From: Thermoanaerobaculia bacterium
GTDB taxonomy: Bacteria; Acidobacteriota; Thermoanaerobaculia; Multivoradales; J023
NCBI GenBank assembly: GCA_030431255.1
Contig: JAUIJL010000007.1
Span: 124,001 to 188,000 of the forward strand
Direction: 5' to 3'
Length of the DNA stretch: 64,000 nt
Of this stretch, positions 1 through 64,000 are shown piece by piece (within the stretch, counting starts at the first letter, position 1; each line of letters opens with the position of its first letter). The notes under the pieces were generated by a model. It saw only the letters and a program-made list of their open reading frames with translations, was not told where the DNA came from and ran no database searches. The translations under genes and the position numbers were made by a program.

Positions 1-267
1 GGTGTGCACATGCTGCACCGTCGGCGTGAGCTGATCGACGATGGCGACGAGGCCTTTGCCTCGGGCCTAGCGGAGACCGGTCAGTCCATTGCCATGGCCG
101 CGGTCACCACCTCCGTCGGCTTCGGCTCCTTGGCCCTCTCCCACTACCCGGGGCTGCGCTCGATCGGTTATGTGGCCATCCTCGGCGCCGCGGCCACCGC
201 CCTGGTGGCGATCACCATGCTGCCCGCCTATCTTCAGCTCATCCGTTCAGGCGATGAAAAGAGCTAG
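1..267 (+). CDS. RND/MMPL-family transporter, C-terminal end (partial)
   Basis: The frame is open from the window edge and ends at the TAG at 265-267, so only the last 88 residues are visible. They show an end typical of the RND/MMPL superfamily: a cytoplasmic stretch with arginines, then a segment reading AMAAVTTSVGFGSLALS that matches the conserved transmembrane region of these proton-driven exporters, then a last membrane helix rich in A, I and L. The substrate cannot be told from this fragment. It converges with the sulfatase-like gene and the two stop codons share the palindrome CTAG at 264-267. Confidence 0.7.
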   Translation, partial: GVHMLHRRRELIDDGDEAFASGLAETGQSIAMAAVTTSVGFGSLALSHYPGLRSIGYVAILGAAATALVAITMLPAYLQLIRSGDEKS

Positions 268-1766
268 GGTTCCTTCTCGGCCCAAGCTTCCACATTCGAT
301 GACTCGAAGCCGTCGGCAAAAATGGCCGGCGATCGTTCTTGGTCAGCCTGCCCGCCGGTGGTGAGCTCTCCTCCCGGCTCGAGGTAACCCAACGCCACCA
401 GCTGCGCCAAGGTTTCGTCGTCGACCTCCTCGACTTTCTCGTCGGTATCGAGCTCGGTCGACGCCACCAACCCGCGCCATTTCCGCAGATGGCCCCGCAG
501 AGATTGGAGCTCCTTCGGCGGCTGCTCGATGAGATCTCGTTGCTCCAGCGGATCCTGCCGGTAGTGGTAGATCTCTTCCAAGCGTCCCTGCTCGGTGACG
601 AAGAGTCGATAGGACTCCGACGCCACCGCGATTCGCCGCCCGTAAAACGGCGATTCGCTGACCGCGATTTGATCCATGGACTCGACCCCGGCACGTCCCT
701 GCAAGAAGGGCAAAAGGCTCTGCCCTTGGGCCGCGGTGGGAATCTCCACACCCACGGCGTCGAGCAGGGTGGGCATGAGGTCGATCGATTCCACCACCGG
801 TGAGTAGACCCCCGCCGACGCCCCGTCCGGCCATCGAATGATCATCGGAATTCGGGTCACCGGTGAGTAGATCTGACCGTGAAAAAGATCTCCGTGCTCC
901 TGAAAGGAGTCGCCGTGGTCGGAAATGATCACGATGATGGACTGCTCGAAGAGGTTGCGGGCTTCCAAGAACTTGCGCAAACGCCCGAACCAAGCATCCA
1001 CATGGCGAATGCCGCCATCGTAGAAAGCCTTGGCATATTCCACGTCGCGCTCTGGAAGCTGCGGATACGGCTGTTGATCGTGGGAGCGTCGGATCTTGGC
1101 CATGCGCGCGGACACCCGCTTGCGGAAGCGCGGCGTGGGCGGTTCCTTGAGCTGCCCCAAATATCGATTCCGATAGGGCTGAGGGGTCACCTCGTAGGGC
1201 GAGTGCACGTCGTAGGTGTGGGCCAAGAGCAGGAAAGGTCGGCTCGCGGTGTTTGGATCGCGCAAATGGTCGTCGAGCCATCTCTCCACCTTCGGTCCGA
1301 TCCGCCTCACCCCTCCCGGGCGATGGTCGTAAAGCTCGAAGCCCTGCTCCAGGCCGAAACCCTTAGACATCAAGCCGCCGTCGACGAAAGCGGCGGTGCG
1401 ATATCCGGCAGCCGCTAAAGACTCCGCCAGCGTCTCGGCCTTTTCGCTGATTTTTTCCGCGTCGAAAATTCGCCCGTGGGTGCTCGGGTACAAGGAGGTC
1501 AGAATCGAGGCTTGGGAGGGCGGAGTATTCGGCCCCTGGCTGAAGGCCCATTCAAAACGGGCGGCCTGCTCAGCGAATCGATCGATTTCCGGGCTGGTAT
1601 CCCGCCCGTAGCCGTAACACCCGAGGTGATCCGCCCGCAGGGTGTCGATGTCCACCAAGATGATCGGTGGTGACTCGTAGATCGGGGCCTTCGGGTGCGA
1701 GCAGGCACCCAAACATAGGGTTGCACACAGCAAGAGAAAGCGAGGCTGAAAAGGCAGACATTCCAT
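264..1766 (-). CDS. Sulfatase-like hydrolase, predicted lipoprotein
   Basis: About 500 residues of the alkaline phosphatase/sulfatase superfamily. The metal site is seen as VDIDTLRADHLGCYGY near the N-terminus and as ISDHGDSFQEHG further on. In the nucleophile region, NTPPSQASILTSLYPS, the position of the usual Cys/Ser is a Thr, so this is probably not a formylglycine-activated sulfatase; a phospho- or sulfo-ester hydrolase using Thr is possible. I chose the ATG at 1766 because it gives a 23-residue signal ending in the lipobox LGAC; a start at 1799 would add 11 residues. No clear ribosome site supports either start. The protein should be anchored outside the inner membrane. It faces the preceding transporter gene tail to tail. 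Confidence 0.83.
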   Translation of the reverse strand: MECLPFQPRFLLLCATLCLGACSHPKAPIYESPPIILVDIDTLRADHLGCYGYGRDTSPEIDRFAEQAARFEWAFSQGPNTPPSQASILTSLYPSTHGRIFDAEKISEKAETLAESLAAAGYRTAAFVDGGLMSKGFGLEQGFELYDHRPGGVRRIGPKVERWLDDHLRDPNTASRPFLLLAHTYDVHSPYEVTPQPYRNRYLGQLKEPPTPRFRKRVSARMAKIRRSHDQQPYPQLPERDVEYAKAFYDGGIRHVDAWFGRLRKFLEARNLFEQSIIVIISDHGDSFQEHGDLFHGQIYSPVTRIPMIIRWPDGASAGVYSPVVESIDLMPTLLDAVGVEIPTAAQGQSLLPFLQGRAGVESMDQIAVSESPFYGRRIAVASESYRLFVTEQGRLEEIYHYRQDPLEQRDLIEQPPKELQSLRGHLRKWRGLVASTELDTDEKVEEVDDETLAQLVALGYLEPGGELTTGGQADQERSPAIFADGFESSNVEAWAEKEP

Positions 1767-1858
1767 GAAGAGCACGCAAGCTGAAACCCGGCCGAGCATC
1801 CGGCCAAGGCGCGCGCATTATATAGAGACCCGCCCTGATTGCTAACCGGGCTCCAGGC

Positions 1859-2686
1859 TCAGAGAATCTCCTCGAGCAGCTCCTTGACCTTGCCCCGACG
1901 ATAGGCCCGGCTGATCACCAATTTGGTGCCGTTGTCCAGCTCTAGGCGGGATTCCGATCCATATCCGGGCTCGATTCGGCGGATACGATCGATGTTGACC
2001 AAGGTGGATCGGTGGATCCGCAGGAAGCGCTCGGGGTCGAGCTTTTGCTCGAAATTGCTCAGGGTTTCCCGCATGGTGTAGGCGTGAGGGCCACAGTGGA
2101 TCTTGACGTAATTTCGAGCCGACTCCACCCAATCCACCTCGTTGACCTTAAGCAAGTGCACGGTGCCGCCCTGACGAACCACCAAGCGATCGGAGAACGC
2201 CTTGCTCGGCCCGGCCAGGGCCATCAGCTTCTCCATACGCCTCTCGAGCTGATCGACTTGCTCACGGAAGTAGGTATCGAGCGCTTTCTCTACCGCTTGA
2301 TCGAATCGCCGACGATCAAAGGGTTTGAGCAGGTAGTCCACCGCCGCCGCTTCGAAGGCTTTGACCGCGTATTGATCGTAGGCGGTGACGAAAATCACCG
2401 CGGGCATGCGGTGCTTGCCGATCTCTTGGATCACACCGAAGCCGTCTAAATCGGGCATGTTGATGTCCAGGAACACCAAGTCCGGCTCCAGCTCGAGGAT
2501 CTTTTCCACCGCTTCCCGGCCATTGCTACATTCCGCGCGAACCTTTATTTTGGGGTGATTTTCCAGCAGATCGCACACCCTCTGTCGGGCGAGCTCTTCG
2601 TCATCGATCACCAACGCGCTCAAAATCGCTCGGTTTTCGGTTTTGGAATCGGATCCTTGGGTAGCAGCAGGGGCAGACGCGGTCAT
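1859..2686 (-). CDS. LytR/AlgR-type response regulator (REC-LytTR)
   Basis: A 275-residue two-domain regulator. The N-terminal receiver has the acidic pair (VIDDEE), the phosphorylated Asp in FLDINMPDLDG, the Thr/Ala of the switch region (VTAYDQYA) and the Lys in LLKPF. A charged linker follows, then a LytTR DNA-binding domain with the features VNEVDWVESARNYVKIH and FLRIHRSTLVN. The N-terminus has about 20 extra residues before the receiver. A GAGGA site stands about 11 bases before the ATG. No histidine kinase is adjacent; the nearest kinase gene is over 50 kb away. It is divergent from the saccharopine-dehydrogenase-like gene, and the region between them holds a long inverted repeat that could be its target, which is an inference. 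Confidence 0.95.
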   Translation of the reverse strand: MTASAPAATQGSDSKTENRAILSALVIDDEELARQRVCDLLENHPKIKVRAECSNGREAVEKILELEPDLVFLDINMPDLDGFGVIQEIGKHRMPAVIFVTAYDQYAVKAFEAAAVDYLLKPFDRRRFDQAVEKALDTYFREQVDQLERRMEKLMALAGPSKAFSDRLVVRQGGTVHLLKVNEVDWVESARNYVKIHCGPHAYTMRETLSNFEQKLDPERFLRIHRSTLVNIDRIRRIEPGYGSESRLELDNGTKLVISRAYRRGKVKELLEEIL

Positions 2687-2728
2687 AGCAAATTCCTCAG
2701 CGAGCTTGGCGATTCAACCCGTAGGTGG

Positions 2729-2862
2729 ACCGGAAAGTCCTGGGTCAGTGTTCATTTGTACGGATCGCCAGAGGTAGATGTTTCCGGGTTTGGCCGATTT
2801 GAAGTCACCATCCTGTAAAGCCATCCGCTGTTTGTCCGCCTCCCCGGACAGGACTTTCCGGT
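2729..2862. repeat. 14-bp perfect inverted repeat in a divergent promoter region
   Basis: ACCGGAAAGTCCTG at 2729-2742 returns as its exact reverse complement at 2849-2862, 106 bases apart, in the non-coding stretch between the LytTR regulator and the divergent dehydrogenase gene. The match falls off outside the 14 bases. It could be a pair of operator half-sites, a long-loop hairpin or the ends of a small degenerate element; the sequence does not decide. Confidence 0.7.
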
Positions 2863-2964
2863 AGGATGTCGGGCCCCAAAGGCCACCGGGCTAGTTTTGA
2901 CCCCAACGGTCGGAGGCGTCCCGCCGAACGACGGCCGTTCGTGAACGCATAGAGGAGAGACCGC

Positions 2965-4122
2965 ATGTCCGAAGATAAGAAACGCGTTGTCGTCTTAGGA
3001 GGCGGCCGGGTCGGTGCCGCCATGGTCCGTGATCTGGCGGCGGACGCTGACCTCGACATCACCCTGGTAGACGCGTCCGACTCGGTCTTGGAAGCTTTTA
3101 CCGACAGCTCGGACGTGGCGTGCGAAAAAGCGGATCTCTCCCGGGCCGACGAGATCCACCGGGTGATCGAATCCCAGGATTTGGTCATCGGAGCGGTACC
3201 CGGGCCGATGGGATTCGCCACCGTGCGCACGGTGATCGAAGCGGGCAAAGATATCGTCGATATCTCGTTCTTCGAGCAGGATGCCTTCGAGCTCGACGAC
3301 ATGGCCCGACAAAAGGGCGTGGTGGCCTTGGTCGATTGCGGCGTCGCCCCGGGCGCCAGCAACCTCATTCTCGGCCGTATGTTGGAGCAGCTCGACGCCG
3401 TCGACAGCTTCGCTTGTTATGTTGGCGGGCTGCCGGTGGCACGGGATTGGCCCTTCGAATACAAAGCCCCGTTCTCACCGATCGACGTGATCGCCGAATA
3501 CACCCGCCCCGTGCGCCTACGAGAGCACGGACGGGACGTCGTCCGACCCGCCCTCGGCCGCTCGGAGATGCTGAGCTTCGACGGCATCGGCACCTTGGAA
3601 GCCTTCGAAACCGACGGCCTACGCTCGCTGATGCGTTTGACCGAGGTGCCCAATATGATCGAGAAAACCCTGCGCTTTCCCGGCCATCGAGAGAAGATGG
3701 AAATCCTGCGGGAAACCGGGTTCTTCGGCGAAGAGCCCCTCACCCTGCGCAACGGCACCACCGTCCGCCCCTTGGACGTCACCGCCCAGCTACTCTTCGA
3801 TCAATGGCGAGCCGAGCCCGGCGAAGAAGAATTCACCGTCTTGCGAGTGATCCTGGAAGGCCGCGAAAACGACCAACCGGTCCGCCACACCTTCGACCTC
3901 TACGACCGCACCGACCCGGCCACCGGCACCAGCTCCATGGCCCGCACCACCGGTTATACCTGCACCGCCATGGCCCGCCTGGTCACCGGCGGTCACTTCA
4001 ACGAGGTCGGCATCTCACCGCCGGAAGTCGTCGGCCGTGATCAAGCCTGCTACGACCGGATCATGGCCGACCTGGAAGCCAGGGGTGTCGTCTACCGACA
4101 CAAAGTCGAAGCACTGAGCTGA
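2965..4122 (+). CDS. Saccharopine dehydrogenase-like NAD(P)-binding oxidoreductase
   Basis: A 385-residue protein with an N-terminal Rossmann fold (VVVLGGGRVGAAMVRDL, acidic VDAS at the end of strand 2) and the saccharopine dehydrogenase/Lys9-type C-terminal domain, recognisable around VDCGVAPGASNLILG and the YVGGLP region. Family members reduce or oxidise amino acid condensation products; here no lysine-biosynthesis neighbour supports a precise substrate, so true saccharopine activity is not shown. The start is set by AGAGGAGAGA about five bases before the ATG. It converges with the NTPase gene at 4132. Confidence 0.9.
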   Translation: MSEDKKRVVVLGGGRVGAAMVRDLAADADLDITLVDASDSVLEAFTDSSDVACEKADLSRADEIHRVIESQDLVIGAVPGPMGFATVRTVIEAGKDIVDISFFEQDAFELDDMARQKGVVALVDCGVAPGASNLILGRMLEQLDAVDSFACYVGGLPVARDWPFEYKAPFSPIDVIAEYTRPVRLREHGRDVVRPALGRSEMLSFDGIGTLEAFETDGLRSLMRLTEVPNMIEKTLRFPGHREKMEILRETGFFGEEPLTLRNGTTVRPLDVTAQLLFDQWRAEPGEEEFTVLRVILEGRENDQPVRHTFDLYDRTDPATGTSSMARTTGYTCTAMARLVTGGHFNEVGISPPEVVGRDQACYDRIMADLEARGVVYRHKVEALS

Positions 4123-4131
4123 GCCGGGGCG

Positions 4132-5583
4132 TCAGGAACGAACGGGTCGGACGCCACCTCGCCGGCCCAAGCCGTAACCCACTCGATACACATCGGGGAT
4201 GTTGACGCGACCGTCCTTAAGACGCAGAAAAATACCCAGCTCCTCCAGGTCTTGGCGTACTCCGACTTCCCCTTCGTCCAAACGGGCCGGAGGCAGCTTT
4301 TCCTTGCCCCCCTCAACCCGAGCCTGCAGCTGCTCCAAGACCCCTTTTCCACGCCAAACCGCGGCGATCTCCTCGAATTCGAGGGGAACGACGAGCCCTC
4401 TCAGATTCGACATCAACAGCTCAATCCAGGGGTAGTCTTCCTGTAGCTCGTTCACCCGGATTCTAGAAGCTGTCTGCACCCCCCGTTTCAGGCTTTCGTA
4501 GTGCAGGCTCCAGCCGTGATTCCGATAACGCTCCTCGGTGTCCTTCGCCGCTTCACGCAGAGCGGCGATGAAAGAACGGGGGCTGGTTTGCCCTTTTGCG
4601 TCCGCAAGGTGGTTGGGCACCCAAGTAAACGGGAATCCCCGCCGTCGGTCCTTTCCCATCCAAGGGCCGGTTATGCCGTGGAAGACCTCCCGTTGGTTAT
4701 CGGAGAGCTTCGTTGGAGGGATCCAAATCGAGTCGGCGGATGGCCATTCCCAACCGGTTCTTGCTTCCACCTCCGAGCGGAAATCGCCGGTCTCCGAGTT
4801 TCCGAGGTATTGGAAAAGTAGACTGTAGAGCTCGGTGCTGGGCCACGCCAAGTCGACTCGCCCCGCCAGAATTTTCGAGGCATCGGAAAAATCGCCGACT
4901 TCCCGTTCCACCAACTGATCCGAGCGCAAGAAACACTTCACCCTCAGCCTGCGGTAGGGCCGCAGATCGAGAGCCGCCCCCAAGAGGCCCCGGATAAGTC
5001 GGTTCATGGTTGGCCAATCCCCCGCGCTGCGATCCAGGGCGTCGAAGAGGATGATCCAATAGGAATCTTGATCCGAGAGCTCCGCGTCCCGATCAAAGAG
5101 GAGCCGGTCGACCTGCTCGGGATGCTTCTCGACGTAAGTCACCCATTCCTGCCAGGTCGCGCGCTCAAGCTGCCCGTCCGCCAAGATGCCGGCACCCAAG
5201 GCCTTGGCGATCACCGTCCTCCAGATGATTCGGGCCTCGAAGTCTTTGATCAGCTGTTCCAGCACATCCCGGCTCGGATATTCGGCCGGCCTGGGCTCTT
5301 CGCCGAAACCAACCGCTATTTGGGTCGTTTCCGTCAGCTTGGAGCGCGGGGCACGCTCAGATATCAGATGCCGCTTCTCGGGGTCTTGAAGCGTGCTCCA
5401 CCAAAAACTTTTGCCCGCGCCGCGCATGCCGACCACCAATTGGGTGTCGGGGTGCAGCGCTTTCGCATGACCGTTCGGCACATGCACGAATTGCGATTCT
5501 ACGGATCGACCAAAAAGGGACGTTTCTCTAGGCAAGGTATCGAGGATCGCTCTTCGAGCGCTCGGGAGACGCATCTCGTTCAT
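4132..5583 (-). CDS. P-loop NTPase, last gene of caspase/KGGVGR operon
   Basis: A 483-residue protein with a Walker A motif GMRGAGKS at residues 52-59, preceded by a strand (TQLVV), and a Walker B-like strand YWIILFDALDRS at about 175-186. The segment KCFLRSDQ later on is placed like a sensor strand. The last 100 residues look like a winged-helix or small helical domain with LGIFLRLKDGRVNIPDVYRVGYG, a typical wHTH-wing pattern. This architecture fits a STAND/KAP-like switch ATPase rather than a metabolic enzyme, but I do not recognise the exact family. Its ATG overlaps the stop of the KGGVGR ATPase gene (ATGA at 5580-5583), so the two are almost surely made together. It probably acts in the same complex or signalling chain. 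Confidence 0.75.
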   Translation of the reverse strand: MNEMRLPSARRAILDTLPRETSLFGRSVESQFVHVPNGHAKALHPDTQLVVGMRGAGKSFWWSTLQDPEKRHLISERAPRSKLTETTQIAVGFGEEPRPAEYPSRDVLEQLIKDFEARIIWRTVIAKALGAGILADGQLERATWQEWVTYVEKHPEQVDRLLFDRDAELSDQDSYWIILFDALDRSAGDWPTMNRLIRGLLGAALDLRPYRRLRVKCFLRSDQLVEREVGDFSDASKILAGRVDLAWPSTELYSLLFQYLGNSETGDFRSEVEARTGWEWPSADSIWIPPTKLSDNQREVFHGITGPWMGKDRRRGFPFTWVPNHLADAKGQTSPRSFIAALREAAKDTEERYRNHGWSLHYESLKRGVQTASRIRVNELQEDYPWIELLMSNLRGLVVPLEFEEIAAVWRGKGVLEQLQARVEGGKEKLPPARLDEGEVGVRQDLEELGIFLRLKDGRVNIPDVYRVGYGLGRRGGVRPVRS

Positions 5584-6890
5584 TCGTCTCTTCCCTTGAG
5601 ATCGACGAGCAGCCTCTCGATGCCTTGCAAGAACTTACCCGCGGCGGCCTCTACCAACTGCTCGTCCAACGACTCGAGATGTTTCATTTCAGCCAAACCT
5701 CGATTCCAATAGATCGGCAGAGGGGCATGTGGCGCATCCTCGTCATTGAGATCGAAGCTGAAGCCGTCTAGCTCTCCGGGTTCCACTGAATCATAGAGAT
5801 ACTCGCTGAAAAGGGCCCACGACTCTTCCTGGAATTGTGCGAAGTACGACTCTCGATCCGTTTCCGGCACCAAAGCCGAAACCATCTGCAAGCGTTCTCG
5901 AATCAAGGGGGCGACACCGAATCGCTTCCAGTGATCAAAAAGCAGACGATAGCCGTTCCATGTTTGCTCAGAGCCGACCGCGAAGAGCAGAACCGTGTCT
6001 GCGAGCTCGGTCACCGCCGTGGACGCCAGGTCATGAAATCCCGACCGGGCATCGATCAGCACCACGTCGGGCTTGCGATGACTTTCGACGGCCGCCAACA
6101 AGCGACCTAGCCTCTGCTGCCATGGCTCGACTCCAGACGGGCCGGATAAATCAAGGAAAGCCCTACCGAGTTTGGCGACGAACTCTCCTGGACGATGACC
6201 GTGGCTCGGAGTGACCCAAAGCTCGCCACGGCTGCCGGTCGAAAGCGGGCTTCTCGCCGTCATCCTCTCGACGACCGAATCCCCTTGCCCGACGGCATCC
6301 TCGACGAACCAATCGACGATACCGAACTCGGGTCGAGCGTCGGCCGGCAACACGCTGGTGGAAATGCCAGGAGCTTCGAGATCCAAATCCATGATCAACA
6401 CGCTGTGACCCGCCTGCGCTAGCTTCCAACCCGCAAACGCCGTGGCCGTGCTGCGTCCGACTCCACCCTTGAGGGAGTAAAAGGCCAGACGGTGAATGTC
6501 GCCACCGGGATCCCCACGGTAGATCGTGGCCCAAGAGCCGTTAGTTACCTGACGGTCGATCAAACGAATCTGAAAGCTACCGCTCCCCAGCGACAGGCTG
6601 GGCTCCTGCTCGAGCTCTGCCAAATCGAAAGCGATTTCGTCGCCATAGAGCACGGCCTGCTCCGCGTCTATGCCGTAGGCCCCCAGTCGCTCCTTTGCCG
6701 AGTCGGCTAGGAAGCTCAAAGCTTTTTCCAAAACCGAGTCGGGCTCTGGCCTTTCGGGAGCCAGGAATCGAATGCGGCTCCACAGGTCTCGAATGGCAAA
6801 CATCGAGCCTAGGTCGGCATAGCGCTTTCCAACCTCTCGAGCCAGAGCGGCCAATCGCCCTGGAACCTCATCGAACCTTACGGGTTTCAT
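5580..6890 (-). CDS. KGGVGR-motif variant ParA/MinD-like ATPase
   Basis: 436 residues. An N-terminal domain of about 130 residues (helical, then a beta-rich patch around LGSGSFQIRLIDRQVTNG) is followed by a SIMIBI-class ATPase. The deviant Walker A reads YSLKGGVGRSTAT (K141 to S147): the first signature Lys is present, but the Lys that normally precedes Ser/Thr is Arg. The Walker B-like strand is VLIMDLDLEAPGI, and a later strand, VVLIDARSG, fits switch II. This KGGVGR variant is known in bacterial conflict operons with caspase-like or other effector domains. The ATG overlaps the stop of the HEPN-like gene as ATGA (6887-6890). Its role is inferred to be a nucleotide-controlled regulator of the partner effectors. 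Confidence 0.85.
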   Translation of the reverse strand: MKPVRFDEVPGRLAALAREVGKRYADLGSMFAIRDLWSRIRFLAPERPEPDSVLEKALSFLADSAKERLGAYGIDAEQAVLYGDEIAFDLAELEQEPSLSLGSGSFQIRLIDRQVTNGSWATIYRGDPGGDIHRLAFYSLKGGVGRSTATAFAGWKLAQAGHSVLIMDLDLEAPGISTSVLPADARPEFGIVDWFVEDAVGQGDSVVERMTARSPLSTGSRGELWVTPSHGHRPGEFVAKLGRAFLDLSGPSGVEPWQQRLGRLLAAVESHRKPDVVLIDARSGFHDLASTAVTELADTVLLFAVGSEQTWNGYRLLFDHWKRFGVAPLIRERLQMVSALVPETDRESYFAQFQEESWALFSEYLYDSVEPGELDGFSFDLNDEDAPHAPLPIYWNRGLAEMKHLESLDEQLVEAAAGKFLQGIERLLVDLKGRDE

Positions 6891-7312
6891 CGAATTCTGC
6901 CGTCCATTCGAGCTTGATCCAAGATCCGTTTCAGCTGGTCCGCATCCCGGTGATGCTGGTTGGCCTGGGACTCGGCGACCTCGCTGCTGTGGAAATACCG
7001 CTGGCTGATGTCCCAAGCCGCGAACATCGGCTGATTCGGGAGCATACCGGCATAGTGGGCTCCACCGTTACGTTGAGCGAAAGTACGAAACTCGGAGACC
7101 AGCCTGTTGACGTGCTGTTGATATGGCTTGGGAGGCATTCCTCGGGCATCGAGCTGCATGCCTAAAGCCACCATCACCGCTTTCAAAGCACACTCTCCGC
7201 TCAAGCCGTATAGGTGATCGGCGTTGGGCCAGCGGCTTTTCTGATGAAGGGTCCGGGCATCTTGCCAGTGGCGCGTCGCCGCGTCCGCGAAATCGACCTT
7301 CTGCTGCGTCAA
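6887..7312 (-). CDS. Small HEPN-like protein
   Basis: 141 residues, all helical in appearance, with ADHLYGLSGECALKAVMVALG, a pattern like that of HEPN nucleotidyltransferase- or RNase-associated helical bundles. One R-x4-H stretch (RNGGAH), with a polar residue after Arg as in HEPN ribonuclease sites, lies in the second half; whether it is catalytic is unknown. The start is a TTG at 7312 chosen because GGGAGG stands six bases upstream; there is no ATG in a suitable place. The gene lies between the caspase-like gene (113-base gap) and the KGGVGR ATPase (ATGA overlap), so it is probably a sensor, adaptor or RNase of the same system. The HEPN call rests on pattern only. Confidence 0.6.
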   Translation of the reverse strand: MTQQKVDFADAATRHWQDARTLHQKSRWPNADHLYGLSGECALKAVMVALGMQLDARGMPPKPYQQHVNRLVSEFRTFAQRNGGAHYAGMLPNQPMFAAWDISQRYFHSSEVAESQANQHHRDADQLKRILDQARMDGRIR

Positions 7313-7425
7313 GGGAACCTCCCAGAGGAGCGTTGATTCCGCATTTTACACAGCCCGGATGTCCGCAGATGCCCGCAGCGCTATTTGGCCCCTCGCCGAC
7401 AGGGGTCATTCAAGCCGAACCGAGC

Positions 7426-8373
7426 TCAAATCAAGCCATCTTTGGCCAGCTGCCAATAGTACCGCCCGAGCCTCGTGAGCTTGCACGCCTTGCTGTTGAC
7501 TGCGGCATAGTAGAGGGCGTCTTCCCCCACCGGCACCAACAGATGATTGTCTCTCAAGGTCTGCAGATGTCTGAAGGTTCGTTCGTTCTTCTCGTCGCGG
7601 GGTTGCTCGGACGGCTCATAGGAAGGATCGAGCTCCAGCTCGGTATCCGCGGTCTCGAAATATTCGGGAAGCAGTCGGAGAATGGCGGGCTCGATCCCCT
7701 CCTTTGCATCTCGGATCGAGGAGAAGGTGGAGAGGTGGGCCTTAAAGGTGGGTCGTTGGTGCCAGGCGCCCAGCGCGCGATCGATGTAGGCGTAGATCGA
7801 CGCCATGGTCACCCGACCCAAGATGTCCGCCGCTCCTCCTTCGAGCGCGGCGCACAAAAGCGTGGTGAACACTCCGTGACCATCGACCTCCGAGGCCCGT
7901 TCAGTGGGTCGGGTTGCCGCCAGAATGCTCATACCCGACCGAATCTCAGCCTGGCCGGCGATGGAATCCTCGTTATTTCCAAATCCGCCCGCATAGCAAC
8001 AATCGAGGATGACCAGCACCTCCCGTGACTTCGATTTTTCGGCCAGGGAACGGATTGTGGACATGGGGATCCCGAGCAGATGATCCTTGGCATTGGAAGG
8101 CAAGATATACGGCCCCGCGTCGCCGCGGGCTCCGTGGCCGGCGAAATAAAACAACCTCGTGTCGTCGCCCCCTTCGAAGAGCTCTTCCAGGGCCTTGAGC
8201 AAAGCCTCCTGATCCACCTCCGACTCCGAGGAGACGAGCAGCCGACAATGGAAGTTGGGAGATCCGTCGGCGTTGCGTCTCAGCAGGGTCTCCACCAAGC
8301 GGGCGTCGGCCTCGCATCCCTCCAAGGGGCTGCGCTCGTAAGCGTCGATTCCAACCAGAAGTGCTTTTTTCAT
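7426..8373 (-). CDS. Caspase-like (C14/metacaspase) peptidase with C-terminal winged helix
   Basis: 315 residues. The N-terminus starts directly with the caspase p20 strand (KKALLVGIDAY), then the polar turn LEGCEADA, the catalytic His in FYFAGHGA (His80) and the catalytic Cys in VILDCCYAG (Cys126 by alignment with DxCxxG; Cys125 is next to it). The last 60 residues (RTFRHLQTLRDNHLLV ... LTRLGRYYWQLAKDG) look like a winged helix with a beta wing. There is no signal peptide, so it acts in the cytoplasm. GGAAGGGGA upstream supports the ATG. It is the first gene of the four-gene operon; caspase-like effectors of such operons are thought to cleave cell proteins when triggered, causing dormancy or death. 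Confidence 0.88.
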   Translation of the reverse strand: MKKALLVGIDAYERSPLEGCEADARLVETLLRRNADGSPNFHCRLLVSSESEVDQEALLKALEELFEGGDDTRLFYFAGHGARGDAGPYILPSNAKDHLLGIPMSTIRSLAEKSKSREVLVILDCCYAGGFGNNEDSIAGQAEIRSGMSILAATRPTERASEVDGHGVFTTLLCAALEGGAADILGRVTMASIYAYIDRALGAWHQRPTFKAHLSTFSSIRDAKEGIEPAILRLLPEYFETADTELELDPSYEPSEQPRDEKNERTFRHLQTLRDNHLLVPVGEDALYYAAVNSKACKLTRLGRYYWQLAKDGLI

Positions 8374-8571
8374 CTTTTCCCCTTCCTGCGGCCGGCCCTT
8401 ACTCCATCGGCGACACGGATATCCTCTTCAAAGAAGACGCGCCATTCTCGATCATCACGGCTCGACGAGCCGGCGGTCGATGTCTGGCGGAATCCACCTG
8501 GACGACCCGGGCGCTGAAGCCGTATGCCTTGGGAGCTTAACGGAAAGGGTGGGACTTGATCCGAATGCGGG

Positions 8572-11025
8572 TTACTCGTCGCGCAGCGCCTGTGTCGGCT
8601 CCACTCGTGCGGCTCGCCACGCCGGCAAGACGCAAGCGGCCGCTGCGACCAGCAACAAGACCGTGGTGCCGGCGGCGTAGGTGGTCGGATCCGTGGCTTC
8701 CACGCCATAAAGCCGGCTTTCCAATAGCCGCGTGGAGAGGGAGGCCAGCAGACCACCGACCACGGCCCCGGCCAGGGCGAGTCGTAGACCTCGGCCCAAG
8801 AACAGACCGACGACGCCTCCCCGGTCGGCCCCGAGGGCCATGCGCAACCCGACCTCCGATCGGCGCAGGCTGACGTCGTAGGACATGACGCTGTAGACGC
8901 CGACCACCGCCAACAACAGGGCCAAACCGGCGAAGATGCTGAGCAGCAGGGTGTCGAAGGCTCGGTCGGCCACGGACCGGCGCACCACCTCGTCCATGGC
9001 CTGCACCCGATAGATGGGTTGCAGGGGATCCACCGCCAAGACCGCGGCACGGATGTCTTCCGTGAGACCGAGAGGAGGCACCCGGGTGCGCACCACCAGG
9101 CTCATCTCGTGCTTGGGACGTTGGGTCGCGGGGAAGTACATTTCCGGGTGGGTCGGTTTCTCCAAACCCGCGTTCTGCACGTCGTCCACCACGCCTACCA
9201 CCCGCAGCCAATCCTCGTCGTTGTCGGGCGCGCCGCCGAATCCCACCCGAGCATTAAACGGGTCGCTGTCGCTCCAATACAGCTCGGCCAGGGTGCGATT
9301 GATCACCACCACAGCCGGGCTTTCAGCATCGTCGCCCGCGCCGAAGCTCCGCCCCGACAACAGCGGAATGCCCAACGAAGCGAAATAGTCGCCGCCGACC
9401 ACCCGATATTCCACCCAAGGATCTTCTTCGTCCGGCGGATCCTGCCCCTGCACCGCCACCTTGCCGTTCCAACCCCAGCCCTGAAGAGGCAGCATTTGGA
9501 TCCAACCCGCCGACTCCACGCCGGGCAAGGCGGTCACCTTTTCATGCAAGCGCCGGAAAACACCGGGCAAAGCTTCCTCGTCGTAGCGATCTTCCGATAC
9601 CGGAACCCGCAGGGTCAGCACTTGATCCGCTTCGACACCGGTGTCGACGTCGTTCAAAGCGGTGATGCTGCGCACCATGAGAGCCGCTCCCAACGTGACC
9701 ACCAACGCCAGGGCGACCTCGGCCACCACCAACACGCCCCGCAGACGGTCGCGGCTACCCAGGGCGCTGCGCGCCGAGCCCAGGGTCGAGCGCAGGTTCA
9801 CCCGTGAGGCGCGCAAGGCCGGCACCGCTCCGGCCAAGATCGCGGCCAGCAGCGCCGCGACCAGGGCGTAGGAGAAGACCCGCAGATCGAGCGACACCTC
9901 GGCGCCGGCCGGTAACGACGAGCCCGGCAGCTGGGCCAACCATCCGACGCCCCAGCTACCCAGGAGCAATCCCAACCCGCCCCCGGCGACCGCCAATAGA
10001 AACGCTTCCAACAGCACCAGCACCGCGATCCGTGATCGACCGGCGCCGAGGGCGGATCGCAGGGCCATTTCCTGGCCCCGCCGGGCCGAGCGTGCCAGTA
10101 GAAGATGGGCCACGTTGCCACTGGCGATCAACAGCACGAAGACCACCGCGCCCCACATGGCGTAGAGAATCGGACGAGCGTCGCCGATGGTGGTCTCCTG
10201 GATGGTTCTGATCACCACGCCGCGATTTTTTTGGTGATTGGGATATTGCTCGGAGAGCTGGGCGCCGATGGTATCCATCTCGGTGGCGCCCACCTCCAGA
10301 TCGACATTTGGCGCTAACCGACCCACTACGTCGAGCCAATGGCTACCCCGTCTCTTTTCCTCGTATTCACGGGGCTCGAAAATCAACGGCTGCCACAGCT
10401 CGACCTCGCCCTTGGGTGGAAAATCGAACCCGGGCGGCATCACGCCGGCCACCCGGTAGGCCTCTCCTCCGAGATCGACCGTGTTGCCCACCAGCGAAGG
10501 ATCCGCTCGATAGCGCGAGCGCCACAAGCTGTCCGACAGCACGATCACCCGGCCGTCGCCCTTGAGATCTTCTGGCACCAGCACCCGACCGCGGGCCGCA
10601 GACACGCCGAGCACGTCGAAGACCTCCGGCTCGACCCGGACCGAAAGCGCCCGGGCGGGCAAACCGCCGGAGGTGAGATTCACGCTGCCGGAGGCGTAGG
10701 CTCCCATGGCTTCAAAGTGCTTCGAACGCTCGCGCCAGTCCAACAGATTCAGCACCGACACAGAGCCCGTCCAACGGGTTCCACCCTGGGCTTGAACGCT
10801 CTCCCACATCCGCACCACCCGATCGGGCTCGGAGTAGGGCAGCTTGGAAAAGAGAACCGCGTCAGCCACGCTGAACAGCGCCGCATTGGCACCGATGCCC
10901 AGGGCAAGGGAAAGGACCGAAACCAGCACCAGCGCCGGTCGGCGGGCGAAAGAGCGCAGGATATGTCGTAAATCGTTGGGTAGATGGCGGCAGAAGTCGA
11001 ACAGGTCGTGCATGGGAGTCTCCAT
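8572..11025 (-). CDS. ADOP-type MacB/FtsX-like permease
   Basis: 817 residues with duplicated FtsX-type membrane domains and a MacB-like periplasmic domain: an N-terminal helix (ALVLVSVLSLALGIGANAALFSVADAVL), then periplasmic sequence, three helices near residues 285-400, a second MacB-like periplasmic domain, and three C-terminal helices. The extended N-terminus before the first helix and the GIGANAALFSV signature are those of the acidobacterial duplicated orphan permease family, which usually has no ATPase next to it, as is the case here. GGGAGG six bases before the ATG at 11025 sets the start. The function is unknown; it probably takes part in efflux or envelope mechanotransmission. Confidence 0.92.
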   Translation of the reverse strand: METPMHDLFDFCRHLPNDLRHILRSFARRPALVLVSVLSLALGIGANAALFSVADAVLFSKLPYSEPDRVVRMWESVQAQGGTRWTGSVSVLNLLDWRERSKHFEAMGAYASGSVNLTSGGLPARALSVRVEPEVFDVLGVSAARGRVLVPEDLKGDGRVIVLSDSLWRSRYRADPSLVGNTVDLGGEAYRVAGVMPPGFDFPPKGEVELWQPLIFEPREYEEKRRGSHWLDVVGRLAPNVDLEVGATEMDTIGAQLSEQYPNHQKNRGVVIRTIQETTIGDARPILYAMWGAVVFVLLIASGNVAHLLLARSARRGQEMALRSALGAGRSRIAVLVLLEAFLLAVAGGGLGLLLGSWGVGWLAQLPGSSLPAGAEVSLDLRVFSYALVAALLAAILAGAVPALRASRVNLRSTLGSARSALGSRDRLRGVLVVAEVALALVVTLGAALMVRSITALNDVDTGVEADQVLTLRVPVSEDRYDEEALPGVFRRLHEKVTALPGVESAGWIQMLPLQGWGWNGKVAVQGQDPPDEEDPWVEYRVVGGDYFASLGIPLLSGRSFGAGDDAESPAVVVINRTLAELYWSDSDPFNARVGFGGAPDNDEDWLRVVGVVDDVQNAGLEKPTHPEMYFPATQRPKHEMSLVVRTRVPPLGLTEDIRAAVLAVDPLQPIYRVQAMDEVVRRSVADRAFDTLLLSIFAGLALLLAVVGVYSVMSYDVSLRRSEVGLRMALGADRGGVVGLFLGRGLRLALAGAVVGGLLASLSTRLLESRLYGVEATDPTTYAAGTTVLLLVAAAACVLPAWRAARVEPTQALRDE

Positions 11026-11190
11026 AAGTTCCTCCCTTGGACACCGCTCACCGCCATTTGGTTCGACTCACCCGACCCAGGCCGCGTTCTCAGATGTCTA
11101 TGCTAGTCTCACCTAAGTCGCCGACGACGCGGCTCCTACCGGGTGCTCCGCCCCTGCCGAGCACCCCTCGCCAATTCCCGGAGCTTGATC

Positions 11191-12312
11191 GTGTCTAGAC
11201 CCCTCACCCTCGTCATGGACGTGACGGAGCGCTGCAATTTGCGGTGTGTCATGTGCTACTTCTCCAACGTTGATCGGCTGCGGTTCCAGCCCTTCGATCG
11301 TCAGCTTTCGGACAACGGCAACATGCCCCTGGAAGTCTTTGAGCAAGTGGCAGAGCGGTACTTTTCCCAGGCTTGGCGGGTTTCCTTGGGTTGCGCGGCC
11401 GAGCCCATGATCCACTCGAAATTCGCCGAGATCTTGAAGATTGCCGGTCGGTACGACATCGAGGATCTCTGGTTCCCCACCAACCTGCTGGCGCTGACCC
11501 AAAAGAAGGCCGAGGCGATCGTCGAAGCCGGGGTCAACACGGTGGCGGTGTCCATGGACGGCACCACCGGCGACGTTTACGAGAAGATCCGGGTCGGCGG
11601 CAAGTGGGATATGTTCGTCAAACGCCTGGAAATGCTCAATGCGGTGCGCAAGGGCAGCAAGACCAAGCTGCGCTTCATCTTCACTTGGATGAAGTCCAAT
11701 CGGGCGGACCTACAAAACCTGCCCGCTTTCGCTGAGAAATACGGCGCCCACGACCTCGACGTGCGTTATGTGACCCCGACCACCGGCGTCGACGTGACCC
11801 CCGAGCTGCTCTCCGACGAAAACCGCAACCTGCTCGACGCGGAGCTGGCGTCCATGGCCGAGGACGCCGTCTCCCGAGGCCTCAAGCTGGCCTACTTCCC
11901 GTCGTTCCAAACCCCCGAGGATTTGCGACGTCACCCCTGGATTCGTCTCAAGCGAGCCCTCTGGCGGCGTAAGGCCGGTCTCTACCGCGACGAATACTTC
12001 CGCTACGAATGGCACAAACGCATGGACGGCTGCGCCTACCCCAAGCGCACCTACGTCATTCGCCCGAACGGCGCCGTGTCTCCGTGCATTTTTTGGGAAG
12101 GCGATCCCATGGGATTCCTGCCCGACGATTCCGCGGTCCAAATCGACCGTGGCGTCGACGAGATCCGCGAGGGATTGCGCTGCGGCAAACCCATAGGCAC
12201 TTGCGAGACTTGCGCCGAGCGTCGCAACGCCTTCTATCGACCGTTCAAGGTGAGGTCCTCCGACGCCGGTCCAGAGGCCGATGCCGAGCCAGGGCTCGAA
12301 ACCACGGCTTGA
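11191..12312 (+). CDS. Radical SAM protein with SPASM domain
   Basis: About 373 residues. The [4Fe-4S] motif CNLRCVMC (Cx3Cx2C) near the N-terminus follows LVMDVTER, and a C-terminal SPASM-like cluster region has cysteines in GCAYPKRTYVIRPNGAVSPCIFW and the CGKPIGTCETC stretch. Such enzymes modify peptides or proteins or act in sugar and cofactor pathways. No RRE domain or precursor peptide is adjacent, so the substrate is open. I prefer the GTG at 11191, which has GGAG seven bases upstream, over the GTG at 11143. It lies head to head with the ADOP permease gene. Confidence 0.92.
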   Translation: MSRPLTLVMDVTERCNLRCVMCYFSNVDRLRFQPFDRQLSDNGNMPLEVFEQVAERYFSQAWRVSLGCAAEPMIHSKFAEILKIAGRYDIEDLWFPTNLLALTQKKAEAIVEAGVNTVAVSMDGTTGDVYEKIRVGGKWDMFVKRLEMLNAVRKGSKTKLRFIFTWMKSNRADLQNLPAFAEKYGAHDLDVRYVTPTTGVDVTPELLSDENRNLLDAELASMAEDAVSRGLKLAYFPSFQTPEDLRRHPWIRLKRALWRRKAGLYRDEYFRYEWHKRMDGCAYPKRTYVIRPNGAVSPCIFWEGDPMGFLPDDSAVQIDRGVDEIREGLRCGKPIGTCETCAERRNAFYRPFKVRSSDAGPEADAEPGLETTA

Positions 12313-12433
12313 CCACTCAAAGAGTTTTTTGAAATCCGTTGAGGGAATCTCGGTCGATTCCTCGCTCTAGGGCTGAAAACGGCGACACATAGTTGCCCAA
12401 CCTCAGAAACAACTCCCACCCCTGGAGATCAAC

Positions 12434-13237
12434 ATGAAACTCAACGGTTCCACATCCCTTGCCTCGACCCTTTTCGCATTGGCAGCCCTGCTGGTCTGCG
12501 GCTCCGCCCAGGCCCTTTCGTTCGACGACGTGCCGGACAGTCCGGGTATCGCCGCCAAGGCTTCCATCGCATTCCGCGGCACGGTGGTCGACGTCCGCTA
12601 CGCCACGGCGGTGTCCCCGGCTTCCGGAACCACGGTGCCCTACACTGTGTACAGCTTCAGCGTCGATCGCGGCTATCGCAACGCCGGCGCCGGTCAGCTG
12701 GTGACCCTCTTCCAATACGGCGGCCCGATCGACACGGAAACCTGGGAAAGCGCCCCGGGTCTGCCGACCCTAGAGATCGGTGAGATGGTCGCCATCTTCA
12801 GCAACGATACCCGTCAATTCGCCTTCGCCAGCCTCTACGCCGAAGCCGGTTTGCGTCGCTTCGTATGGAACGGTCGCCAGATGATGACCTTGAGCGCCAA
12901 TTGGACCGCTTTGGCGCAGTATCCGGAAGCTTCGGGTCTGCAAGCCGAGGACATGCGGGAGTGCGAGCCGGCGGCCGGCGATCCGACCCAATGCGTGGCC
13001 TGGATCGATGTCGACGAGCAGAGCCACAGCACGCCGTTCCCGTCGACCAGCAATGCTCGGGCCCTATCGGTGGATGAATTCGATCGCCAAGTCGACAAAT
13101 GGATCGCGGAGAGCCCTGCGCCCACGTCGCAACCGGCCCAGACCTTGGACGAAGCCGCCTTCGCCACCAAATTGGCCATGTTCATCGATGCCACCTCCCA
13201 ACCGGCTTTGATGAACGACCACCCGCTGCCTCAATAA
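12434..13237 (+). CDS. Secreted protein of unknown function
   Basis: 267 residues with a clear signal peptide (MKLNGSTSLAS, then TLFALAALLVCGSAQA, cut after AQA). The mature part begins LSFDDVPDSP and has beta-rich sequence such as FRGTVVDVRYA and YSFSVDRGYRN, which resembles secreted proteins with an NTF- or immunoglobulin-like fold seen near metalloproteases, followed by a 60-residue Ser/Pro/Ala-rich tail. Only two cysteines remain in the mature chain (in ECEPAAGD and TQCVAW), which could form a disulfide. GGAGATC stands before the ATG. The following gene is a secreted metalloprotease, so the two may be co-secreted. I do not recognise the family. Confidence 0.85.
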   Translation: MKLNGSTSLASTLFALAALLVCGSAQALSFDDVPDSPGIAAKASIAFRGTVVDVRYATAVSPASGTTVPYTVYSFSVDRGYRNAGAGQLVTLFQYGGPIDTETWESAPGLPTLEIGEMVAIFSNDTRQFAFASLYAEAGLRRFVWNGRQMMTLSANWTALAQYPEASGLQAEDMRECEPAAGDPTQCVAWIDVDEQSHSTPFPSTSNARALSVDEFDRQVDKWIAESPAPTSQPAQTLDEAAFATKLAMFIDATSQPALMNDHPLPQ

Positions 13238-13285
13238 GCTTTTTCCGCAAGCTTTCCGCGGTCTTGCCACGGTCTCTCCGCGGTC

Positions 13286-13319
13286 TTTTCCACAACCTTT
13301 TCACAGCCTTTTCACAACC
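13286..13319. repeat. Three degenerate 11-12-bp direct repeats
   Basis: TTTTCCACAACC, TTTTCACAGCC and TTTTCACAACC follow one another directly in the 200-base gap before the metalloprotease gene. They come after a stretch with two imperfect copies of CCGCGGTCTT. The first resembles a DnaA box with one change, but a single near-match in a short repeat is weak; a regulator site or slipped-strand duplication is as likely. Confidence 0.4.
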
Positions 13320-13440
13320 CGTTTTACGCCTCGGCGGCCTCGATCCCGTATTCGCGATCGGTAGGGTAAGCCCTGGCCAAAGCATCTCAAAATACTTGCG
13401 ATAACCCTTCAGATCTTGCAGATAAATAAGGAATAACCCC

Positions 13441-14628
13441 ATGAAAACCACACGACTGCTCGCAATTACCGGCGCCCTCCTGACCATGGCTTTCAGCCAA
13501 GGCCTGCAACCCACGGACGCCAACGCCTATGAATTCTTCACCGGCGGCGCCTGCTCGAAATTGAAATGGGCCGGCGATCCGCTCTTCGAGCTCTCGACCA
13601 TCTCATTCCCCGGTCAATTCTCCCGCGCCGCCATCCACGACCCGGGCAATACGATCGAAAACGTCGGCGGCCACTGGCTCGACTTCGGCTGGACCACCTT
13701 CAACGGCAACGCCGCCCTCAAAAACGGCGACAACGAGATCTACGGCGCGTCGTTCGCCCAATGGGACATGGAAAACTTCGCCGGCTGGGCCCGGGTTCGT
13801 AAGAATTACGTCACCTGCAAGATCACCGAGGTCGACATCGTCTTCGATTCCGACGACCTCTGGTACCGGGGCGTGCCCGAAGACTACGGCTTCAACTATT
13901 GGCAATCCCCGTATTGGCTGACCATCAACGGCCAAAGCCGCAAATCCATGCGCCAGGTTGCATTGCACGAGCTCCTGCACGCCGCTGGTCTGCGCCACGA
14001 AGACAACACCTGGGCGATGATGAACTACGGCGACCGTCCCTGGTCCAACCACCAGCCGGAGCATCAAATGTCCCCGCTGCCCGATGATCGCCGTGGGCTG
14101 CGCGTTCTCTATCCGAACAGCGTGACGGAAAACGACGTCGCCATCGTCAACCACTACGTAAACTACGACGACGTCAGCAGCAACGGCGTGCCTCGGCAAC
14201 GCCAGCTGTGTGTGGCGGCGGGCGGTGACGGCTTCTCCGACAGCATGTTCGACACCTATTGCGGTAAGCCGACCAAGCTCTTCGTCTGCCCCGGAGACCG
14301 CATCTACACCCGCTTCTCCATCGCCAACTACAGCACCAGCTCCACCACCGTGCAGCAGCGCCTCTACTTTTCCTCCGACACCACGCTCCAGACCTTCCTC
14401 GACACCAAGTCGGACACCGTCTGGTCCAAATCCCTCGGTGCCGGACGCCACCACCGAGAAGGCCATTCCTTCGTCGTGCCCGCGGACCTCTTCACCGGCA
14501 ACGTTTACAACTTGATCATGCACCTGGAGAGCGACCTGCCCAACGAATTCGAGGGCAACAACTGGATTCCCCTGCGCGGTCAGATCGTCACCGCCAACAA
14601 CTGCAACCCGGCCTTCCACAACAACTGA
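13441..14628 (+). CDS. Secreted matrixin-like zinc metalloprotease
   Basis: 395 residues with a signal peptide (to about residue 29, ANA/YEF). The zinc site is the extended metzincin motif HELLHAAGLRHE, and the downstream MMNYG provides the Met-turn, which marks a matrixin-like enzyme rather than a thermolysin type. The pro-like N-terminal part has a single early Cys in GGACSKLKW that might act as a cysteine switch, an inference. The last 130 residues have four cysteines and a beta-rich CARDB-like look (FSIANYSTSSTTVQQRLYFSSD). AAGGAA before the ATG sets the start. It would act outside the cell; no target is visible. A terminator follows. Confidence 0.9.
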   Translation: MKTTRLLAITGALLTMAFSQGLQPTDANAYEFFTGGACSKLKWAGDPLFELSTISFPGQFSRAAIHDPGNTIENVGGHWLDFGWTTFNGNAALKNGDNEIYGASFAQWDMENFAGWARVRKNYVTCKITEVDIVFDSDDLWYRGVPEDYGFNYWQSPYWLTINGQSRKSMRQVALHELLHAAGLRHEDNTWAMMNYGDRPWSNHQPEHQMSPLPDDRRGLRVLYPNSVTENDVAIVNHYVNYDDVSSNGVPRQRQLCVAAGGDGFSDSMFDTYCGKPTKLFVCPGDRIYTRFSIANYSTSSTTVQQRLYFSSDTTLQTFLDTKSDTVWSKSLGAGRHHREGHSFVVPADLFTGNVYNLIMHLESDLPNEFEGNNWIPLRGQIVTANNCNPAFHNN

Positions 14629-14686
14629 TCGAGCCCCAAAACCAGCGTAAGCGTCCGCGCCGATTTCGCGGAACGCGCTCATCACA

Positions 14687-14723
14687 AAACCCCGCGGGCA
14701 TCGGCTCGCGGGGTTTCGTTTTC
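14687..14723. terminator. Rho-independent terminator between convergent genes
   Basis: AAACCCCGCG and CGCGGGGTTT form a perfect 10-bp stem (14687-14696 with 14707-14716) around a 10-base loop, followed by CGTTTTCG. The mirror strand also ends in TTTT, so it can serve both the metalloprotease gene and the convergent CSD-DUF1294 gene. Confidence 0.85.
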
Positions 14724-14748
14724 GGGAAGGCCGGGGTGCCGAGAAAGG

Positions 14749-15456
14749 TCAGGATCTGCTCTGCCAAGCACCGGCCACCTCGGCGAGGAAAGCTTGGCCG
14801 GGGGCGCTGAGCAGCCAGCCTAGGGCCGCGACGTTGAATACCACGGTGACCCAGAACACGAAGCGAAACTCGGCCTTCTTGGATTTGTGGCGCAACCACT
14901 GTTGGGCGACGATGGCACCGGGCCAGCCACCTGCCAGGGCGAAGAGGTGCAGGGTGCTTTCTTGGGTCCGCCAGCCACCTTCTTGGGCGGCGGATTTATC
15001 CACGGCATAGGCCAGGAACGTGACGACGGAGACCGCCCCATAAATGGCTGGGATTACCCAGGGCAGATAACCCGCGTAGACCGCCCCGGCCACACCGGCG
15101 AGAAAAATCACGGGCAGCAGCAGCGCCGAGCCCAAGGAGCCCCTTTTGGGGCCGGACCGACGATTCACGGCCGTGCTCCCGGACTCGCGAGCACGCCACT
15201 CGCCGCTTTCACCGACGGATGGGTGGACCTGCCGCGAAGCGAGCCCACGGTCATCGAGCATCTCGACGTCGTCGGCCTGGATGCGCCCTTCGCGCATCTT
15301 GAGCTGATACGACAGGGTCTCACCGCCGACCGGTCGTTGCCGACGATCGACAAACGATTTGATGTGTACGAAAACCCGATCACCACCTTCTTCGGGCTCG
15401 ATGAATCCATAACCTTTTTCATCGTTCCATTGACTCAGCCGCCCCTGATAGGCCAT
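14749..15456 (-). CDS. Cold-shock domain protein fused to DUF1294 membrane domain
   Basis: 235 residues. The N-terminus is a cold-shock OB fold with RNP-like motifs (GYGFIEP and RVFVHIKSF). A basic, Ser-rich linker follows, then membrane helices and the DUF1294 part, recognised from YAVDKSAAQ, the WRTQESTLHLFALAGGWPGA stretch and the RHKSKK turn before the last helix. This fusion is widespread in proteobacteria and related phyla; its role is not known but binding of RNA at the membrane is a fair guess. The ATG at 15456 is chosen because GGGAGA lies seven bases upstream and the fold begins right after it. Confidence 0.93.
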   Translation of the reverse strand: MAYQGRLSQWNDEKGYGFIEPEEGGDRVFVHIKSFVDRRQRPVGGETLSYQLKMREGRIQADDVEMLDDRGLASRQVHPSVGESGEWRARESGSTAVNRRSGPKRGSLGSALLLPVIFLAGVAGAVYAGYLPWVIPAIYGAVSVVTFLAYAVDKSAAQEGGWRTQESTLHLFALAGGWPGAIVAQQWLRHKSKKAEFRFVFWVTVVFNVAALGWLLSAPGQAFLAEVAGAWQSRS

Positions 15457-15634
15457 GCCATCTCTCCCGCATCTGAGATTCACTGCAAATTCCACGGATG
15501 GTCGTGGCAAATTCACGACTCTGACCCGAGGAGCATATGGGATCACGCGGAAGGAGGGAAACGACCTCTGGGAACCTCGATCACACTGCCGGCCGTGACC
15601 GCTCTTTGGCGCGTGGGCAGAGGACGAAATCCGA

Positions 15635-16186
15635 TCAGGGGGATTGAGCCAGCAGCTTGCCGACGGTTTGGGTCAGCGCCTGCCAATCGTCGGATCCTGA
15701 GCCGGCGTAGGACATCACCGGTTTGCCCGCGGCATCGAAGACGAATGTCGAAGGCATGCCCTCGGGCCGATAGGACTCCGCTGCCCGATGATCCCGATCC
15801 CAGAGCACCGGCAGGGTCAGGCCGAGATCATTGACCAGGGCGTCGCGACCTTTCTCTTTTTCGTCCACGCTGATCACCAACACCCGCACCTCGGGATGCT
15901 GGTCGGCAAACGCTTGCAGCTTGGGCAGGGATTCGTGGCAAGGGCCGCACCACGAGGCAGCGAAATCGACGATGGTGATCGCCCCCGCCTCGGCGGTCCA
16001 ACGGTGCTCGTTGCCGTGCTGATCGACGGCGGTTTGGGCCGAGCCCGCCCCGCCCTGCTCATCACCTCGCTCCAGCTCCGTGGTCGACGCCGCCCAAGTG
16101 GCGGCTGCCGGCCCGAGGGCCAACCCCAAGACCAGCAACACCATAGGCGTCACGGACCGACCGCGACTTCCAGCGATATCGAGCAT
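15635..16186 (-). CDS. TlpA-like periplasmic thioredoxin
   Basis: 183 residues with an N-terminal membrane segment or signal (VTPMVLLVLGLALGPAAATWA) and a thioredoxin fold with WCGPC at residues 79-83, cis-Pro in GMPSTFVF, and the TlpA/ResA-type insert. It should reduce disulfides or haem/metal-site thiols in the periplasm. The ATG at 16186 shares its A with the TGA of the DUF3570 gene (TGATG), and GGAGG lies five bases upstream, so translation is coupled. Its place at the end of the ApbE-DUF4266-DUF3570 operon suggests service to an exported redox protein. Confidence 0.92.
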   Translation of the reverse strand: MLDIAGSRGRSVTPMVLLVLGLALGPAAATWAASTTELERGDEQGGAGSAQTAVDQHGNEHRWTAEAGAITIVDFAASWCGPCHESLPKLQAFADQHPEVRVLVISVDEKEKGRDALVNDLGLTLPVLWDRDHRAAESYRPEGMPSTFVFDAAGKPVMSYAGSGSDDWQALTQTVGKLLAQSP

Positions 16187-17340
16187 CAGAACCTCCATCC
16201 CCAAGCGAATGACGCGGAAATCGACTCCAGGCCGTCCTCCCGATTGTAAATGCTGACCCGGGTCTCAAAGCTGCGCATGCGTCGGGTCCAGCCCTGACGA
16301 CCCGGCGCGAACGTGGTGCGGTAACCGATGCCGTATTTCTCCGAGGTGAATTCCGACAGATCCCGATCGGCGGTGATGAAGTCTTCCGAGCCGTTGAAGG
16401 CGAAGGGCAGGCCGAAATAGTCGGCTCCGTCCTGGGAGTGGAAGCGCAGAATCGGGAAGATCCACGAACGATCACCGACCTTGAATTGCGGCTCGAGCTC
16501 GATGGTGTGCGCTTGGATGCCCCAGTCGTCGTCGTAGAAGCGGTAGTGAACGCGACCCACGAACCGTTCGGTGAAGGCGTGATTCAGCCACAGGCCGAGG
16601 GCCGTGCGGGTGCGGTCCTCCGGCAATCGCTCGGTCACGCGGCTGCCGTCCTGAAGGATCACCTCGTGGAACGGCGTGCCGAGGTATCCGCTTTGATTGC
16701 TCCAATAGAGCTCACCGGAAAACACCGTGCGCGGGCCGAGCACTTGGGTCAGCCCCAGGGTGAGATCGGTGGTGGTGCGATCGTCCTCACCCCGGTCGAC
16801 CCCGTCGATGTCGTAGAGATCCAAGGTGTCGGAGAAGTGCCGTACCTGGGCGGAGACCGTGGTGTTGCGTTGGTTGAAGTCCTTGGACCAACCCAAACCC
16901 ACCATCGCCGATTGGTAGTCGTATTCGTTGGACAAACCGGCCATGAGATTGAGGGTTTGTTTCGCCAGCTGTCGGGACGCCGTGACGGTCAGGAACGTCC
17001 GGTTATCCTGTCGCGATGCGCTCGATACTTCCGCGTCCATGGCGTCCACCGAAGCGGAGGTGATGCCGTCGACCCCGAGGTCGCTGCGCAGGGTCCACTG
17101 ATCGTCCACCTTCCAGGTCACCGCGATCACCGGCGAGATCACGTCCATATCCTCGGTGCCAATACCGCCGGTCACCGGGGAATTCTCGCCGTCCTGTTGG
17201 TAGTAGTTGAAGAGAAAGTCCACATCGATATCACCGGTGGACTGAAATCCCTCCTGTGCCGCCAACGGCGACAGTAGAAAAAGACTCACACCGAGCCAAA
17301 GCCCGGCACGCCTGAGCATCGCTCGATCCCTCAAGTACAT
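16186..17340 (-). CDS. DUF3570 outer-membrane barrel protein
   Basis: 384 residues with a signal peptide (MYLRDRAMLRRAG, then LWLGVSLFLLSPLAAQ) and a chain of alternating amphipathic strands typical of an outer-membrane barrel, ending in a terminal aromatic (WRF). The motifs FNYYQQDGEN, FSDTLDLYDIDG and the final strand are those of DUF3570. In other genomes DUF3570 genes travel with DUF4266 and ApbE genes, as here. The ATG at 17340 is chosen for GGAGGAGG seven bases upstream and overlaps the DUF4266 gene by ten bases. It probably forms an outer-membrane pore or scaffold for a flavinylated electron-transfer chain. Confidence 0.9.
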   Translation of the reverse strand: MYLRDRAMLRRAGLWLGVSLFLLSPLAAQEGFQSTGDIDVDFLFNYYQQDGENSPVTGGIGTEDMDVISPVIAVTWKVDDQWTLRSDLGVDGITSASVDAMDAEVSSASRQDNRTFLTVTASRQLAKQTLNLMAGLSNEYDYQSAMVGLGWSKDFNQRNTTVSAQVRHFSDTLDLYDIDGVDRGEDDRTTTDLTLGLTQVLGPRTVFSGELYWSNQSGYLGTPFHEVILQDGSRVTERLPEDRTRTALGLWLNHAFTERFVGRVHYRFYDDDWGIQAHTIELEPQFKVGDRSWIFPILRFHSQDGADYFGLPFAFNGSEDFITADRDLSEFTSEKYGIGYRTTFAPGRQGWTRRMRSFETRVSIYNREDGLESISASFAWGWRF

Positions 17341-17609
17341 CCGCAACCTCCTCCGGACTTGCCGCCGTTGGCCCCTACCGCGCCCTCCCGATAGACCTCG
17401 TTGTTGTGCTCGAAGCGATGACAAACGGAGACGTCGTTTTGCATGGCCTCGCCGGCCAATTGACCCCGCTCCCAGGGTTGAACCGTGGCACACCCACTGC
17501 CGCCGAGGGCGACGACAAAGAGCAGGGTCAGCCACAAAAGGGTCGACCTGGGCGTACGGCGCGGTAACGCCTCGTTGATCGGCTGAGTGGAATGAATCGG
17601 GTCAAACAT
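17331..17609 (-). CDS. DUF4266 small lipoprotein
   Basis: 92 residues. A signal of about 40 residues ends in the lipobox LGGSGC, then CATVQPWERGQLA and a Gly/Cys-rich end (GGKSGGGCGCT), the hallmark of DUF4266. The Cys-rich tail could bind metal or be oxidised by the nearby thioredoxin-like protein. GGAGA stands before the ATG. It lies between the ApbE gene (37-base gap) and the DUF3570 gene (10-base overlap). Confidence 0.86.
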   Translation of the reverse strand: MFDPIHSTQPINEALPRRTPRSTLLWLTLLFVVALGGSGCATVQPWERGQLAGEAMQNDVSVCHRFEHNNEVYREGAVGANGGKSGGGCGCT

Positions 17610-17646
17610 GAGAAAAATTCTCCAGGCTCGAGTTATTCGAGCAATG

Positions 17647-18744
17647 TTATGAAGTCGACTTCAGATTCGAAGTTTTGGCGGAATGCCCCTCGGTGACGAC
17701 CAGGGTTTGGAACGACTCGGACGGGTGTAAACGACCCGAATCGTCGATCACCAGGGCTTCCACGCCTCGAAGGCGGTTGATCAGCTCCAGGCCCTTTTCG
17801 ACCCCGAGCACGAAGACCGAGGTCGCCAAGGCGTCCGCCAGCTCGCCGTCGGGGCAGACCACCGTCACGCTGACCACGCCACGGACCGGCCAGCCCGTTC
17901 GCGGATCCAGGATGTGGGCATATCGCGCCCCGTCGATCTCGATGAATCTCTCGTAGTCGCCGGAGGTGACGATCGCCTGATCGGTCAGATCCAGGCGGGC
18001 GAAGATCGTGTCGGGGTTTAGGGGGTCGGCGAGCCCGATGGTCCAAAGCTCGCCGTTCTCCTGCCGCCCGAAGGCGACTAGATCTCCGCCCGCGTTGATC
18101 AGCCCGCTGCGGATCCCCATGTCCTTCATGACGTGGGCGGCTCGATTGGCGGCATAACCTTTGCCGATGGCGCCAAAGCCGATGCGGCTGCCGGGTATCG
18201 AAAGCTCCACCGTCCGTTGCTCGGCGTCGAGCTTGACCCCCTGGTAGCCCACCGCCGCCAGGCCACGCTTCAAGGCTTCGGCATCGGGAAGCACAGCGGG
18301 TTTCGCTTTGAAGTCCCACAGCTTGCCGGCGCCGGCAAAGGTAATGTCGAAGGCACCGCCGGTGAGCTTGGAGACGGAGAGACTGCGGCGGATCAGGCCG
18401 AAAAGCTCGTCGGACACCACCATCGGACCGCGCCCGGCGTGTCGGTTGAGGGTCGAGGTCTCGGAGTCCTCCCGCCAGCTCGAAATGCGCGCTTCGATGC
18501 GGTCGATTTCGGCGAACGCGGCCTCCACCGCCGCCCGCGCCGTGTCTTCGTCCTCGGCGACGGCGGTGATGCTGAACGGCGAGCCCATCTTGGCGTCCGT
18601 GGACTTGTGGGTCGCCCCATGGGTAGAAGCCGGAGTGATCAGCCCCATGAACAAGAGGCCCGCGGTCATGCATCCCGAGCCGGCTCGTCTCAAGGGCCCT
18701 ACGCCCCAACCCATTGGCCCCAAGAGCTTCTTCGGCAGCTTCAT
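17647..18744 (-). CDS. apbE: ApbE-family FAD:protein FMN transferase
   Basis: 365 residues. A signal or membrane segment (AGLLFMGLITPAST) is followed by the ApbE domain: KMGSPFSITAVAED, ISSWREDSETSTLNRH, the FDITFAGAGKLWDF region (usual DPTVGPL-type patch, diverged), GAIGKGYAANRA and SGLINAGGDLVAFG, then HILDPRTGWPV with the metal-binding Asp/Thr, and LADALATSVFVLG. ApbE covalently attaches FMN to a Thr in exported flavoproteins. No obvious target flavoprotein lies in the operon, so its substrate may be encoded elsewhere. The start at 18744 is chosen because it is the first ATG before the signal; two other upstream starts are possible. Confidence 0.93.
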   Translation of the reverse strand: MKLPKKLLGPMGWGVGPLRRAGSGCMTAGLLFMGLITPASTHGATHKSTDAKMGSPFSITAVAEDEDTARAAVEAAFAEIDRIEARISSWREDSETSTLNRHAGRGPMVVSDELFGLIRRSLSVSKLTGGAFDITFAGAGKLWDFKAKPAVLPDAEALKRGLAAVGYQGVKLDAEQRTVELSIPGSRIGFGAIGKGYAANRAAHVMKDMGIRSGLINAGGDLVAFGRQENGELWTIGLADPLNPDTIFARLDLTDQAIVTSGDYERFIEIDGARYAHILDPRTGWPVRGVVSVTVVCPDGELADALATSVFVLGVEKGLELINRLRGVEALVIDDSGRLHPSESFQTLVVTEGHSAKTSNLKSTS

Positions 18745-18897
18745 ATTCGCGCTCTTTTCTCCAACCCTATTCGACGTTGATCCGGCTTTCGCCAGAGCTC
18801 TGCGGACACAGCTACGCCTTCGTGGCATGGGTTAGAGGGACCACGAAGAGAAATCCTTCGAAAAAAGTTGAAAATACTTTGGAGGGGCTGTGGAGGC

Positions 18898-20418
18898 TTA
18901 TCTTCCGAGCCGTTCTTTCCGCTCGAAAACCCGATAGGCGAAGGGCTCTTCGAAGTTGTGTGCTTCCTCATAGCCCAGCTCTGCCGGATCCCCTTCCGCC
19001 CAAGGGCTGTGCAAGATGAGGTCTGGGCGATGTTTTTCAACCACCTCCGCCAGGGGTGTGCACTGCTGGTCGTTGTAGAAGTAGAGCCCTGGGGTGACCA
19101 AACCCGCATGGTCGACCATGCGCAAACCCGATCTCCAGCCCAGGATGCCGATCGCCGGCTGCAGGAAGGACGTTTCCGGCGGATAGTGCTGCTTGAGCCA
19201 GTCGCCCATGGCGTGCAGCTGGGCGGTCAAGGGATCGGCTTGGTAAGGACGGGTGGCGTGGCGGCCCAAATGCAAGACCAGCGGCAGGCAGGCCAGCGCC
19301 AAAAGAGAAGCCGCAGCGACGGCTTGCCGATCTGCGATCCAAGGGAACCGATCCACACGGGCTCGGACCCAAGCAAGACCCAAGATGCGGCGGACCAGCT
19401 CGTCGGCCGCCAGGGCGATCCAAGCGAATCCGAAGGGATTCAACAGGTAGTGGTGCCAGGTGAAATTGGGATCCGAGCCGAGGGCGGCGTACACGCTGAC
19501 GTGCAGCACGGGATAAACCACCAGAAGCCAGGCCCGACGATGGGCCCAAAGCGCGGACCCGGCCCCCAAAAGCAACACCAGAGGCAAGGTGAACGAGCTG
19601 TAGATGGCCGCCCGGGTCGACGGCGAGAAGGCCAGCAGCAGACGCTCGAAGGTCTGGCGATAGTAGCCGTAGAGGGTCTCGAAATAGGCGCCCGAGCCCG
19701 CGTAGCCCTGCTTGGCCCGCAGGGGCTCCGGCAGGATCGATCCGAAATAGAGCTGGGCAAAGATCAACCACGGGCTGACGACGATGAAAAACGTCAGGGT
19801 CATTCGCCACGGAAAGCGACGATGTCGAAACCAGCGGTCGAAGCCCACCAGGGCGGCGAGCAAAGCTCCGTCGTAGCGCAGCAAGAAGCAAGCCCCCAAC
19901 AGCATTCCGAGCCCCACGGAACGGGCGGTGGACGCCCCATCGTCGAGATTCACCAGCAGCACCGCCAGCGCAAGGGCGACAAAGAGATGGGTCTCCATGC
20001 CGAAGTAGAGCCAACTCAGATTGTAGGAGCCCAGCACGCAAAGTGCCGCGGGCAGGGCCGGCCATGGACGCCCCAGCCGATAGAGCAGCGCCAGCAGCAG
20101 CCCCCCTTGAACGGCCAAGGCGAGCACGCCGGCTAAATTTTGCAACACCGGCGCCGACTCCCCACCGAGGGCGACGTAGATCGTGCTGATCAGGGTATGC
20201 AGGGGCGTGGTGACCCCGAGGACTCTCTCACCCGGATTGAAGACGAATCCTTCGCCCGAGATCAAATTGCGGGCGTAACGCAAGACGATCATGGCGTCTT
20301 CGAAGCGCAAATCCCACGCCACGCAACGCGCCACCACCACCGCCCACACTGAGGCCAACCCGGCGTAGACGGTCAACAACAGGCGAAGCGACAGGGGTTT
20401 GTTGCGAGCCCGTTCCAA
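18898..20418 (-). CDS. GT-C-fold membrane glycosyltransferase
   Basis: About 506 residues with ten or more membrane helices. The catalytic loop has the acidic pair in RFEDAMIVLRYARNLISGEG, followed by FNPGERVLGVTTPLHTL, a pattern of lipid-sugar-using GT-C enzymes related to arabinofuranosyl/mannosyltransferases. The C-terminal 140 residues are soluble and end in FERKERLGR. The start is uncertain: the open frame runs into the rfbC gene without a good ATG, and I chose the TTG at 20418, just after the rfbC stop; a CTG at 20427 is possible. It is the last gene of the surface-sugar operon and probably transfers a sugar from a polyprenyl carrier on the periplasmic face. Confidence 0.84.
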   Translation of the reverse strand: MERARNKPLSLRLLLTVYAGLASVWAVVVARCVAWDLRFEDAMIVLRYARNLISGEGFVFNPGERVLGVTTPLHTLISTIYVALGGESAPVLQNLAGVLALAVQGGLLLALLYRLGRPWPALPAALCVLGSYNLSWLYFGMETHLFVALALAVLLVNLDDGASTARSVGLGMLLGACFLLRYDGALLAALVGFDRWFRHRRFPWRMTLTFFIVVSPWLIFAQLYFGSILPEPLRAKQGYAGSGAYFETLYGYYRQTFERLLLAFSPSTRAAIYSSFTLPLVLLLGAGSALWAHRRAWLLVVYPVLHVSVYAALGSDPNFTWHHYLLNPFGFAWIALAADELVRRILGLAWVRARVDRFPWIADRQAVAAASLLALACLPLVLHLGRHATRPYQADPLTAQLHAMGDWLKQHYPPETSFLQPAIGILGWRSGLRMVDHAGLVTPGLYFYNDQQCTPLAEVVEKHRPDLILHSPWAEGDPAELGYEEAHNFEEPFAYRVFERKERLGR

Positions 20419-20423
20419 GGTGG

Positions 20424-20969
20424 TCAGCCGGGCGAGCTGGGATCGAAGTCGTCGAAAGCCAGATCCTTGTCCGCGATCACCGAGATGCGCAACGGCCAGC
20501 TGATGTCGAAGGCGGGGTCGTTCCAGCGCACCCCACGGGCGGCCTCGGGGTAGTAGAGCTCGGACATCTGGTAGAAGACCTCGGTTTCGTCTTCCAAGGT
20601 CTGAAATCCGTGGGCGCAGCCCGCTGGAATGTAGAGGGCGTGGCGATTGTCGCGGGTCAGCTCGACGCCGAGGTGTTTCTTGAAGGTCGGCGAATCGGGG
20701 CGCAAATCGAGGACCACATCGTACATGGAGCCGTTGGTGCAGCGGACCAGCTTGATCTCTTCGTAGGGCGCGGCCTGCCAATGCATGCCCCGGACGGTGC
20801 CCTTCTTGCTGTTGACCGACACGTTGCACTGCACGACCGTGGGATCCAGACCGTGATCCTCCAGCTCCTGGCGACAATAGGTGCGGGCGAAAAATCCTCG
20901 GCTGTCGGCCTTGCGCTCCGGCTCGAGCAGGAAGACCCCCGGCAGCTCCAACTCACGAAAAATCATCAA
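20424..20969 (-). CDS. rfbC: dTDP-4-dehydrorhamnose 3,5-epimerase family protein
   Basis: 181 residues with the cupin fold of RfbC. The catalytic His is in VRGMHWQ (His63), the substrate-binding YDVVLDLRPDSPTF and the Tyr-containing FYQMSELYYPEAARGVRWNDP are present, and the length is standard. It epimerises a 4-keto-6-deoxy sugar nucleotide on the way to rhamnose or a related branched deoxy sugar. The ATG at 20969 overlaps the stop of the methyltransferase gene as ATGA, so both work on one pathway. Because a C-methyltransferase is the partner and rfbA, B and D are absent here, the product may be a methyl-branched sugar rather than rhamnose. Confidence 0.95.
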   Translation of the reverse strand: MMIFRELELPGVFLLEPERKADSRGFFARTYCRQELEDHGLDPTVVQCNVSVNSKKGTVRGMHWQAAPYEEIKLVRCTNGSMYDVVLDLRPDSPTFKKHLGVELTRDNRHALYIPAGCAHGFQTLEDETEVFYQMSELYYPEAARGVRWNDPAFDISWPLRISVIADKDLAFDDFDPSSPG

Positions 20970-22234
20970 TCACCCTCCCCCGCCCCTGACGCTTCTGCCA
21001 AAACCTCGACTTCGGGAATCGCCACCACGAAACGGCCGCCCCAATCCGCGATGTCCGCCATTTGCTCCATGATCTCCGCCTTCAAATTCCACGGCAAGAT
21101 CAGCACGTAGTCGGGACGGACCTCTCGGATCTTGTCCGGACCGTGAATCGGAATATGCACTCCGGGCAGCTTGCACCCCTGCTTGTGGGGGCTGCGATCG
21201 ACGGTGAAGTCCAAGAAGTCCGTCCGCACGCCGCAGTAGTTGAGCAAGGTATTGCCCTTGGCCGGCGCGCCGTAACCCACGAGGGTCTTGCCCTCTTCTT
21301 TGGCGGCGATCAGGAAGCTCAGCAGCTTGCGTTTGGTGGCTCGAACCCGCTCCGCAAAGTCGCGGTACGCCGCCAAATCCGTGAGACCCAGCTCCTGCTC
21401 GTGGCCGAGCAGCGCACCCACCCGCTCGGTGACCGCCAAGGCCCCGTGCTCGGCGTGGCAGGCATAGACGCGCAAGGAACCGCCGTGGGTCGGCAGCTGG
21501 TCGACGTCGAACACCGTCAAACCGTGGGATTCCAACACCTTCGACACCGTGGTGAAGGAGAAATACGAAAAATGCTCGTGGTAAATGGTGTCGAATTGAT
21601 TCTCGGCCATCAGCTGGACCAAGTGCGGAAACTCCAGGGTCACCACCCCTTGGTCGGCCAGCAGCATCTTGAGACCGGCGACGAAGTCGTTCAAATACGG
21701 CGTGTGGGCCAAGACGTTGTTGCCCAAGAGCAGGTCGGCCCGGCGTCCCTCTTGCTTCAACCGACCCGCCAGCTCCGTGCCGAAGAATTCGGCGAGGGTT
21801 TCAATACCCAGCTTGCGGGCCTCCTCCGCCACGTTGAGGGCCGGCTCGATGCCCAAGACGGGAACGGACCGCTGCTGGAAGTACTGCAACAAATAACCGT
21901 CGTTCGACGCCACCTCCACCACCAATGAGTCGGCGTTGAAGCCGAAGCGCTCGATCATCAGCTCGGTGTAACGCTCGGCGTGGCGTAACCATGAATCGGA
22001 GAACGACGAAAAATAGGCGTAATCCCTGAAGATGGCCTCCGGGCTTTCCCACTCCGGAAGCTGGACCAAAAAGCATTCCGAGCACACGTAGGTGTGCAGC
22101 GGAAAGAAGGTCTCCGACTTGCCGTCGTCTTCGGGACGGCGGTAGGAGTTGGCCAATGGCGACATGCCGAGATCGACGAAGGTGTGCTCCAAGGGGGCGG
22201 AGCAGAATCGACAAACAAGCTGGGTCATGGACAT
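20966..22234 (-). CDS. Sugar-nucleotide C-methyltransferase (zinc-binding, SAM-dependent)
   Basis: 422 residues in three parts: an N-terminal zinc finger-like region (CRFCSAPLEH and CSECFLVQ) with the family pattern FVDLGMSPLANSY, a Rossmann SAM-binding core (VVEVASNDGYLLQYF, the GIEPA acidic strand end, the NNVLAHTPYL region), and the C-terminal domain starting with LVGYGAPAKGNTLLNY. These match the TylC3/NDP-hexose 3-C-methyltransferase family that acts on 4-keto sugars. It is the first gene of the operon. ATG at 22234 or 22228 are both possible; neither has a strong ribosome site. Confidence 0.9.
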   Translation of the reverse strand: MSMTQLVCRFCSAPLEHTFVDLGMSPLANSYRRPEDDGKSETFFPLHTYVCSECFLVQLPEWESPEAIFRDYAYFSSFSDSWLRHAERYTELMIERFGFNADSLVVEVASNDGYLLQYFQQRSVPVLGIEPALNVAEEARKLGIETLAEFFGTELAGRLKQEGRRADLLLGNNVLAHTPYLNDFVAGLKMLLADQGVVTLEFPHLVQLMAENQFDTIYHEHFSYFSFTTVSKVLESHGLTVFDVDQLPTHGGSLRVYACHAEHGALAVTERVGALLGHEQELGLTDLAAYRDFAERVRATKRKLLSFLIAAKEEGKTLVGYGAPAKGNTLLNYCGVRTDFLDFTVDRSPHKQGCKLPGVHIPIHGPDKIREVRPDYVLILPWNLKAEIMEQMADIADWGGRFVVAIPEVEVLAEASGAGEGD

Positions 22235-22487
22235 CTCGATTGCAAAAGCGGGAATCGCGTCTTGCGCGGCCGCCGACGTGGGCCGACGACGGCGTGCTGG
22301 GCAAATTTCGGGTCAGGTTTGAACGCCGGACCGTTTTCTCCGGCCGGCGAATGCTAGCATGGCGACACGGGACGTGGCCCCGAACCGACCGGGGGCCGAG
22401 ATCCTTCACCTAAGAAATGGCCTTGAGCCCCACGGCGCTGCTTTGCCCCAATGGCGCGATCAACCCGCGGCCGTCTTTCCTTATTTC

Positions 22488-23810
22488 ATGAAATCGCTCT
22501 GGAGACGATTCGCTCCCACTGCCGACGACGGCATCACCAGCCCCCCCCTGACCGGCTATTGGCTCTTCGCGAGCCATCTCCTGACGATTTGGGGGCTCGC
22601 CCTATCCAATGCCCTGATGGCGTTGGCGGCTTTGTGGAGCCTCAAGAATCGTCACAAGCTGCAATGGAGCTGGCGACGGGACGCGCCGCTTTTCGCGCCG
22701 GCGGGGATCTACGCCATCTTTTTCGTGGTTTCCGTGGCCACCTCCCTCGACCTGGAATCCAGCGCCCCTGAGCTACGGGACCTTTTGTCGTGGATTACCC
22801 TGGGGCTGGCGCCGGTGTTGATCCGCGGGGAAAGCGCGGTGCGACGACTCTTCGACGCCATCCTGGCCATGACCCTGCTGCTCGCGATCCACGGCATCTT
22901 TCAGTATTACCTCACCGACTACGGCGACCTGCATCAGCGAATCATCGGCCTCTTCTCCCACTACCAGACCTTTGCCGGTGTGTTGCTGATCGGCACCCTG
23001 ATGTTGGCGGCCCGTTTGGCGGTCGACGGCTGGCGCAACCCCGGCTATTGGCTGGCCCTGGGCATCATCACCTGGACGCTACAGCTCTCCCTCACCCGCG
23101 GCGCTTGGGTGGCCGCCGCCGTCACCCTGGCGATCTTGACCTGGGTCCGAGCCCGCAAATACTTCTTCACCGGCGTCCTGGCCCTGGTGCTGTTCTTCAG
23201 CTTTCTGGCACCGCACTCTTGGACAGAGCGGTGGCAATCGATCACCGATTTGTCGGATAAGTCCAATTACGATCGCCTGTGCATGGCCGAGGCCGCCACG
23301 TTCATGATCGCCGAGCGCCCCCTCTTCGGCATCGGCCCGGAAGTGGTGGGCGAGCGCTATTCGATCTATCGACATCCCACGGCCCCCCGCATGTCCATTC
23401 CCCATTTGCACAACTCGTTTTTGCAACGGGCCGCCGAGCAGGGTTTGATGGGATTGGGGGCGTACCTCTTGCTGATGGTCGCCGGACTGGCCTTGGCTTG
23501 GCGCGATTTTCGGCGCCACGGCGGCATCAACGGCTCCCGGGCCGACCTCTACCTGGCGGTATTCCTAGTGTTGGTGGGTTTCAACGTCGCGGGGCTCTTC
23601 GAGGACAATTGGCGCGACACCGAGGTGCGACGCCTGGTGCTTTTCGTGCTTGCCGTGCCGCTGTGTTTGTCAGGCTCGTGTTTGTCCGGTTCGCATTCGT
23701 CAGATTCCCGCCCCACCGATTCCCAGCTCGATCCACTCTCTTCCGACATCAACGATCGTTCGGACACCGTGACCCGGCCGGATTCGAACGATGAGGACCC
23801 CCATCCATGA
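22488..23810 (+). CDS. O-antigen ligase-like membrane protein
   Basis: About 440 residues with ten or so membrane helices and the Wzy/WaaL-type large periplasmic loop, containing LFGIGPEVVGERYSIYRHP and HLHNSFLQRAAEQGLMGLG, where the conserved GxG and HNxxL-type motifs are expected. It should join a sugar chain from a polyprenyl carrier to an acceptor. The C-terminus ends in about 50 residues rich in Ser, Asp and Pro with no predicted fold (LCLSGSCLSGSHSSDSR). The start ATG at 22488 is the first that precedes the helices. It is the first gene of the ispA-tlyA-nadK-tamBA run and overlaps ispA by four bases. Confidence 0.84.
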   Translation: MKSLWRRFAPTADDGITSPPLTGYWLFASHLLTIWGLALSNALMALAALWSLKNRHKLQWSWRRDAPLFAPAGIYAIFFVVSVATSLDLESSAPELRDLLSWITLGLAPVLIRGESAVRRLFDAILAMTLLLAIHGIFQYYLTDYGDLHQRIIGLFSHYQTFAGVLLIGTLMLAARLAVDGWRNPGYWLALGIITWTLQLSLTRGAWVAAAVTLAILTWVRARKYFFTGVLALVLFFSFLAPHSWTERWQSITDLSDKSNYDRLCMAEAATFMIAERPLFGIGPEVVGERYSIYRHPTAPRMSIPHLHNSFLQRAAEQGLMGLGAYLLLMVAGLALAWRDFRRHGGINGSRADLYLAVFLVLVGFNVAGLFEDNWRDTEVRRLVLFVLAVPLCLSGSCLSGSHSSDSRPTDSQLDPLSSDINDRSDTVTRPDSNDEDPHP

Positions 23811-24706
23811 GCGCCAGCGATTTCGCCCGCTTTCTTCATGAGATTCGACCCCACATCGACACGACCCTGGACCGTCTGATTCCCGCCGAGGACGTCGCTC
23901 CCCAACGGATCCACCAAGCCGTTCGCTATTCCCTATTCGCCGGTGGCAAACGCATCCGGCCGGCCCTCACCGTGCTCACCGGGCGGGCTCTCGGCCTCGA
24001 GGACCACGCCTTGCTGCCCGGCGGCTGCGCCCTGGAGATGATCCACACCTACAGCTTGATCCACGACGATCTTCCGTCCCTCGACAACGACGATTTACGC
24101 CGGGGTCGGCCCACCTGCCATCGTCAATTCGACGAGGCCACCGCCATCCTCGCCGGCGACTCGCTGCTGACCCTGGGATTGACCACCCTTGCCGCCGAGC
24201 CCGTGGACATGGACGGCGAGCGACGGCGGGCGGCGGTCGAAATGGTCGGCAATGCCATCGGCACCTTGGGCATGATCGGCGGTCAAGTGGACGACCTCGC
24301 GGCCGAGGATCATTGGCCCGACGACGCCGAAGCGGTGCTCGAAGCCATTCACCGCCGCAAGACCGGGGCCCTGCTCACCGCCAGCGTGCGATTGGCGGGC
24401 ATCTACGCCGGAGTGGATCCGGATCGCGACATCCGCTTGAGCCAGCTCGGCGATTTGATCGGCATGATGTTCCAAATCGCCGATGATATCCTGGACGTTG
24501 AAGGCACTTCCGGCACCCTCGGCAAGACGGCCGGCAAAGATGCCCATGCCCGCAAGCTGACGTACCCCGGCCTCTTCGGCCTGCAAAAAGCCAAAGAGAT
24601 GTTGGACGCCACCCGCGACCAAGCCCTCGAGGTGGCGAGCCGACTGCCGGAGCAAGGAGGGTTGTTCCCGTCGTTGATTCACTTCCTCTCCACCCGCGAC
24701 CGTTGA
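23807..24706 (+). CDS. ispA: Short-chain polyprenyl diphosphate synthase (farnesyl-PP type)
   Basis: 299 residues. GGKRIRPAL is the substrate-binding site, HDDLPSLDNDD is the first Asp-rich motif with the two-residue insertion of bacterial farnesyl diphosphate synthases, and ADDILD the second. The pattern YSLIHDD before the first motif is like that of E. coli IspA, so farnesyl diphosphate is the likely product. Overlap with the ligase gene (ATGA) and the nearby sugar genes fit supply of polyprenyl carriers. Confidence 0.93.
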   Translation: MSASDFARFLHEIRPHIDTTLDRLIPAEDVAPQRIHQAVRYSLFAGGKRIRPALTVLTGRALGLEDHALLPGGCALEMIHTYSLIHDDLPSLDNDDLRRGRPTCHRQFDEATAILAGDSLLTLGLTTLAAEPVDMDGERRRAAVEMVGNAIGTLGMIGGQVDDLAAEDHWPDDAEAVLEAIHRRKTGALLTASVRLAGIYAGVDPDRDIRLSQLGDLIGMMFQIADDILDVEGTSGTLGKTAGKDAHARKLTYPGLFGLQKAKEMLDATRDQALEVASRLPEQGGLFPSLIHFLSTRDR

Positions 24707-24766
24707 GCCCGCGCCACGGCTTACCGGCAGCGCTCGACGAGCCCCGGGCCCGCCGGCAGCTTCCAG

Positions 24767-25630
24767 ATGGATACCAAGAAGCCCAGAGCCACTAAGGCCA
24801 AACCCGCTCAGCCCAAGGCCAAAAGCCCGCGGCTCGACCAGCTGCTCCATCAACGTGGCTTGTTCGCCAGCCGGGAGAAGGCCCGCCGGGCGGTGATGGC
24901 CGGCAGTGTTTTAGTGGACGGGCAGAAGATCGACAAGCCGGGCACCGCGGTGAGCGAAAGCGCCGAGATCCGCCTGCTGCACAACAAGGAGCCCTACGTG
25001 TCACGGGCGGGTCGCAAGCTGGCCGCAGCCCTCGACCGATTCGGGCTCGACCCCCAGGGCATGGAGTGCCTCGACATCGGCGCCTCCACCGGGGGTTTCA
25101 CGGACTGCATGTTGCAACGGGGTGCCCGCCGGGTCTATGCGGTGGACGTGGGTTACAACCAATTGGTGCACCAGCTCCGTCAGGACCCCAGGGTGGTGGT
25201 GATGGAACGGACCAACGCCCGCCATCTCAAAGCCGGTGATCTACCCGCTCGGGCCTTCGATCTGGTGACCTTCGACGTCTCGTTCATCTCCTTGCTGCTC
25301 GTGGTGCCGCCGATCCTCGGATTCGTCAAAGAAGGGGGATGGGTGCTGCCGATGATCAAACCCCAATTCGAGGTCGGCCGCGAGCACGTGGGCAAAGGCG
25401 GCATCGTGCGCGATCCGGAGGTCCGCCGGCAGGTGATCGAGCAGCGGGTGGAGCAATTGGGCGAGCTCGGGCTCGAGGTGATCGAGGTGGTGGATTCGGA
25501 AGTGCCGGGCATGGAAGGGAACCGCGAGGCGTTTGCTCTTTTTCGCGCCGGACCCCGGCTATTTGCCGACGAATCTTTGCCGCAACAGAGCTCCCCGCCG
25601 GGCCGGGCACAAGATAGAGTTCCGAGATGA
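24767..25630 (+). CDS. tlyA: TlyA family rRNA 2'-O-methyltransferase
   Basis: 287 residues: a basic tail, an S4 RNA-binding domain (RLDQLLHQRGLFASREKARRAVMAG), and a FtsJ-like methyltransferase domain with CLDIGASTGGFTDCML as the SAM site and the Lys/Asp/Lys/Glu positions around LVTFDVSFI and MIKPQFEVGREHVGKGG. It should methylate ribose in 16S/23S rRNA, where the family is known to matter for capreomycin sensitivity. It overlaps nadK (ATGA at 25627-25630). Confidence 0.95.
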   Translation: MDTKKPRATKAKPAQPKAKSPRLDQLLHQRGLFASREKARRAVMAGSVLVDGQKIDKPGTAVSESAEIRLLHNKEPYVSRAGRKLAAALDRFGLDPQGMECLDIGASTGGFTDCMLQRGARRVYAVDVGYNQLVHQLRQDPRVVVMERTNARHLKAGDLPARAFDLVTFDVSFISLLLVVPPILGFVKEGGWVLPMIKPQFEVGREHVGKGGIVRDPEVRRQVIEQRVEQLGELGLEVIEVVDSEVPGMEGNREAFALFRAGPRLFADESLPQQSSPPGRAQDRVPR

Positions 25631-26595
25631 GCACCGAAGACCATCCTGCCGACGATTTGGGCTCGGTCTCGGCCACCACCGACGAGCAGACGAATCCGAG
25701 CGAAGCGAGCGGTCCCAGCCCCACGGATTTGGACCCCGCGAGCTACACCATTCGGCGAATCGGCATCGTCGCCCGGCGCGAAACCCGCGATGCCATTCGC
25801 ACCGCCGCCGAGCTGGCGGATTGGCTGCGACGCCGGGATCTCGAGGTGGCGGTGGATGAAGCCACCCGTCGAGCGCGCAACCTCAAACACCTGCCGATCT
25901 TCGAGCTCGACCAACCCTGCGATTTGGTGGTGGTGCTCGGCGGCGACGGCACCTTGCTCTCCGTCGCCCGCAGCGTGCACCCCGGGGTGCCGATCCTGGG
26001 CGTGAACCTAGGGCGTTTGGGGTTCCTCACGGAGCTGTCTCGATTCGAGCTCTACCCGAGCATGGTGCGTATCCTCGCCGGCGAAATGACCCTGCAAGAG
26101 CGCTCGATGCTCGACGTCACGGTGATTCGCCACGGTCGCGAGCAAGCCAAATTCCGCGCCTTCAACGACGCCGTGATCGCCAAGAGCGCCTTGGCTCAGA
26201 TCATCGAGCTCAATTTGCGCGTCAACAACAAACCCATGGCCAGCTATCGGGCCGACGGGCTGATCATCTCCACCCCCAACGGCTCCACCGCCTACAACCT
26301 TTCCGCCGGCGGACCCATCGTTTATCCCGATCTGCCCGTGGCCATGCTGACGCCGATTTGCCCCCATGCCCTGACCATGCGGCCGATTGTGGTGCCCGAC
26401 TCCGACGCCATCGAGGTCACCCTGGTCACCCAGCGTCAGGAAGTCTTCCTGACCGTCGACGGCCAGGAGGGCGGCCACTTGGCCTACAAAGATACAGTCG
26501 TCCTGAAACGCTCCAAGGTCTTTGCGCGTCTGGTCCGCCTCTCCGACCGCACCTTCTACGACAGCCTGCGGGACAAGCTCAACTGGGGCAGCTGA
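25627..26595 (+). CDS. nadK: NAD kinase
   Basis: 322 residues. The diagnostic GGDGT(LL) motif, the NDAVIAK patch, the ISTPNGSTAYNLSAGGPIV motif and the C-terminal LTVDGQEGG-like segment are all present. A 40-residue Ser/Thr/Asp-rich N-terminal extension precedes the domain, longer than usual. It turns NAD into NADP in the cytoplasm. It lies in a tight run with tlyA before and tamB after. Confidence 0.95.
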   Translation: MSTEDHPADDLGSVSATTDEQTNPSEASGPSPTDLDPASYTIRRIGIVARRETRDAIRTAAELADWLRRRDLEVAVDEATRRARNLKHLPIFELDQPCDLVVVLGGDGTLLSVARSVHPGVPILGVNLGRLGFLTELSRFELYPSMVRILAGEMTLQERSMLDVTVIRHGREQAKFRAFNDAVIAKSALAQIIELNLRVNNKPMASYRADGLIISTPNGSTAYNLSAGGPIVYPDLPVAMLTPICPHALTMRPIVVPDSDAIEVTLVTQRQEVFLTVDGQEGGHLAYKDTVVLKRSKVFARLVRLSDRTFYDSLRDKLNWGS

Positions 26596-26596
26596 T

Positions 26597-29500
26597 TTGG
26601 CCCCCACCCCGGACATAAATCCTGATTCAACGACCCGGAAAGCTCCCAAACCCCGCCCCGGACGCTTCCGACGCTGGATCCTGCGACCGATCTTCTGGGG
26701 CTTGGCGCTGATCGCGACCCTGGCTTTCTTGCTCCAGCTTTGGATCGACACCCCGCCGGCCCGCGAGCGAGCGCGCCAAATCCTGGTCCAACAGATGAGC
26801 GGCGCCGTGGGTCGTCCGGTCAGCCTGCAAGGGGTTCGTTTCAACCTCTTCCCCTTCCATATCGAGCTTTGGGATCTGAAGATCGGCGGTCGACCGGGGC
26901 CCGACACCGATCGATCGACGGAGCTGGACCAGGCGTTTCTACGCGTTCCTTACGCCTACATCGAAGCGGATTTGAACGCCCTCCAGAACCGCAAGATCCA
27001 CCTCCAGCTGCTGCGTTTGGAGCGGCCTGAAATCGACCTGCGTTTCTATCCCGACGGCAACGACAATCTCATCTCCGTGGCGGGCGAAGCCGGCGATCCC
27101 GATATTTTCGAGCTGTGGATCGATCAGGTGGAGATCGAGCGGGCCGCGCTGGATTTGGACCACGAACGGGCTCAAATCACCGTCGACGCCTACCAGCTAC
27201 GGACCCGGCTTCGTGGGCTGGGGGATTTCCGCCTCGCGGGACACCTGTCGAGCCCGGAAGTGGCCGTCCGGCTGCCGGAATCCAAAGTGATTCGGGTCGC
27301 GGTCTCCGCCACCGGTACCTTGGAACGGGATCTGCTGAAGGTCGAGCATGCCCGCATCAATCATCGATCGATTCGCGCCGCGGTCACCGGCGAGTGCGAG
27401 TGGAGCCGCGAGCGCTGGCAGCATCGCAATTGCACCTTCCAAACCCGGGGCACGGGCCGGGGCTCGGCGCTGCGGGATCTGGGATATTTTCGGTCATTGA
27501 TCGGTGGCTTGACCTACGACGGAGTGTTCGCTTGGCGTCCCGGCGCCGTGGGCTGGAGGGGTGAGGTGCAAGCGGACGATGTGCTGCTCTGGGGCCGTCG
27601 GCTGCGACGGGTCAAGGGGCAGCTGTCGGCGGATCGATTCCGAGCCACCCTCGACGTGGAGCACGCCGAGTATTCGGACGGCACCCTGTCCGGACGGGTG
27701 GAGGCGGACCTCGAAGCGGAGGGTGATCCGATCACCGCGGACCTCGAGCTGAGCGACTTGCATCTCAACACCCTGCTGACGGATCAGAATATTCCGGTCC
27801 GAGGATTGGCCGGGCGGGTCGACGGACACCTGCTCTACACCTGCAAGGCCCAGGACGGTTTGAACGGCAATGGTCGGGCCGAGGTGGAGCTGCGACCCGA
27901 CCCCTTCGAAGTGGGTTTACCGGTGGAAGGCTCCTTCCCGTTGCGCATCGTCGACGGCTGGATCCTCGCGGACTCGGCGTCCGTGGTGTCGGAGCAACAA
28001 AGCCTGCTCGCCGTGGGGGCCTATCACTTGGCTCTATCCCGCGGGCGATTCGACTATGAGATCGCCACCGCCGACGTCTCTCAGCTGGTGCCTTTGCTGC
28101 CCTTCGACGACGAGCCGCCGCCGTATTTCCCCACCCGAGGCAACGGCAACCTGAACGGCGTTTTGCAGTTGGAATCCGGATTCGCCTTCAACACCCTCAC
28201 CGTGGATCTCGAGTCGGTGCTGACCCCGAGCATGCCCCTGGCCCGGATTTCAGGACGGCTCGACGTCACCCCCTGGGCCCTCGAAAACCTGCACCTGGAC
28301 CTTCGCCACCGCCTGGACGACCCGGATCAGCACATGGTCGTCCGGGGTCGGATGCCGTGGTCCGGAGCCGCCGGCCTGACCCGTTTGACCTTCGAAACCC
28401 AGGGCTGGCCGATGGAAAAGGTGCATCCTTGGGTGCCCTTTCACCTGCCGCTGGACGGCGACGTCACCGGACGTTTGGACCTCGAGCTGGACGGTGACGC
28501 CCAGCGGGGAGAGCTGTCCGCCTCGTTGACCCCGGCCTTCGCCACCGGGGTCGCCTCGGAACCCTTGTCCCTGGGCAATCTGGTGGCCGACCTGACCTGG
28601 GACGACTCAAAGGTCGACATCCAGCGAATCACCGCCTTTGCCGAAGCCGGTGAGGTCACCGCCCAGGGCGAGATTCGGTGGCCTCTGGGAGACATGGACC
28701 TCAAGCTCCAAGCCGGCCATCTCGATGTCGGCCAGGCACCCTTGCGACGATTCCTACCCCGGCCGGACATCCACACCGCCCTAACGGTCGAGGCACACGT
28801 GGCCGGAACCCTAGAGCAGCCGAGCTGCAACATCACCGTGGAAGCGGAACGTATGACCGTGGGATCGCGGGAAATTTCCGGAAGCCCGGGACGTCTCGAC
28901 GCGTTCTGGAGCGCCGGCAAGCTGGAGGTCGGAGGCAATTTGCTCGACGGCGCGACCCTCGAGGGCGGCGGACGCCTGGAGCCCCCCTTGGTCGACCTGA
29001 GCTTCGAGCTCGAATCCCAGGATCTCTCGCGAATCGTGCAGCTGGTGAGCCGTACGGAGCGCAGAATCGGCGGCAACCTGAACGGCGAGCTCACCATCGC
29101 CGGGGATCTCTCGAAACCCGGGCCGCTCCATGTCGCCGTGCAGCTGGAGGAGCTCGACCTGAGCATCGACGGTCGCCGGCTGGTGGCCCAACCACCCCTC
29201 CGACTGGAGCTCGCCCCCGACTCCTGGACCCTCGACCGCTTGCTGTTGGAGGAGCCGGCGTCCGACAGCCGAGTGGAGCTGCGGGGTCGGCTCGGATACC
29301 ACCTCGGTGCCGAGGTGGATCTCCAAACCCTTGCCGAGCTCGACGGCGCCTGGCTGCGGGTGGCCTTGCCGGATCTGGAGATGGACGGCCGTTTGGGTCT
29401 CGAAGGTCGGATCACCGGCAGCCTGGAACGGCCCTATTTGGTCGGCGCCGGCACCTTTGAGCAAGGCTCCTTGAAAGTGCCCGGGCTCGAGCAGGGCTTC

Positions 29501-30616
29501 GAGCGCTTGAACGGCACGGTGCGATTCCACGGCGACCGAATCAGCCTCGATCATCTGGCCGGCGATCTCTCCGGCGGCACGGCGGCCGTCACCGGTGAGC
29601 TGCGCCGGATGGACGAAGGCCCGCCCAGCTATCGCATCGATCTACGGGCTCAAGGGGTGGAGCTGCCGTCGGTGGAAGGGTGGCATCTAGCGGGTGACGC
29701 CGCCCTCGCCTTGCGCTCGGTGCCCGAAGGACACTTGCTCTCCGGCACCGCCGACTTGAGCCGCCTCGACTACCGTGAGGACATTCGATTCGACCTCGCG
29801 CAAATCGTGCAAGAGCTGCTGCGGGGTCGTCGCCTGGAGGTAGAAGCCGCGGATTCCCTCCGTTCGAGCATTCTGCTCGGGGTAAGAATCCGGGCAAACG
29901 ACACCGTCACCTTGCGCAACAACGTCGCCGATCTCACCGGCAGCGCCGATCTTCAGGTGCGCGGCAATCTGGCCCAGCCCATTCTCTTCGGCGAGCTCGT
30001 GATGGACCCGGGCGGCACCATGATCTACAACAGCGCCGACTATCGGCTCGAGCGCGGGCAGTTGGTCTTCGCCGATCCCTATCGGCTGGAGCCGGAGGTG
30101 GATTTGGTGGCGACCACCAAGGTCCGCGATTTCGACGTCACCCTCTCCCTTTCCGGGCCCATGGAAAGGCTCGAAGCCCGCTTCTCGTCTGAGCCTCCCC
30201 TGCCCGACGTCGAGGTCCTGCGGCTGCTGGCCGGTGGCGACGCCTACGTCGACCAAGCGGAGCTGGTGCCGGATCGCAGCTCCCAATTGGACGAGGAGCG
30301 GGAAAACAGCGCCGCCACTTTCCTCTACGGTCAGGCGGCCAGCGCCATCGGCGACCGGGTCAACACCCTCTTCGGCTTCGACAAATTCCGCATCGACCCA
30401 TTGACCGGCAGCGGTGACAACCTGTCGAAGGCTCGCTTTACCGTCGGCAAACGGTTGTCGAAAGACCTCTTTCTCACCTACTCCGTGGACCCCTCTTCCT
30501 CCGACAACCAGCGGATTCGAGTAGAGTGGCAGCTGACGGACAGCCTCGTCCTTGTCCTAACGCAGAACGGAGACGACTCTTTTTCCGCAGATGCCCGCTG
30601 GGAAAACACCTTCTAA
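26597..30616 (+). CDS. tamB: TamB-like translocation and assembly module protein
   Basis: About 1339 residues. One N-terminal membrane helix (WGLALIATLAFLLQLW), then over a thousand residues of beta-strand repeats with AsmA/TamB character, and a C-terminal DUF490 domain: FGELVMDPGGTMIYNSADY, LERGQLVFADPYRLEPEVDL and the ending VLTQNGDDSFSADARWENTF. It bridges the periplasm and works with the TamA-like barrel encoded next. The frame is open into nadK, but the first reasonable start after the nadK stop is the TTG at 26597. Confidence 0.9.
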   Translation: MAPTPDINPDSTTRKAPKPRPGRFRRWILRPIFWGLALIATLAFLLQLWIDTPPARERARQILVQQMSGAVGRPVSLQGVRFNLFPFHIELWDLKIGGRPGPDTDRSTELDQAFLRVPYAYIEADLNALQNRKIHLQLLRLERPEIDLRFYPDGNDNLISVAGEAGDPDIFELWIDQVEIERAALDLDHERAQITVDAYQLRTRLRGLGDFRLAGHLSSPEVAVRLPESKVIRVAVSATGTLERDLLKVEHARINHRSIRAAVTGECEWSRERWQHRNCTFQTRGTGRGSALRDLGYFRSLIGGLTYDGVFAWRPGAVGWRGEVQADDVLLWGRRLRRVKGQLSADRFRATLDVEHAEYSDGTLSGRVEADLEAEGDPITADLELSDLHLNTLLTDQNIPVRGLAGRVDGHLLYTCKAQDGLNGNGRAEVELRPDPFEVGLPVEGSFPLRIVDGWILADSASVVSEQQSLLAVGAYHLALSRGRFDYEIATADVSQLVPLLPFDDEPPPYFPTRGNGNLNGVLQLESGFAFNTLTVDLESVLTPSMPLARISGRLDVTPWALENLHLDLRHRLDDPDQHMVVRGRMPWSGAAGLTRLTFETQGWPMEKVHPWVPFHLPLDGDVTGRLDLELDGDAQRGELSASLTPAFATGVASEPLSLGNLVADLTWDDSKVDIQRITAFAEAGEVTAQGEIRWPLGDMDLKLQAGHLDVGQAPLRRFLPRPDIHTALTVEAHVAGTLEQPSCNITVEAERMTVGSREISGSPGRLDAFWSAGKLEVGGNLLDGATLEGGGRLEPPLVDLSFELESQDLSRIVQLVSRTERRIGGNLNGELTIAGDLSKPGPLHVAVQLEELDLSIDGRRLVAQPPLRLELAPDSWTLDRLLLEEPASDSRVELRGRLGYHLGAEVDLQTLAELDGAWLRVALPDLEMDGRLGLEGRITGSLERPYLVGAGTFEQGSLKVPGLEQGFERLNGTVRFHGDRISLDHLAGDLSGGTAAVTGELRRMDEGPPSYRIDLRAQGVELPSVEGWHLAGDAALALRSVPEGHLLSGTADLSRLDYREDIRFDLAQIVQELLRGRRLEVEAADSLRSSILLGVRIRANDTVTLRNNVADLTGSADLQVRGNLAQPILFGELVMDPGGTMIYNSADYRLERGQLVFADPYRLEPEVDLVATTKVRDFDVTLSLSGPMERLEARFSSEPPLPDVEVLRLLAGGDAYVDQAELVPDRSSQLDEERENSAATFLYGQAASAIGDRVNTLFGFDKFRIDPLTGSGDNLSKARFTVGKRLSKDLFLTYSVDPSSSDNQRIRVEWQLTDSLVLVLTQNGDDSFSADARWENTF

Positions 30617-33473
30617 ACACAGCCGAAACCGGCGATCGAGCTTCGCGATCCGGGCGCTGCTCTGCGCAGTGGCGGTCCCCCTGTGGCTGTCGCCGGGCCG
30701 AGCGCTAGGGACCGTCCCGGACCCGACGTCCCACCAGCCGGTGCTCTGCTCGGTGGAGCTTCGCTCCCCTGGCCCGTCGGACCGCACTTCGAGCTTCCTG
30801 CCGAAGCTGGAGCTGGAATCGCTGATCGAGATGCCAGTGGGGCTGGCCCCCCATCCCGCTGCGATTCGCCGCACCCTTGCCAACTTCCACGCCACGGGCT
30901 GGTTTCGAGACATCGGCTGGTGGACCCGCCCAGACCCGAACGATCCCCAATGTGTGCAAGGAGCTCTGATCCTCGACCCCCACCCCCGGGTCAGGGACAT
31001 CACCTTCTCCGACGATCCCCCGCTCAGCGAGCGTCGGCTCCGCCGAGCCCTACGGCAGAAAGAGAACACCGTTCTGGAGCCGCGGCAGATTCGAGAATCC
31101 GAAGCCGCTTTGGTCGAGCTCTTCCACCGGGAGGGATATTTCGAAGCTCGGATTCGTTCGGAGATCAGAGCCGACAAACCCCCGTGGAACGACCTCACCT
31201 TCCACCTCGACAGCGGGCCTCGGGCGAGCATCGCCAAGGTCCTCTTCGAGGGTGACACCGGCCCCTTCGACGCGGTCGACCTGCACCCGGCCCTGCGTTC
31301 GACCGTCGGTCGAGCCTTCGACCACGAGCGGAGCGAGGAGGACGTCGAGCGGTTGCGTCGCTTCCTGGTCAAACGCGGCTTCTACCAAGCGCAGGTGGAG
31401 ACCCCCCGCCGAATCTACGACCCTGACACCGACACGGTGACCCTCAGCTTTCCGCTCCAAACCGGACCGGCCTTCGAGCTCGAGATCCTCGGAGCCCAAG
31501 AGCGTCGGCTCAAACGGCGTGGCTTCTTACCTTTTCTGGAAGATCGACCCTTCGACGACGTCTTGCTCGCCCAAACCTGTGCTCGTCTGCGCCGCGACTA
31601 CCAAAAAAAAGGTCACTTCCATGCCGACGTGGACTGTCACGTCGACCCGGACACCGAAAATCCCCGAGCCGTGAGCCTGAGCCTGGATCCAGGCCCCGTC
31701 TACAAGGTGGCCTCGGTTCGATTTCCCGGGGCGGAGCGGGTGTCCGAGCAGAAGCTCCGCACCCTGGTGAGCACCGGGCCCGGCACTTGGTGGTCGCCCC
31801 GTAGCGGGCATCTCATCGGCGAGGAGCTGGACGGCGATTTGGAACGGGTTCGGTCCTACTATCTGTTGGAGGGTTTTCGCCAAGCACAGGTGGGGCCGGC
31901 CCGCATCTTGGAGGTCGGCGACCAGCTGCACGTGGACATCCCCATCGAGGAGGGGCCACGCCGCCAGGTGGTGAGCGTGGAGGTCCAGGGAATAGAAGGC
32001 CTCTCCGAGCCGAGCCTAGTGGACCGGCTGCCCCTGCGTGCGGGCAGCGGCTACCACCCCCTGCTGCTCGAGGACGCCGTCAACTTGATCCGCACCTTGT
32101 GCGAGGAAGAGGGGCATGCCTCGGCGGTGGTGGAGCCGAGGCTCGATTGGGATCCCAACGGCTTGTTGGTGGACGTGGATCTGATCGTCGACCTCGGGCC
32201 GAAGCGAGTCTTGGATCGCCTAGTCCTGCGCGGGCTGCAACACACCCATCCGGAGCTGGTGCGACGCTTTGCCGGCCTCGAAACCGGCGACGTGCTCAGC
32301 CGCCGGCGTCTGCTCAAGGCCGAGCGCGATCTCTATCGCCTGGGCATCTTTTCCGAGGTGGATGTCGACCTAGCGCCCTCCGTGGACCTCTCCTCACAGC
32401 GGGACGTGCGCATTCGCCTGCGCGAAGGGAGACGCTGGCGCCTGGCCTACGGTGTCTCCTACCACTCCGACGACGGCATCGGCGGCCTCTTCGGGCTCAC
32501 CCGTAGCAATTTGCGCGGACGCGGTGAACGCCTCCAGCTGGATTTGCGGGCCAGCGCCAACGACAGCCGACTGCGGCTGATCTACGATCAACCCTCCTTG
32601 GGACCGTGGCGCCTACCGGTCACCTACACCCTCTTCAATCGCTTCGAGCTGCGGGAATCCTACGAGGTCCATGAAACCGGCACCCGCGTTTCCCTGACCC
32701 GCGATCTCGATCGCTTGCGTCTGGGCTTGGTCTACGACTATCGCTTCGTGGAGCTGTCGGAGGATGTGCTCGATCCCACCGCCGTGGAGCGGGAAGACAG
32801 CGAGGTCGAGATTGCGAGCCTGGCTCCTAATCTCTTCATCGACCGGCGCAACGACCCCGTGAATCCGGGGATCGGCTGGAGCACCGCCCTGCAGCTCGAA
32901 TATGCCTTCCCCATGCTCACCGCCGAAACCGAGCTGCTCAAGCTCTTCTGGCAGCAAACCCACTACCAGCCCCTCGGGCAGTGGGGTACTTTGGCGGCCA
33001 GCTTTCGCTTGGGATTGATCGAGCCCTTGAGCACACCTGTCGACCCCGACCCCATCGTGCCGATAGACCTCGCTTCCAGCCGAGTGCCGATCTCCGAGCG
33101 CTTCTTCGCCGGCGGACGCACCACCCATCGCGCCTACGAGCGCGATCGTCTCGGCATCCTCGGAGAAAGCCTCCACATCTCCGAAGACGGCAGGCTGCTC
33201 GAAGCCGGCGGCAACGGTTTGGTGTTGCTCAACCTCGACTATCGCTTCCCCATCTCAGGCCCGGTCGAAGGGGTCAGCTTCCTCGACCTGGGAAACGTCT
33301 GGGCCGACTGGAGCGATATCGACCTCGGCGACCTACGTCCCGGTTTCGGCCTCGGGGTGAGGTACAGCTCCCCCGTGGGCCCCATCCGCCTCGAAATCGG
33401 CTGGAAGCTCGACGCCCAGCCGTTCGAAGACAATTCCCCCGTCTTCTTCCTCAGCTTCGGCAACCCCTTCTGA
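30591..33473 (+). CDS. tamA: TamA/BamA-like Omp85 outer-membrane assembly protein
   Basis: 960 residues. After a signal-like hydrophobic stretch (ALLCAVAVPLWLSPGRALG) there are at least five POTRA-like repeats (each beta-alpha-alpha-beta-beta, spaced 70-80 residues), and a C-terminal Omp85 barrel with the conserved GLGVRYSSPVGPIRLEIGW end and terminal Phe. The number of POTRA units is higher than in E. coli TamA (three), which suggests a BamA/TamA hybrid-like family. It overlaps tamB by 26 bases and is the end of the run. Confidence 0.9.
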   Translation: MPAGKTPSKHSRNRRSSFAIRALLCAVAVPLWLSPGRALGTVPDPTSHQPVLCSVELRSPGPSDRTSSFLPKLELESLIEMPVGLAPHPAAIRRTLANFHATGWFRDIGWWTRPDPNDPQCVQGALILDPHPRVRDITFSDDPPLSERRLRRALRQKENTVLEPRQIRESEAALVELFHREGYFEARIRSEIRADKPPWNDLTFHLDSGPRASIAKVLFEGDTGPFDAVDLHPALRSTVGRAFDHERSEEDVERLRRFLVKRGFYQAQVETPRRIYDPDTDTVTLSFPLQTGPAFELEILGAQERRLKRRGFLPFLEDRPFDDVLLAQTCARLRRDYQKKGHFHADVDCHVDPDTENPRAVSLSLDPGPVYKVASVRFPGAERVSEQKLRTLVSTGPGTWWSPRSGHLIGEELDGDLERVRSYYLLEGFRQAQVGPARILEVGDQLHVDIPIEEGPRRQVVSVEVQGIEGLSEPSLVDRLPLRAGSGYHPLLLEDAVNLIRTLCEEEGHASAVVEPRLDWDPNGLLVDVDLIVDLGPKRVLDRLVLRGLQHTHPELVRRFAGLETGDVLSRRRLLKAERDLYRLGIFSEVDVDLAPSVDLSSQRDVRIRLREGRRWRLAYGVSYHSDDGIGGLFGLTRSNLRGRGERLQLDLRASANDSRLRLIYDQPSLGPWRLPVTYTLFNRFELRESYEVHETGTRVSLTRDLDRLRLGLVYDYRFVELSEDVLDPTAVEREDSEVEIASLAPNLFIDRRNDPVNPGIGWSTALQLEYAFPMLTAETELLKLFWQQTHYQPLGQWGTLAASFRLGLIEPLSTPVDPDPIVPIDLASSRVPISERFFAGGRTTHRAYERDRLGILGESLHISEDGRLLEAGGNGLVLLNLDYRFPISGPVEGVSFLDLGNVWADWSDIDLGDLRPGFGLGVRYSSPVGPIRLEIGWKLDAQPFEDNSPVFFLSFGNPF

Positions 33474-33869
33474 CCACGCCCGGGGGCGCCCCCTCGGACC
33501 TCTACACGGGCGGGGGCAAGCCCCGCCCCTACGGCCGGAGCGACGAATCCGCTTCGTTTAAGGCGGAGCGGGTAATCCGTGAATCACGGGACCGCCCGTT
33601 CGAGAAACGGTTTACTCACTTCCCGAGTCGCTACCCTCCACGAAGCTCCGCTGAAGGGCTATCTTCGCCTGCCCGAAAACTTTTTCGTATCCTTAAAGCA
33701 CTGAAAAAAGGCGACTTACAACTTTATTTCAAATTTTTTCAGGATTTTCCCGCGAGCCGGCACAGCCATTGCTCTAAGGGATATCCGACGGCGAATGATT
33801 CACTCCCCGTCAAACGTTGAGCAAGATCCAATAAACCATCCGATTCCCGGAGTATCAGCAGAGGTCGTT
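33474..33869. other. 396-base intergenic region upstream of the lanthipeptide cluster
   Basis: No gene is visible. The first part has a GC-rich hairpin (GGGCGGGG at 33508-33515 with CCCCGCCC at 33521-33528 around a 5-base loop, no T run), probably a REP-like or termination structure after the tamA gene. The middle, about 33675-33750, is clearly richer in A and T than the surroundings, as expected for promoter DNA, and a sigma-54-like site follows. Confidence 0.6.
33758..33773 (+). promoter_or_regulatory. Sigma-54-like promoter before the first precursor gene
   Basis: CGGCACAGCCATTGCT fits the sigma-54 consensus TGGCAC-N5-TTGCW with the invariant GG and GC ten bases apart, and lies just after the A+T-rich stretch. 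The predicted start would be near 33785, about 85 bases before the first precursor ATG. It is a match by eye of one site; the activator and its binding sites are unknown. Confidence 0.45.
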
Positions 33870-34025
33870 ATGGGCAAGATTTTAGGTCTCCAACAAATGT
33901 CGTACCCCGAGCTAGTGCTCGCAGGAAACAGCGACAAGAGCCGCACCTGCCAGGGTAATAGCGCGCTCAGCCTGCTTTGCGTCAAAGCCGACGCAGCGGC
34001 GGCACCCATCCGCTGGCCCCAGTAG
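33870..34025 (+). CDS. Class III lanthipeptide precursor 1 (divergent)
   Basis: 51 residues. The leader begins MGKILGLQQM, the ILxLQ motif that class III LanKC enzymes bind. The core region reads SDKSRTCQGNSALSLLC, with two S-x2-S-x2-C motifs, each of the kind that yields labionin or lanthionine/methyllanthionine rings. Unlike the other four it lacks the middle Cys (SALS in place of SCIS), and the tail is different (VKADAAAAP and so on). AGAGG stands eight bases before the ATG. It may be an older or alternative substrate of the LanKC. Confidence 0.88.
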   Translation: MGKILGLQQMSYPELVLAGNSDKSRTCQGNSALSLLCVKADAAAAPIRWPQ

Positions 34026-34090
34026 CGGGTCTGAGCCGGCCTCGAGCTGAAACGCCGGACAACATAAAGTTTCTTAGCTTACGAGCTTAG

Positions 34091-34192
34091 CCTTGATTGC
34101 CTTTCAGCCTTGATTGCCTTTCAGCCTTGATTGCCTTTCAGCCTTGATCGCCTTTCAGCCTTGATCGCCTTTCAGCCTTGATCGCCTCAGAG
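34091..34192. repeat. Six tandem 17-bp repeats
   Basis: Six head-to-tail copies of 17 bases. Copies 1-3 read CCTTGATTGCCTTTCAG; copies 4-5 have one change (GATCGCC); copy 6 is partly decayed at its end. They lie in the non-coding gap between precursor genes 1 and 2. The unit length is not a multiple of three and no stop-free frame crosses it, so it is not coding. The block may be a regulator-binding array or a slippage product. Confidence 0.93.
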
Positions 34193-34245
34193 TCACGAAT
34201 GTTGGTTAGTTTACTGCCTTGAAACCATTTACGAAGGAGTTAGAA

Positions 34246-34407
34246 ATGAGCAAGATCCTGGAGCTGCAAGCCATGTCCTACACCTCCGCTTCCGCCGAAG
34301 GCAACAGCGACAAGAGCCGCACCTGCCAAGGCAACAGCTGCATCAGCCTCTTCTGCGGCGGCGGCGGTAGCGAAGAGCCGGCCCCCGATGAGCCCGCCGA
34401 CGCTTGA
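34246..34407 (+). CDS. Class III lanthipeptide precursor 2
   Basis: 53 residues: leader MSKILELQAM, middle with Ser/Ala, core SDKSRTCQGNSCISLFC, and an acidic Gly/Glu/Pro tail. The core has two S-x2-S-x2-C motifs and a third Cys inside the second. AAGGAG lies seven bases before the ATG, which rules out a longer start. The leader is nearly identical to that of precursor 3. Confidence 0.9.
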   Translation: MSKILELQAMSYTSASAEGNSDKSRTCQGNSCISLFCGGGGSEEPAPDEPADA

Positions 34408-34465
34408 TCGATATTAAACCTTAGTTTGCAACAACCCTTTAAAACCGATACCAGGAGCAAGAAAA

Positions 34466-34627
34466 ATGAGCAAAATCCTCGAGCTGCAAGCCATGTCCTA
34501 CACCCCGGCCGCTGAAGAAGGCAATTCCAACAAGAGCCGCACCTGCCAAGGCAACAGCTGCATCAGCCTCTTCTGCGGTGGTGGCGGCGGCGAAGAGCCG
34601 GCCCCCAGCGACGAAATCAGCGCTTGA
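34466..34627 (+). CDS. Class III lanthipeptide precursor 3
   Basis: 53 residues. Leader MSKILELQAM as in precursor 2, core SNKSRTCQGNSCISLFC with the same two motifs and the extra Cys, and tail GGGGGEEPAPSDEISA. AGGAG precedes the ATG. It lies in the middle of the array. Confidence 0.9.
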   Translation: MSKILELQAMSYTPAAEEGNSNKSRTCQGNSCISLFCGGGGGEEPAPSDEISA

Positions 34628-34789
34628 TCAACCATTAAGGTTTGTCAGATACCTTCTAGAGCTTCCTTGTTCTAGGAAACCTTTAGAAAGAAGTTGGTAG
34701 AATTCCACGGTTTTCGATGATCCGGATGGTCCGGGTCACCCTCGAATCTCGATGGACTGTTAGTCACACTAAACCCTGAAGGAGTAGAA

Positions 34790-34948
34790 ATGAGCAAAAT
34801 CCTCGATCTGCAATCCATGCCTTTCGCGCCCGCTGCCGCCGCCGGCAACAGCAACAAGAGCAACACCTGCCAAGGCAACAGCTGCATCAGCCTGTTCTGC
34901 GGCGGTGGCGGCCAAGAAGAGGCCCCGGACGGCCCGGCCGAAGCCTGA
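34790..34948 (+). CDS. Class III lanthipeptide precursor 4
   Basis: 52 residues. Leader MSKILDLQSM, core SNKSNTCQGNSCISLFC, Gly/Glu-rich tail. AAGGAG lies before the ATG. A 160-base gap separates it from precursor 3, larger than for the others, and has no recognisable feature apart from a short TTCCT/AGGAA stem. Confidence 0.9.
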   Translation: MSKILDLQSMPFAPAAAAGNSNKSNTCQGNSCISLFCGGGGQEEAPDGPAEA

Positions 34949-35028
34949 TTCGTGAGTGCTTACCGGCACTGATTGATACCGCAGAAATAAAAAACAAAAA
35001 CGTTAGTTGATCTTAGGAGATCGAAAAC

Positions 35029-35181
35029 ATGAGCAAAGTACTCAACCTCCAGTCCATGGCCTACACCCCGACCCACGCTGCTGAGGGTAACTCCAACAAC
35101 AGCAACACCTGCCAAGGCAACAGCTGCATCAGCCTGTTCTGCGGCAGCAAAGAAGTCGAGTTGTCGCCGGCTGAGGCTTGA
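35029..35181 (+). CDS. Class III lanthipeptide precursor 5
   Basis: 50 residues. Leader MSKVLNLQSM, core SNNSNTCQGNSCISLFC, and a shorter tail (GSKEVELSPAEA). AGGAG precedes the ATG. It is the last precursor before a stem structure and the LanKC gene. Confidence 0.9.
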   Translation: MSKVLNLQSMAYTPTHAAEGNSNNSNTCQGNSCISLFCGSKEVELSPAEA

Positions 35182-35197
35182 TGCTCAGTTCTCGCCC

Positions 35198-35281
35198 AGA
35201 GCACGGCGGATAGAGCCGCCGGGGCGCTAGTCAGGGGGGGCACAGCCCCCCCGCCTACCCCGCCTCTCACCGCCGTGCTCT
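35198..35281 (+). terminator. Candidate attenuator/partial terminator between precursors and lanKC
   Basis: AGAGCACGGCGG at 35198-35209 is the exact reverse complement of 35270-35281, a 12-bp stem followed by AGTTTTCTTTCTT. Inside lie two more stems: GGCGG-ATAGAG-CCGCC, which uses part of the outer left arm, and seven G at 35234-35240 with seven C at 35246-35252 around CACAG. The outer and inner left pairings exclude each other, the layout of an attenuator. It would allow more precursor than enzyme transcript. Confidence 0.6.
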
Positions 35282-35447
35282 AGTTTTCTTTCTTCCCCAG
35301 CATCCTACTTTCAAATCCCCAACATCGACGAGCCCGAGGTTTCACACAGCGCCGGTCCCCAGCGACAGCTGCATCCGAAAAAGACGATCGAAAACCTTGT
35401 TGGTCTCGCCCACTACCTACCGGTTATCTATTTTACGGAGAATCATC

Positions 35448-38105
35448 ATGAGTGGCTTGACTTCTTATACTTTCGCCCATTCGGAGTACTACGAAACCAT
35501 TTCCCGCTACCAGGGAACCTCCTACTTCGTCGATCGCGTGACCCCGCTCCTGCCCGAAGGTTGGTCACTCGGCCGCTATCAAATCTGGCTCGCCACCACT
35601 TACAAGCCGGCCGACGATCTGCTCGGCGAGCAAGGCTTCAAAATCCATATCTCCGGCACGCCCTCCACCGCCCTCGAATTGATCGACCTGGTGGTCCCCG
35701 CCTGTGTGGAAGAGAACACCACCTTCAAATTGGTGGCGGATCCCGCTTTGTTGAGCATGGTTTGCTCCAAAAGCTACCACCGCGGCGGCTCGGGAAAATT
35801 CTTTACGATCTACCCGCCGGACATGGACACCTTCAAACGTCTGATCGAGAAAATTTACCAACGCACCCAGCACCTCGACGGTGCTTATATTCTTTCGGAT
35901 CGGCGTTATAAAGATTCTAAGGTCGTCTTCTACCGCTACGGCGGCATCCTGCCCCACAACAATCTCAAGGCCGACGGCACCAAAACCGCTATTTTCATGC
36001 GCCCCGACGGCAAGGGCATCTTCGTCGACGACCGGAACCCCTTCTTCACCCTGCCGGATTGGGTCGAGGATCCGTTCCCTCAATCCGAGGAGGAGCAAGG
36101 CTCCGGGCTGCTCAACGAGCGCTACGAGGTTCGCGACGTGCTCGGATTTTCCAACTCCGGCGGCGTGTACAAGGCCTGGGACACCCGCGACGAGCGCGAG
36201 GTGGTGATCAAGGAAGCCCGCCCCAACACCGCGCCCTGGTACTTCGACGACAAAATGCTCGACGCCCAAGCTCTGCTGGAAAACGAGTGGCTGATTTTGA
36301 GCAAGCTCAAGGACGTGGATTTCACCGCCGAGCCGATCGAGATCTTCAGCGAGTGGGAGCACACCTTCTTGGTCCAAGAAATGCTGCCCGGTCTGCCGTT
36401 GACCAACTACCGCGCCAGCGATGATCTGCGGCTGCTGCCGTTCTATGAAGGCCGCGGCATGGTGGAGAACTTCTGCGACAAATTCCACACCTTGGCGACC
36501 CGCCTGATGGCTTGTCTCAAGACCTTCCACGATCGGGGCATCCTGCTGGGCGACCTCTCCCCCAACAACATCCTGATCGACAAGGAGACCCTCGAGGTCC
36601 GTTTCATCGATTTCGAAAGCGCCTGGGATCAGAACCGTGGCGACGAGATCGGCCGGCTCTCCACCATCTGGTCGACCCCGGGTTATCGCACCGCCGAGCG
36701 CAACAAGCGCAAGAACGTGTCCGCGGCGGACGATTACTACGCCCTGGGCATGGCGCTCTACAGCATGATGCTGCCGATCCAAGGGGTCTTCGAGCTGGTA
36801 CCCGAGGCGAGGGAGCGGTTCATCGATCGCATCTCCTCCTTGGTGGGCCTTCCCGAAGAGGTGCATCAGGTGATTTTCGCCTTGGCGGAGAACCGTCCCG
36901 AGGACGCCGAGCAGGTGCTGGCTGATTGGGATCCCAACGCCGAGCCGTCCAAGCCTTGGGCGGATTCCTCACCCTTGCTCGCCGAGCTGCCCGAGCTGAC
37001 CTCGAGCATCGCCGACCACCTGCTGGCCACCTACGACGTGGAGCGCAAGGATCGCCTGTGGCCGTCGGATTTCGCGGTCTTCAGCACCAATCCCCTGAAC
37101 GTCGCCTATGGCGCCTGCGGCATCGCCACGTTCCTCCAGCAGTATCAAGGCCAGGTGCCCGAAGCGGTGGAGAAGTGGCTGCTCGACCGGCCGATGTCCA
37201 ACAAAGACATGCCCCCGGGCCTCTACGTGGGCGCCGCCGGCGTGGCCTGGACCTTGTTGGAGATGGGTCACGAGGATCGTGCCCTCGAGCTGATGCATCG
37301 CTCCTACACCTCGCCCCTGGTCACCGAGGAGAACGACATCCTGCACGGTGCCGCCGGTTGGGTGCTCGCCGCTGCCCGCGTGTTCGCCGCCACCGGCGAT
37401 CAAGACCTGCTCGCCGAAGCCACGGTGCTCGGTGACGTGTTGGTGAGCCGGGCGGTCCAACAGGACGTGGGCATCGCCTGGCCCGACGACGAAGGCAAGA
37501 TTCATCACGGTTTCGCCCACGGCACCAGCGGCATCGCTTACGCCCTGCTGCGGCTTCACCTTGCCGGTGGCGAGGCGCGATTCCTCGAAGCGGCCCGCGC
37601 GGGCATGGACTTCGAGATCAGCAGCGCCATCGAGCGCGAGGAAGGCCCGGTGTGGGGCAACCACGTGGGCAGCAAGCTGATCTCCCCCTATTGGTCCCAA
37701 GGCGCCGCCGGCGTCGGCACCGCGGCGATCCGCTTTGCCACCTTGCTCGGCGACGACACCTACATGGACTTCGCCCGTCGGGTCGCCGATTCGGCCCACT
37801 ACCAAATCACCGCTTGGCCCGGTCTCTTCGACGGCGTCGCCGGATTGGGCGAGCTGATGGTCGATCTCTTTCAGGCCACCGGTGACGAGGTCTACCGCCA
37901 ACGGGCTTTGGAAATGGCGGAAAGCGCTCTCTGTTATCGCAGCGAGAAAGAAGAAGGTCTCGCATTCCCTGGTCGTTACCTGCTGCGCTTGAGCACCGAT
38001 TTGGCACACGGCTCCGCGGGTATCGGCATGTTCTTTCACCGTCTCAGCCAAGGTGGCCCCCGGGCCTTCCACGATTGGCAAGAGCAAACCTCCGAGGAAA
38101 AATAA
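35448..38105 (+). CDS. lanKC: Class III lanthipeptide synthetase LanKC
   Basis: 885 residues with three domains. The N-terminal phospho-Ser/Thr lyase part has YQIWLATTYKP, FKIHISGTPST and HRGGSGKFFTIYP, matching the RamC/LabKC N-domain, with ILSDRR and RYGG further on. The kinase domain (about 225-500) has the Gly-rich loop GFSNSGGVY, the Lys in VVIKEA, GDLSPNN and IDFES (DFE in place of DFG). The LanC-like cyclase (about 510-885) has HHGFAHGTSG, YWSQGAAG and DLAHGSAG, where the usual zinc ligands Cys and Cys-His of LanC are absent. That absence identifies class III, not class IV. It dehydrates Ser and cyclises onto Cys. ACGGAG precedes the ATG. Confidence 0.95.
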   Translation: MSGLTSYTFAHSEYYETISRYQGTSYFVDRVTPLLPEGWSLGRYQIWLATTYKPADDLLGEQGFKIHISGTPSTALELIDLVVPACVEENTTFKLVADPALLSMVCSKSYHRGGSGKFFTIYPPDMDTFKRLIEKIYQRTQHLDGAYILSDRRYKDSKVVFYRYGGILPHNNLKADGTKTAIFMRPDGKGIFVDDRNPFFTLPDWVEDPFPQSEEEQGSGLLNERYEVRDVLGFSNSGGVYKAWDTRDEREVVIKEARPNTAPWYFDDKMLDAQALLENEWLILSKLKDVDFTAEPIEIFSEWEHTFLVQEMLPGLPLTNYRASDDLRLLPFYEGRGMVENFCDKFHTLATRLMACLKTFHDRGILLGDLSPNNILIDKETLEVRFIDFESAWDQNRGDEIGRLSTIWSTPGYRTAERNKRKNVSAADDYYALGMALYSMMLPIQGVFELVPEARERFIDRISSLVGLPEEVHQVIFALAENRPEDAEQVLADWDPNAEPSKPWADSSPLLAELPELTSSIADHLLATYDVERKDRLWPSDFAVFSTNPLNVAYGACGIATFLQQYQGQVPEAVEKWLLDRPMSNKDMPPGLYVGAAGVAWTLLEMGHEDRALELMHRSYTSPLVTEENDILHGAAGWVLAAARVFAATGDQDLLAEATVLGDVLVSRAVQQDVGIAWPDDEGKIHHGFAHGTSGIAYALLRLHLAGGEARFLEAARAGMDFEISSAIEREEGPVWGNHVGSKLISPYWSQGAAGVGTAAIRFATLLGDDTYMDFARRVADSAHYQITAWPGLFDGVAGLGELMVDLFQATGDEVYRQRALEMAESALCYRSEKEEGLAFPGRYLLRLSTDLAHGSAGIGMFFHRLSQGGPRAFHDWQEQTSEEK

Positions 38106-38107
38106 TC

Positions 38108-39712
38108 ATGAGCTCGGTATGGCGCCTTCTAGGTCGCTGCTTCGTCTGGCTAAGGCCCCATTGGAAACTCTTCGGAGCCCTGCTTCTGGTGGTCACCCTC
38201 CAGGCATTGATGAGCGGCGTCGCGGAACCCCTGATCACCCAGAACATGATCGACAGTCTCAGCCAACGGGACGTGACGACCTTCCTCTGGCTGGCAGGTT
38301 TTGCCATCGCCATCGCCACCGCCACACGGCTCACCTCGTTGGTCGGTGACATCGGCAATCAAAAACTCAACAACAAGCTGTGGTCGAGCTTCACCTTGGA
38401 AGCCACCAAGGCTTTCTACAACAAGCCCCACCGGGACATCGCCAAGCAGGAGAAGGGTTACCACGTCTCCCGGCTCTACGACGAGCCCAAGCGGCTGACC
38501 ACGGTGGTCGACTTGGCCCTCGACGGGGTCGTCGCCGCGGTCACCTGCATCGGCGCCCTGGCGGTCTGCCTGTGGCTCTCTTGGAAGGTGATGTTGGTGC
38601 TGTCGATCATCGTGCCGACCTTGCTCTTCCTAGCGGAGCGCTTCGGCAACCAGATTCGCGACGTCACCTCCAGGGGGCACGAGAGCGAGGCTCAGCTGCG
38701 GGCCACCTTCGGCCGCGCGGTCGACAGCCACCGCAACGTGCAGCTCTACGGCTTGCGCCACCGGGTGATGAATCGCCTGCGGGACATGCTCGGCAAACAC
38801 CTCGAGATCGTGCTCTCCACCACCCGGGTGTCCTCGCGATACCAAACCACCAGCGGCGTGATGCTGGCCTACGCGGAGGTCGCGGTGCTGATCGGAGTGG
38901 GCGTTCAGGTGCTCTACGGTCAGCTGTCGATCGGTGGCATGTTCGGCTTCACCCAGGCCTATTGGCGTGTGGTGCAGGGGGTGCGAAGCCTGGCGATTCT
39001 GGTTCCCCAGCTGGCGTCCTTGTCAGCGGTGGCCGATCGCTTCGAGGACCTGGTGAAAGACCAACCGTCCGGCGCCAACTATTCCCCCGACGGCAACGTC
39101 GCCCTTCGGTCGGTGGAGTTCAGCCACAACGACCGCCCTCTGCTGCGCAGGATCGACGTCTCCGTCGACAAGGGCGAGCGGGTGCTGATCACCGGCGCCA
39201 ACGGCACGGGCAAATCCACCTTGCTGCACCTGATGGTCGGTCTGTTGGAGCCGCGCCAGGGCACCGCCGAGACCCCGAGAGTGGAGAACGTCAGTGCCAT
39301 GTTGCTGCCCTTCGCCTTCATCCCCGGCGATCTCAGCGACCAATTGGCGATCGACGAGCGCGCCCCGGGTGTGGTGAGCAAGATCGAGGCCCTGGCCAAG
39401 AAGCTGGGCATGGAGGATCGCTGGCAGGAAGATCCGGCCAATTTCTCGGAAGGTGAGAAGAAGAAGGCTCAGGTGCTCATGACCTTGAGCAAAGAAGCCG
39501 ACTTCTACGTCTTCGACGAGCCGTTGGCCAACATCGATCCAGAGACCAAGGACTCGATCCTGGAGACCATCCTCTCCCTCGATTCCGACAAGGCGGTCAT
39601 CGTCATCCTGCACGGCGACCACAGTCTTTACGAGCATTTCGATCGACAGCTCCAACTTCGCGACGGCGCGATTTTCGAGCTTCAACACGCGCTCCCCGCT
39701 GCGGGCGGCTGA
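38108..39712 (+). CDS. ABC exporter of the lanthipeptide cluster (LanT-like)
   Basis: 534 residues with an N-terminal ABC exporter membrane domain (six helices) and a C-terminal ATPase: Walker A ITGANGTGKSTLLHL, signature FSEGEKKKA (modified from LSGGQ), Walker B FYVFDEPLANIDP. There is no N-terminal C39 peptidase domain, so leader removal must be done by another protein. Its ATG lies two bases after the lanKC stop, showing tight coupling. It probably exports the modified peptide across the inner membrane. Confidence 0.92.
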   Translation: MSSVWRLLGRCFVWLRPHWKLFGALLLVVTLQALMSGVAEPLITQNMIDSLSQRDVTTFLWLAGFAIAIATATRLTSLVGDIGNQKLNNKLWSSFTLEATKAFYNKPHRDIAKQEKGYHVSRLYDEPKRLTTVVDLALDGVVAAVTCIGALAVCLWLSWKVMLVLSIIVPTLLFLAERFGNQIRDVTSRGHESEAQLRATFGRAVDSHRNVQLYGLRHRVMNRLRDMLGKHLEIVLSTTRVSSRYQTTSGVMLAYAEVAVLIGVGVQVLYGQLSIGGMFGFTQAYWRVVQGVRSLAILVPQLASLSAVADRFEDLVKDQPSGANYSPDGNVALRSVEFSHNDRPLLRRIDVSVDKGERVLITGANGTGKSTLLHLMVGLLEPRQGTAETPRVENVSAMLLPFAFIPGDLSDQLAIDERAPGVVSKIEALAKKLGMEDRWQEDPANFSEGEKKKAQVLMTLSKEADFYVFDEPLANIDPETKDSILETILSLDSDKAVIVILHGDHSLYEHFDRQLQLRDGAIFELQHALPAAGG

Positions 39713-39731
39713 GCGGGCAAGGAGCAACATC

Positions 39732-42128
39732 ATGTTCACGCACTACCTCAGCGCCGCCTGGCGCAGCTTGAAACGGGATCGCGCCTACGCCGCGATCAAC
39801 CTTGCGGGGCTCTCGGTCGGCATGGCGGTCGCTCTCTTGATCGGCCTCTACGTGGTCGACGAGATGAGCTACGACCGCTGGTCTCCCGAGGCCGAGCGCA
39901 CCGCGCGCATCGTGTTGGATTGGCGAGTGGGCGAGCGCGACGTGCACGCTCCCTTGTCGCCGGGACCCCTGGCAGACACCTTGAAAGAGCGTCTGACGGG
40001 CGTCGAGGCGGTCTCGCGCATCAACACCACCGAGCAGATCGTACGAGCGGGAGAGGAACGTCACCACGAGAAGCAGGTGTTCTGGGTAGACGCCAACTTC
40101 TTCGAGTTCTTCTCCCTGCCGCTGAACGGCGCCGAGGCCTCCGAGGTCCTGGCCCAGCCCGATCGCGTGGTGCTCTCGCCCCGGGCGGCGATCAAATATT
40201 TCGGCACCGAGCAGGCGATCGGCAAGGTGTTGAGCATCGAGGAACGCCCCTACACCGTGGCCGCCATCTCCGACCTGGGGGATCGCAATCTGCATTTCTC
40301 CTACGACGTGGTGGCGCCGCTCGCGGCCCGCACCCGCGGCCCGTGGATCGACACTTGGTTGGCCTTCAACATCTACACCTACTTCCGGCGAGCGCCCCAA
40401 AGCTCGTTCGAGCAGGTGGAGGCCGGCTTGGCCGGCCTGGTGAGCCAGGAGCTGCTGCCCCGGCTGATGGACGCCATGGGTCGCGAGCAGGAGGAGTTCC
40501 TCTCCTCCGGCGGCAACTTCCGCTTCAATGTGCAGCCGGTGCGAGACATCCACCTGCACAGCAGCTTGGAGCACGAGCTCGGCCAGAACGGTGACGCCCG
40601 ACAGGTTTACGTGCTGCTGTCGTTGGCCCTGGCGGTCCTGCTGATCGCCAGCATCAACTACATCAACATGGCGACCGCCCGGGCGACCCGCCGGGGTCTC
40701 GAGGTGGGGTTGCGCAAATGCTTGGGGGCCGAGCGCTCCCAGGTGCGCTGGCAATTCCTGATCGAGGCCGGCTTGGTGAGCGCGACCGCGATCCTGGTGG
40801 CTGTCGGCTTGGTGGTGGCGGCGCTGCCCTCGTTCAACCAGCTGATGTCCAAGGATCTCACCGCGTCCGGTTTGGCCCAACCCGCGATGTTGGCCACCCT
40901 GCTGGCCCTCTTCCTGGGCTCAGCGGCGGCCTCCGGCCTCTATCCGGCGTTCGTCATGGCGCGCTTCCGTCCCCTGGACATGGTCCGCCGTCGCTTCTAC
41001 CGCGGCCGTGAAGGCTGGCGTCTGCGGGCGGCTCTCGTGACCTTCCAATTCGCCGTCGGCGTGTTGATGATCATCGCTTCGCTGACCATCTTCCGCCAGA
41101 TCGACTTCTTGCTCGACAAGGATCTCGGCTTTCAGCCGGAGAACGTCGTGGTGGTCGAGAACATCGACAACCTGGGCGATGGCTGGCTGGGTCTGAAGCA
41201 AGACGTGCTCAAGGCCGAAGGGGTCGTCGCGGCCTCCGGTGCCAGCGGCCTGCCCGGCCATTGGATCCGCGAGGTCTACTTCGTCGGCGAGGGCGGACGG
41301 GAAGAGACCCAGACCAGCTGGTTGGTGAGTGTCGACCCGGACTTCTTCGACACCCTGGGCATCGAGCTCAGCGCCGGTCGTCGCTTCGAGCAAGACGAGC
41401 CCGCCAGCGGTGTGGCCTACATCGACCGCCTGGCGGCCGACCTGCTGGGCACCGGTGATCCCCTGGGCCAACAGCTCGACGTGATGACCATCCCGCGCTA
41501 TCCGACGGTGGTCGGCACCTTCGAGGGAGTCCACCTCGCGCCCTTGCACCAAGGCATGCGCCCGACGGTGATCCGTCCACTGACCGAGCATCCGAAGTAC
41601 CTGGCGATCCGGGTCACCGACGAGCAGGCCTCCCAGGTGTTGCCGCGGATTCAAAGCGCTTGGCGTCGACACGCTCCCGAGCAACCGTTCCAAGCCACCT
41701 GGCTGGAGGACGACATCGCCGCCTTCTACGCCGACGAAAGCCAAACCGCCTCCCTCGCCACCGGCGCTGCCCTGCTTGCGATCTTCATCGCCTGCATCGG
41801 GGTGCTCGGCCTGGGCGCCTTCACCGTCGAGCAACGGACCAAGGAAATCGGGGTGCGCAAAGTGCTCGGGGCTTCGGCGCCCAGCATCGCCGCCCTGGTG
41901 ACCAAGGACTTCGTGGTGCTGATGGGCATCGCGGTGCTGATCGCCACTCCGCTCGGATGGTGGTTGATGACCCGCTGGTTGCAGGACTTCGCCTACCGCA
42001 TCTCCCTCGGACCGACGATCTTCGTCTCCGCCGCCCTGTTGGCCCTCGGCATTGCGGTCACCAGCATCTCCGCTCAGGCCCTACGCGCCGCCCGCCTCCG
42101 GCCGGCCCGCAGCCTGCGCTACGAATAA
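39732..42128 (+). CDS. FtsX/MacB-type ABC permease
   Basis: 798 residues with two FtsX-like membrane blocks and two MacB-type periplasmic domains: the first helix is in AYAAINLAGLSVGMAVALLIGLYV, three helices sit around 300-420, and the last block ends in ALRAARLRPARSLRYE. It is the membrane part of the MacAB-type set whose adaptor and ATPase genes follow. AAGGAG precedes the ATG. It may export or detoxify the mature peptide or carry it past the outer membrane. Confidence 0.92.
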   Translation: MFTHYLSAAWRSLKRDRAYAAINLAGLSVGMAVALLIGLYVVDEMSYDRWSPEAERTARIVLDWRVGERDVHAPLSPGPLADTLKERLTGVEAVSRINTTEQIVRAGEERHHEKQVFWVDANFFEFFSLPLNGAEASEVLAQPDRVVLSPRAAIKYFGTEQAIGKVLSIEERPYTVAAISDLGDRNLHFSYDVVAPLAARTRGPWIDTWLAFNIYTYFRRAPQSSFEQVEAGLAGLVSQELLPRLMDAMGREQEEFLSSGGNFRFNVQPVRDIHLHSSLEHELGQNGDARQVYVLLSLALAVLLIASINYINMATARATRRGLEVGLRKCLGAERSQVRWQFLIEAGLVSATAILVAVGLVVAALPSFNQLMSKDLTASGLAQPAMLATLLALFLGSAAASGLYPAFVMARFRPLDMVRRRFYRGREGWRLRAALVTFQFAVGVLMIIASLTIFRQIDFLLDKDLGFQPENVVVVENIDNLGDGWLGLKQDVLKAEGVVAASGASGLPGHWIREVYFVGEGGREETQTSWLVSVDPDFFDTLGIELSAGRRFEQDEPASGVAYIDRLAADLLGTGDPLGQQLDVMTIPRYPTVVGTFEGVHLAPLHQGMRPTVIRPLTEHPKYLAIRVTDEQASQVLPRIQSAWRRHAPEQPFQATWLEDDIAAFYADESQTASLATGAALLAIFIACIGVLGLGAFTVEQRTKEIGVRKVLGASAPSIAALVTKDFVVLMGIAVLIATPLGWWLMTRWLQDFAYRISLGPTIFVSAALLALGIAVTSISAQALRAARLRPARSLRYE

Positions 42129-42158
42129 TTCATCCACGACGAACCCAAGGTGAGCATC

Positions 42159-43472
42159 ATGAAACCCCAAATCTCAGAGTCTCAACACACCGAGACCACC
42201 GCCGGGCTCTCCGGAGCGGGCATGGATCGTGTGGTTGAAAAACCGGGCTTGACCCTCGGCAAAAAGGCCTTGATCGCCCTCGCCCTCATCGTTTTGGTGG
42301 GCGGCAGCTACTCCCTCTTCGCCGGCACCACCACCGACTCCTTGCGGGTCGAGTGGGACCGCCTGACCGTGGCCGAGGTGATCGAAGGCAACTTCGAGGA
42401 ATACATCTTGGTCAGCGGCGTGGCTCAGCCCCGGCAGTCGATCTTCCTCGACGTGGTGGTCGGCGGACGGGTGGAGGAGGTCATGGTCCGCGAAGGCGAG
42501 ACCGTGGTCGAAGGCCAACCGCTCCTGCGCCTGGTCAACAACGATCTGCAGCTGCGGCTGCTGAGCGCCGAGACCCAGCGCATCGAGCAGGTGCATCAGC
42601 TGGAGGACTTCCGCTCTCGAATCAAACGGGAATCCCTGGAACGGCGCCAAGAGCTGTCGGACATGGACTACCAAATCAAACGGCTGGAACGCCAGGATCG
42701 TCGCAATCAAGTGCTGCTCGACGAGCAATTGCTTGCCCAGCAGGATTTCGAGGCCACCCGCGACGAGCTCGAGTTCTACCGTCGGCAGCGGGAATTGACC
42801 CTGGAGAGCTTCGAGCAAGACTCCTTGCGGTCGGAGACCCAGCTGCAACAGATGGAAGCAAGCCTGAAATCCATGGAAGAGAACAGCGCGGTGACCCGCC
42901 GGATTCTCGACAGCTTGGTGGTTCGCGCGCCCATGAGCGGTCAGCTGACGGCCCTCGACGCCCAACCCGGTCAGCTGCTCAGCTCCGGCAAACCCCTCGG
43001 CCAGATCGACGCGGTCGACGGCGGCTTCCGAGTGCGGGCGCAAATTGACGAGTACTACATCGATCGGGTGGCCGTGGGTCAAACCGCGCGCCTCGAGGAT
43101 CGCGGCGAGACCGGCGCCGAGGTCACGGTCCGACGCATCTTCCCGGAAGTCAGCGAGGGCAAATTCGAGGTCGAGCTCGACTTCGCCGGTGACTCCCCCG
43201 AAGGCTTGCGTCGGGGCCAGACCGTGCGTTGTCGCTTGCAGCTGGGCGGCACCCACGACGCCCTGCTGGTGCCCCGGGATCGCTTCTACCACCAAACCGG
43301 AGGCCATTGGATCTACGTGGTGTCGGGCAATCACGCGGAGCGACGGGATATCCGCCTAGGTCGCCGCAACCCCGAGCACTTCGAGGTGCTCGACGGCCTA
43401 GCCCCCGGTGAGCAAGTCGTGATCTCCGGCTACGAGGATTTCGGCAACGCCGTCCGACTGGTCGCCCGATGA
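42159..43472 (+). CDS. HlyD/MacA-like membrane fusion adaptor
   Basis: 437 residues: a cytoplasmic start, one membrane helix (ALIALALIVLVGGSYSLFAG), a lipoyl/barrel-sandwich half-motif (VEEVMVREGETVVEGQPLLRL), a long coiled-coil hairpin (ERRQELSDMDYQIKRLERQ and on), the second lipoyl half (RAPMSGQLTALDAQPGQLL), and beta-barrel and membrane-proximal domains. It links the inner-membrane pump to an outer-membrane channel. I prefer the ATG at 42159, which has AAGGTG upstream, to the GTG at 42150. No TolC-like gene lies in the cluster. Confidence 0.92.
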   Translation: MKPQISESQHTETTAGLSGAGMDRVVEKPGLTLGKKALIALALIVLVGGSYSLFAGTTTDSLRVEWDRLTVAEVIEGNFEEYILVSGVAQPRQSIFLDVVVGGRVEEVMVREGETVVEGQPLLRLVNNDLQLRLLSAETQRIEQVHQLEDFRSRIKRESLERRQELSDMDYQIKRLERQDRRNQVLLDEQLLAQQDFEATRDELEFYRRQRELTLESFEQDSLRSETQLQQMEASLKSMEENSAVTRRILDSLVVRAPMSGQLTALDAQPGQLLSSGKPLGQIDAVDGGFRVRAQIDEYYIDRVAVGQTARLEDRGETGAEVTVRRIFPEVSEGKFEVELDFAGDSPEGLRRGQTVRCRLQLGGTHDALLVPRDRFYHQTGGHWIYVVSGNHAERRDIRLGRRNPEHFEVLDGLAPGEQVVISGYEDFGNAVRLVAR

Positions 43473-43528
43473 AGCACGATCTCAACTAAAGATTTCTCAG
43501 ATCCAACCACCTTAACTGGAGCTTCGAA

Positions 43529-44233
43529 ATGACCCAAGACACCCTGATCCGCTTGACCCAAGTCCACAAAACGTTCCTCACCGGCAACGTGGAAACCCGC
43601 GCCCTCGACGGCGTCGACCTCGACATCCAACGGGGCGAGCTCGTCGCCATCATGGGCCCGTCGGGCTGCGGCAAGTCCACCTTGCTCAACACCCTCGGCC
43701 TGCTCGACTCGCCGTCCACCGGCAGCTACCGCTTCGGCGAGCACGAGGTGGCGGGATTGTCGGAAACCCAGCTCACCCGGCTGCGCAAAGGCAACATCGG
43801 CTTTGTGTTCCAGAGCTTCAACCTGATCGACGAGCTGACCGTCGCCGAGAACGTCGAGCTACCCCTGCATTATCTCGGCGTCTCCAAAGCGGAGCGCAAA
43901 AAGAAAGTCGCCGTCGCTCTCGAGCGGGTCGGCGTCGCCCATCGCGCCGACCACTACCCGCAGCAGCTCTCCGGCGGTCAACAACAACGCGTCGCCGTCG
44001 CCCGCGCCGTGGTCACCCAGCCGAAAGTCCTGCTCGCCGACGAGCCCACCGGTAACCTCGATTCCCACCACGGCCGGGAGATCATGGAGCTATTGAAAGA
44101 GCTCAACGAGGCGGGCACCACCATCATCATGGTCACCCACTCCGAATCCGACGCTCAATACAGCGATCGCATCCTGCGCCTGCTCGACGGGCGGCTGATC
44201 GAGTCGGAGACCGTGCGACGCATCGCCGCTTGA
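43529..44233 (+). CDS. MacB-like ABC transporter ATPase
   Basis: 234 residues. Walker A GPSGCGKS (about 43-50), Q-loop FVFQSFNL, signature LSGGQQQR, Walker B VLLADEPTGNLDS and the switch His in MVTHS are all standard, and the sequence matches the LolD/MacB group. It drives the FtsX-type permease encoded two genes before. It is the last gene of the lanthipeptide cluster and is followed by a strong terminator. Confidence 0.95.
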   Translation: MTQDTLIRLTQVHKTFLTGNVETRALDGVDLDIQRGELVAIMGPSGCGKSTLLNTLGLLDSPSTGSYRFGEHEVAGLSETQLTRLRKGNIGFVFQSFNLIDELTVAENVELPLHYLGVSKAERKKKVAVALERVGVAHRADHYPQQLSGGQQQRVAVARAVVTQPKVLLADEPTGNLDSHHGREIMELLKELNEAGTTIIMVTHSESDAQYSDRILRLLDGRLIESETVRRIAA

Positions 44234-44252
44234 TCCAGCGTCCCGCACCAGC

Positions 44253-44286
44253 AAAAAAGCCGCACCCTCACCGGTGCGGCTTTTTT
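44253..44286 (+). terminator. Rho-independent terminator closing the lanthipeptide cluster
   Basis: AAAAAAGCCGCACC at 44253-44266 pairs perfectly with GGTGCGGCTTTTTT at 44273-44286 around a six-base loop. The T run ends the transcript on the plus strand, and the mirror poly-A arm gives a T run for minus-strand transcripts of the HNH/giant operon as well. Confidence 0.92.
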
Positions 44287-44297
44287 GTCGTCTAGAT

Positions 44298-47200
44298 CAT
44301 GTTCAGCTCGACCTCGACCTCGACCGGCTCGGCGCCGGCAACTAGGATCTTGTGAATAGGGTCGGCGGGCTGCTGTAGTGTCCCTGGACGGACACTGTCC
44401 AGAGGCTCGGATCACGCCCCTTCCTATGGACGCCGCGTGCCCTAGCCCCGTAGGTGGCCCCGGCCTGGAGCCGCTGAGCGGGAAGGCGGATGGGCGTCCC
44501 GCTCATGATGTGCCCGTAGTGGATCCCGGTGAGAGGCGGATCGAGAGGCGCTCCCTCGCTGTCCAAAATCTCCACCTCGTAGTGGGTCGCTCCGGCCACC
44601 GGGTCGCAGTTGACGGCGAGGGCGTCCGCCTCGTTTTCGACCCTAACGGAGGTGGGCGCCGCAATCTCGACGAGATCCAGCTCCAACGCCGAGCTCCAGG
44701 CGCCGCGCGATTGCCTGAGCCAGGCTCGGACAAGAACCCTGTAGGTCGTTCCGATCAGCAGCTCCGATCCGTCGTAGGGAGCACCGGATATGGCGGGTTT
44801 CCAGGAAGGGAAGGACGGCCCCGAGCTATCCACATCTATCAACTTGAGCTCGAACGAAAGATGCTCGTCCTCGGACGGGTGCTCCCAAATGGCGACCAGC
44901 TCTTTTTGGGCGTTGTTGAAGATCAAAAACTTCAGGTCGGGAATTTCGGGTTTGTAGTCGAAAGCATACGGTGCGCTTTCGAGCCCGAAGACCGACGCGG
45001 AAGAGTCCGCGGCCCCAGCGGGGCTCGGCTGCAGCGATATCCCCACCGCACGGGCGACGAAGGGAGATTGGTCAAGGAGGTCGAGGTCGAGGACGGCAGA
45101 AAGGCTGCCCGGATCGGAAACGGCATTGGACACGAGCGGCGAGCCCAGGCCATTGACGAGCGACACCGCCAGGGCATCGGCGCCGGCCGGCATGGACTCG
45201 CAGACCACGGTCAGTGTCGCCTCTTGGAAGGTCACCGCGCTGATCGTGGGCGCTGGAATGGGGCTCGCCGTGACCTCGACCGGGGTGCTCCAAGCACCTC
45301 GCTCGTCGCCTTTCAGGGCTTGGACCTTGACGGTGTACGTCTGGACGGAAAGGTGCTCGGATACGTCGAATAGCGCTGGAAGGGCAGGATTCACATCCAG
45401 GACCGACTCCCCGCCATCTCCGGTCACCACAAGCCGATAGGTGATTCCCGATTCCTCGCTCTCCTCCCAGGAAACGAGCAGTAGATCTCGTGCCATGTGC
45501 AGCTCGACCTCGACCCGGGTCGGCGTCGGCAACAAGGATCTTCTGAACAGGGTCGGCGGGCTGCTGTACGGCCCCTGGACGAGCACCGTCCAGACGCTCG
45601 GATCACGCCCCTTCTCATGGAGCGCGCGCGCTCTCACCCCGTAGGTGGTGCCGGCCTCGAGCCGCTGAGCCGGCAGGCGGATGGGCGTCCCGCTCATGAT
45701 GTGCCCGGCATGGGCCCCGGTGAGCGGCGGATCGAGAGGCGCTCCCTCGCTGTCCAAAATCTCCACCTGGTAATCGGTAGCTTCATCCACCGGGTCGCAG
45801 GTGACGGCGAGGGTGTCCGCGTCATTCTCCACCTGGATGGAGGCGGGCGCCGCAAGCTCGACGAGATCCAGCTCCAACGGCGAGCTCCAGTCGCCGGGCG
45901 ATTGCCGGAGCCAGGCTCGGACAAGAACCCTGTAGGTCGTGCCGATCTCCAGCTGCGATCCGTCGTAGGGAGCACCGGAAATGGCGGGTTTCCAGACCCG
46001 GATCGGCAACCCCGGACCCTCCGTATTCAACACGGCGAGCTCGAACGAAAGATGCTCGTCCTCGGATGGGTGCCGCCAAGTGGCGACCAGCTCTTTTTGG
46101 ACGTTGTCGAAGATCAAAACCTTCAAGTCGGGGGTCTCGGGTTTGTATTCGAAAGAGTAAGGAACGCTTTCGAGCCCGAAGACCGACGCGGATGAGTCCC
46201 CGGACCCAGCCGGGACGGGCTGCCGCGACACCCCCACCGCACGGACGGCGAAGGGAGAGTCGTGGAGGAGGTCGAGGTCGAGGACGGCGGAAAGGCTGCC
46301 TGGATCGGAAACGGCATGGAATACGAGCGGTGAGCCCTGACGATTAAGAAGTGACACGGCCAAGGCATCGGCGCCGGCCGGCATGGACTCACAGACCACG
46401 GTCAGGGTCGTCTCTTGAAAGGTCACCGCGCTGATCGTGGGCGCGGGAATGGCGCTCGCCGTGATCTCGACCGGATGGCTCCAAGCACCGCGGTCGTCAC
46501 CTTTCAAGGCTCGGACCTTGACGGTGTACGTCCGGCCGGGAAGGAGCTTGGCCCCGTCGTGAAACTCACCCGAAACCGCTGGATTCACCTCCAAGACCGA
46601 CTCCCCGCCGTCTCCGAGCACCACGAATCCATAGGTGAGCCCCGATTCTTCGATTTGCTCCCAGGAAACACGTAGTTGAGGCCCGGTCATGTGCAGCTCG
46701 ACCTCGACCCGGGTCGGCGTCGGCAACAAGGATCTTCTGAACAGGGTCGGCGGGCTGCTGTACGGCCCCTGGACGAGCACCGTCCAGACGCTCGGATCAC
46801 GCCCCTTCTCATGGAGCGCGCGCGCTCTCACCCCGTAGGCAGTCCCGGCCTCGAGCCGCTCGGCGCGGACGAGGATGGGCATCCCGTCATGGGCCCCGGT
46901 GAGCGGCGGATCGAGAGGTGTCCCCCCGCTGTCCAAAATCTCGACCTCGTAATCGGTCGCTCCATCCACCGGGTCGCAGGTGACGGCGAGGGTGTCCGCC
47001 TCGTTCTCGACCTGGATGGAGGTGGGCGCCGCAAGCTCGACGAGATGCAGCTGCAACGGCGAGCTCCAGCCGCTGGACGATTGACCGTGCCAGAAGCGGA
47101 GCCGAACCTCATAGGTCGCGCCGATCATCAGGCTCGATGCGTCATAGGATGTTTCGGAGAGGGCGGGTTTTCGCTCGAATACCCGCTCCCCACGAGCATC

Positions 47201-47310
47201 AAAAGCGGCGAGCTCGAAGAACAGATTCTCATCCTCGGGAGGTTCCCAATAGCCGGAGAGCGTGTGGCTCGCACTGTCGAAGAAGACGCCGTGCAGGCTC
47301 GGCGCCGGGA
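44298..47310. repeat. About 1.19-kb repeats inside the giant gene
   Basis: The stretch starting CATGTGCAGCTCGACCTCGA at 46688 returns at 45494 (1194 bases, 398 codons) and, more diverged, as CATGTTCAGCTCGACCTCGA at 44298 (1196 bases). The 160 bases around the first two copies are almost identical. Each unit encodes four fibronectin III-like modules. The first unit is more diverged at its N-terminal side and the third is cut short. High DNA identity points to recent duplication or gene conversion. Confidence 0.9.
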
Positions 47311-50300
47311 TCGGGGCGAAGCGGATCGTGACGGGATCGCCGTATAACCCCACAGCTCCCTCGACGGACGCCTTCACCATCACTCCATAAGTCTGGTCCA
47401 ACTCAAGGTCGGGGCCGTAAATCTTCGCCTCGACCGAATCGGCTTGCAGGGTGATCTCAACGGTCGGTTGCGTCACGAGGGGAAGGCCGGAAGCGTCGAG
47501 CACCAAGGCCTGATACTCCAACGGCCCGGACCCGTCCGAAGGCGCGAGGAGCGGATTCCAACGGGCATGGAGCACCGAATCGTGGAGACTGAGCTCAAGG
47601 CCGTCGGGCCCCGGCAGCACGGTCAACGTCGCCTCGACCTCCGGGCCGGTGCTCGACAGACTGACTCCGTGGACAGCGGCCCGGAGCTGAGTTTCCGCCG
47701 TGATGGGGACGTCGGCGAAGGTCGCTGTGGTGCCCCCGATGATCGGCGTGATGGAGTGACCCTGAAGGGACGCCGAGTAGCCCAAGCCGGCGGGGCCCGG
47801 CGGCGCTTCCCAAGTCAACGTCAGCTCCACGGGGCTCCGTCCCAGCTCGGGGATCGCGAGCATAGGAGCCCGGGGCGGACCGATGGTCTGAAGCTCGGTC
47901 TTGGGGCTGGGTTTGCTGACGAATCCATTCCTGGCCGCCACTACCTCGGCCGAGTATTCCATTCCTGGCGTGATGCTCAGGGAGTCGGACGTGCCGGAGG
48001 TTTCGCCGGTGTGGATAAAGTTGTCGGCACCTGAAACTCGCACGACGTAGACGTATGTGTCGGCCGCCACCGAATTCCAGGTCACGGTCAAGGTGGATCC
48101 TGTCTGGGACAGATGCGGCGCGCCGGGTATGGAGGGCCGCTCTGTGGTCGGCGGGTCGGTTCCATGGTGTTGATTGTCGCCACCACCGTTGATGAAAACA
48201 CCACCGACCAGTGTGCCGACGACCCCTCCGACGACCACGGTCACCCCGTCGATCACGAGCTCGGTCGTTACCGCTTCCGTCGCCGCTTCGGCCAACAACT
48301 GAGCGGTTTCCCTCTCGATCCCAGAGCAAACGAATAGGCTCGCGACATGCTCGATCGACCATTTGACGCCCTCGACGGCCAAAATCTGGGCGATCTTGTC
48401 GGCATTTTTGAGCAGCCCCTCAAAGGTCTTAGCGGCGGCATTCTGGAGGGTCGGCCCGATCTGATCCGCCACCCAAGACCACGACACGTCGTCGCTCGGC
48501 AACGGCACCTCATAGTCCACGGGGACCAGGGGCACCTCGATAGTTGGAGAGCCCTCGGTCGCGCTCGTGAGGTAAAGAACGAACGAGCCGCCTACGGAGA
48601 GAGTGACCTGACCTGGAGACAGCCCAAACCGGATCGACGCGTTGAAGCTCGAATGAATCGGCAATTCCAAGATGGCCTGCTCGAGACCTTCGCACCAGGT
48701 AGCTGGAATATTTTTAAAGCTGAAGCCCGGCAGGGTCAGCGCAGGGAAAGGCCAGCGCTCGACATGAAAACCATCCTCTTCGCTCCAGGTGAATTCGAGC
48801 GCGGGCAAGGCGCCCAAAACCGGCAACGTGGCGTCGAATCGCAGATTTCCGGACAGCCTTTCAGACTCCACCTCGATGAGAGCGCTCGCCGTGGGTTGCT
48901 GAAAAAGGGTCACCCCCGCCTCCAGCCCGAAATGCGTACCTTCTTCGCCGCGATAGCTCCGGATTGCCACCCTCGGCCCGGCGTGGGGATTTTCCACGCC
49001 GGTCAACCCGATCACTCCAAAGAAATTGAGCGGTACGGTGAAAGCGGCGCCGGCGAGCATCACCAATTGATCTTCGCGGTCTTGATAGACGTCCACACTG
49101 AGAACGATCTCGGGCAAAAATAGAATCGTCACCTTGGCCGACGCATGGAGACCGGCTTCATAAATCTTCTGATCGATCAAGATCTGCCGGGGCGCAAAAT
49201 GAAGATGCCCGTCGCGAAGCTCGATGTCCGGTCGTCCGGCGGGCCAGGTGTAGCCCACGAGCCGGCTCAGCAAGGCTCCCACCCCCAGCACCGCCGGCCG
49301 ACCGTCGGTATCGATCATGTCGACGACCACCACTTTGGCTTGACCGCTTTCGATCAAAACCTTAGTGCGCAAGGCGAAATTGCCGATCGACACGTCGCCG
49401 GTGAAGAAAGTGGCAACGTCCTTCACGTTTCCATTCGGGTCGAAGGCGCATCGCGCCACCAGACCGAGGCGGCTCAGCTCCACTCCGAACATGCCGAGCG
49501 GTGTGGGCACGGTTTCCGTCGTTTCCGCCATGAAAAGGGCCTGCTCGGAAGACACCACCAAGGAGCTGCTGAACGGCGGCGGCGAATAGGAGCCGATATC
49601 GATGGCGATTTGGCCGGCCAGAGAAAGCTCCGGGTCTTCTGCCGTTTGATAGCGATAGTTGAGCTGAATACCGTTCAGCTGGAGAGCGCTGAACAGGGTC
49701 CGGCTGCCGAGATCCGCCGTGAAGGTCGCCCCGCCGTCGTTGCCTGGATCGACGTGACCGACCAGCCGGTATCCGCCCTCCGGCGGTTGGAGGGCGAGGA
49801 TCTTCGCAACGTTTCGCAGCAGCCCCCCGCTGAAGTCGAGACGCGCGTAAATGCTGAGGCCCGGCTCGAGCGACAAGCCTTCCGGAATGGCGGGAATCTT
49901 CCGGTGGATGAGATCCCCGACGTCGCGGTTCAGATTCGAAATGGCGATCGCCGCGTCGACGCGTTCGACCCCGAGCACTCGGTCGACCCCTTCCAGACCT
50001 GGAACCAAAGCGCCGAAGGTCCAATGGCCGAGGGCCGCGACGAGAGCAAATCCCCAGGGGGCTTGATCGTCGCTCGCGTCTCGCTTCTCGATGAGCAGCG
50101 CCACGGCCGCGTAACGGGCGTCCACCTCGCCGGCGGCGTACTGGCCCCAGACCAGAAATCTCTGCCGACTGAGGTTCAAAATCGCATCGACTTCCACCAC
50201 CGTTTTGGGCACGGTGAATTCGGAAGGCAAGGCCACCCGAGCGAATGGGTCCGCCTCGCCAAGGGTGTCGCCGGCCACGGACGACAGGTCGGCCTCGACG

Positions 50301-52528
50301 CCTGCGAGCAGCTGGATCGAGATCTCGAAATCCGTTTCGTCCGTGCCGAAAGCGATCTCCGCCATGCCTTTGGCTTGGCCGATGTCGAAATTGCCGTAAA
50401 TGGCCCCGATGGTCTCGGCATCACGGCCGGCCTTCCGGATATATCCGCCCAACATGGCGAGGCCGAAATGGGTCCCGGCAAAGGGCACCGGCCAGCGCGT
50501 GGAGCTTTGCATCCACAAACCGAATCCACCGGTCGCGGGCACATAACGAACCTGCGCTCCATCGATGGTGACGTCCAAGGGAAAATCGGACCTCTGGGGC
50601 AGAGCCTGTCCGTCGGCCAGATGGCCGACCGCCTCGGCGAGGGAAAACGGGGTCGCCTCAAGCTCGCCGTAGAGCTCCCAGGGAGAGCCGGGCTCCGGCG
50701 ATTCAGCCTCGACGTAGAAATCCGCGCCGGCGATTGCGAAACGAGCCGCCACACGCCCCGTCAGCACGGTGGGCGAGGTTTTGTCGGGCCACTCGGCGGC
50801 CAGCTCGATCGCCACATCCCTGACCGAGAGCTTGCCGTCGAGCCATGAGGCGCCGACCTCGCTCAGGAGCTTCACCGAGGCCGACGAGAGATGCCCTTGC
50901 CCCGTTGAGTCGTAGCTCAGGGCGAGCTCCTCCAGCACAAAGCCCGCGTCGACCGGAAGCTCCCCAGGCAACATCCCCTTGATCTCGGACGATGGAATCA
51001 GCGACTCGATATCCGTCAACCCGTCGAGCCGGCCCCGCTCCGTGCCGATCACCATGGACCAGCCGTCCCCAGTGCCCGCGGTGACCTCGAAGGCCACCGG
51101 ATATCGCCCGATGGAGATCTTGCCGTAGAGCCCACACCACACCACACGGTCCTGGCTCATGGGACGCTGGATCTCGAATTCGAGCCTGAGCCCCTCGGCG
51201 GTAAGCCCTTCGAAGGGGAGCTGCCAGGAGGAGCAGGAGAGCCGTGTGCTGAAGGAGGCGATGGGTTCTTCGGTACCGGGATGGAGCTTGAGGAGCAAAT
51301 GCTCCAGAGTCAGGACACCTGTAGGTCCGAGCCCACCGAGGACTTCGGTGACCGGGCTCACCGTGCCGCCGATGTAATTGCGTACCATCGAGAAGCCGAA
51401 GCTCCCAACCGAACCCGTCGCCGACAATAGAAGCTCACCGCTGCTCGTCGAAAAACCGACGGTGGCGTCGAGCGTCCCCCGGCCGATCAGATTGAGTCTG
51501 CCTTGCACCGTGCCGGCGACGTCGGTGCGGATCCCTTGACCTGTTTGAGCCAGGGTGGCTCCAAGAGCGATCTTGATCAGCTCCCGCTGCCCATACCCCT
51601 CCAACTTCACTTGCGGGATTGGATGCCAGCTCGGGGCGTCAGAACCGCCATGCACGGACATTTCAAGGTCCAGACGCCAGGCTTTCGGCTCGATCGGCGC
51701 GAATTCGAGGCGCAGCCCATCGAGCCGAGCGTTGCCGAGCGCACGCAAGCTTTCCGGTAACCCAAAATCAGAGGACGTGGTGAGGGGCGCGAGTCGATCG
51801 ATGGAGCCCACCTCAAGGGAGCTATGCTTGTCGAGGCTGATCCGCCAACCCTTGGCTCCGGACGGCATGGCGACCCTGACCGGAATCGCCGGCGCATTCG
51901 GGCCGGTGCCGAGCTTGAGTGAGGTCCGGAGGTCGGACTGAATGTCTTTCGGTGAGCCGAAACCGCTGATGATTTGCCCTGGCCGAATTTCGATCCGCGA
52001 AGAAGTGATCGGCCCGAGCTCGAGCTCGGCCGAGCCCATGGGAAGAACCCAAGCCCCCGTCTCCTCATTAGCTTCGATCTTCAGCCACGGCGACTCCGAA
52101 TCGAGCAAGAAAATCGCCAACGGAAACGCCGGCAGGGCCCCCGCCCAGTGCTCCGCGTCCCAAAGATCGTAGGGCCAAAAACCCTTCGCCACCAAGCTCT
52201 CGATCGTGACCGGGCCCCTCACCGGGATCACGAGATCGAGCACCAGGGATTCGTCGGAGCTGGAGAGGATGAACGACGCGTGGCAAGGCCGGTCGAGAAA
52301 GGTCAAATCGCCGGCGAACCAAAAAGTATCCGAATCCTTCGTCCCTTTCTTGACTCCCGAAACGGCGATCGCGCTCTCCGGGTAGCCCAGCAGGGACCGG
52401 AACAGCTCTGCGATTCGAGGATCCCCGAGCAGCTCCGCGTCGACCGTGCACCCGCCGTCGCCGCGTTGAAGCTCAGCCTCGAGACGTTCCCATATTGGGA
52501 TGAGCAAAGGATTTGTCAGCTCATTCAT
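44342..52528 (-). CDS. Giant beta-rich protein with fibronectin III-like repeats
   Basis: 2728 residues. No signal peptide is visible (MNELTNPLLIPIWERLEAEL). Residues 1 to about 1420 are beta-rich with alternating hydrophobics and repeats of the type LDGKLSVRDVAIEL, reminiscent of long lipid-bridge or tail-fibre proteins; I do not recognise the family. A Gly-rich hydrophobic stretch at about 1425-1450 (VVVGGVVGTLVGGVF) may enter a membrane. From about 1466 to the end there are fibronectin III-like modules (GAPHLSQTGSTLTVTWNSV pattern). The last 1000 residues are a repeat of about 398 residues in three copies. The ATG overlaps the stop of the first HNH gene (TGATG). The frame ends at a TAG inside the last repeat. 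Confidence 0.85.
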   Translation of the reverse strand: MNELTNPLLIPIWERLEAELQRGDGGCTVDAELLGDPRIAELFRSLLGYPESAIAVSGVKKGTKDSDTFWFAGDLTFLDRPCHASFILSSSDESLVLDLVIPVRGPVTIESLVAKGFWPYDLWDAEHWAGALPAFPLAIFLLDSESPWLKIEANEETGAWVLPMGSAELELGPITSSRIEIRPGQIISGFGSPKDIQSDLRTSLKLGTGPNAPAIPVRVAMPSGAKGWRISLDKHSSLEVGSIDRLAPLTTSSDFGLPESLRALGNARLDGLRLEFAPIEPKAWRLDLEMSVHGGSDAPSWHPIPQVKLEGYGQRELIKIALGATLAQTGQGIRTDVAGTVQGRLNLIGRGTLDATVGFSTSSGELLLSATGSVGSFGFSMVRNYIGGTVSPVTEVLGGLGPTGVLTLEHLLLKLHPGTEEPIASFSTRLSCSSWQLPFEGLTAEGLRLEFEIQRPMSQDRVVWCGLYGKISIGRYPVAFEVTAGTGDGWSMVIGTERGRLDGLTDIESLIPSSEIKGMLPGELPVDAGFVLEELALSYDSTGQGHLSSASVKLLSEVGASWLDGKLSVRDVAIELAAEWPDKTSPTVLTGRVAARFAIAGADFYVEAESPEPGSPWELYGELEATPFSLAEAVGHLADGQALPQRSDFPLDVTIDGAQVRYVPATGGFGLWMQSSTRWPVPFAGTHFGLAMLGGYIRKAGRDAETIGAIYGNFDIGQAKGMAEIAFGTDETDFEISIQLLAGVEADLSSVAGDTLGEADPFARVALPSEFTVPKTVVEVDAILNLSRQRFLVWGQYAAGEVDARYAAVALLIEKRDASDDQAPWGFALVAALGHWTFGALVPGLEGVDRVLGVERVDAAIAISNLNRDVGDLIHRKIPAIPEGLSLEPGLSIYARLDFSGGLLRNVAKILALQPPEGGYRLVGHVDPGNDGGATFTADLGSRTLFSALQLNGIQLNYRYQTAEDPELSLAGQIAIDIGSYSPPPFSSSLVVSSEQALFMAETTETVPTPLGMFGVELSRLGLVARCAFDPNGNVKDVATFFTGDVSIGNFALRTKVLIESGQAKVVVVDMIDTDGRPAVLGVGALLSRLVGYTWPAGRPDIELRDGHLHFAPRQILIDQKIYEAGLHASAKVTILFLPEIVLSVDVYQDREDQLVMLAGAAFTVPLNFFGVIGLTGVENPHAGPRVAIRSYRGEEGTHFGLEAGVTLFQQPTASALIEVESERLSGNLRFDATLPVLGALPALEFTWSEEDGFHVERWPFPALTLPGFSFKNIPATWCEGLEQAILELPIHSSFNASIRFGLSPGQVTLSVGGSFVLYLTSATEGSPTIEVPLVPVDYEVPLPSDDVSWSWVADQIGPTLQNAAAKTFEGLLKNADKIAQILAVEGVKWSIEHVASLFVCSGIERETAQLLAEAATEAVTTELVIDGVTVVVGGVVGTLVGGVFINGGGDNQHHGTDPPTTERPSIPGAPHLSQTGSTLTVTWNSVAADTYVYVVRVSGADNFIHTGETSGTSDSLSITPGMEYSAEVVAARNGFVSKPSPKTELQTIGPPRAPMLAIPELGRSPVELTLTWEAPPGPAGLGYSASLQGHSITPIIGGTTATFADVPITAETQLRAAVHGVSLSSTGPEVEATLTVLPGPDGLELSLHDSVLHARWNPLLAPSDGSGPLEYQALVLDASGLPLVTQPTVEITLQADSVEAKIYGPDLELDQTYGVMVKASVEGAVGLYGDPVTIRFAPIPAPSLHGVFFDSASHTLSGYWEPPEDENLFFELAAFDARGERVFERKPALSETSYDASSLMIGATYEVRLRFWHGQSSSGWSSPLQLHLVELAAPTSIQVENEADTLAVTCDPVDGATDYEVEILDSGGTPLDPPLTGAHDGMPILVRAERLEAGTAYGVRARALHEKGRDPSVWTVLVQGPYSSPPTLFRRSLLPTPTRVEVELHMTGPQLRVSWEQIEESGLTYGFVVLGDGGESVLEVNPAVSGEFHDGAKLLPGRTYTVKVRALKGDDRGAWSHPVEITASAIPAPTISAVTFQETTLTVVCESMPAGADALAVSLLNRQGSPLVFHAVSDPGSLSAVLDLDLLHDSPFAVRAVGVSRQPVPAGSGDSSASVFGLESVPYSFEYKPETPDLKVLIFDNVQKELVATWRHPSEDEHLSFELAVLNTEGPGLPIRVWKPAISGAPYDGSQLEIGTTYRVLVRAWLRQSPGDWSSPLELDLVELAAPASIQVENDADTLAVTCDPVDEATDYQVEILDSEGAPLDPPLTGAHAGHIMSGTPIRLPAQRLEAGTTYGVRARALHEKGRDPSVWTVLVQGPYSSPPTLFRRSLLPTPTRVEVELHMARDLLLVSWEESEESGITYRLVVTGDGGESVLDVNPALPALFDVSEHLSVQTYTVKVQALKGDERGAWSTPVEVTASPIPAPTISAVTFQEATLTVVCESMPAGADALAVSLVNGLGSPLVSNAVSDPGSLSAVLDLDLLDQSPFVARAVGISLQPSPAGAADSSASVFGLESAPYAFDYKPEIPDLKFLIFNNAQKELVAIWEHPSEDEHLSFELKLIDVDSSGPSFPSWKPAISGAPYDGSELLIGTTYRVLVRAWLRQSRGAWSSALELDLVEIAAPTSVRVENEADALAVNCDPVAGATHYEVEILDSEGAPLDPPLTGIHYGHIMSGTPIRLPAQRLQAGATYGARARGVHRKGRDPSLWTVSVQGHYSSPPTLFTRS

Positions 52529-53562
52529 CAAAACGCGGGCCTGAAACCGAGGCGTTCTTCGGAAACGTCGGTGCCGGGAAAAATGGTCCGCGAAGACGCA
52601 TCCAAACCGTTCCAACCCTGCGGATAGGTGAGAAAAAGGGCGGTTAGGATGGCAAGACCGGCCCCGGCGTTGAAGTTCTTCAGCTCCCACCAAACGGTCT
52701 CGGGCAACGGCGTCAGAAGCGGGTCTTGAAAAACGAACATCCAAACCGACCAGAAACCACTTGCCAATGCTTCCAGGGTGATCGCCTCGACCATTAGCTT
52801 GATCCTTGGGTCTTCGAGCCGATAATCGGCCCTCTGCACGATGTTCTCAAGATCCCCCAGAGCCGCGACCGCGTTGAGGTAGGTCGTCGTGCGGTTCCTG
52901 ACCCGGCGATCACTCGCTTTGGAGTCCCCCTCGATGTGGCGATTCAGCTTCAAGGTGGAAATCGTGCGCTTGGCCTTGGCTCTTGCCGAGTCCTGCTGCG
53001 GCAAACCGCTGATATAGCGTTCATTGGGAATCACCCAAAGCTGGTCGGTGGCTCGGGTGAAGTGCGCATGCTCAATTTCCTCCGACTCCGGAAGGTGCAA
53101 ATCTCGTTGCCTCAGCATGGCTTGAGACTGCGCCGAGTATTCGTACGAGAAGAGCTGATACGCCTGTTGTTTTGGAGGTTGGTAGGGCTGTCTGCGGGGC
53201 GGGTTTGGGCAAAAATCCGGCCAAGCCCAATGATTCATCACCGCGTGGTAGAGGTCTTCTCCGCGTTGCGCGACTCCTCTTGCGTCTTGAACGTCCGGGT
53301 GGGCGCCCTTGGCACTATTGCAGGCTCCGCAAGCCACCACCAAGTTGACCCAATCGGTCTGACGGTGCGGAAACCCTCCCTCTGACTTTTGGGATGCTTC
53401 CTTTTTGGCGGCTTTGTGCTCGACCGCGGTATCGTTCGTGACCGGGGATTCACAGTAGGCGCAATAGCTGCCCAGAGTGTCCAGAAGGGCATGTCGCCAA
53501 GCATCGTATTCCTCGGGTACGCCCCCCCTGACCTCGGGGTATGGTTTCCACAATGGCCGCAT
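52528..53562 (-). CDS. HNH endonuclease-like protein 1
   Basis: 344 residues. The N-terminal HNH domain has CAYC (Cys34/37), EH (Glu48-His49), the Asn in WVNLVVACGACNSAKG (Asn73), and a second CxxC with Asn and Lys, giving a zinc-bound beta-beta-alpha metal site like PtuB/retron-associated nucleases. The C-terminal part has DRRVRNRTTTY and GFWSVWMFVFQDP, which recur in protein 2. The ATG lies three bases after the protein 2 stop, and the stop overlaps the ATG of the giant gene, so all three are coupled. The likely role is DNA or RNA cutting in a defence or toxin system. Confidence 0.88.
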   Translation of the reverse strand: MRPLWKPYPEVRGGVPEEYDAWRHALLDTLGSYCAYCESPVTNDTAVEHKAAKKEASQKSEGGFPHRQTDWVNLVVACGACNSAKGAHPDVQDARGVAQRGEDLYHAVMNHWAWPDFCPNPPRRQPYQPPKQQAYQLFSYEYSAQSQAMLRQRDLHLPESEEIEHAHFTRATDQLWVIPNERYISGLPQQDSARAKAKRTISTLKLNRHIEGDSKASDRRVRNRTTTYLNAVAALGDLENIVQRADYRLEDPRIKLMVEAITLEALASGFWSVWMFVFQDPLLTPLPETVWWELKNFNAGAGLAILTALFLTYPQGWNGLDASSRTIFPGTDVSEERLGFRPAF

Positions 53563-53565
53563 GTC

Positions 53566-54765
53566 TTATTCGCCCTGCCAAACAAATGCCGAAGTTCCCG
53601 GGAATAGGTCCCTCAAAATCGTCTGTGGAGCCCTCAACCTATAGGGCGGATGGGTCATCACCCAAAGCCACACGTCCCAAAACCCTGTATTTTTGATCAC
53701 CTCTGTCAGTCGTCGCCAGACCGCCGCGGTCAGGTCCGAGTCGCCGAGCTCCAGGGTTTCGTGATACAGCTCTAGAGTCCGCCAAGCGACGAAATAAGCT
53801 TCGGTCCGAAGCTGTAGGCGGCGGTCGACGGTGTGGCTGGATTCCCTTTGCTTCACAATCTTGTTGAAACCGACGAGGTCGGCGGTTTCCTTGGCGGCAG
53901 ACTTAAGCTCCGAAACGGGGTTGGGCAAGCTGATCAAGGCAAAATAGCGATTTTTCGCATACCTCTGAGCATCCTCAGGAGGGGGAAGATAATAAACGTT
54001 GCGGTCGATCTTCAGCACACCTCGTCGCCATCTGTCGTAGGCTTGGTGGAGGTCCATCTGATCAAGGACCACGTCGTCCACCGGTTCCAGCCTTCCCCCT
54101 CTAAAATCAAGACGCACGAATTGGAGACGGAAAGGCAAAGGGGCCCTGAGCCTGAGTTGAGCCCATTGCATATGGGGCCAAAGCCACAAAGAGGTCCCAG
54201 GCTCACGATCTGCGATCAGCGCTTCCGCGTCCTCGGTGCTGAGACGTCCCAACTCCTCAAGATTCAAGACTTGATTCGGTCTGTTGCTCTTAGTGGAATT
54301 GCAGCTTGGGCAAGCCAACAGAAAGTTGCTCCATTCGAACATTTTCTCAGGAAACATGCTCTTAGGAAGCACGTGCTCAATGTGCAAGACCGATCTCATC
54401 GGAATTCCACAATAGGAGCAATATTGCCCCAGAAGCGCAATCAAGTCGGCTCGCGCATTCCCCCATCCCACCGTCTGATTCGAGATTTTTTTCCTGATGT
54501 TCCGGAATGCTTTGGTTTTCGTCTTATCTTCCCAGACTGGAGCACCACTGTGGAACTTGCCCTCCTCATCCAACCAGTCCTCGATCAGCTCCGACAACCT
54601 AGTTTTGGCATCATCCACGGTGAGGCTGCTGATCTGTTGTTTAGATCGCTTCCCTTTGGGGGCTTTGGAGCCGGTATCTTTATAACGGATGGTTTTCTGC
54701 TCGAGCTCCTCGATGGCATCGGTGTAGCCCTTCGGGGCTTCCGTCGTGAGATCTATGGGTCGCAT
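53566..54765 (-). CDS. HNH endonuclease-like protein 2
   Basis: 399 residues. A 110-residue N-terminal extension with basic and charged sequence precedes the HNH domain: CSYC (116/119), IEH (130-131), the Asn in EWSNFLLACPSCNSTKS, and the second CxxC. The C-terminal 110 residues share DRRLQLRTEAY and GFWDVWLWVMTHP with protein 1, so they are diverged paralogues. GGAAGG upstream supports the ATG at 54765; an ATG at 54789 would add eight residues. It is the first gene of the operon; nothing in it marks a target specificity. Confidence 0.88.
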   Translation of the reverse strand: MRPIDLTTEAPKGYTDAIEELEQKTIRYKDTGSKAPKGKRSKQQISSLTVDDAKTRLSELIEDWLDEEGKFHSGAPVWEDKTKTKAFRNIRKKISNQTVGWGNARADLIALLGQYCSYCGIPMRSVLHIEHVLPKSMFPEKMFEWSNFLLACPSCNSTKSNRPNQVLNLEELGRLSTEDAEALIADREPGTSLWLWPHMQWAQLRLRAPLPFRLQFVRLDFRGGRLEPVDDVVLDQMDLHQAYDRWRRGVLKIDRNVYYLPPPEDAQRYAKNRYFALISLPNPVSELKSAAKETADLVGFNKIVKQRESSHTVDRRLQLRTEAYFVAWRTLELYHETLELGDSDLTAAVWRRLTEVIKNTGFWDVWLWVMTHPPYRLRAPQTILRDLFPGTSAFVWQGE

Positions 54766-55004
54766 TTCGATTTCCTTCCCTGTCCCCAACCCGATTGAGC
54801 AGCACTCTAATCCTCGCTCGGCAATCTTCGCTCGGCACTGGACTGTTCGCCTGTGATTTTCGTTCTCAAGGTTTCAGCAAGAGTATCCTGATCTCGGTGA
54901 AAAATACCGGAAAAAATGACAAGGCTTCTTTCACTGAAGCGAAAGTGCCTTTTGGGCTGTTGATCATGGTGAGTTGGAGCTGACGCCAAGCACGAGTAGA
55001 GGCT

Positions 55005-55898
55005 CTACCCCAACAACCAGTCGCTGCTCTCCCGCCAAAGGTTGTCGCGGAAGCGGCTGCGGAAGAATCCGAAATGGCCGATGGGGCTGCCCACTCGCTT
55101 CGGATCGATGACCTGGAGCTCGGAATTGGCGTTGGGGTAAAGGCTCGCCATGTGGGCGACGGCCTTTTGGGGGCCGAGGACGTGGTCGTCGGCCAGGGCA
55201 TTCCACATCACTCGGGCCCGCAGCCGATCGAAACATGGGCGGTAGGGCTCTCCCCGGTCGTCGACGATGTAGTGGTCGCTGCCACACCATCGCATCCATT
55301 CGCCTCCGATGCCGGCCGGCAGGTCTCCCATGCCGAGAACGCGACCGGGAAAATAGCCGAAGGCTGCGATCAGAGCCGGAGACATCCAAGACAGCCCTTT
55401 ATGTAGATATCTCCTCGGCGCCGGCCACAGCCGCCAGGTGCCCCATTGGGACGCGACCGCCCAAACCGACTCCAGGCGATCCGCGTTGGGCATCAGACCC
55501 AGGATTTGTCCACCCACCGAGTGCGCCACCGCGCAATGACGTAGATCTGGAAAGCGCTCCGACAAGAATTGGGTGACGCCGACCAAATCGAGCTGCCCCC
55601 AATCCCGCATCCGACCCTCAAACTCCCGCAGAGCTCCCGGCAACGAGCCGCCCGTGCCTCGGTAGTCGAGGGTCAGCACCACGAATCCTTGGCCGGCTAA
55701 ATAGCGCGCGTATTTGACGTAAATCCCCCGTTGCACCGCGGTGGCGGGGTGAATTTGCACCATCGAGCCATTGGAAGAGTCCGGCTCAAAGAGGGTGGCC
55801 GCTAAAGGGAATCCGTCGGCTGCCGGGACCAGCAGGTCTTGCCCATGGATCTCTGACTCGGGTTGGATATCTGCTCCGAGAACCGCTTGTTCGGACAC
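55005..55898 (-). CDS. Alpha/beta hydrolase
   Basis: 297 residues of alpha/beta hydrolase fold. The oxyanion region VQIHPAT, the nucleophile elbow VAHSVGGQ (Ser), the acid in a loop near ARVMWNALADDHVLGP, and the His in PIGHFGFF are as expected for a serine esterase or peptidase. The start is a GTG at 55898 chosen for GAGGAG nine bases upstream. The TLDYRGTGGS pattern is common in esterase families. The substrate is unknown. Confidence 0.87.
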   Translation of the reverse strand: MSEQAVLGADIQPESEIHGQDLLVPAADGFPLAATLFEPDSSNGSMVQIHPATAVQRGIYVKYARYLAGQGFVVLTLDYRGTGGSLPGALREFEGRMRDWGQLDLVGVTQFLSERFPDLRHCAVAHSVGGQILGLMPNADRLESVWAVASQWGTWRLWPAPRRYLHKGLSWMSPALIAAFGYFPGRVLGMGDLPAGIGGEWMRWCGSDHYIVDDRGEPYRPCFDRLRARVMWNALADDHVLGPQKAVAHMASLYPNANSELQVIDPKRVGSPIGHFGFFRSRFRDNLWRESSDWLLG

Positions 55899-55994
55899 GC
55901 GAATAGCTCCTCAACATCATGATCTACGGGAATCCGATCACCGAAAGCCCCAGACATTCAATGCCTGGACCATTGTACGGATAGACTTGTCGTT

Positions 55995-57338
55995 ATGGAC
56001 GACCGGCCGACTTCCGATTCGCAGCCCCCTCGAGACCAAGCTCTCCGGGACAAAGATCACTTCCTGGCGCTTCTCGGCCACGAGATGCGCAATCCTCTGG
56101 GCGCCCTGCGCAATGCCCTTGAGCTGATTGAGCGGCATCCGGACGGCGATATCCGACGTCGACAGCTGAAAATCGCCCGTCAGCAGGTCGAGGACATGAG
56201 CCGTTTGGCCGAGGACCTGCTCGATGCCTCCCGTCTCGACTCCGGCAAGCTCCAGCTCAAACCAGAAGCCCTCGACTTGCGGCTTGAAGCGTATCGGCTG
56301 GTGGAGATGTGGCGTCCCGAGCTGGCGGCCGCGGGTCTCGACCTCGTGCTTGAGGGCCCTAAAGCCCCGGAAGTCTTGGAGACCGTCACCCAGCAGCCGG
56401 TGGCCGTGGAGGTCGATCGCACCCGATTGCGGCAAATGGTCAGCAATCTGTTGTCGAACGCGCGCAAATTTACCGAAAAGGGCGGACGCATTACCGTTCG
56501 CCTGAGCACGGAAGACGGTCGGGCGATTCTGAGCGTGCGGGATACGGGCTGCGGCATGGAGCCGTCGGAAATCGACCGCCTCTTCGACGCGTTTGAGCAG
56601 GGCGATAAAGCCCGTGAGCTGATGACCGGGGGCTTGGGGCTGGGCTTGCCGATCGTCAGAGGGCTGGCCAGGGCCCATGGCGGTGATCTCACCGCTTCGA
56701 GCAAGGGTCCCGGGCACGGCTCCTGCTTCTCTCTCAGTCTGCCGCTGACCGATCAATCCGTGCCCTGGGCCACAGAGACCGGCGCCATGTATGTGGCCGC
56801 CCTGGGTAGCCCGCCATCATCGAAACCGCCCCGTCCACGGATTCAACCCCTCCACTCCGGGGCCACCATCGACCCGTTCCGGGGCGGCGCCGAGACGGCT
56901 GAGCTCACCGGGTCGCCAACGGGCTCACCGATGGGCCCGTCACCGGGGATCGAGGCAGCTTCCGACGCCGACCTTCAACACACCGACGCCCGACGTCACA
57001 TCATGCTGATCGACGATCACCAGGCCTCGGTGGAGAGCCTGGCCGAGCTGCTGCGGCTCGAAGGGTTCGAGGTGGTGGTCTTTTACGACAGCCGCAAAGC
57101 ACTCGACCATCTGTCCACGGCAAGGCCCCACGTCGTGGTCTGCGATCTCGGCCTACCGATCGTCGACGGCTTCGAAGTGGCCAGGACCCTCCGCCGGATC
57201 ACCGACGACGATTTGCTCTTGATCGCCCTAAGCGGTTATGTGGACGCCAACACCCGCTCCGAAGCCCGGGATGCCGGCTTCGACCACCATCTCGCCAAAC
57301 CGGTACAGCTCGATCACTTGCTCAGGCTCTTGAGCTGA
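55995..57338 (+). CDS. Hybrid histidine kinase without sensor domain
   Basis: 447 residues. The dimerisation/phospho-acceptor box FLALLGHEMRNPLGAL starts within 20 residues of the N-terminus, so there is no input domain. The ATPase domain has NLLSNARKFTEKGG (N box), DTGCGMEP (G1), FEQGDKARELMTGGLGLGLPIV (F and G2 boxes). After a Pro/Ser-rich linker, a receiver domain has IDDHQ, VVCDLGLPIVDGFE with the Asp, and HLAKPVQ. A partner sensor or redox/phosphatase input must exist elsewhere. It is divergent from the hydrolase gene. Confidence 0.94.
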   Translation: MDDRPTSDSQPPRDQALRDKDHFLALLGHEMRNPLGALRNALELIERHPDGDIRRRQLKIARQQVEDMSRLAEDLLDASRLDSGKLQLKPEALDLRLEAYRLVEMWRPELAAAGLDLVLEGPKAPEVLETVTQQPVAVEVDRTRLRQMVSNLLSNARKFTEKGGRITVRLSTEDGRAILSVRDTGCGMEPSEIDRLFDAFEQGDKARELMTGGLGLGLPIVRGLARAHGGDLTASSKGPGHGSCFSLSLPLTDQSVPWATETGAMYVAALGSPPSSKPPRPRIQPLHSGATIDPFRGGAETAELTGSPTGSPMGPSPGIEAASDADLQHTDARRHIMLIDDHQASVESLAELLRLEGFEVVVFYDSRKALDHLSTARPHVVVCDLGLPIVDGFEVARTLRRITDDDLLLIALSGYVDANTRSEARDAGFDHHLAKPVQLDHLLRLLS

Positions 57339-57499
57339 GCCGTGCGAGCGCCGTCGATTGAAAGAAAGGGCTCTAGGGTCGACCTAGACGTGTAAATCTT
57401 ACAAAATTGATCGGCCCCGGAATCCCGTCGCTTTTAGAGGCGACTCTTAAAAGCTGAAAACAATAGGCTTATAGATTTCCTTCCGCCTTCTGCACCGGC

Positions 57500-57515
57500 C
57501 GGCACAGGCCGTGCA
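57500..57515 (+). promoter_or_regulatory. Possible sigma-54 promoter before the beta-helix gene
   Basis: CGGCACAGGCCGTGCAA has GG and GC ten bases apart (57501-57502 and 57513-57514) and the GGCAC part of the consensus, but the second element is GTGC instead of TTGC. It lies about 70 bases before the ATG at 57585. Weaker than the site before the lanthipeptide cluster. Confidence 0.33.
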
Positions 57516-57584
57516 ACTTATCTTTGCTGTCACCGCAAAACTCCAGTGACGAGCAGTGACGAGCTAAGCAACCCAGGAGGCATC

Positions 57585-58826
57585 ATGAAATTTGCAACTA
57601 CCCTCAAGTCTTTTTCCATAGAAACCACGACCCTGAAAGCTGTGGCCGTAAAAGCCGCGGTCACCTCGATCGCACTGATGACGCTGGCGGCCGCTCCGAG
57701 CGCGGCGCAAGCGAGATCCTTCGCGCCGGAAGGCTTCAAAAGCACTATCGTGGTGAGCCCGGTCGGCGACGCCGCCGCTAACGGCAACGCGCTTTACGGC
57801 GCCGTGGAGCAGGCCAAACCCAACTCGGACCAGCCCTTGCAGATCTGGATTGAGCCCGGCGTGTATGACCTGGGCGATAAATCCCTGACGCTCAAGCCGT
57901 ATCTATCGATCCAAGGATCGGGCATCGGTGCTTCCGTCATCCAAGGTAGCGCGCAAGACATCAACACTTTCGATTTGACCCGCGGTCTGGTGGTCGGATC
58001 CGACCACAGCAGCCTGAGGGGCGTGACCCTTCGTTGCTTGCCGGACGAGGCCTTGGGACAAGGCGCCTGCATCCACATCGTGAATAGTGGGGCCTCCCCC
58101 GACCTCGCCGAGCTGAGCATCGAGTCCGACGGATACGGCAGCCATTGGGGCATCCGCAACACCTTCTCTTCTCCCAACGTGGAGAACATCAAGATCTCCA
58201 TGCACGGTAGCCTGAACAACTACGGCATCGTGAGCTCCTTGTCCTCGTATCCGACCATCCGTCGCGCCGAGGTGACCGCTGCCGATGGCCAAATGCACAA
58301 CTCCGGCATCTTCAACCGTGACGGTGGCCTGCCCACGGTGATCGACGACACGGAAATCTTCGCGGCCGGTGGCCAAGAAGCCTTTGGTATCTACAACTAC
58401 AACGCCAGTGGTAACGGTGGCACCCTCGAGGTGGTCGACAGCTTGATCGTCGCCCGCAACGCCCAAGACAATGGCGCCGTGCGTGACGGATCGATCCGAT
58501 TGCATGCCGAGAGCAGCAACTTTGAAGCCGGAACCCCGGGCTCCGCGATTTTCCTGAGCCAAGCCGGTGAGATGGACATCCGCGACTCCGAGCTGACCGG
58601 TTCCGACATCCTGGCCTTTGCTAGCGACGTGCGCTTGGGATCGGTTCGCCTCTCCGGCGAAGGTACGGTGGAAGCCGCCCAGACCTTGTCTTGCGCCGCC
58701 ATCTTCACCCTCAGCCCGACCGCTCAATTCTTCGAGAACACCTGCCCGACCGGTGGCCAGGGTGTGACCGCCTCGACCACCCGCGTGAAGCTCCGTCCGC
58801 ACCCCTGGAGCGAGCAAGCCCACTAA
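57585..58826 (+). CDS. Secreted right-handed beta-helix protein
   Basis: 413 residues with an N-terminal signal of about 45 residues (VAVKAAVTSIALMTLAAAPSAAQA) and then repeats of short strands typical of DUF1565/parallel beta-helix proteins: IWIEPGVYDLGDKSLTL, LSIQGSGIGASVIQG, the stacked TFDLTRGLVVGSDHSSLRGVTL-like turns. AGGAGG lies five bases before the ATG at 57585. Such proteins bind or cut polysaccharides or act at the surface; catalytic residues are not seen. A strong terminator follows. Confidence 0.88.
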   Translation: MKFATTLKSFSIETTTLKAVAVKAAVTSIALMTLAAAPSAAQARSFAPEGFKSTIVVSPVGDAAANGNALYGAVEQAKPNSDQPLQIWIEPGVYDLGDKSLTLKPYLSIQGSGIGASVIQGSAQDINTFDLTRGLVVGSDHSSLRGVTLRCLPDEALGQGACIHIVNSGASPDLAELSIESDGYGSHWGIRNTFSSPNVENIKISMHGSLNNYGIVSSLSSYPTIRRAEVTAADGQMHNSGIFNRDGGLPTVIDDTEIFAAGGQEAFGIYNYNASGNGGTLEVVDSLIVARNAQDNGAVRDGSIRLHAESSNFEAGTPGSAIFLSQAGEMDIRDSELTGSDILAFASDVRLGSVRLSGEGTVEAAQTLSCAAIFTLSPTAQFFENTCPTGGQGVTASTTRVKLRPHPWSEQAH

Positions 58827-58855
58827 TTCGGACTCTATAAACCTCCGCCTCCGAC

Positions 58856-58889
58856 ACCGTGCCCTCACCGGGCACGGTCTTTTTTTTTT
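58856..58889 (+). terminator. Rho-independent terminator after the beta-helix gene
   Basis: ACCGTGCCC at 58856-58864 and GGGCACGGT at 58870-58878 form a 9-bp stem with loop TCACC, followed by a run of ten T. Confidence 0.93.
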
Positions 58890-59006
58890 GCTTTCGCCCA
58901 ATGTCTGGGCACAAAGGCGGCAGGCAATCCGGTGTAATGGCGATGGAATGTGCTAGAAAAACAGCTGCAAGCCACCTCCCCCTGAGCCCGTCAACTTGGA
59001 GCGACC

Positions 59007-60536
59007 ATGGATCCTCGCCTAGCGCATCTCTTCCAAGCCCTGAAAAGCGGCGAGCCACTCGCCACCACCTCGATTGTCGTTCCCTCCTTGAGCTTCGATG
59101 CCGAGGAGCTGTCGAAGATCCCCGGTGTCGGCTATTACGAGGAACGGTTGCTTTTCATCCTCGCTCGCTTGCGAGATCCGAGGGCACGGGTCATCTTCGT
59201 CTCCAGCCAACCCATTCATCCGGATATCGTCGACTACTACCTCGACAACCTGGAAGGTGTCTCCGCCACCAGCGCCCGCAAGCGGCTGCAGCTTTTCTGC
59301 ACCTTCGACCGCACCACCCGGCCTCTCACCGAAAAGATCTTGGAACGGCCACGGTTGGTGAGTCGCATCCGCGAGGCCATCGACGCGCCGGAAAATGCCT
59401 ACCTCACCTGCTTCAACTCCACGCGTCTGGAAAAAACCTTGGCCGAGAAGCTGGGTGTTCCCTTGAACGGGGTCGAGCCGTCCCTGCTCTTTTTAGGCAC
59501 CAAATCCGGCTCACGAAAGGTCTTCGCCGAAGCGGGCGTGCCCTTTCCCAATGGTTTTGAGGATCTACGCTCTGAAGACGAGGTGATCGACGCCCTGGCT
59601 TCCCTCTGGCGCCCCGGCTTGGAACGGGCGGTGATCAAGCTCAACGACAGCTTCGCCGGAGCCGGTAACGCCCTTTTCAGCTACCCGCAGGATTTGCCCG
59701 AGGAGCCCACCGCCCGAAAACGTATCTTGGAGTCGGCGATTTCCGGCCTGAGGTTTACCGAGGCGGGGCAAAGCCACCGACAATTCTTTTCGAAGCTGGA
59801 GCAGATGGGCGGCATTGTGGAGGAAATGGTCCAGGGCCGGAAAGTGCTGTCGCCGAGCGTGCAGATGCGGGTCAACCCCACCGGCGAGCTGGAAGTGGTG
59901 TCCAGTCACGACCAAATCCTGGGCGGTGCCACGGGTCAGACCTACTCGGGATGTCGCTTTCCCGCGTCCGAGGCGTATCGAAGCGTGATCACTGAAGAGG
60001 CTCTCAAGGTGGGACGAATCTTGGCCCGCTACGGGGTCATCAGCCGATTCGCGGTGGATTTCGTGGTCAGCCAAGACGACCAAGGCCATTGGAAGCCATC
60101 GGCGATCGAGATCAATCTGCGGATGGGTGGCACCACCGTGCCTTTCCTGGCCCTGCAATTCCTCACCGGCGGCTTGCTCGACGCCGACAGCGGTCAATTT
60201 GTTTGCCTCAGCGGTCAACGCAAATTCTACCGAGCTACCGACGCGCTACATTCACCGGCGTATCACGGCTTGCTGCCCGAGGATCTAGTGGAAATTCTTG
60301 AAACCCAAGCCCTGCGATTCTCTCCGGCCACCCAAACCGGGGTGCTCTTCCACATGATGGGAGCCCTTTCGGAGCATGGCAAAGTCGGTGTGGTGTCGAT
60401 CGGCAACTCCCCCGAGCAGGCGGACGAGCTTTTTGAGCGCACGGTGGAGGTCCTCGACCAAGAAACCGAGCAAGTGTCGAGCGATTCCATCGAAGCTCCC
60501 GAGCTACCCAGACACACCACCCTTGCCATGGAATAG
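59007..60536 (+). CDS. PGM1-related ATP-grasp peptide ligase-like protein
   Basis: 509 residues. A pre-ATP-grasp domain (VVPSLSFDAEELSKIPGVGYYEERLLF and FVSSQPIHPDIVDYYL) is followed by an ATP-grasp fold with RAVIKLNDSFAGAGNALF (the Lys/Asp strand), EEMVQGRKV and the metal site IEINLRMGGTT. This is the PGM1 pattern, known for amino-acid to peptide ligation in pheganomycin synthesis. No nearby RiPP precursor or peptide gene is seen, so the acceptor is unknown. GGAGCGACC stands before the ATG. Confidence 0.88.
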   Translation: MDPRLAHLFQALKSGEPLATTSIVVPSLSFDAEELSKIPGVGYYEERLLFILARLRDPRARVIFVSSQPIHPDIVDYYLDNLEGVSATSARKRLQLFCTFDRTTRPLTEKILERPRLVSRIREAIDAPENAYLTCFNSTRLEKTLAEKLGVPLNGVEPSLLFLGTKSGSRKVFAEAGVPFPNGFEDLRSEDEVIDALASLWRPGLERAVIKLNDSFAGAGNALFSYPQDLPEEPTARKRILESAISGLRFTEAGQSHRQFFSKLEQMGGIVEEMVQGRKVLSPSVQMRVNPTGELEVVSSHDQILGGATGQTYSGCRFPASEAYRSVITEEALKVGRILARYGVISRFAVDFVVSQDDQGHWKPSAIEINLRMGGTTVPFLALQFLTGGLLDADSGQFVCLSGQRKFYRATDALHSPAYHGLLPEDLVEILETQALRFSPATQTGVLFHMMGALSEHGKVGVVSIGNSPEQADELFERTVEVLDQETEQVSSDSIEAPELPRHTTLAME

Positions 60537-60547
60537 CCCGGATCGCC

Positions 60548-60733
60548 GCTAGCCCGGAAATTTCACCAACTTCGTCGCGAGACGCCGGAGACGCCTGCAG
60601 GTACAAGGAAGAAGAAGCATTCTGCGACGCAGGCATACTTGCAGTATGTTGAGGAGCAGAATCGGCTTCTGACGCTGTAGATGCAGGTGGATACGGTGTC
60701 GCAGCAGAAGGCTGGTGAGATTTCCGGGCTAGC
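60548..60733. repeat. 186-bp inverted-repeat element (MITE- or REP-like)
   Basis: The ends are 22-base inverted repeats with two mismatches (60548-60569 and 60712-60733), starting GCTAGCCCGGAAAT. CCGGGCTAGCCCGG at 60724-60737 is a 14-bp perfect palindrome. The internal part has other repeat-like motifs such as CATACTTGCAGTATG (a 5-bp stem) and no protein frame. The right arm contains the stop codon of the CHAT gene, so the element is inserted against its 3' end. Confidence 0.7.
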
Positions 60734-63425
60734 CCGGCCGACGCCACAAAACCAGCGCAACGAGCAATAGCAGAGCGGCCGCCAATCCGGTCTCGAGGTC
60801 GATAGGAGCCGACCCGAGCTTGCTCCACATTCTCTCGATCCGCCCCAGCGGGGCGAAACCCAGGGTGCCGTCACCCAGGACCACCCAGCCCGCCCATTGC
60901 TCCGCCGGCCGACCCATGGCCGCCAGCTCCCGTTGCGTCGACGAAAGGGCGTCGGCCACGGTCTTTCCGCGAGCAAGCCTGCGATAGAAGATCTCAAAGA
61001 GCTCCGCGCTGTCGGCATCTCTCACCGGCCAAAGACTGCCGACCACCGCCGACGCACCGGCTTTGAAAAACGTTCGGGCCAGGCTCAGGGTGCCCTCACC
61101 GGCGAAGACCGCCCCGCCGGCGCTCTGGCAGGCTGAAAGCACCACCAGCTTGCGGTGCAAGTCCAGGGGCGCGATATCCGACGGTTTGAGCCGCCCGTCG
61201 GTCTTGCCGGTCGGTGCAAGCATTACCGCCGAACGCTCAGGACGGCGATCATCGATCACCGCGTGGGCCGCCAAGTGGATGACCCCGAACGTGGATAGAT
61301 CTCCGAGCACCAAGAGATCTCGATCGGCATCGGCGCCCATCCACAGACGGCTCTTCGGAGACGTATGCCGCAAAACCGAGCGACCTTCCAGACGGGCGGA
61401 CGGAAGCGCCGGCAACTCTGTTCCGGCCGGGCCGACTGAGTCCCCTGAGCCGGCTGAGTCCCTTGAGCCGGCTGAGTCCCTTGAGCTGAGGGCGAGCGCG
61501 GGGTCGGCCAGCACCAGAGCGCTGGTGGGTTGGGCTCGCCGGGAGCCCCGGTCGTCTTGCCACCAATGCCAGAGAGTCGCGGAGGGCACGACGCTGAGCT
61601 GAAAGCGGTCGACCAAGGCTCGCCCCTCGGGATCCACCAAAGCCGCGAACGGCAGTCGATGCAGGGGACCATCGGGCACGACCACCAGATGCTCCACCGA
61701 TGCCGGCAGCTCCTGAATCGCCGCCGCCACCATCTCACCGTAGAGTCGCTGCGCGGCCTTGAGATGGGAGCCGTCTCGTCTCGGGAACAGGCGCGAGAAG
61801 GCCCGCGCTTGCACCGCCAGCCGTCGGCGGTCGGGAATGGCGTAGAGGCGCACCGTCTCACGGCTGACGACCACCAACCAAGCCCCGCCGGCAAACCGAC
61901 CGTAGACGTCGGTTTCCGGCGCGACTTGAAACGAAAGCAAGGCTTGGTCGTGCTTCAAGGCCGCTTGCAAGTCGTCCAAGCTCACCGTGCGATCGGCCCC
62001 CAGCTCGTTCTCGGATCGGGCCCCGGAGGCGGTGAGGCTCTCCAGCAGCACCCGCGCCCGCATCCGTTCGAGGATCCCGAAGGCTCGGGCCAGATCGAGC
62101 TCGTTGTGCTCGGAATCGGAGCCCGATCGCGACGCCCTCAGCAGATGGCCGGAGAGGGCGTAGTAGACCTCGGTCCATGGGGCAAATACCTGGGCACGGC
62201 CGAAATCTCGGGCCTGCTGATCCCGCCACTGCTCAATGCGATCGAGGCTCGCGGCCATGCTCCGCATCAACGAATTCCGATCCAAGAGCCGCCATTCCAC
62301 CTCCAGCCGATCGGCCCAACCATCGACACCGTCGCCGAAATAGGGCGATGCCAGGGCGACCTGCCGGGATTGCTCCACCAGCTCAAGCGCTCGATCCGTG
62401 GACGTCTCCCAAATCGCCATGGCCGCGAGGGCTCGGGTTTGCACCGACGAGAAGTCGATCTGCTCGCTCAGCTCGAGACTGCGCGTCACCAGCTCCCAAC
62501 CTGCCTCACCGCCTACCAACCGCCCCAGGCGTAGGGCGGCATCGGCCTGGGCGAAGGGTTGATCCGCCTCTACCGCGGCATCCAAGGCGTTTCGCAACAG
62601 CTGCTCGATGTGGTGCGCATCCACCTGCTGTGATGCGCTTAGAGCGACCACCGCGATCACCGCGTTCTGAAGCGCGGTCGCTCGGCCATAGAGGTCCTCC
62701 GCGTCCAGGCAGATCTCCGCCGTCCGTTGGTACGCCGCCTCGGCCTCCTCGTACCAACCCAGCTGATAACGCACATTTCCGAGGCCGAGCCAAACCTCGC
62801 GCACCAGCGACGGATGGGCGTCCACGCCCATGTCGGCCACGCGTTCCGCCAAGCTGAGGAATTGCAACTCGACGCTTTCCAGCTGCCGACCATGGGCCAG
62901 ATCCTCCCGCGCCCGCTGAAGATCGACTTGGGCCTCCAACACCCCGTCTCCAGCCGCGCGGGCCACCTGCCCCGCCAAATCCAGCTCCCCCCGGGCCCGC
63001 TCATCTTGCCCTTGACGGCCGAGCACTCGACTGAGGTTAATCCGTGCGTAGGCCTCACCTTGAGCGCTCTTCCGCCGTGAAAATTCAGCGGCGGCCGCGG
63101 ACAATAAGGGCTCGGCTCCGTGGTCGCCTTGCAACATGCGCAACCGTCCCAAATCGAACCGCAGGCAGGGATCATCGTAGGTTTCGAGCAGGGAGTCGAG
63201 CTCTTGGGCAGCCTCGGAGATCAGGCCGTGGGTCGTGCCGGCCACATAGATACAACGACAAACGTCCCAAGCAGTAGAACCCGCCCCGAGGCTTTGGGTG
63301 ACCCTTGGGACACACCGGTCCAGCTCCGCTCGTCCGAGCTGCTCTCGGTCGGCGTCGCTTTGGGCAGCCACCGACGACGACGCCCCGACCAGCGCAAGCA
63401 ATACGCCGAAGCCCCGAAGCCCCAT
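60729..63425 (-). CDS. Exported TPR-CHAT protease-like protein
   Basis: About 898 residues. A signal peptide (FGVLLALVGASSSVAAQ) is followed by TPR-like helices from about 60 to 480, a CHAT caspase-fold domain with the catalytic His in VIHLAAHAVID and the Cys in LVVLSACQSAGG, and a C-terminal membrane helix (LAAALLLLVALVLWRRPG). It should sit outside the cytoplasm, anchored by its C-terminus. I chose the ATG at 63425 because the upstream extension comes from a REP-like repeat and would block the signal. CHAT proteins cleave partner proteins in conflict systems or act in envelope processes; no partner gene is adjacent. Confidence 0.9.
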   Translation of the reverse strand: MGLRGFGVLLALVGASSSVAAQSDADREQLGRAELDRCVPRVTQSLGAGSTAWDVCRCIYVAGTTHGLISEAAQELDSLLETYDDPCLRFDLGRLRMLQGDHGAEPLLSAAAAEFSRRKSAQGEAYARINLSRVLGRQGQDERARGELDLAGQVARAAGDGVLEAQVDLQRAREDLAHGRQLESVELQFLSLAERVADMGVDAHPSLVREVWLGLGNVRYQLGWYEEAEAAYQRTAEICLDAEDLYGRATALQNAVIAVVALSASQQVDAHHIEQLLRNALDAAVEADQPFAQADAALRLGRLVGGEAGWELVTRSLELSEQIDFSSVQTRALAAMAIWETSTDRALELVEQSRQVALASPYFGDGVDGWADRLEVEWRLLDRNSLMRSMAASLDRIEQWRDQQARDFGRAQVFAPWTEVYYALSGHLLRASRSGSDSEHNELDLARAFGILERMRARVLLESLTASGARSENELGADRTVSLDDLQAALKHDQALLSFQVAPETDVYGRFAGGAWLVVVSRETVRLYAIPDRRRLAVQARAFSRLFPRRDGSHLKAAQRLYGEMVAAAIQELPASVEHLVVVPDGPLHRLPFAALVDPEGRALVDRFQLSVVPSATLWHWWQDDRGSRRAQPTSALVLADPALALSSRDSAGSRDSAGSGDSVGPAGTELPALPSARLEGRSVLRHTSPKSRLWMGADADRDLLVLGDLSTFGVIHLAAHAVIDDRRPERSAVMLAPTGKTDGRLKPSDIAPLDLHRKLVVLSACQSAGGAVFAGEGTLSLARTFFKAGASAVVGSLWPVRDADSAELFEIFYRRLARGKTVADALSSTQRELAAMGRPAEQWAGWVVLGDGTLGFAPLGRIERMWSKLGSAPIDLETGLAAALLLLVALVLWRRPG
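61436..61489. repeat. Three 18-bp tandem repeats in the CHAT gene
   Basis: CTGAGTCCCCTGAGCCGG and two near-copies follow directly. They encode repeats of Ser-Arg-Asp-Ser-Ala-Gly (minus strand) in a flexible loop of the CHAT protein before the His motif; the number of copies may vary between strains. Confidence 0.88.
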
Positions 63426-63451
63426 GGGCGCGAAGCGCAAGCATTTATCCC

Positions 63452-63476
63452 CCCCTCTCCCGGGACGGGAGAGGGG
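63452..63476. repeat. REP-like palindrome before the CHAT gene
   Basis: CCCCTCTCCCG (63452-63462) and CGGGAGAGGGG (63466-63476) form an 11-bp stem with loop GGA, followed by GAGTTAGGGGGGTGAGGG. This pattern of C-rich and G-rich arms is a repeated intergenic element in many GC-rich genomes. It separates the CHAT gene from the next gene. Confidence 0.75.
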
Positions 63477-63540
63477 AGTTAGGGGGGTGAGGGCTCTCCC
63501 CCTCACGTCCGACCTCACCGCGTCCGACCGAGCCACCCCC

Positions 63541-64000
63541 TCAAGGGGCGCCCGCCGTGCCGCTGTCGTGTAGCGGACCAGAGTGCATGCGACACGGATC
63601 CATGAAGACCCGGTTCGGGGTCATCTCGATCGCGGCAATGCGCACGTCGGTTCCGCCGATCGACAGGGTCTCGCCGGGGAGCGCGATTTCGTTATCGCCC
63701 CCTCCGTCACCCACCTCGAAGTCGTGGTCCAGAGCCGCGACACCGTGCCCCAAGGCCAGTCTTTCGTCGACCCACTCCACCTGACCCCAGTTGTAGTCCG
63801 CGCCCAGCCAATCCTCTTTCGGATTTCTGGCCAAAACCGATTGGCGCCAAACCCCGGAAACAGCCGACCAATCCGGAGGATTCAAAATTGGGTCTAAGCT
63901 CTCGGTTTGAACCGTGGGCTTCATCCGCACATCGAGGTGATCCAAGACGAAACCGCTGGCCGCCAGCTCATGGATTTGGTCGTGAAAGGTAAACCAATCC
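63541..64000 (-). CDS. Unidentified gene, C-terminal part (partial)
   Basis: The frame is open to the window edge and ends at 63541, giving about 152 residues of the C-terminus. The visible part has VLDHLDVRMKPTVQTESLDP, WGQVEWVDERLALGHG, a Gly-rich FEVGDGGGDNEIALPGETL, and a last segment with Cys in FMDPCRMHSG. Strand-rich sequence without membrane helices suggests a surface or secreted protein; I do not recognise the family. It is on the same strand as the CHAT gene, with a REP-like hairpin between them. Confidence 0.65.
   Translation of the reverse strand, partial: DWFTFHDQIHELAASGFVLDHLDVRMKPTVQTESLDPILNPPDWSAVSGVWRQSVLARNPKEDWLGADYNWGQVEWVDERLALGHGVAALDHDFEVGDGGGDNEIALPGETLSIGGTDVRIAAIEMTPNRVFMDPCRMHSGPLHDSGTAGAP

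Follow-up and report, generated by a model that had tools for sequence, protein, structure and literature searches.

An additional cysteine inside the second ring motif of four class III lanthipeptide precursors from a Thermoanaerobaculia bacterium

A lanthipeptide cluster with five precursor genes

The window, by which we mean the whole stretch of 64,000 nucleotides analyzed here, comes from a host genome assembly of 10.2 Mb in 54 contigs and carries a cluster that, judged from its genes, encodes class III lanthipeptide precursors together with their neighboring LanKC synthetase. Five precursor genes (33870-35181) lie upstream of the LanKC gene (35448-38105), and exporter genes occupy 38108-44233. 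The features, in window coordinates, are as follows.

33870..34025 (+), precursor 1: class III leader ILGLQ, two S-x2-S-x2-C motifs, two Cys, tail VKADAAAAPIRWPQ with charge +1; 28.1 bits against NF038159 (cut-off 30)
34246..34407 (+), precursor 2: NSCISLFC, three Cys, Gly run and acidic tail; NF038159, 26.9 bits
34466..34627 (+), precursor 3: NSCISLFC, three Cys, Gly run and acidic tail; NF038159, 32.0 bits, above the cut-off of 30
34790..34948 (+), precursor 4: NSCISLFC, three Cys, Gly run and acidic tail; NF038159, 25.3 bits
35029..35181 (+), precursor 5: NSCISLFC, three Cys, shorter tail GSKEVELSPAEA with no Gly run; NF038159, 29.4 bits
35198..35281 (+), long hairpin and then a T-rich stretch, between precursor 5 and LanKC: fold of -59.3 kcal/mol, z -4.97 versus 200 shuffles
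35448..38105 (+), LanKC, class III lanthionine synthetase with lyase, kinase, and cyclase in one chain: NF038151, 705.4 bits; RamC_N, Pkinase, LANC_like
38108..39712 (+), ABC exporter, membrane part and ATPase: ABC_membrane, ABC_tran
39732..42128 (+), MacB/FtsX-type permease: MacB_PCD, FtsX
42150..43472 (+), HlyD-type membrane fusion protein: HlyD_3
43529..44233 (+), ABC ATPase, putative partner of the MacB/FtsX-type permease: ABC_tran

The hairpin at 35198..35281, which was absent from the output of a simple terminator scan, is a possible attenuator and could cut transcription such that precursors outnumber the synthetase. A promoter scan found no promoter, with terminator-like sites at chance level, and no C39 peptidase was present among the 20 families listed (E up to 1) for the ABC exporter at 38108..39712. 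Between precursors 1 and 2 the window has a tandem repeat of a 17-base unit (34089-34187; 5.8 copies, 98% matches), and an ORF of 2800 codons, in whose translation similar segments recur, adjoins the cluster (44342-52744, -). Elsewhere, the window encodes a caspase-domain (Peptidase_C14) protein (7429-8373, -) and a CHAT-domain protein (60732-63536, -).

The synthetase scored 705.4 bits against the class III model NF038151 (cut-off 575), and a class IV (LanL) identity was rejected by score, the 562.8 bits obtained with NF038150 lying below the cut-off of 650. It aligns over most of its length with a solved class III LanKC, chain 8sao_B (E 5e-69), and its cyclase residues Ser750, Phe794, and Asp795 are aligned with Ser, Phe, and Asp of that chain, which we take to be ThurKC, the chain numbers being three lower at both places. 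On that assumption, the cyclase would by alignment have no zinc ligands, as described for ThurKC, where Ser726, Phe770, and Asp771 stand in their place (PMC10604976). The window has 37 ORFs with 100 codons or more, and a scan of 33 of them found no thiol oxidoreductase, no GMC oxidoreductase of the kind present in the tha/the clusters (PMC13083261), and no azole-forming oxidoreductase, on which ground an azole at Cys-Gly was rejected.

Three cysteines in precursors 2 to 5

The ATG starts of the precursors (33870, 34246, 34466, 34790, and 35029) were chosen by leader motif and ribosome site, the ORF list having earlier starts for precursors 1 and 2. All five precursors have a leader motif of the LxLQ type (IL[EGD]LQ or VLNLQ) and two S-x2-S-x2-C motifs, with Ser21, Ser24, Cys27, Ser31, Ser34, and Cys37 invariant throughout. 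Only precursor 3 passes the 30-bit cut-off of NF038159 (lanthi_III_b), with 32.0 bits against 25.3 to 29.4 for the other four, and both models of SapB/RamS precursors stay below their cut-offs in five of five cases (PF19402, 16.3 to 19.2 bits versus 24.3; NF033212, 9.6 to 15.8 bits versus 25).

In translation, precursors 2 to 5 read GNS[DN][KN]S[RN]TCQGNSCISLFC, and precursor 1 reads GNSDKSRTCQGNSALSLLC in the same region, TCQGNSALSLLC being the segment that matches TCQGNSCISLFC. An earlier note on this DNA had reported NSCISLFC in precursors 2 to 5 and NSALSLLC, with no extra Cys, in precursor 1; both the DNA and the translations bear this out, and the stretch given for the four copies, 34246-35181, fits as well, with the last stop ending at 35181. 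The extra residue, Cys32, is encoded by TGC in all four copies (34339-34341, 34559-34561, 34883-34885, and 35125-35127 in precursors 2, 3, 4, and 5, +), and its counterpart in precursor 1 is GCG (Ala32; 33963-33965, +), which differs from TGC at all three bases. Precursors 2 to 5 hold three Cys each and precursor 1 holds two; if every ring motif closes, one Cys is left over in each of copies 2 to 5 and none in precursor 1.

Precursor 1 departs from the other four in further respects. Two of its motif residues are changed (I to L and F to L), it has no Gly run, the charge of its tail is +1 as against -2 to -5, and its Shine-Dalgarno energy, at -6.5 kcal/mol, is slightly weaker than those of the other four (-6.6 to -8.3 kcal/mol). 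Precursor 1 is no clean control, since its tail and two further motif residues are different as well, and the within-cluster test of ring order proposed in the earlier note is weaker than claimed, given those two residues, the Gly run, and the tail charge. A single change of Cys32 inside one of copies 2 to 5 is the cleaner comparison.

A scan of a collection of genome contigs with the precursor alignment found no close relatives of the precursors. In the genome that contains the window, the precursor search returned the five known genes plus two matches at E 0.96 and 2.5. The same genome has a second class III cluster (L013, 10018-13293 of contig C41), whose two precursors contain a six-residue core repeat, S-C-x-S-x-x; a similar repeat is present in loci L014, L036, and L091 of the survey described below.

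Synonymous sites set the segment around Cys32 apart from the rest of the copies. Within TCQGNSCISLFC (Thr26 to Cys37), 4 of 72 same-residue codon pairs among copies 2 to 5 differ synonymously, compared to 22 of 72 in two other segments taken together (12/40 in codons 1-12 and 10/32 in GNSxxSx; Fisher p = 0.00014, with codon pairs that are not independent). Fresh draws from the codon usage of five neighboring genes give an expectation of 33.4 differing pairs of the 72, and the single variable column observed among the 12 codons compares with a minimum of 3 in 20000 simulations. Precursor 1 stands apart in this segment, with 14 of 36 codon pairs differing. The pattern fits a segment that was recently shared among copies 2 to 5 by duplication or gene conversion, or that is constrained at the DNA level. 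Since the synonymous sites of TCQGNSCISLFC are nearly identical, the four copies count as approximately one evolutionary event, and selection on Cys32 itself cannot be read from what is nearly one sequence.

Surplus cysteines in a survey of LanKC loci

Named genomes supplied 53 LanKC loci; further loci came from genome draws, which partly overlap and in which the center genome was counted each time. Genomes with LanKC numbered 3 of 59 among relatives, 3 of 396 in the phylum, and 3 of 148 in the class. Draws around other centers gave 5/298 (phylum of L036), 1/298 (family of L057), 2/245 (family of L059), 17/195 (phylum of L038), and 65/101 (family of L056, 30 of them taken as loci). A search at E 1e-60 found no LanKC in the single available relative of the same genus or in five further members of the family. 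Loci L019, L065, L023, and L051 were omitted as repeats ahead of synthetase extraction. From the resulting 121 synthetases, that of the window included, 23 were dropped by eye with no computed cut-off (repeats, second halves, and near repeats, with three of four from Rheinheimera among the 23) and another four were dropped for being under 600 residues (L061, L066, L069, and L096), so that 94 entered the tree. A leader-plus-motif pattern found 125 precursors at 83 of the 94 loci, with ORFs judged false by strand or place, plus those of L111 and L122, taken out by hand; the survey covers precursors that fit this pattern, and the 11 rows with none may hold one that it missed.

The window LanKC falls into a clade of 16 rows with an SH-aLRT of 100, in a quick tree search with no bootstrap. 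Among the 15 clade loci with precursors, 13 use x2 spacing (L043 uses 3, and L049 fits no plain motif), 11 have two motifs, and 4 have only one. Outside the clade, x2 is the sole spacing in 13 of the 61 loci with a scorable motif and appears at least once in 18. Surplus Cys is present in 13 of the 15 clade loci and in 39 of the 68 loci outside the clade (Fisher p = 0.04, with no correction for relatedness); L018 and L056 are the two clade loci without it, precursor 1 being in the same position. Since surplus Cys is common across the survey (52 of 83 loci), the window is not exceptional in having it. Four clade loci from Corallococcus and other Myxococcota (L038, L081, L082, and L095; LanKC identity of 42-43%) likewise have two motifs and one surplus Cys within the second, but place it immediately ahead of the second Ser (SGCSVGC), one residue beyond the position next to the first Ser that it has in the window. 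The thiol may therefore be kept while its place moves.

We assessed the position of surplus Cys with a placement test on 61 distinct cores, in which the motif residues (Ser or Thr, with spacings of 2 to 5) stayed where they were while the positions of surplus Cys were randomized in 5000 trials. A surplus Cys directly after the first Ser, position +1, occurs in 15 of the 61 cores against 4.9 +/- 2.1 expected, a count that none of the 5000 trials reached. At +2 the count is 12 against 4.9 expected (5/5000), and between the second Ser and the closing Cys it is 20 against 12.7 (77/5000). By this test, Cys inside ring motifs is favored in general and most strongly at +1. The 15 cores are not independent and fall, by our own reading of the tree, into four or five lineages; in L026, L027, L107, and L108 the motif is readable two ways, which makes the +1 Cys ambiguous, and the count without these four is 11. 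Counted by locus, S-C-x-S-x2-4-C is found in 13 of 83, with at least 7 changes on the tree. Whole-core shuffles were rejected as a test and replaced by the placement test, since they destroy all structure and gave enrichment for five of five Ser/Cys patterns tried.

Cores with a +1 Cys also tend to hold a second surplus Cys (10 of 15, versus 14 of the 46 remaining cores; Fisher p = 0.017). Its presence in most of them points to an intramolecular disulfide there; the window precursors have no such second Cys.

These counts bear on the question of whether Cys32 does anything at all. It could have arisen once, spread by tandem duplication or gene conversion, and been tolerated with no role, a course of events in keeping with the synonymous differences (4/72 in TCQGNSCISLFC versus 22/72), with the way in which precursor 1 and 2 of the 15 clade loci manage without surplus Cys, and with the 52 of 83 survey loci that possess one. 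However, Cys occurs at +1 more often than random placement predicts, in four or five lineages, and a useless free thiol in a peptide that carries dehydroalanine would be expected to be lost; on balance we consider a roleless Cys32 unlikely. The earlier note had argued for a chemical role from the constancy of the Cys in four paralogues. That argument is weak given approximately one event, while the role itself is plausible on other grounds, namely, the +1 enrichment in class III cores and the surplus Cys in 13 of 15 clade loci, although 39 of the 68 loci elsewhere carry one as well.

Possible fates of Cys32

As a tentative reading, to which we give a little less than an even chance, Cys32 is a thiol outside the rings that, once exported, remains free or forms an intermolecular disulfide. 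The adjacent LanKC would dehydrate Ser21, Ser24, Ser31, and Ser34 of precursors 2 to 5, and two labionin or lanthionine rings would close on Cys27 and Cys37, as class III chemistry suggests. Cys32, between the two Ser of the second motif, would close no ring and, if a labionin forms there, would sit in the small carbocycle of Ser31 to Ser34. The peptide would then leave through the ABC and MacB-type exporters with the thiol free, and after export the thiol would stay free or, in an oxidizing periplasm, link a second peptide by a disulfide. The sequences, the Cys count, the synthetase class, the exporter genes, and the recurrence of the arrangement are observed, and we infer all of the chemical steps and the export route. 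An oxidizing periplasm is plausible because the host genome has DSBA-family matches above the curated cut-off, of which the best has an internal stop; the family also matches in 8 of 14 control genomes, and nothing ties those genes to the cluster.

The Cys count yields a prediction that is independent of the enzyme model: with both motifs closed, precursor 1 has no thiol and copies 2 to 5 have exactly one. Because three Cys minus two ring Cys leaves one, no intramolecular disulfide can form in copies 2 to 5 if both motifs close. Of the roles offered in the earlier note, this one falls away under that condition, and sequence does not discriminate between a competing ring, a thiol that stays free, and a disulfide between peptides. 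Against a non-ring thiol stands the observation that +1 cores elsewhere mostly carry two or more surplus Cys, whereas the window has no second one. It is doubtful, in our estimate, that the full extension of this reading holds, in which four lanthipeptides, each with one unpaired Cys in a ring motif, would form disulfide homo- or heterodimers after export, precursor 1 would give a monomer, and S-C-x-S-xn-C would be a recurrent unnamed class III feature. Among the papers listed for lanthipeptides with an intermolecular disulfide, none concerned a class III product, judging by title.

If LanKC closes one motif only, Cys32 could instead pair with the Cys of the other motif (Cys27-Cys32 or Cys32-Cys37, both C-x4-C), and the product would have one labionin or lanthionine plus one disulfide, with precursor 1 giving two thioether rings. 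Disulfides in class III products are already published for labyrinthopeptins and paenithopeptins (PMC4018250, PMC8960859), the latter having a labionin inside a larger disulfide-bridged ring (PMC8960859). The tendency of a +1 Cys to accompany a second surplus Cys (10/15 cores) and the single motif of 4 of the 15 clade loci lean the same way, as does a published labionin pattern that bars Cys inside the motif (PMC11251773); by that rule both motifs of precursor 1 qualify, and in copies 2 to 5 the first motif would be the only one to count. Yet all five precursors, precursor 1 too, share Ser21, Ser24, Cys27, Ser31, Ser34, and Cys37 without exception, and 11 of the 15 clade loci have two motifs, and we find such a loop improbable.

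Weaker by a shade is a competing ring, in which Cys32 would add to dehydrated Ser24 or Thr26 upstream, or to Ser34 in reverse, and alter the ring order relative to precursor 1. Thr26 and Ser24, 6 and 8 residues upstream of Cys32, are invariant, and in one of the two L013 precursors, which has the letters NSCIS, the Cys there would close an S-x2-S-x3-C ring. But precursor 1 conserves both residues as well and has no Cys32, no [ST]-x2-[ST]-x2-5-C is completed by Cys32 (the pairs 26/29, 25/28, 24/27, and 23/26 are never both Ser/Thr), and overlapping rings would need to precede the canonical ones.

Several known systems resemble the window cluster in part. The disulfide of labyrinthopeptins A1 and A2 reportedly lies within one peptide; unlike them, the window peptides have only one surplus Cys if both motifs close. 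Labyrinthopeptins are class III products that also hold a disulfide, and lantibiotic disulfides, theirs included, are indicated as being of minor importance to activity (PMC4018250). Paenithopeptins A to E (PttA1/PttKC) are class III and have a disulfide besides labionin, with one ring motif per core in the precursor group as described (PMC8960859), versus two in the window. The Paenibacillus survey loci L026 and L027, which read SSCDxxSC, may or may not resemble PttA1.

The SapB/AmfS and andalusicin type (RamC, ThurKC) is alike in its LanKC, LxLQ-type leader, and S-x2-S-xn-C motifs (PMC10604976). The motif called characteristic is Sx2Sx3C (PMC7268733), as opposed to the x2 spacing of the window; SapB precursor models remain below cut-off for all five window precursors, and copies 2 to 5 add the surplus Cys inside the second motif. 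The aci cluster (AciA1/AciA2/AciKC) of a coral-associated Acidobacteriota member is also class III and shares the Gly-rich C-terminal precursor region with the window; expressed in E. coli, it gave seven dehydrations (PMC13083261). Its authors place it in UBA6911, a class other than that of the window, and give the motif as S/TX2-(SX2)5 (PMC13083261).

In the literature consulted, mostly open-access texts without supplements, we found no account of a recurrent class III feature in which a Cys immediately follows the first Ser, the nearest published statement being the labionin pattern mentioned above, with its exclusion of Cys within the motif (PMC11251773). Our survey suggests that class III cores with a Cys inside a ring motif are not uncommon, and a pattern that bars it (PMC11251773) will misread such cores. 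If Cys32 does stay outside the rings, precursors 1 to 5 are natural variants, from one cluster, that have or lack a spare thiol, suited to the question of how a metal-free LanKC picks its Cys among three.

LanKC proteins in the clade of the window often match as two pieces, lyase-kinase and cyclase (L038, L095/L102, L096/L105, L098/L103, L099/L104, L056, L043, L049, and L050), and natural splitting of LanKC may be common there.
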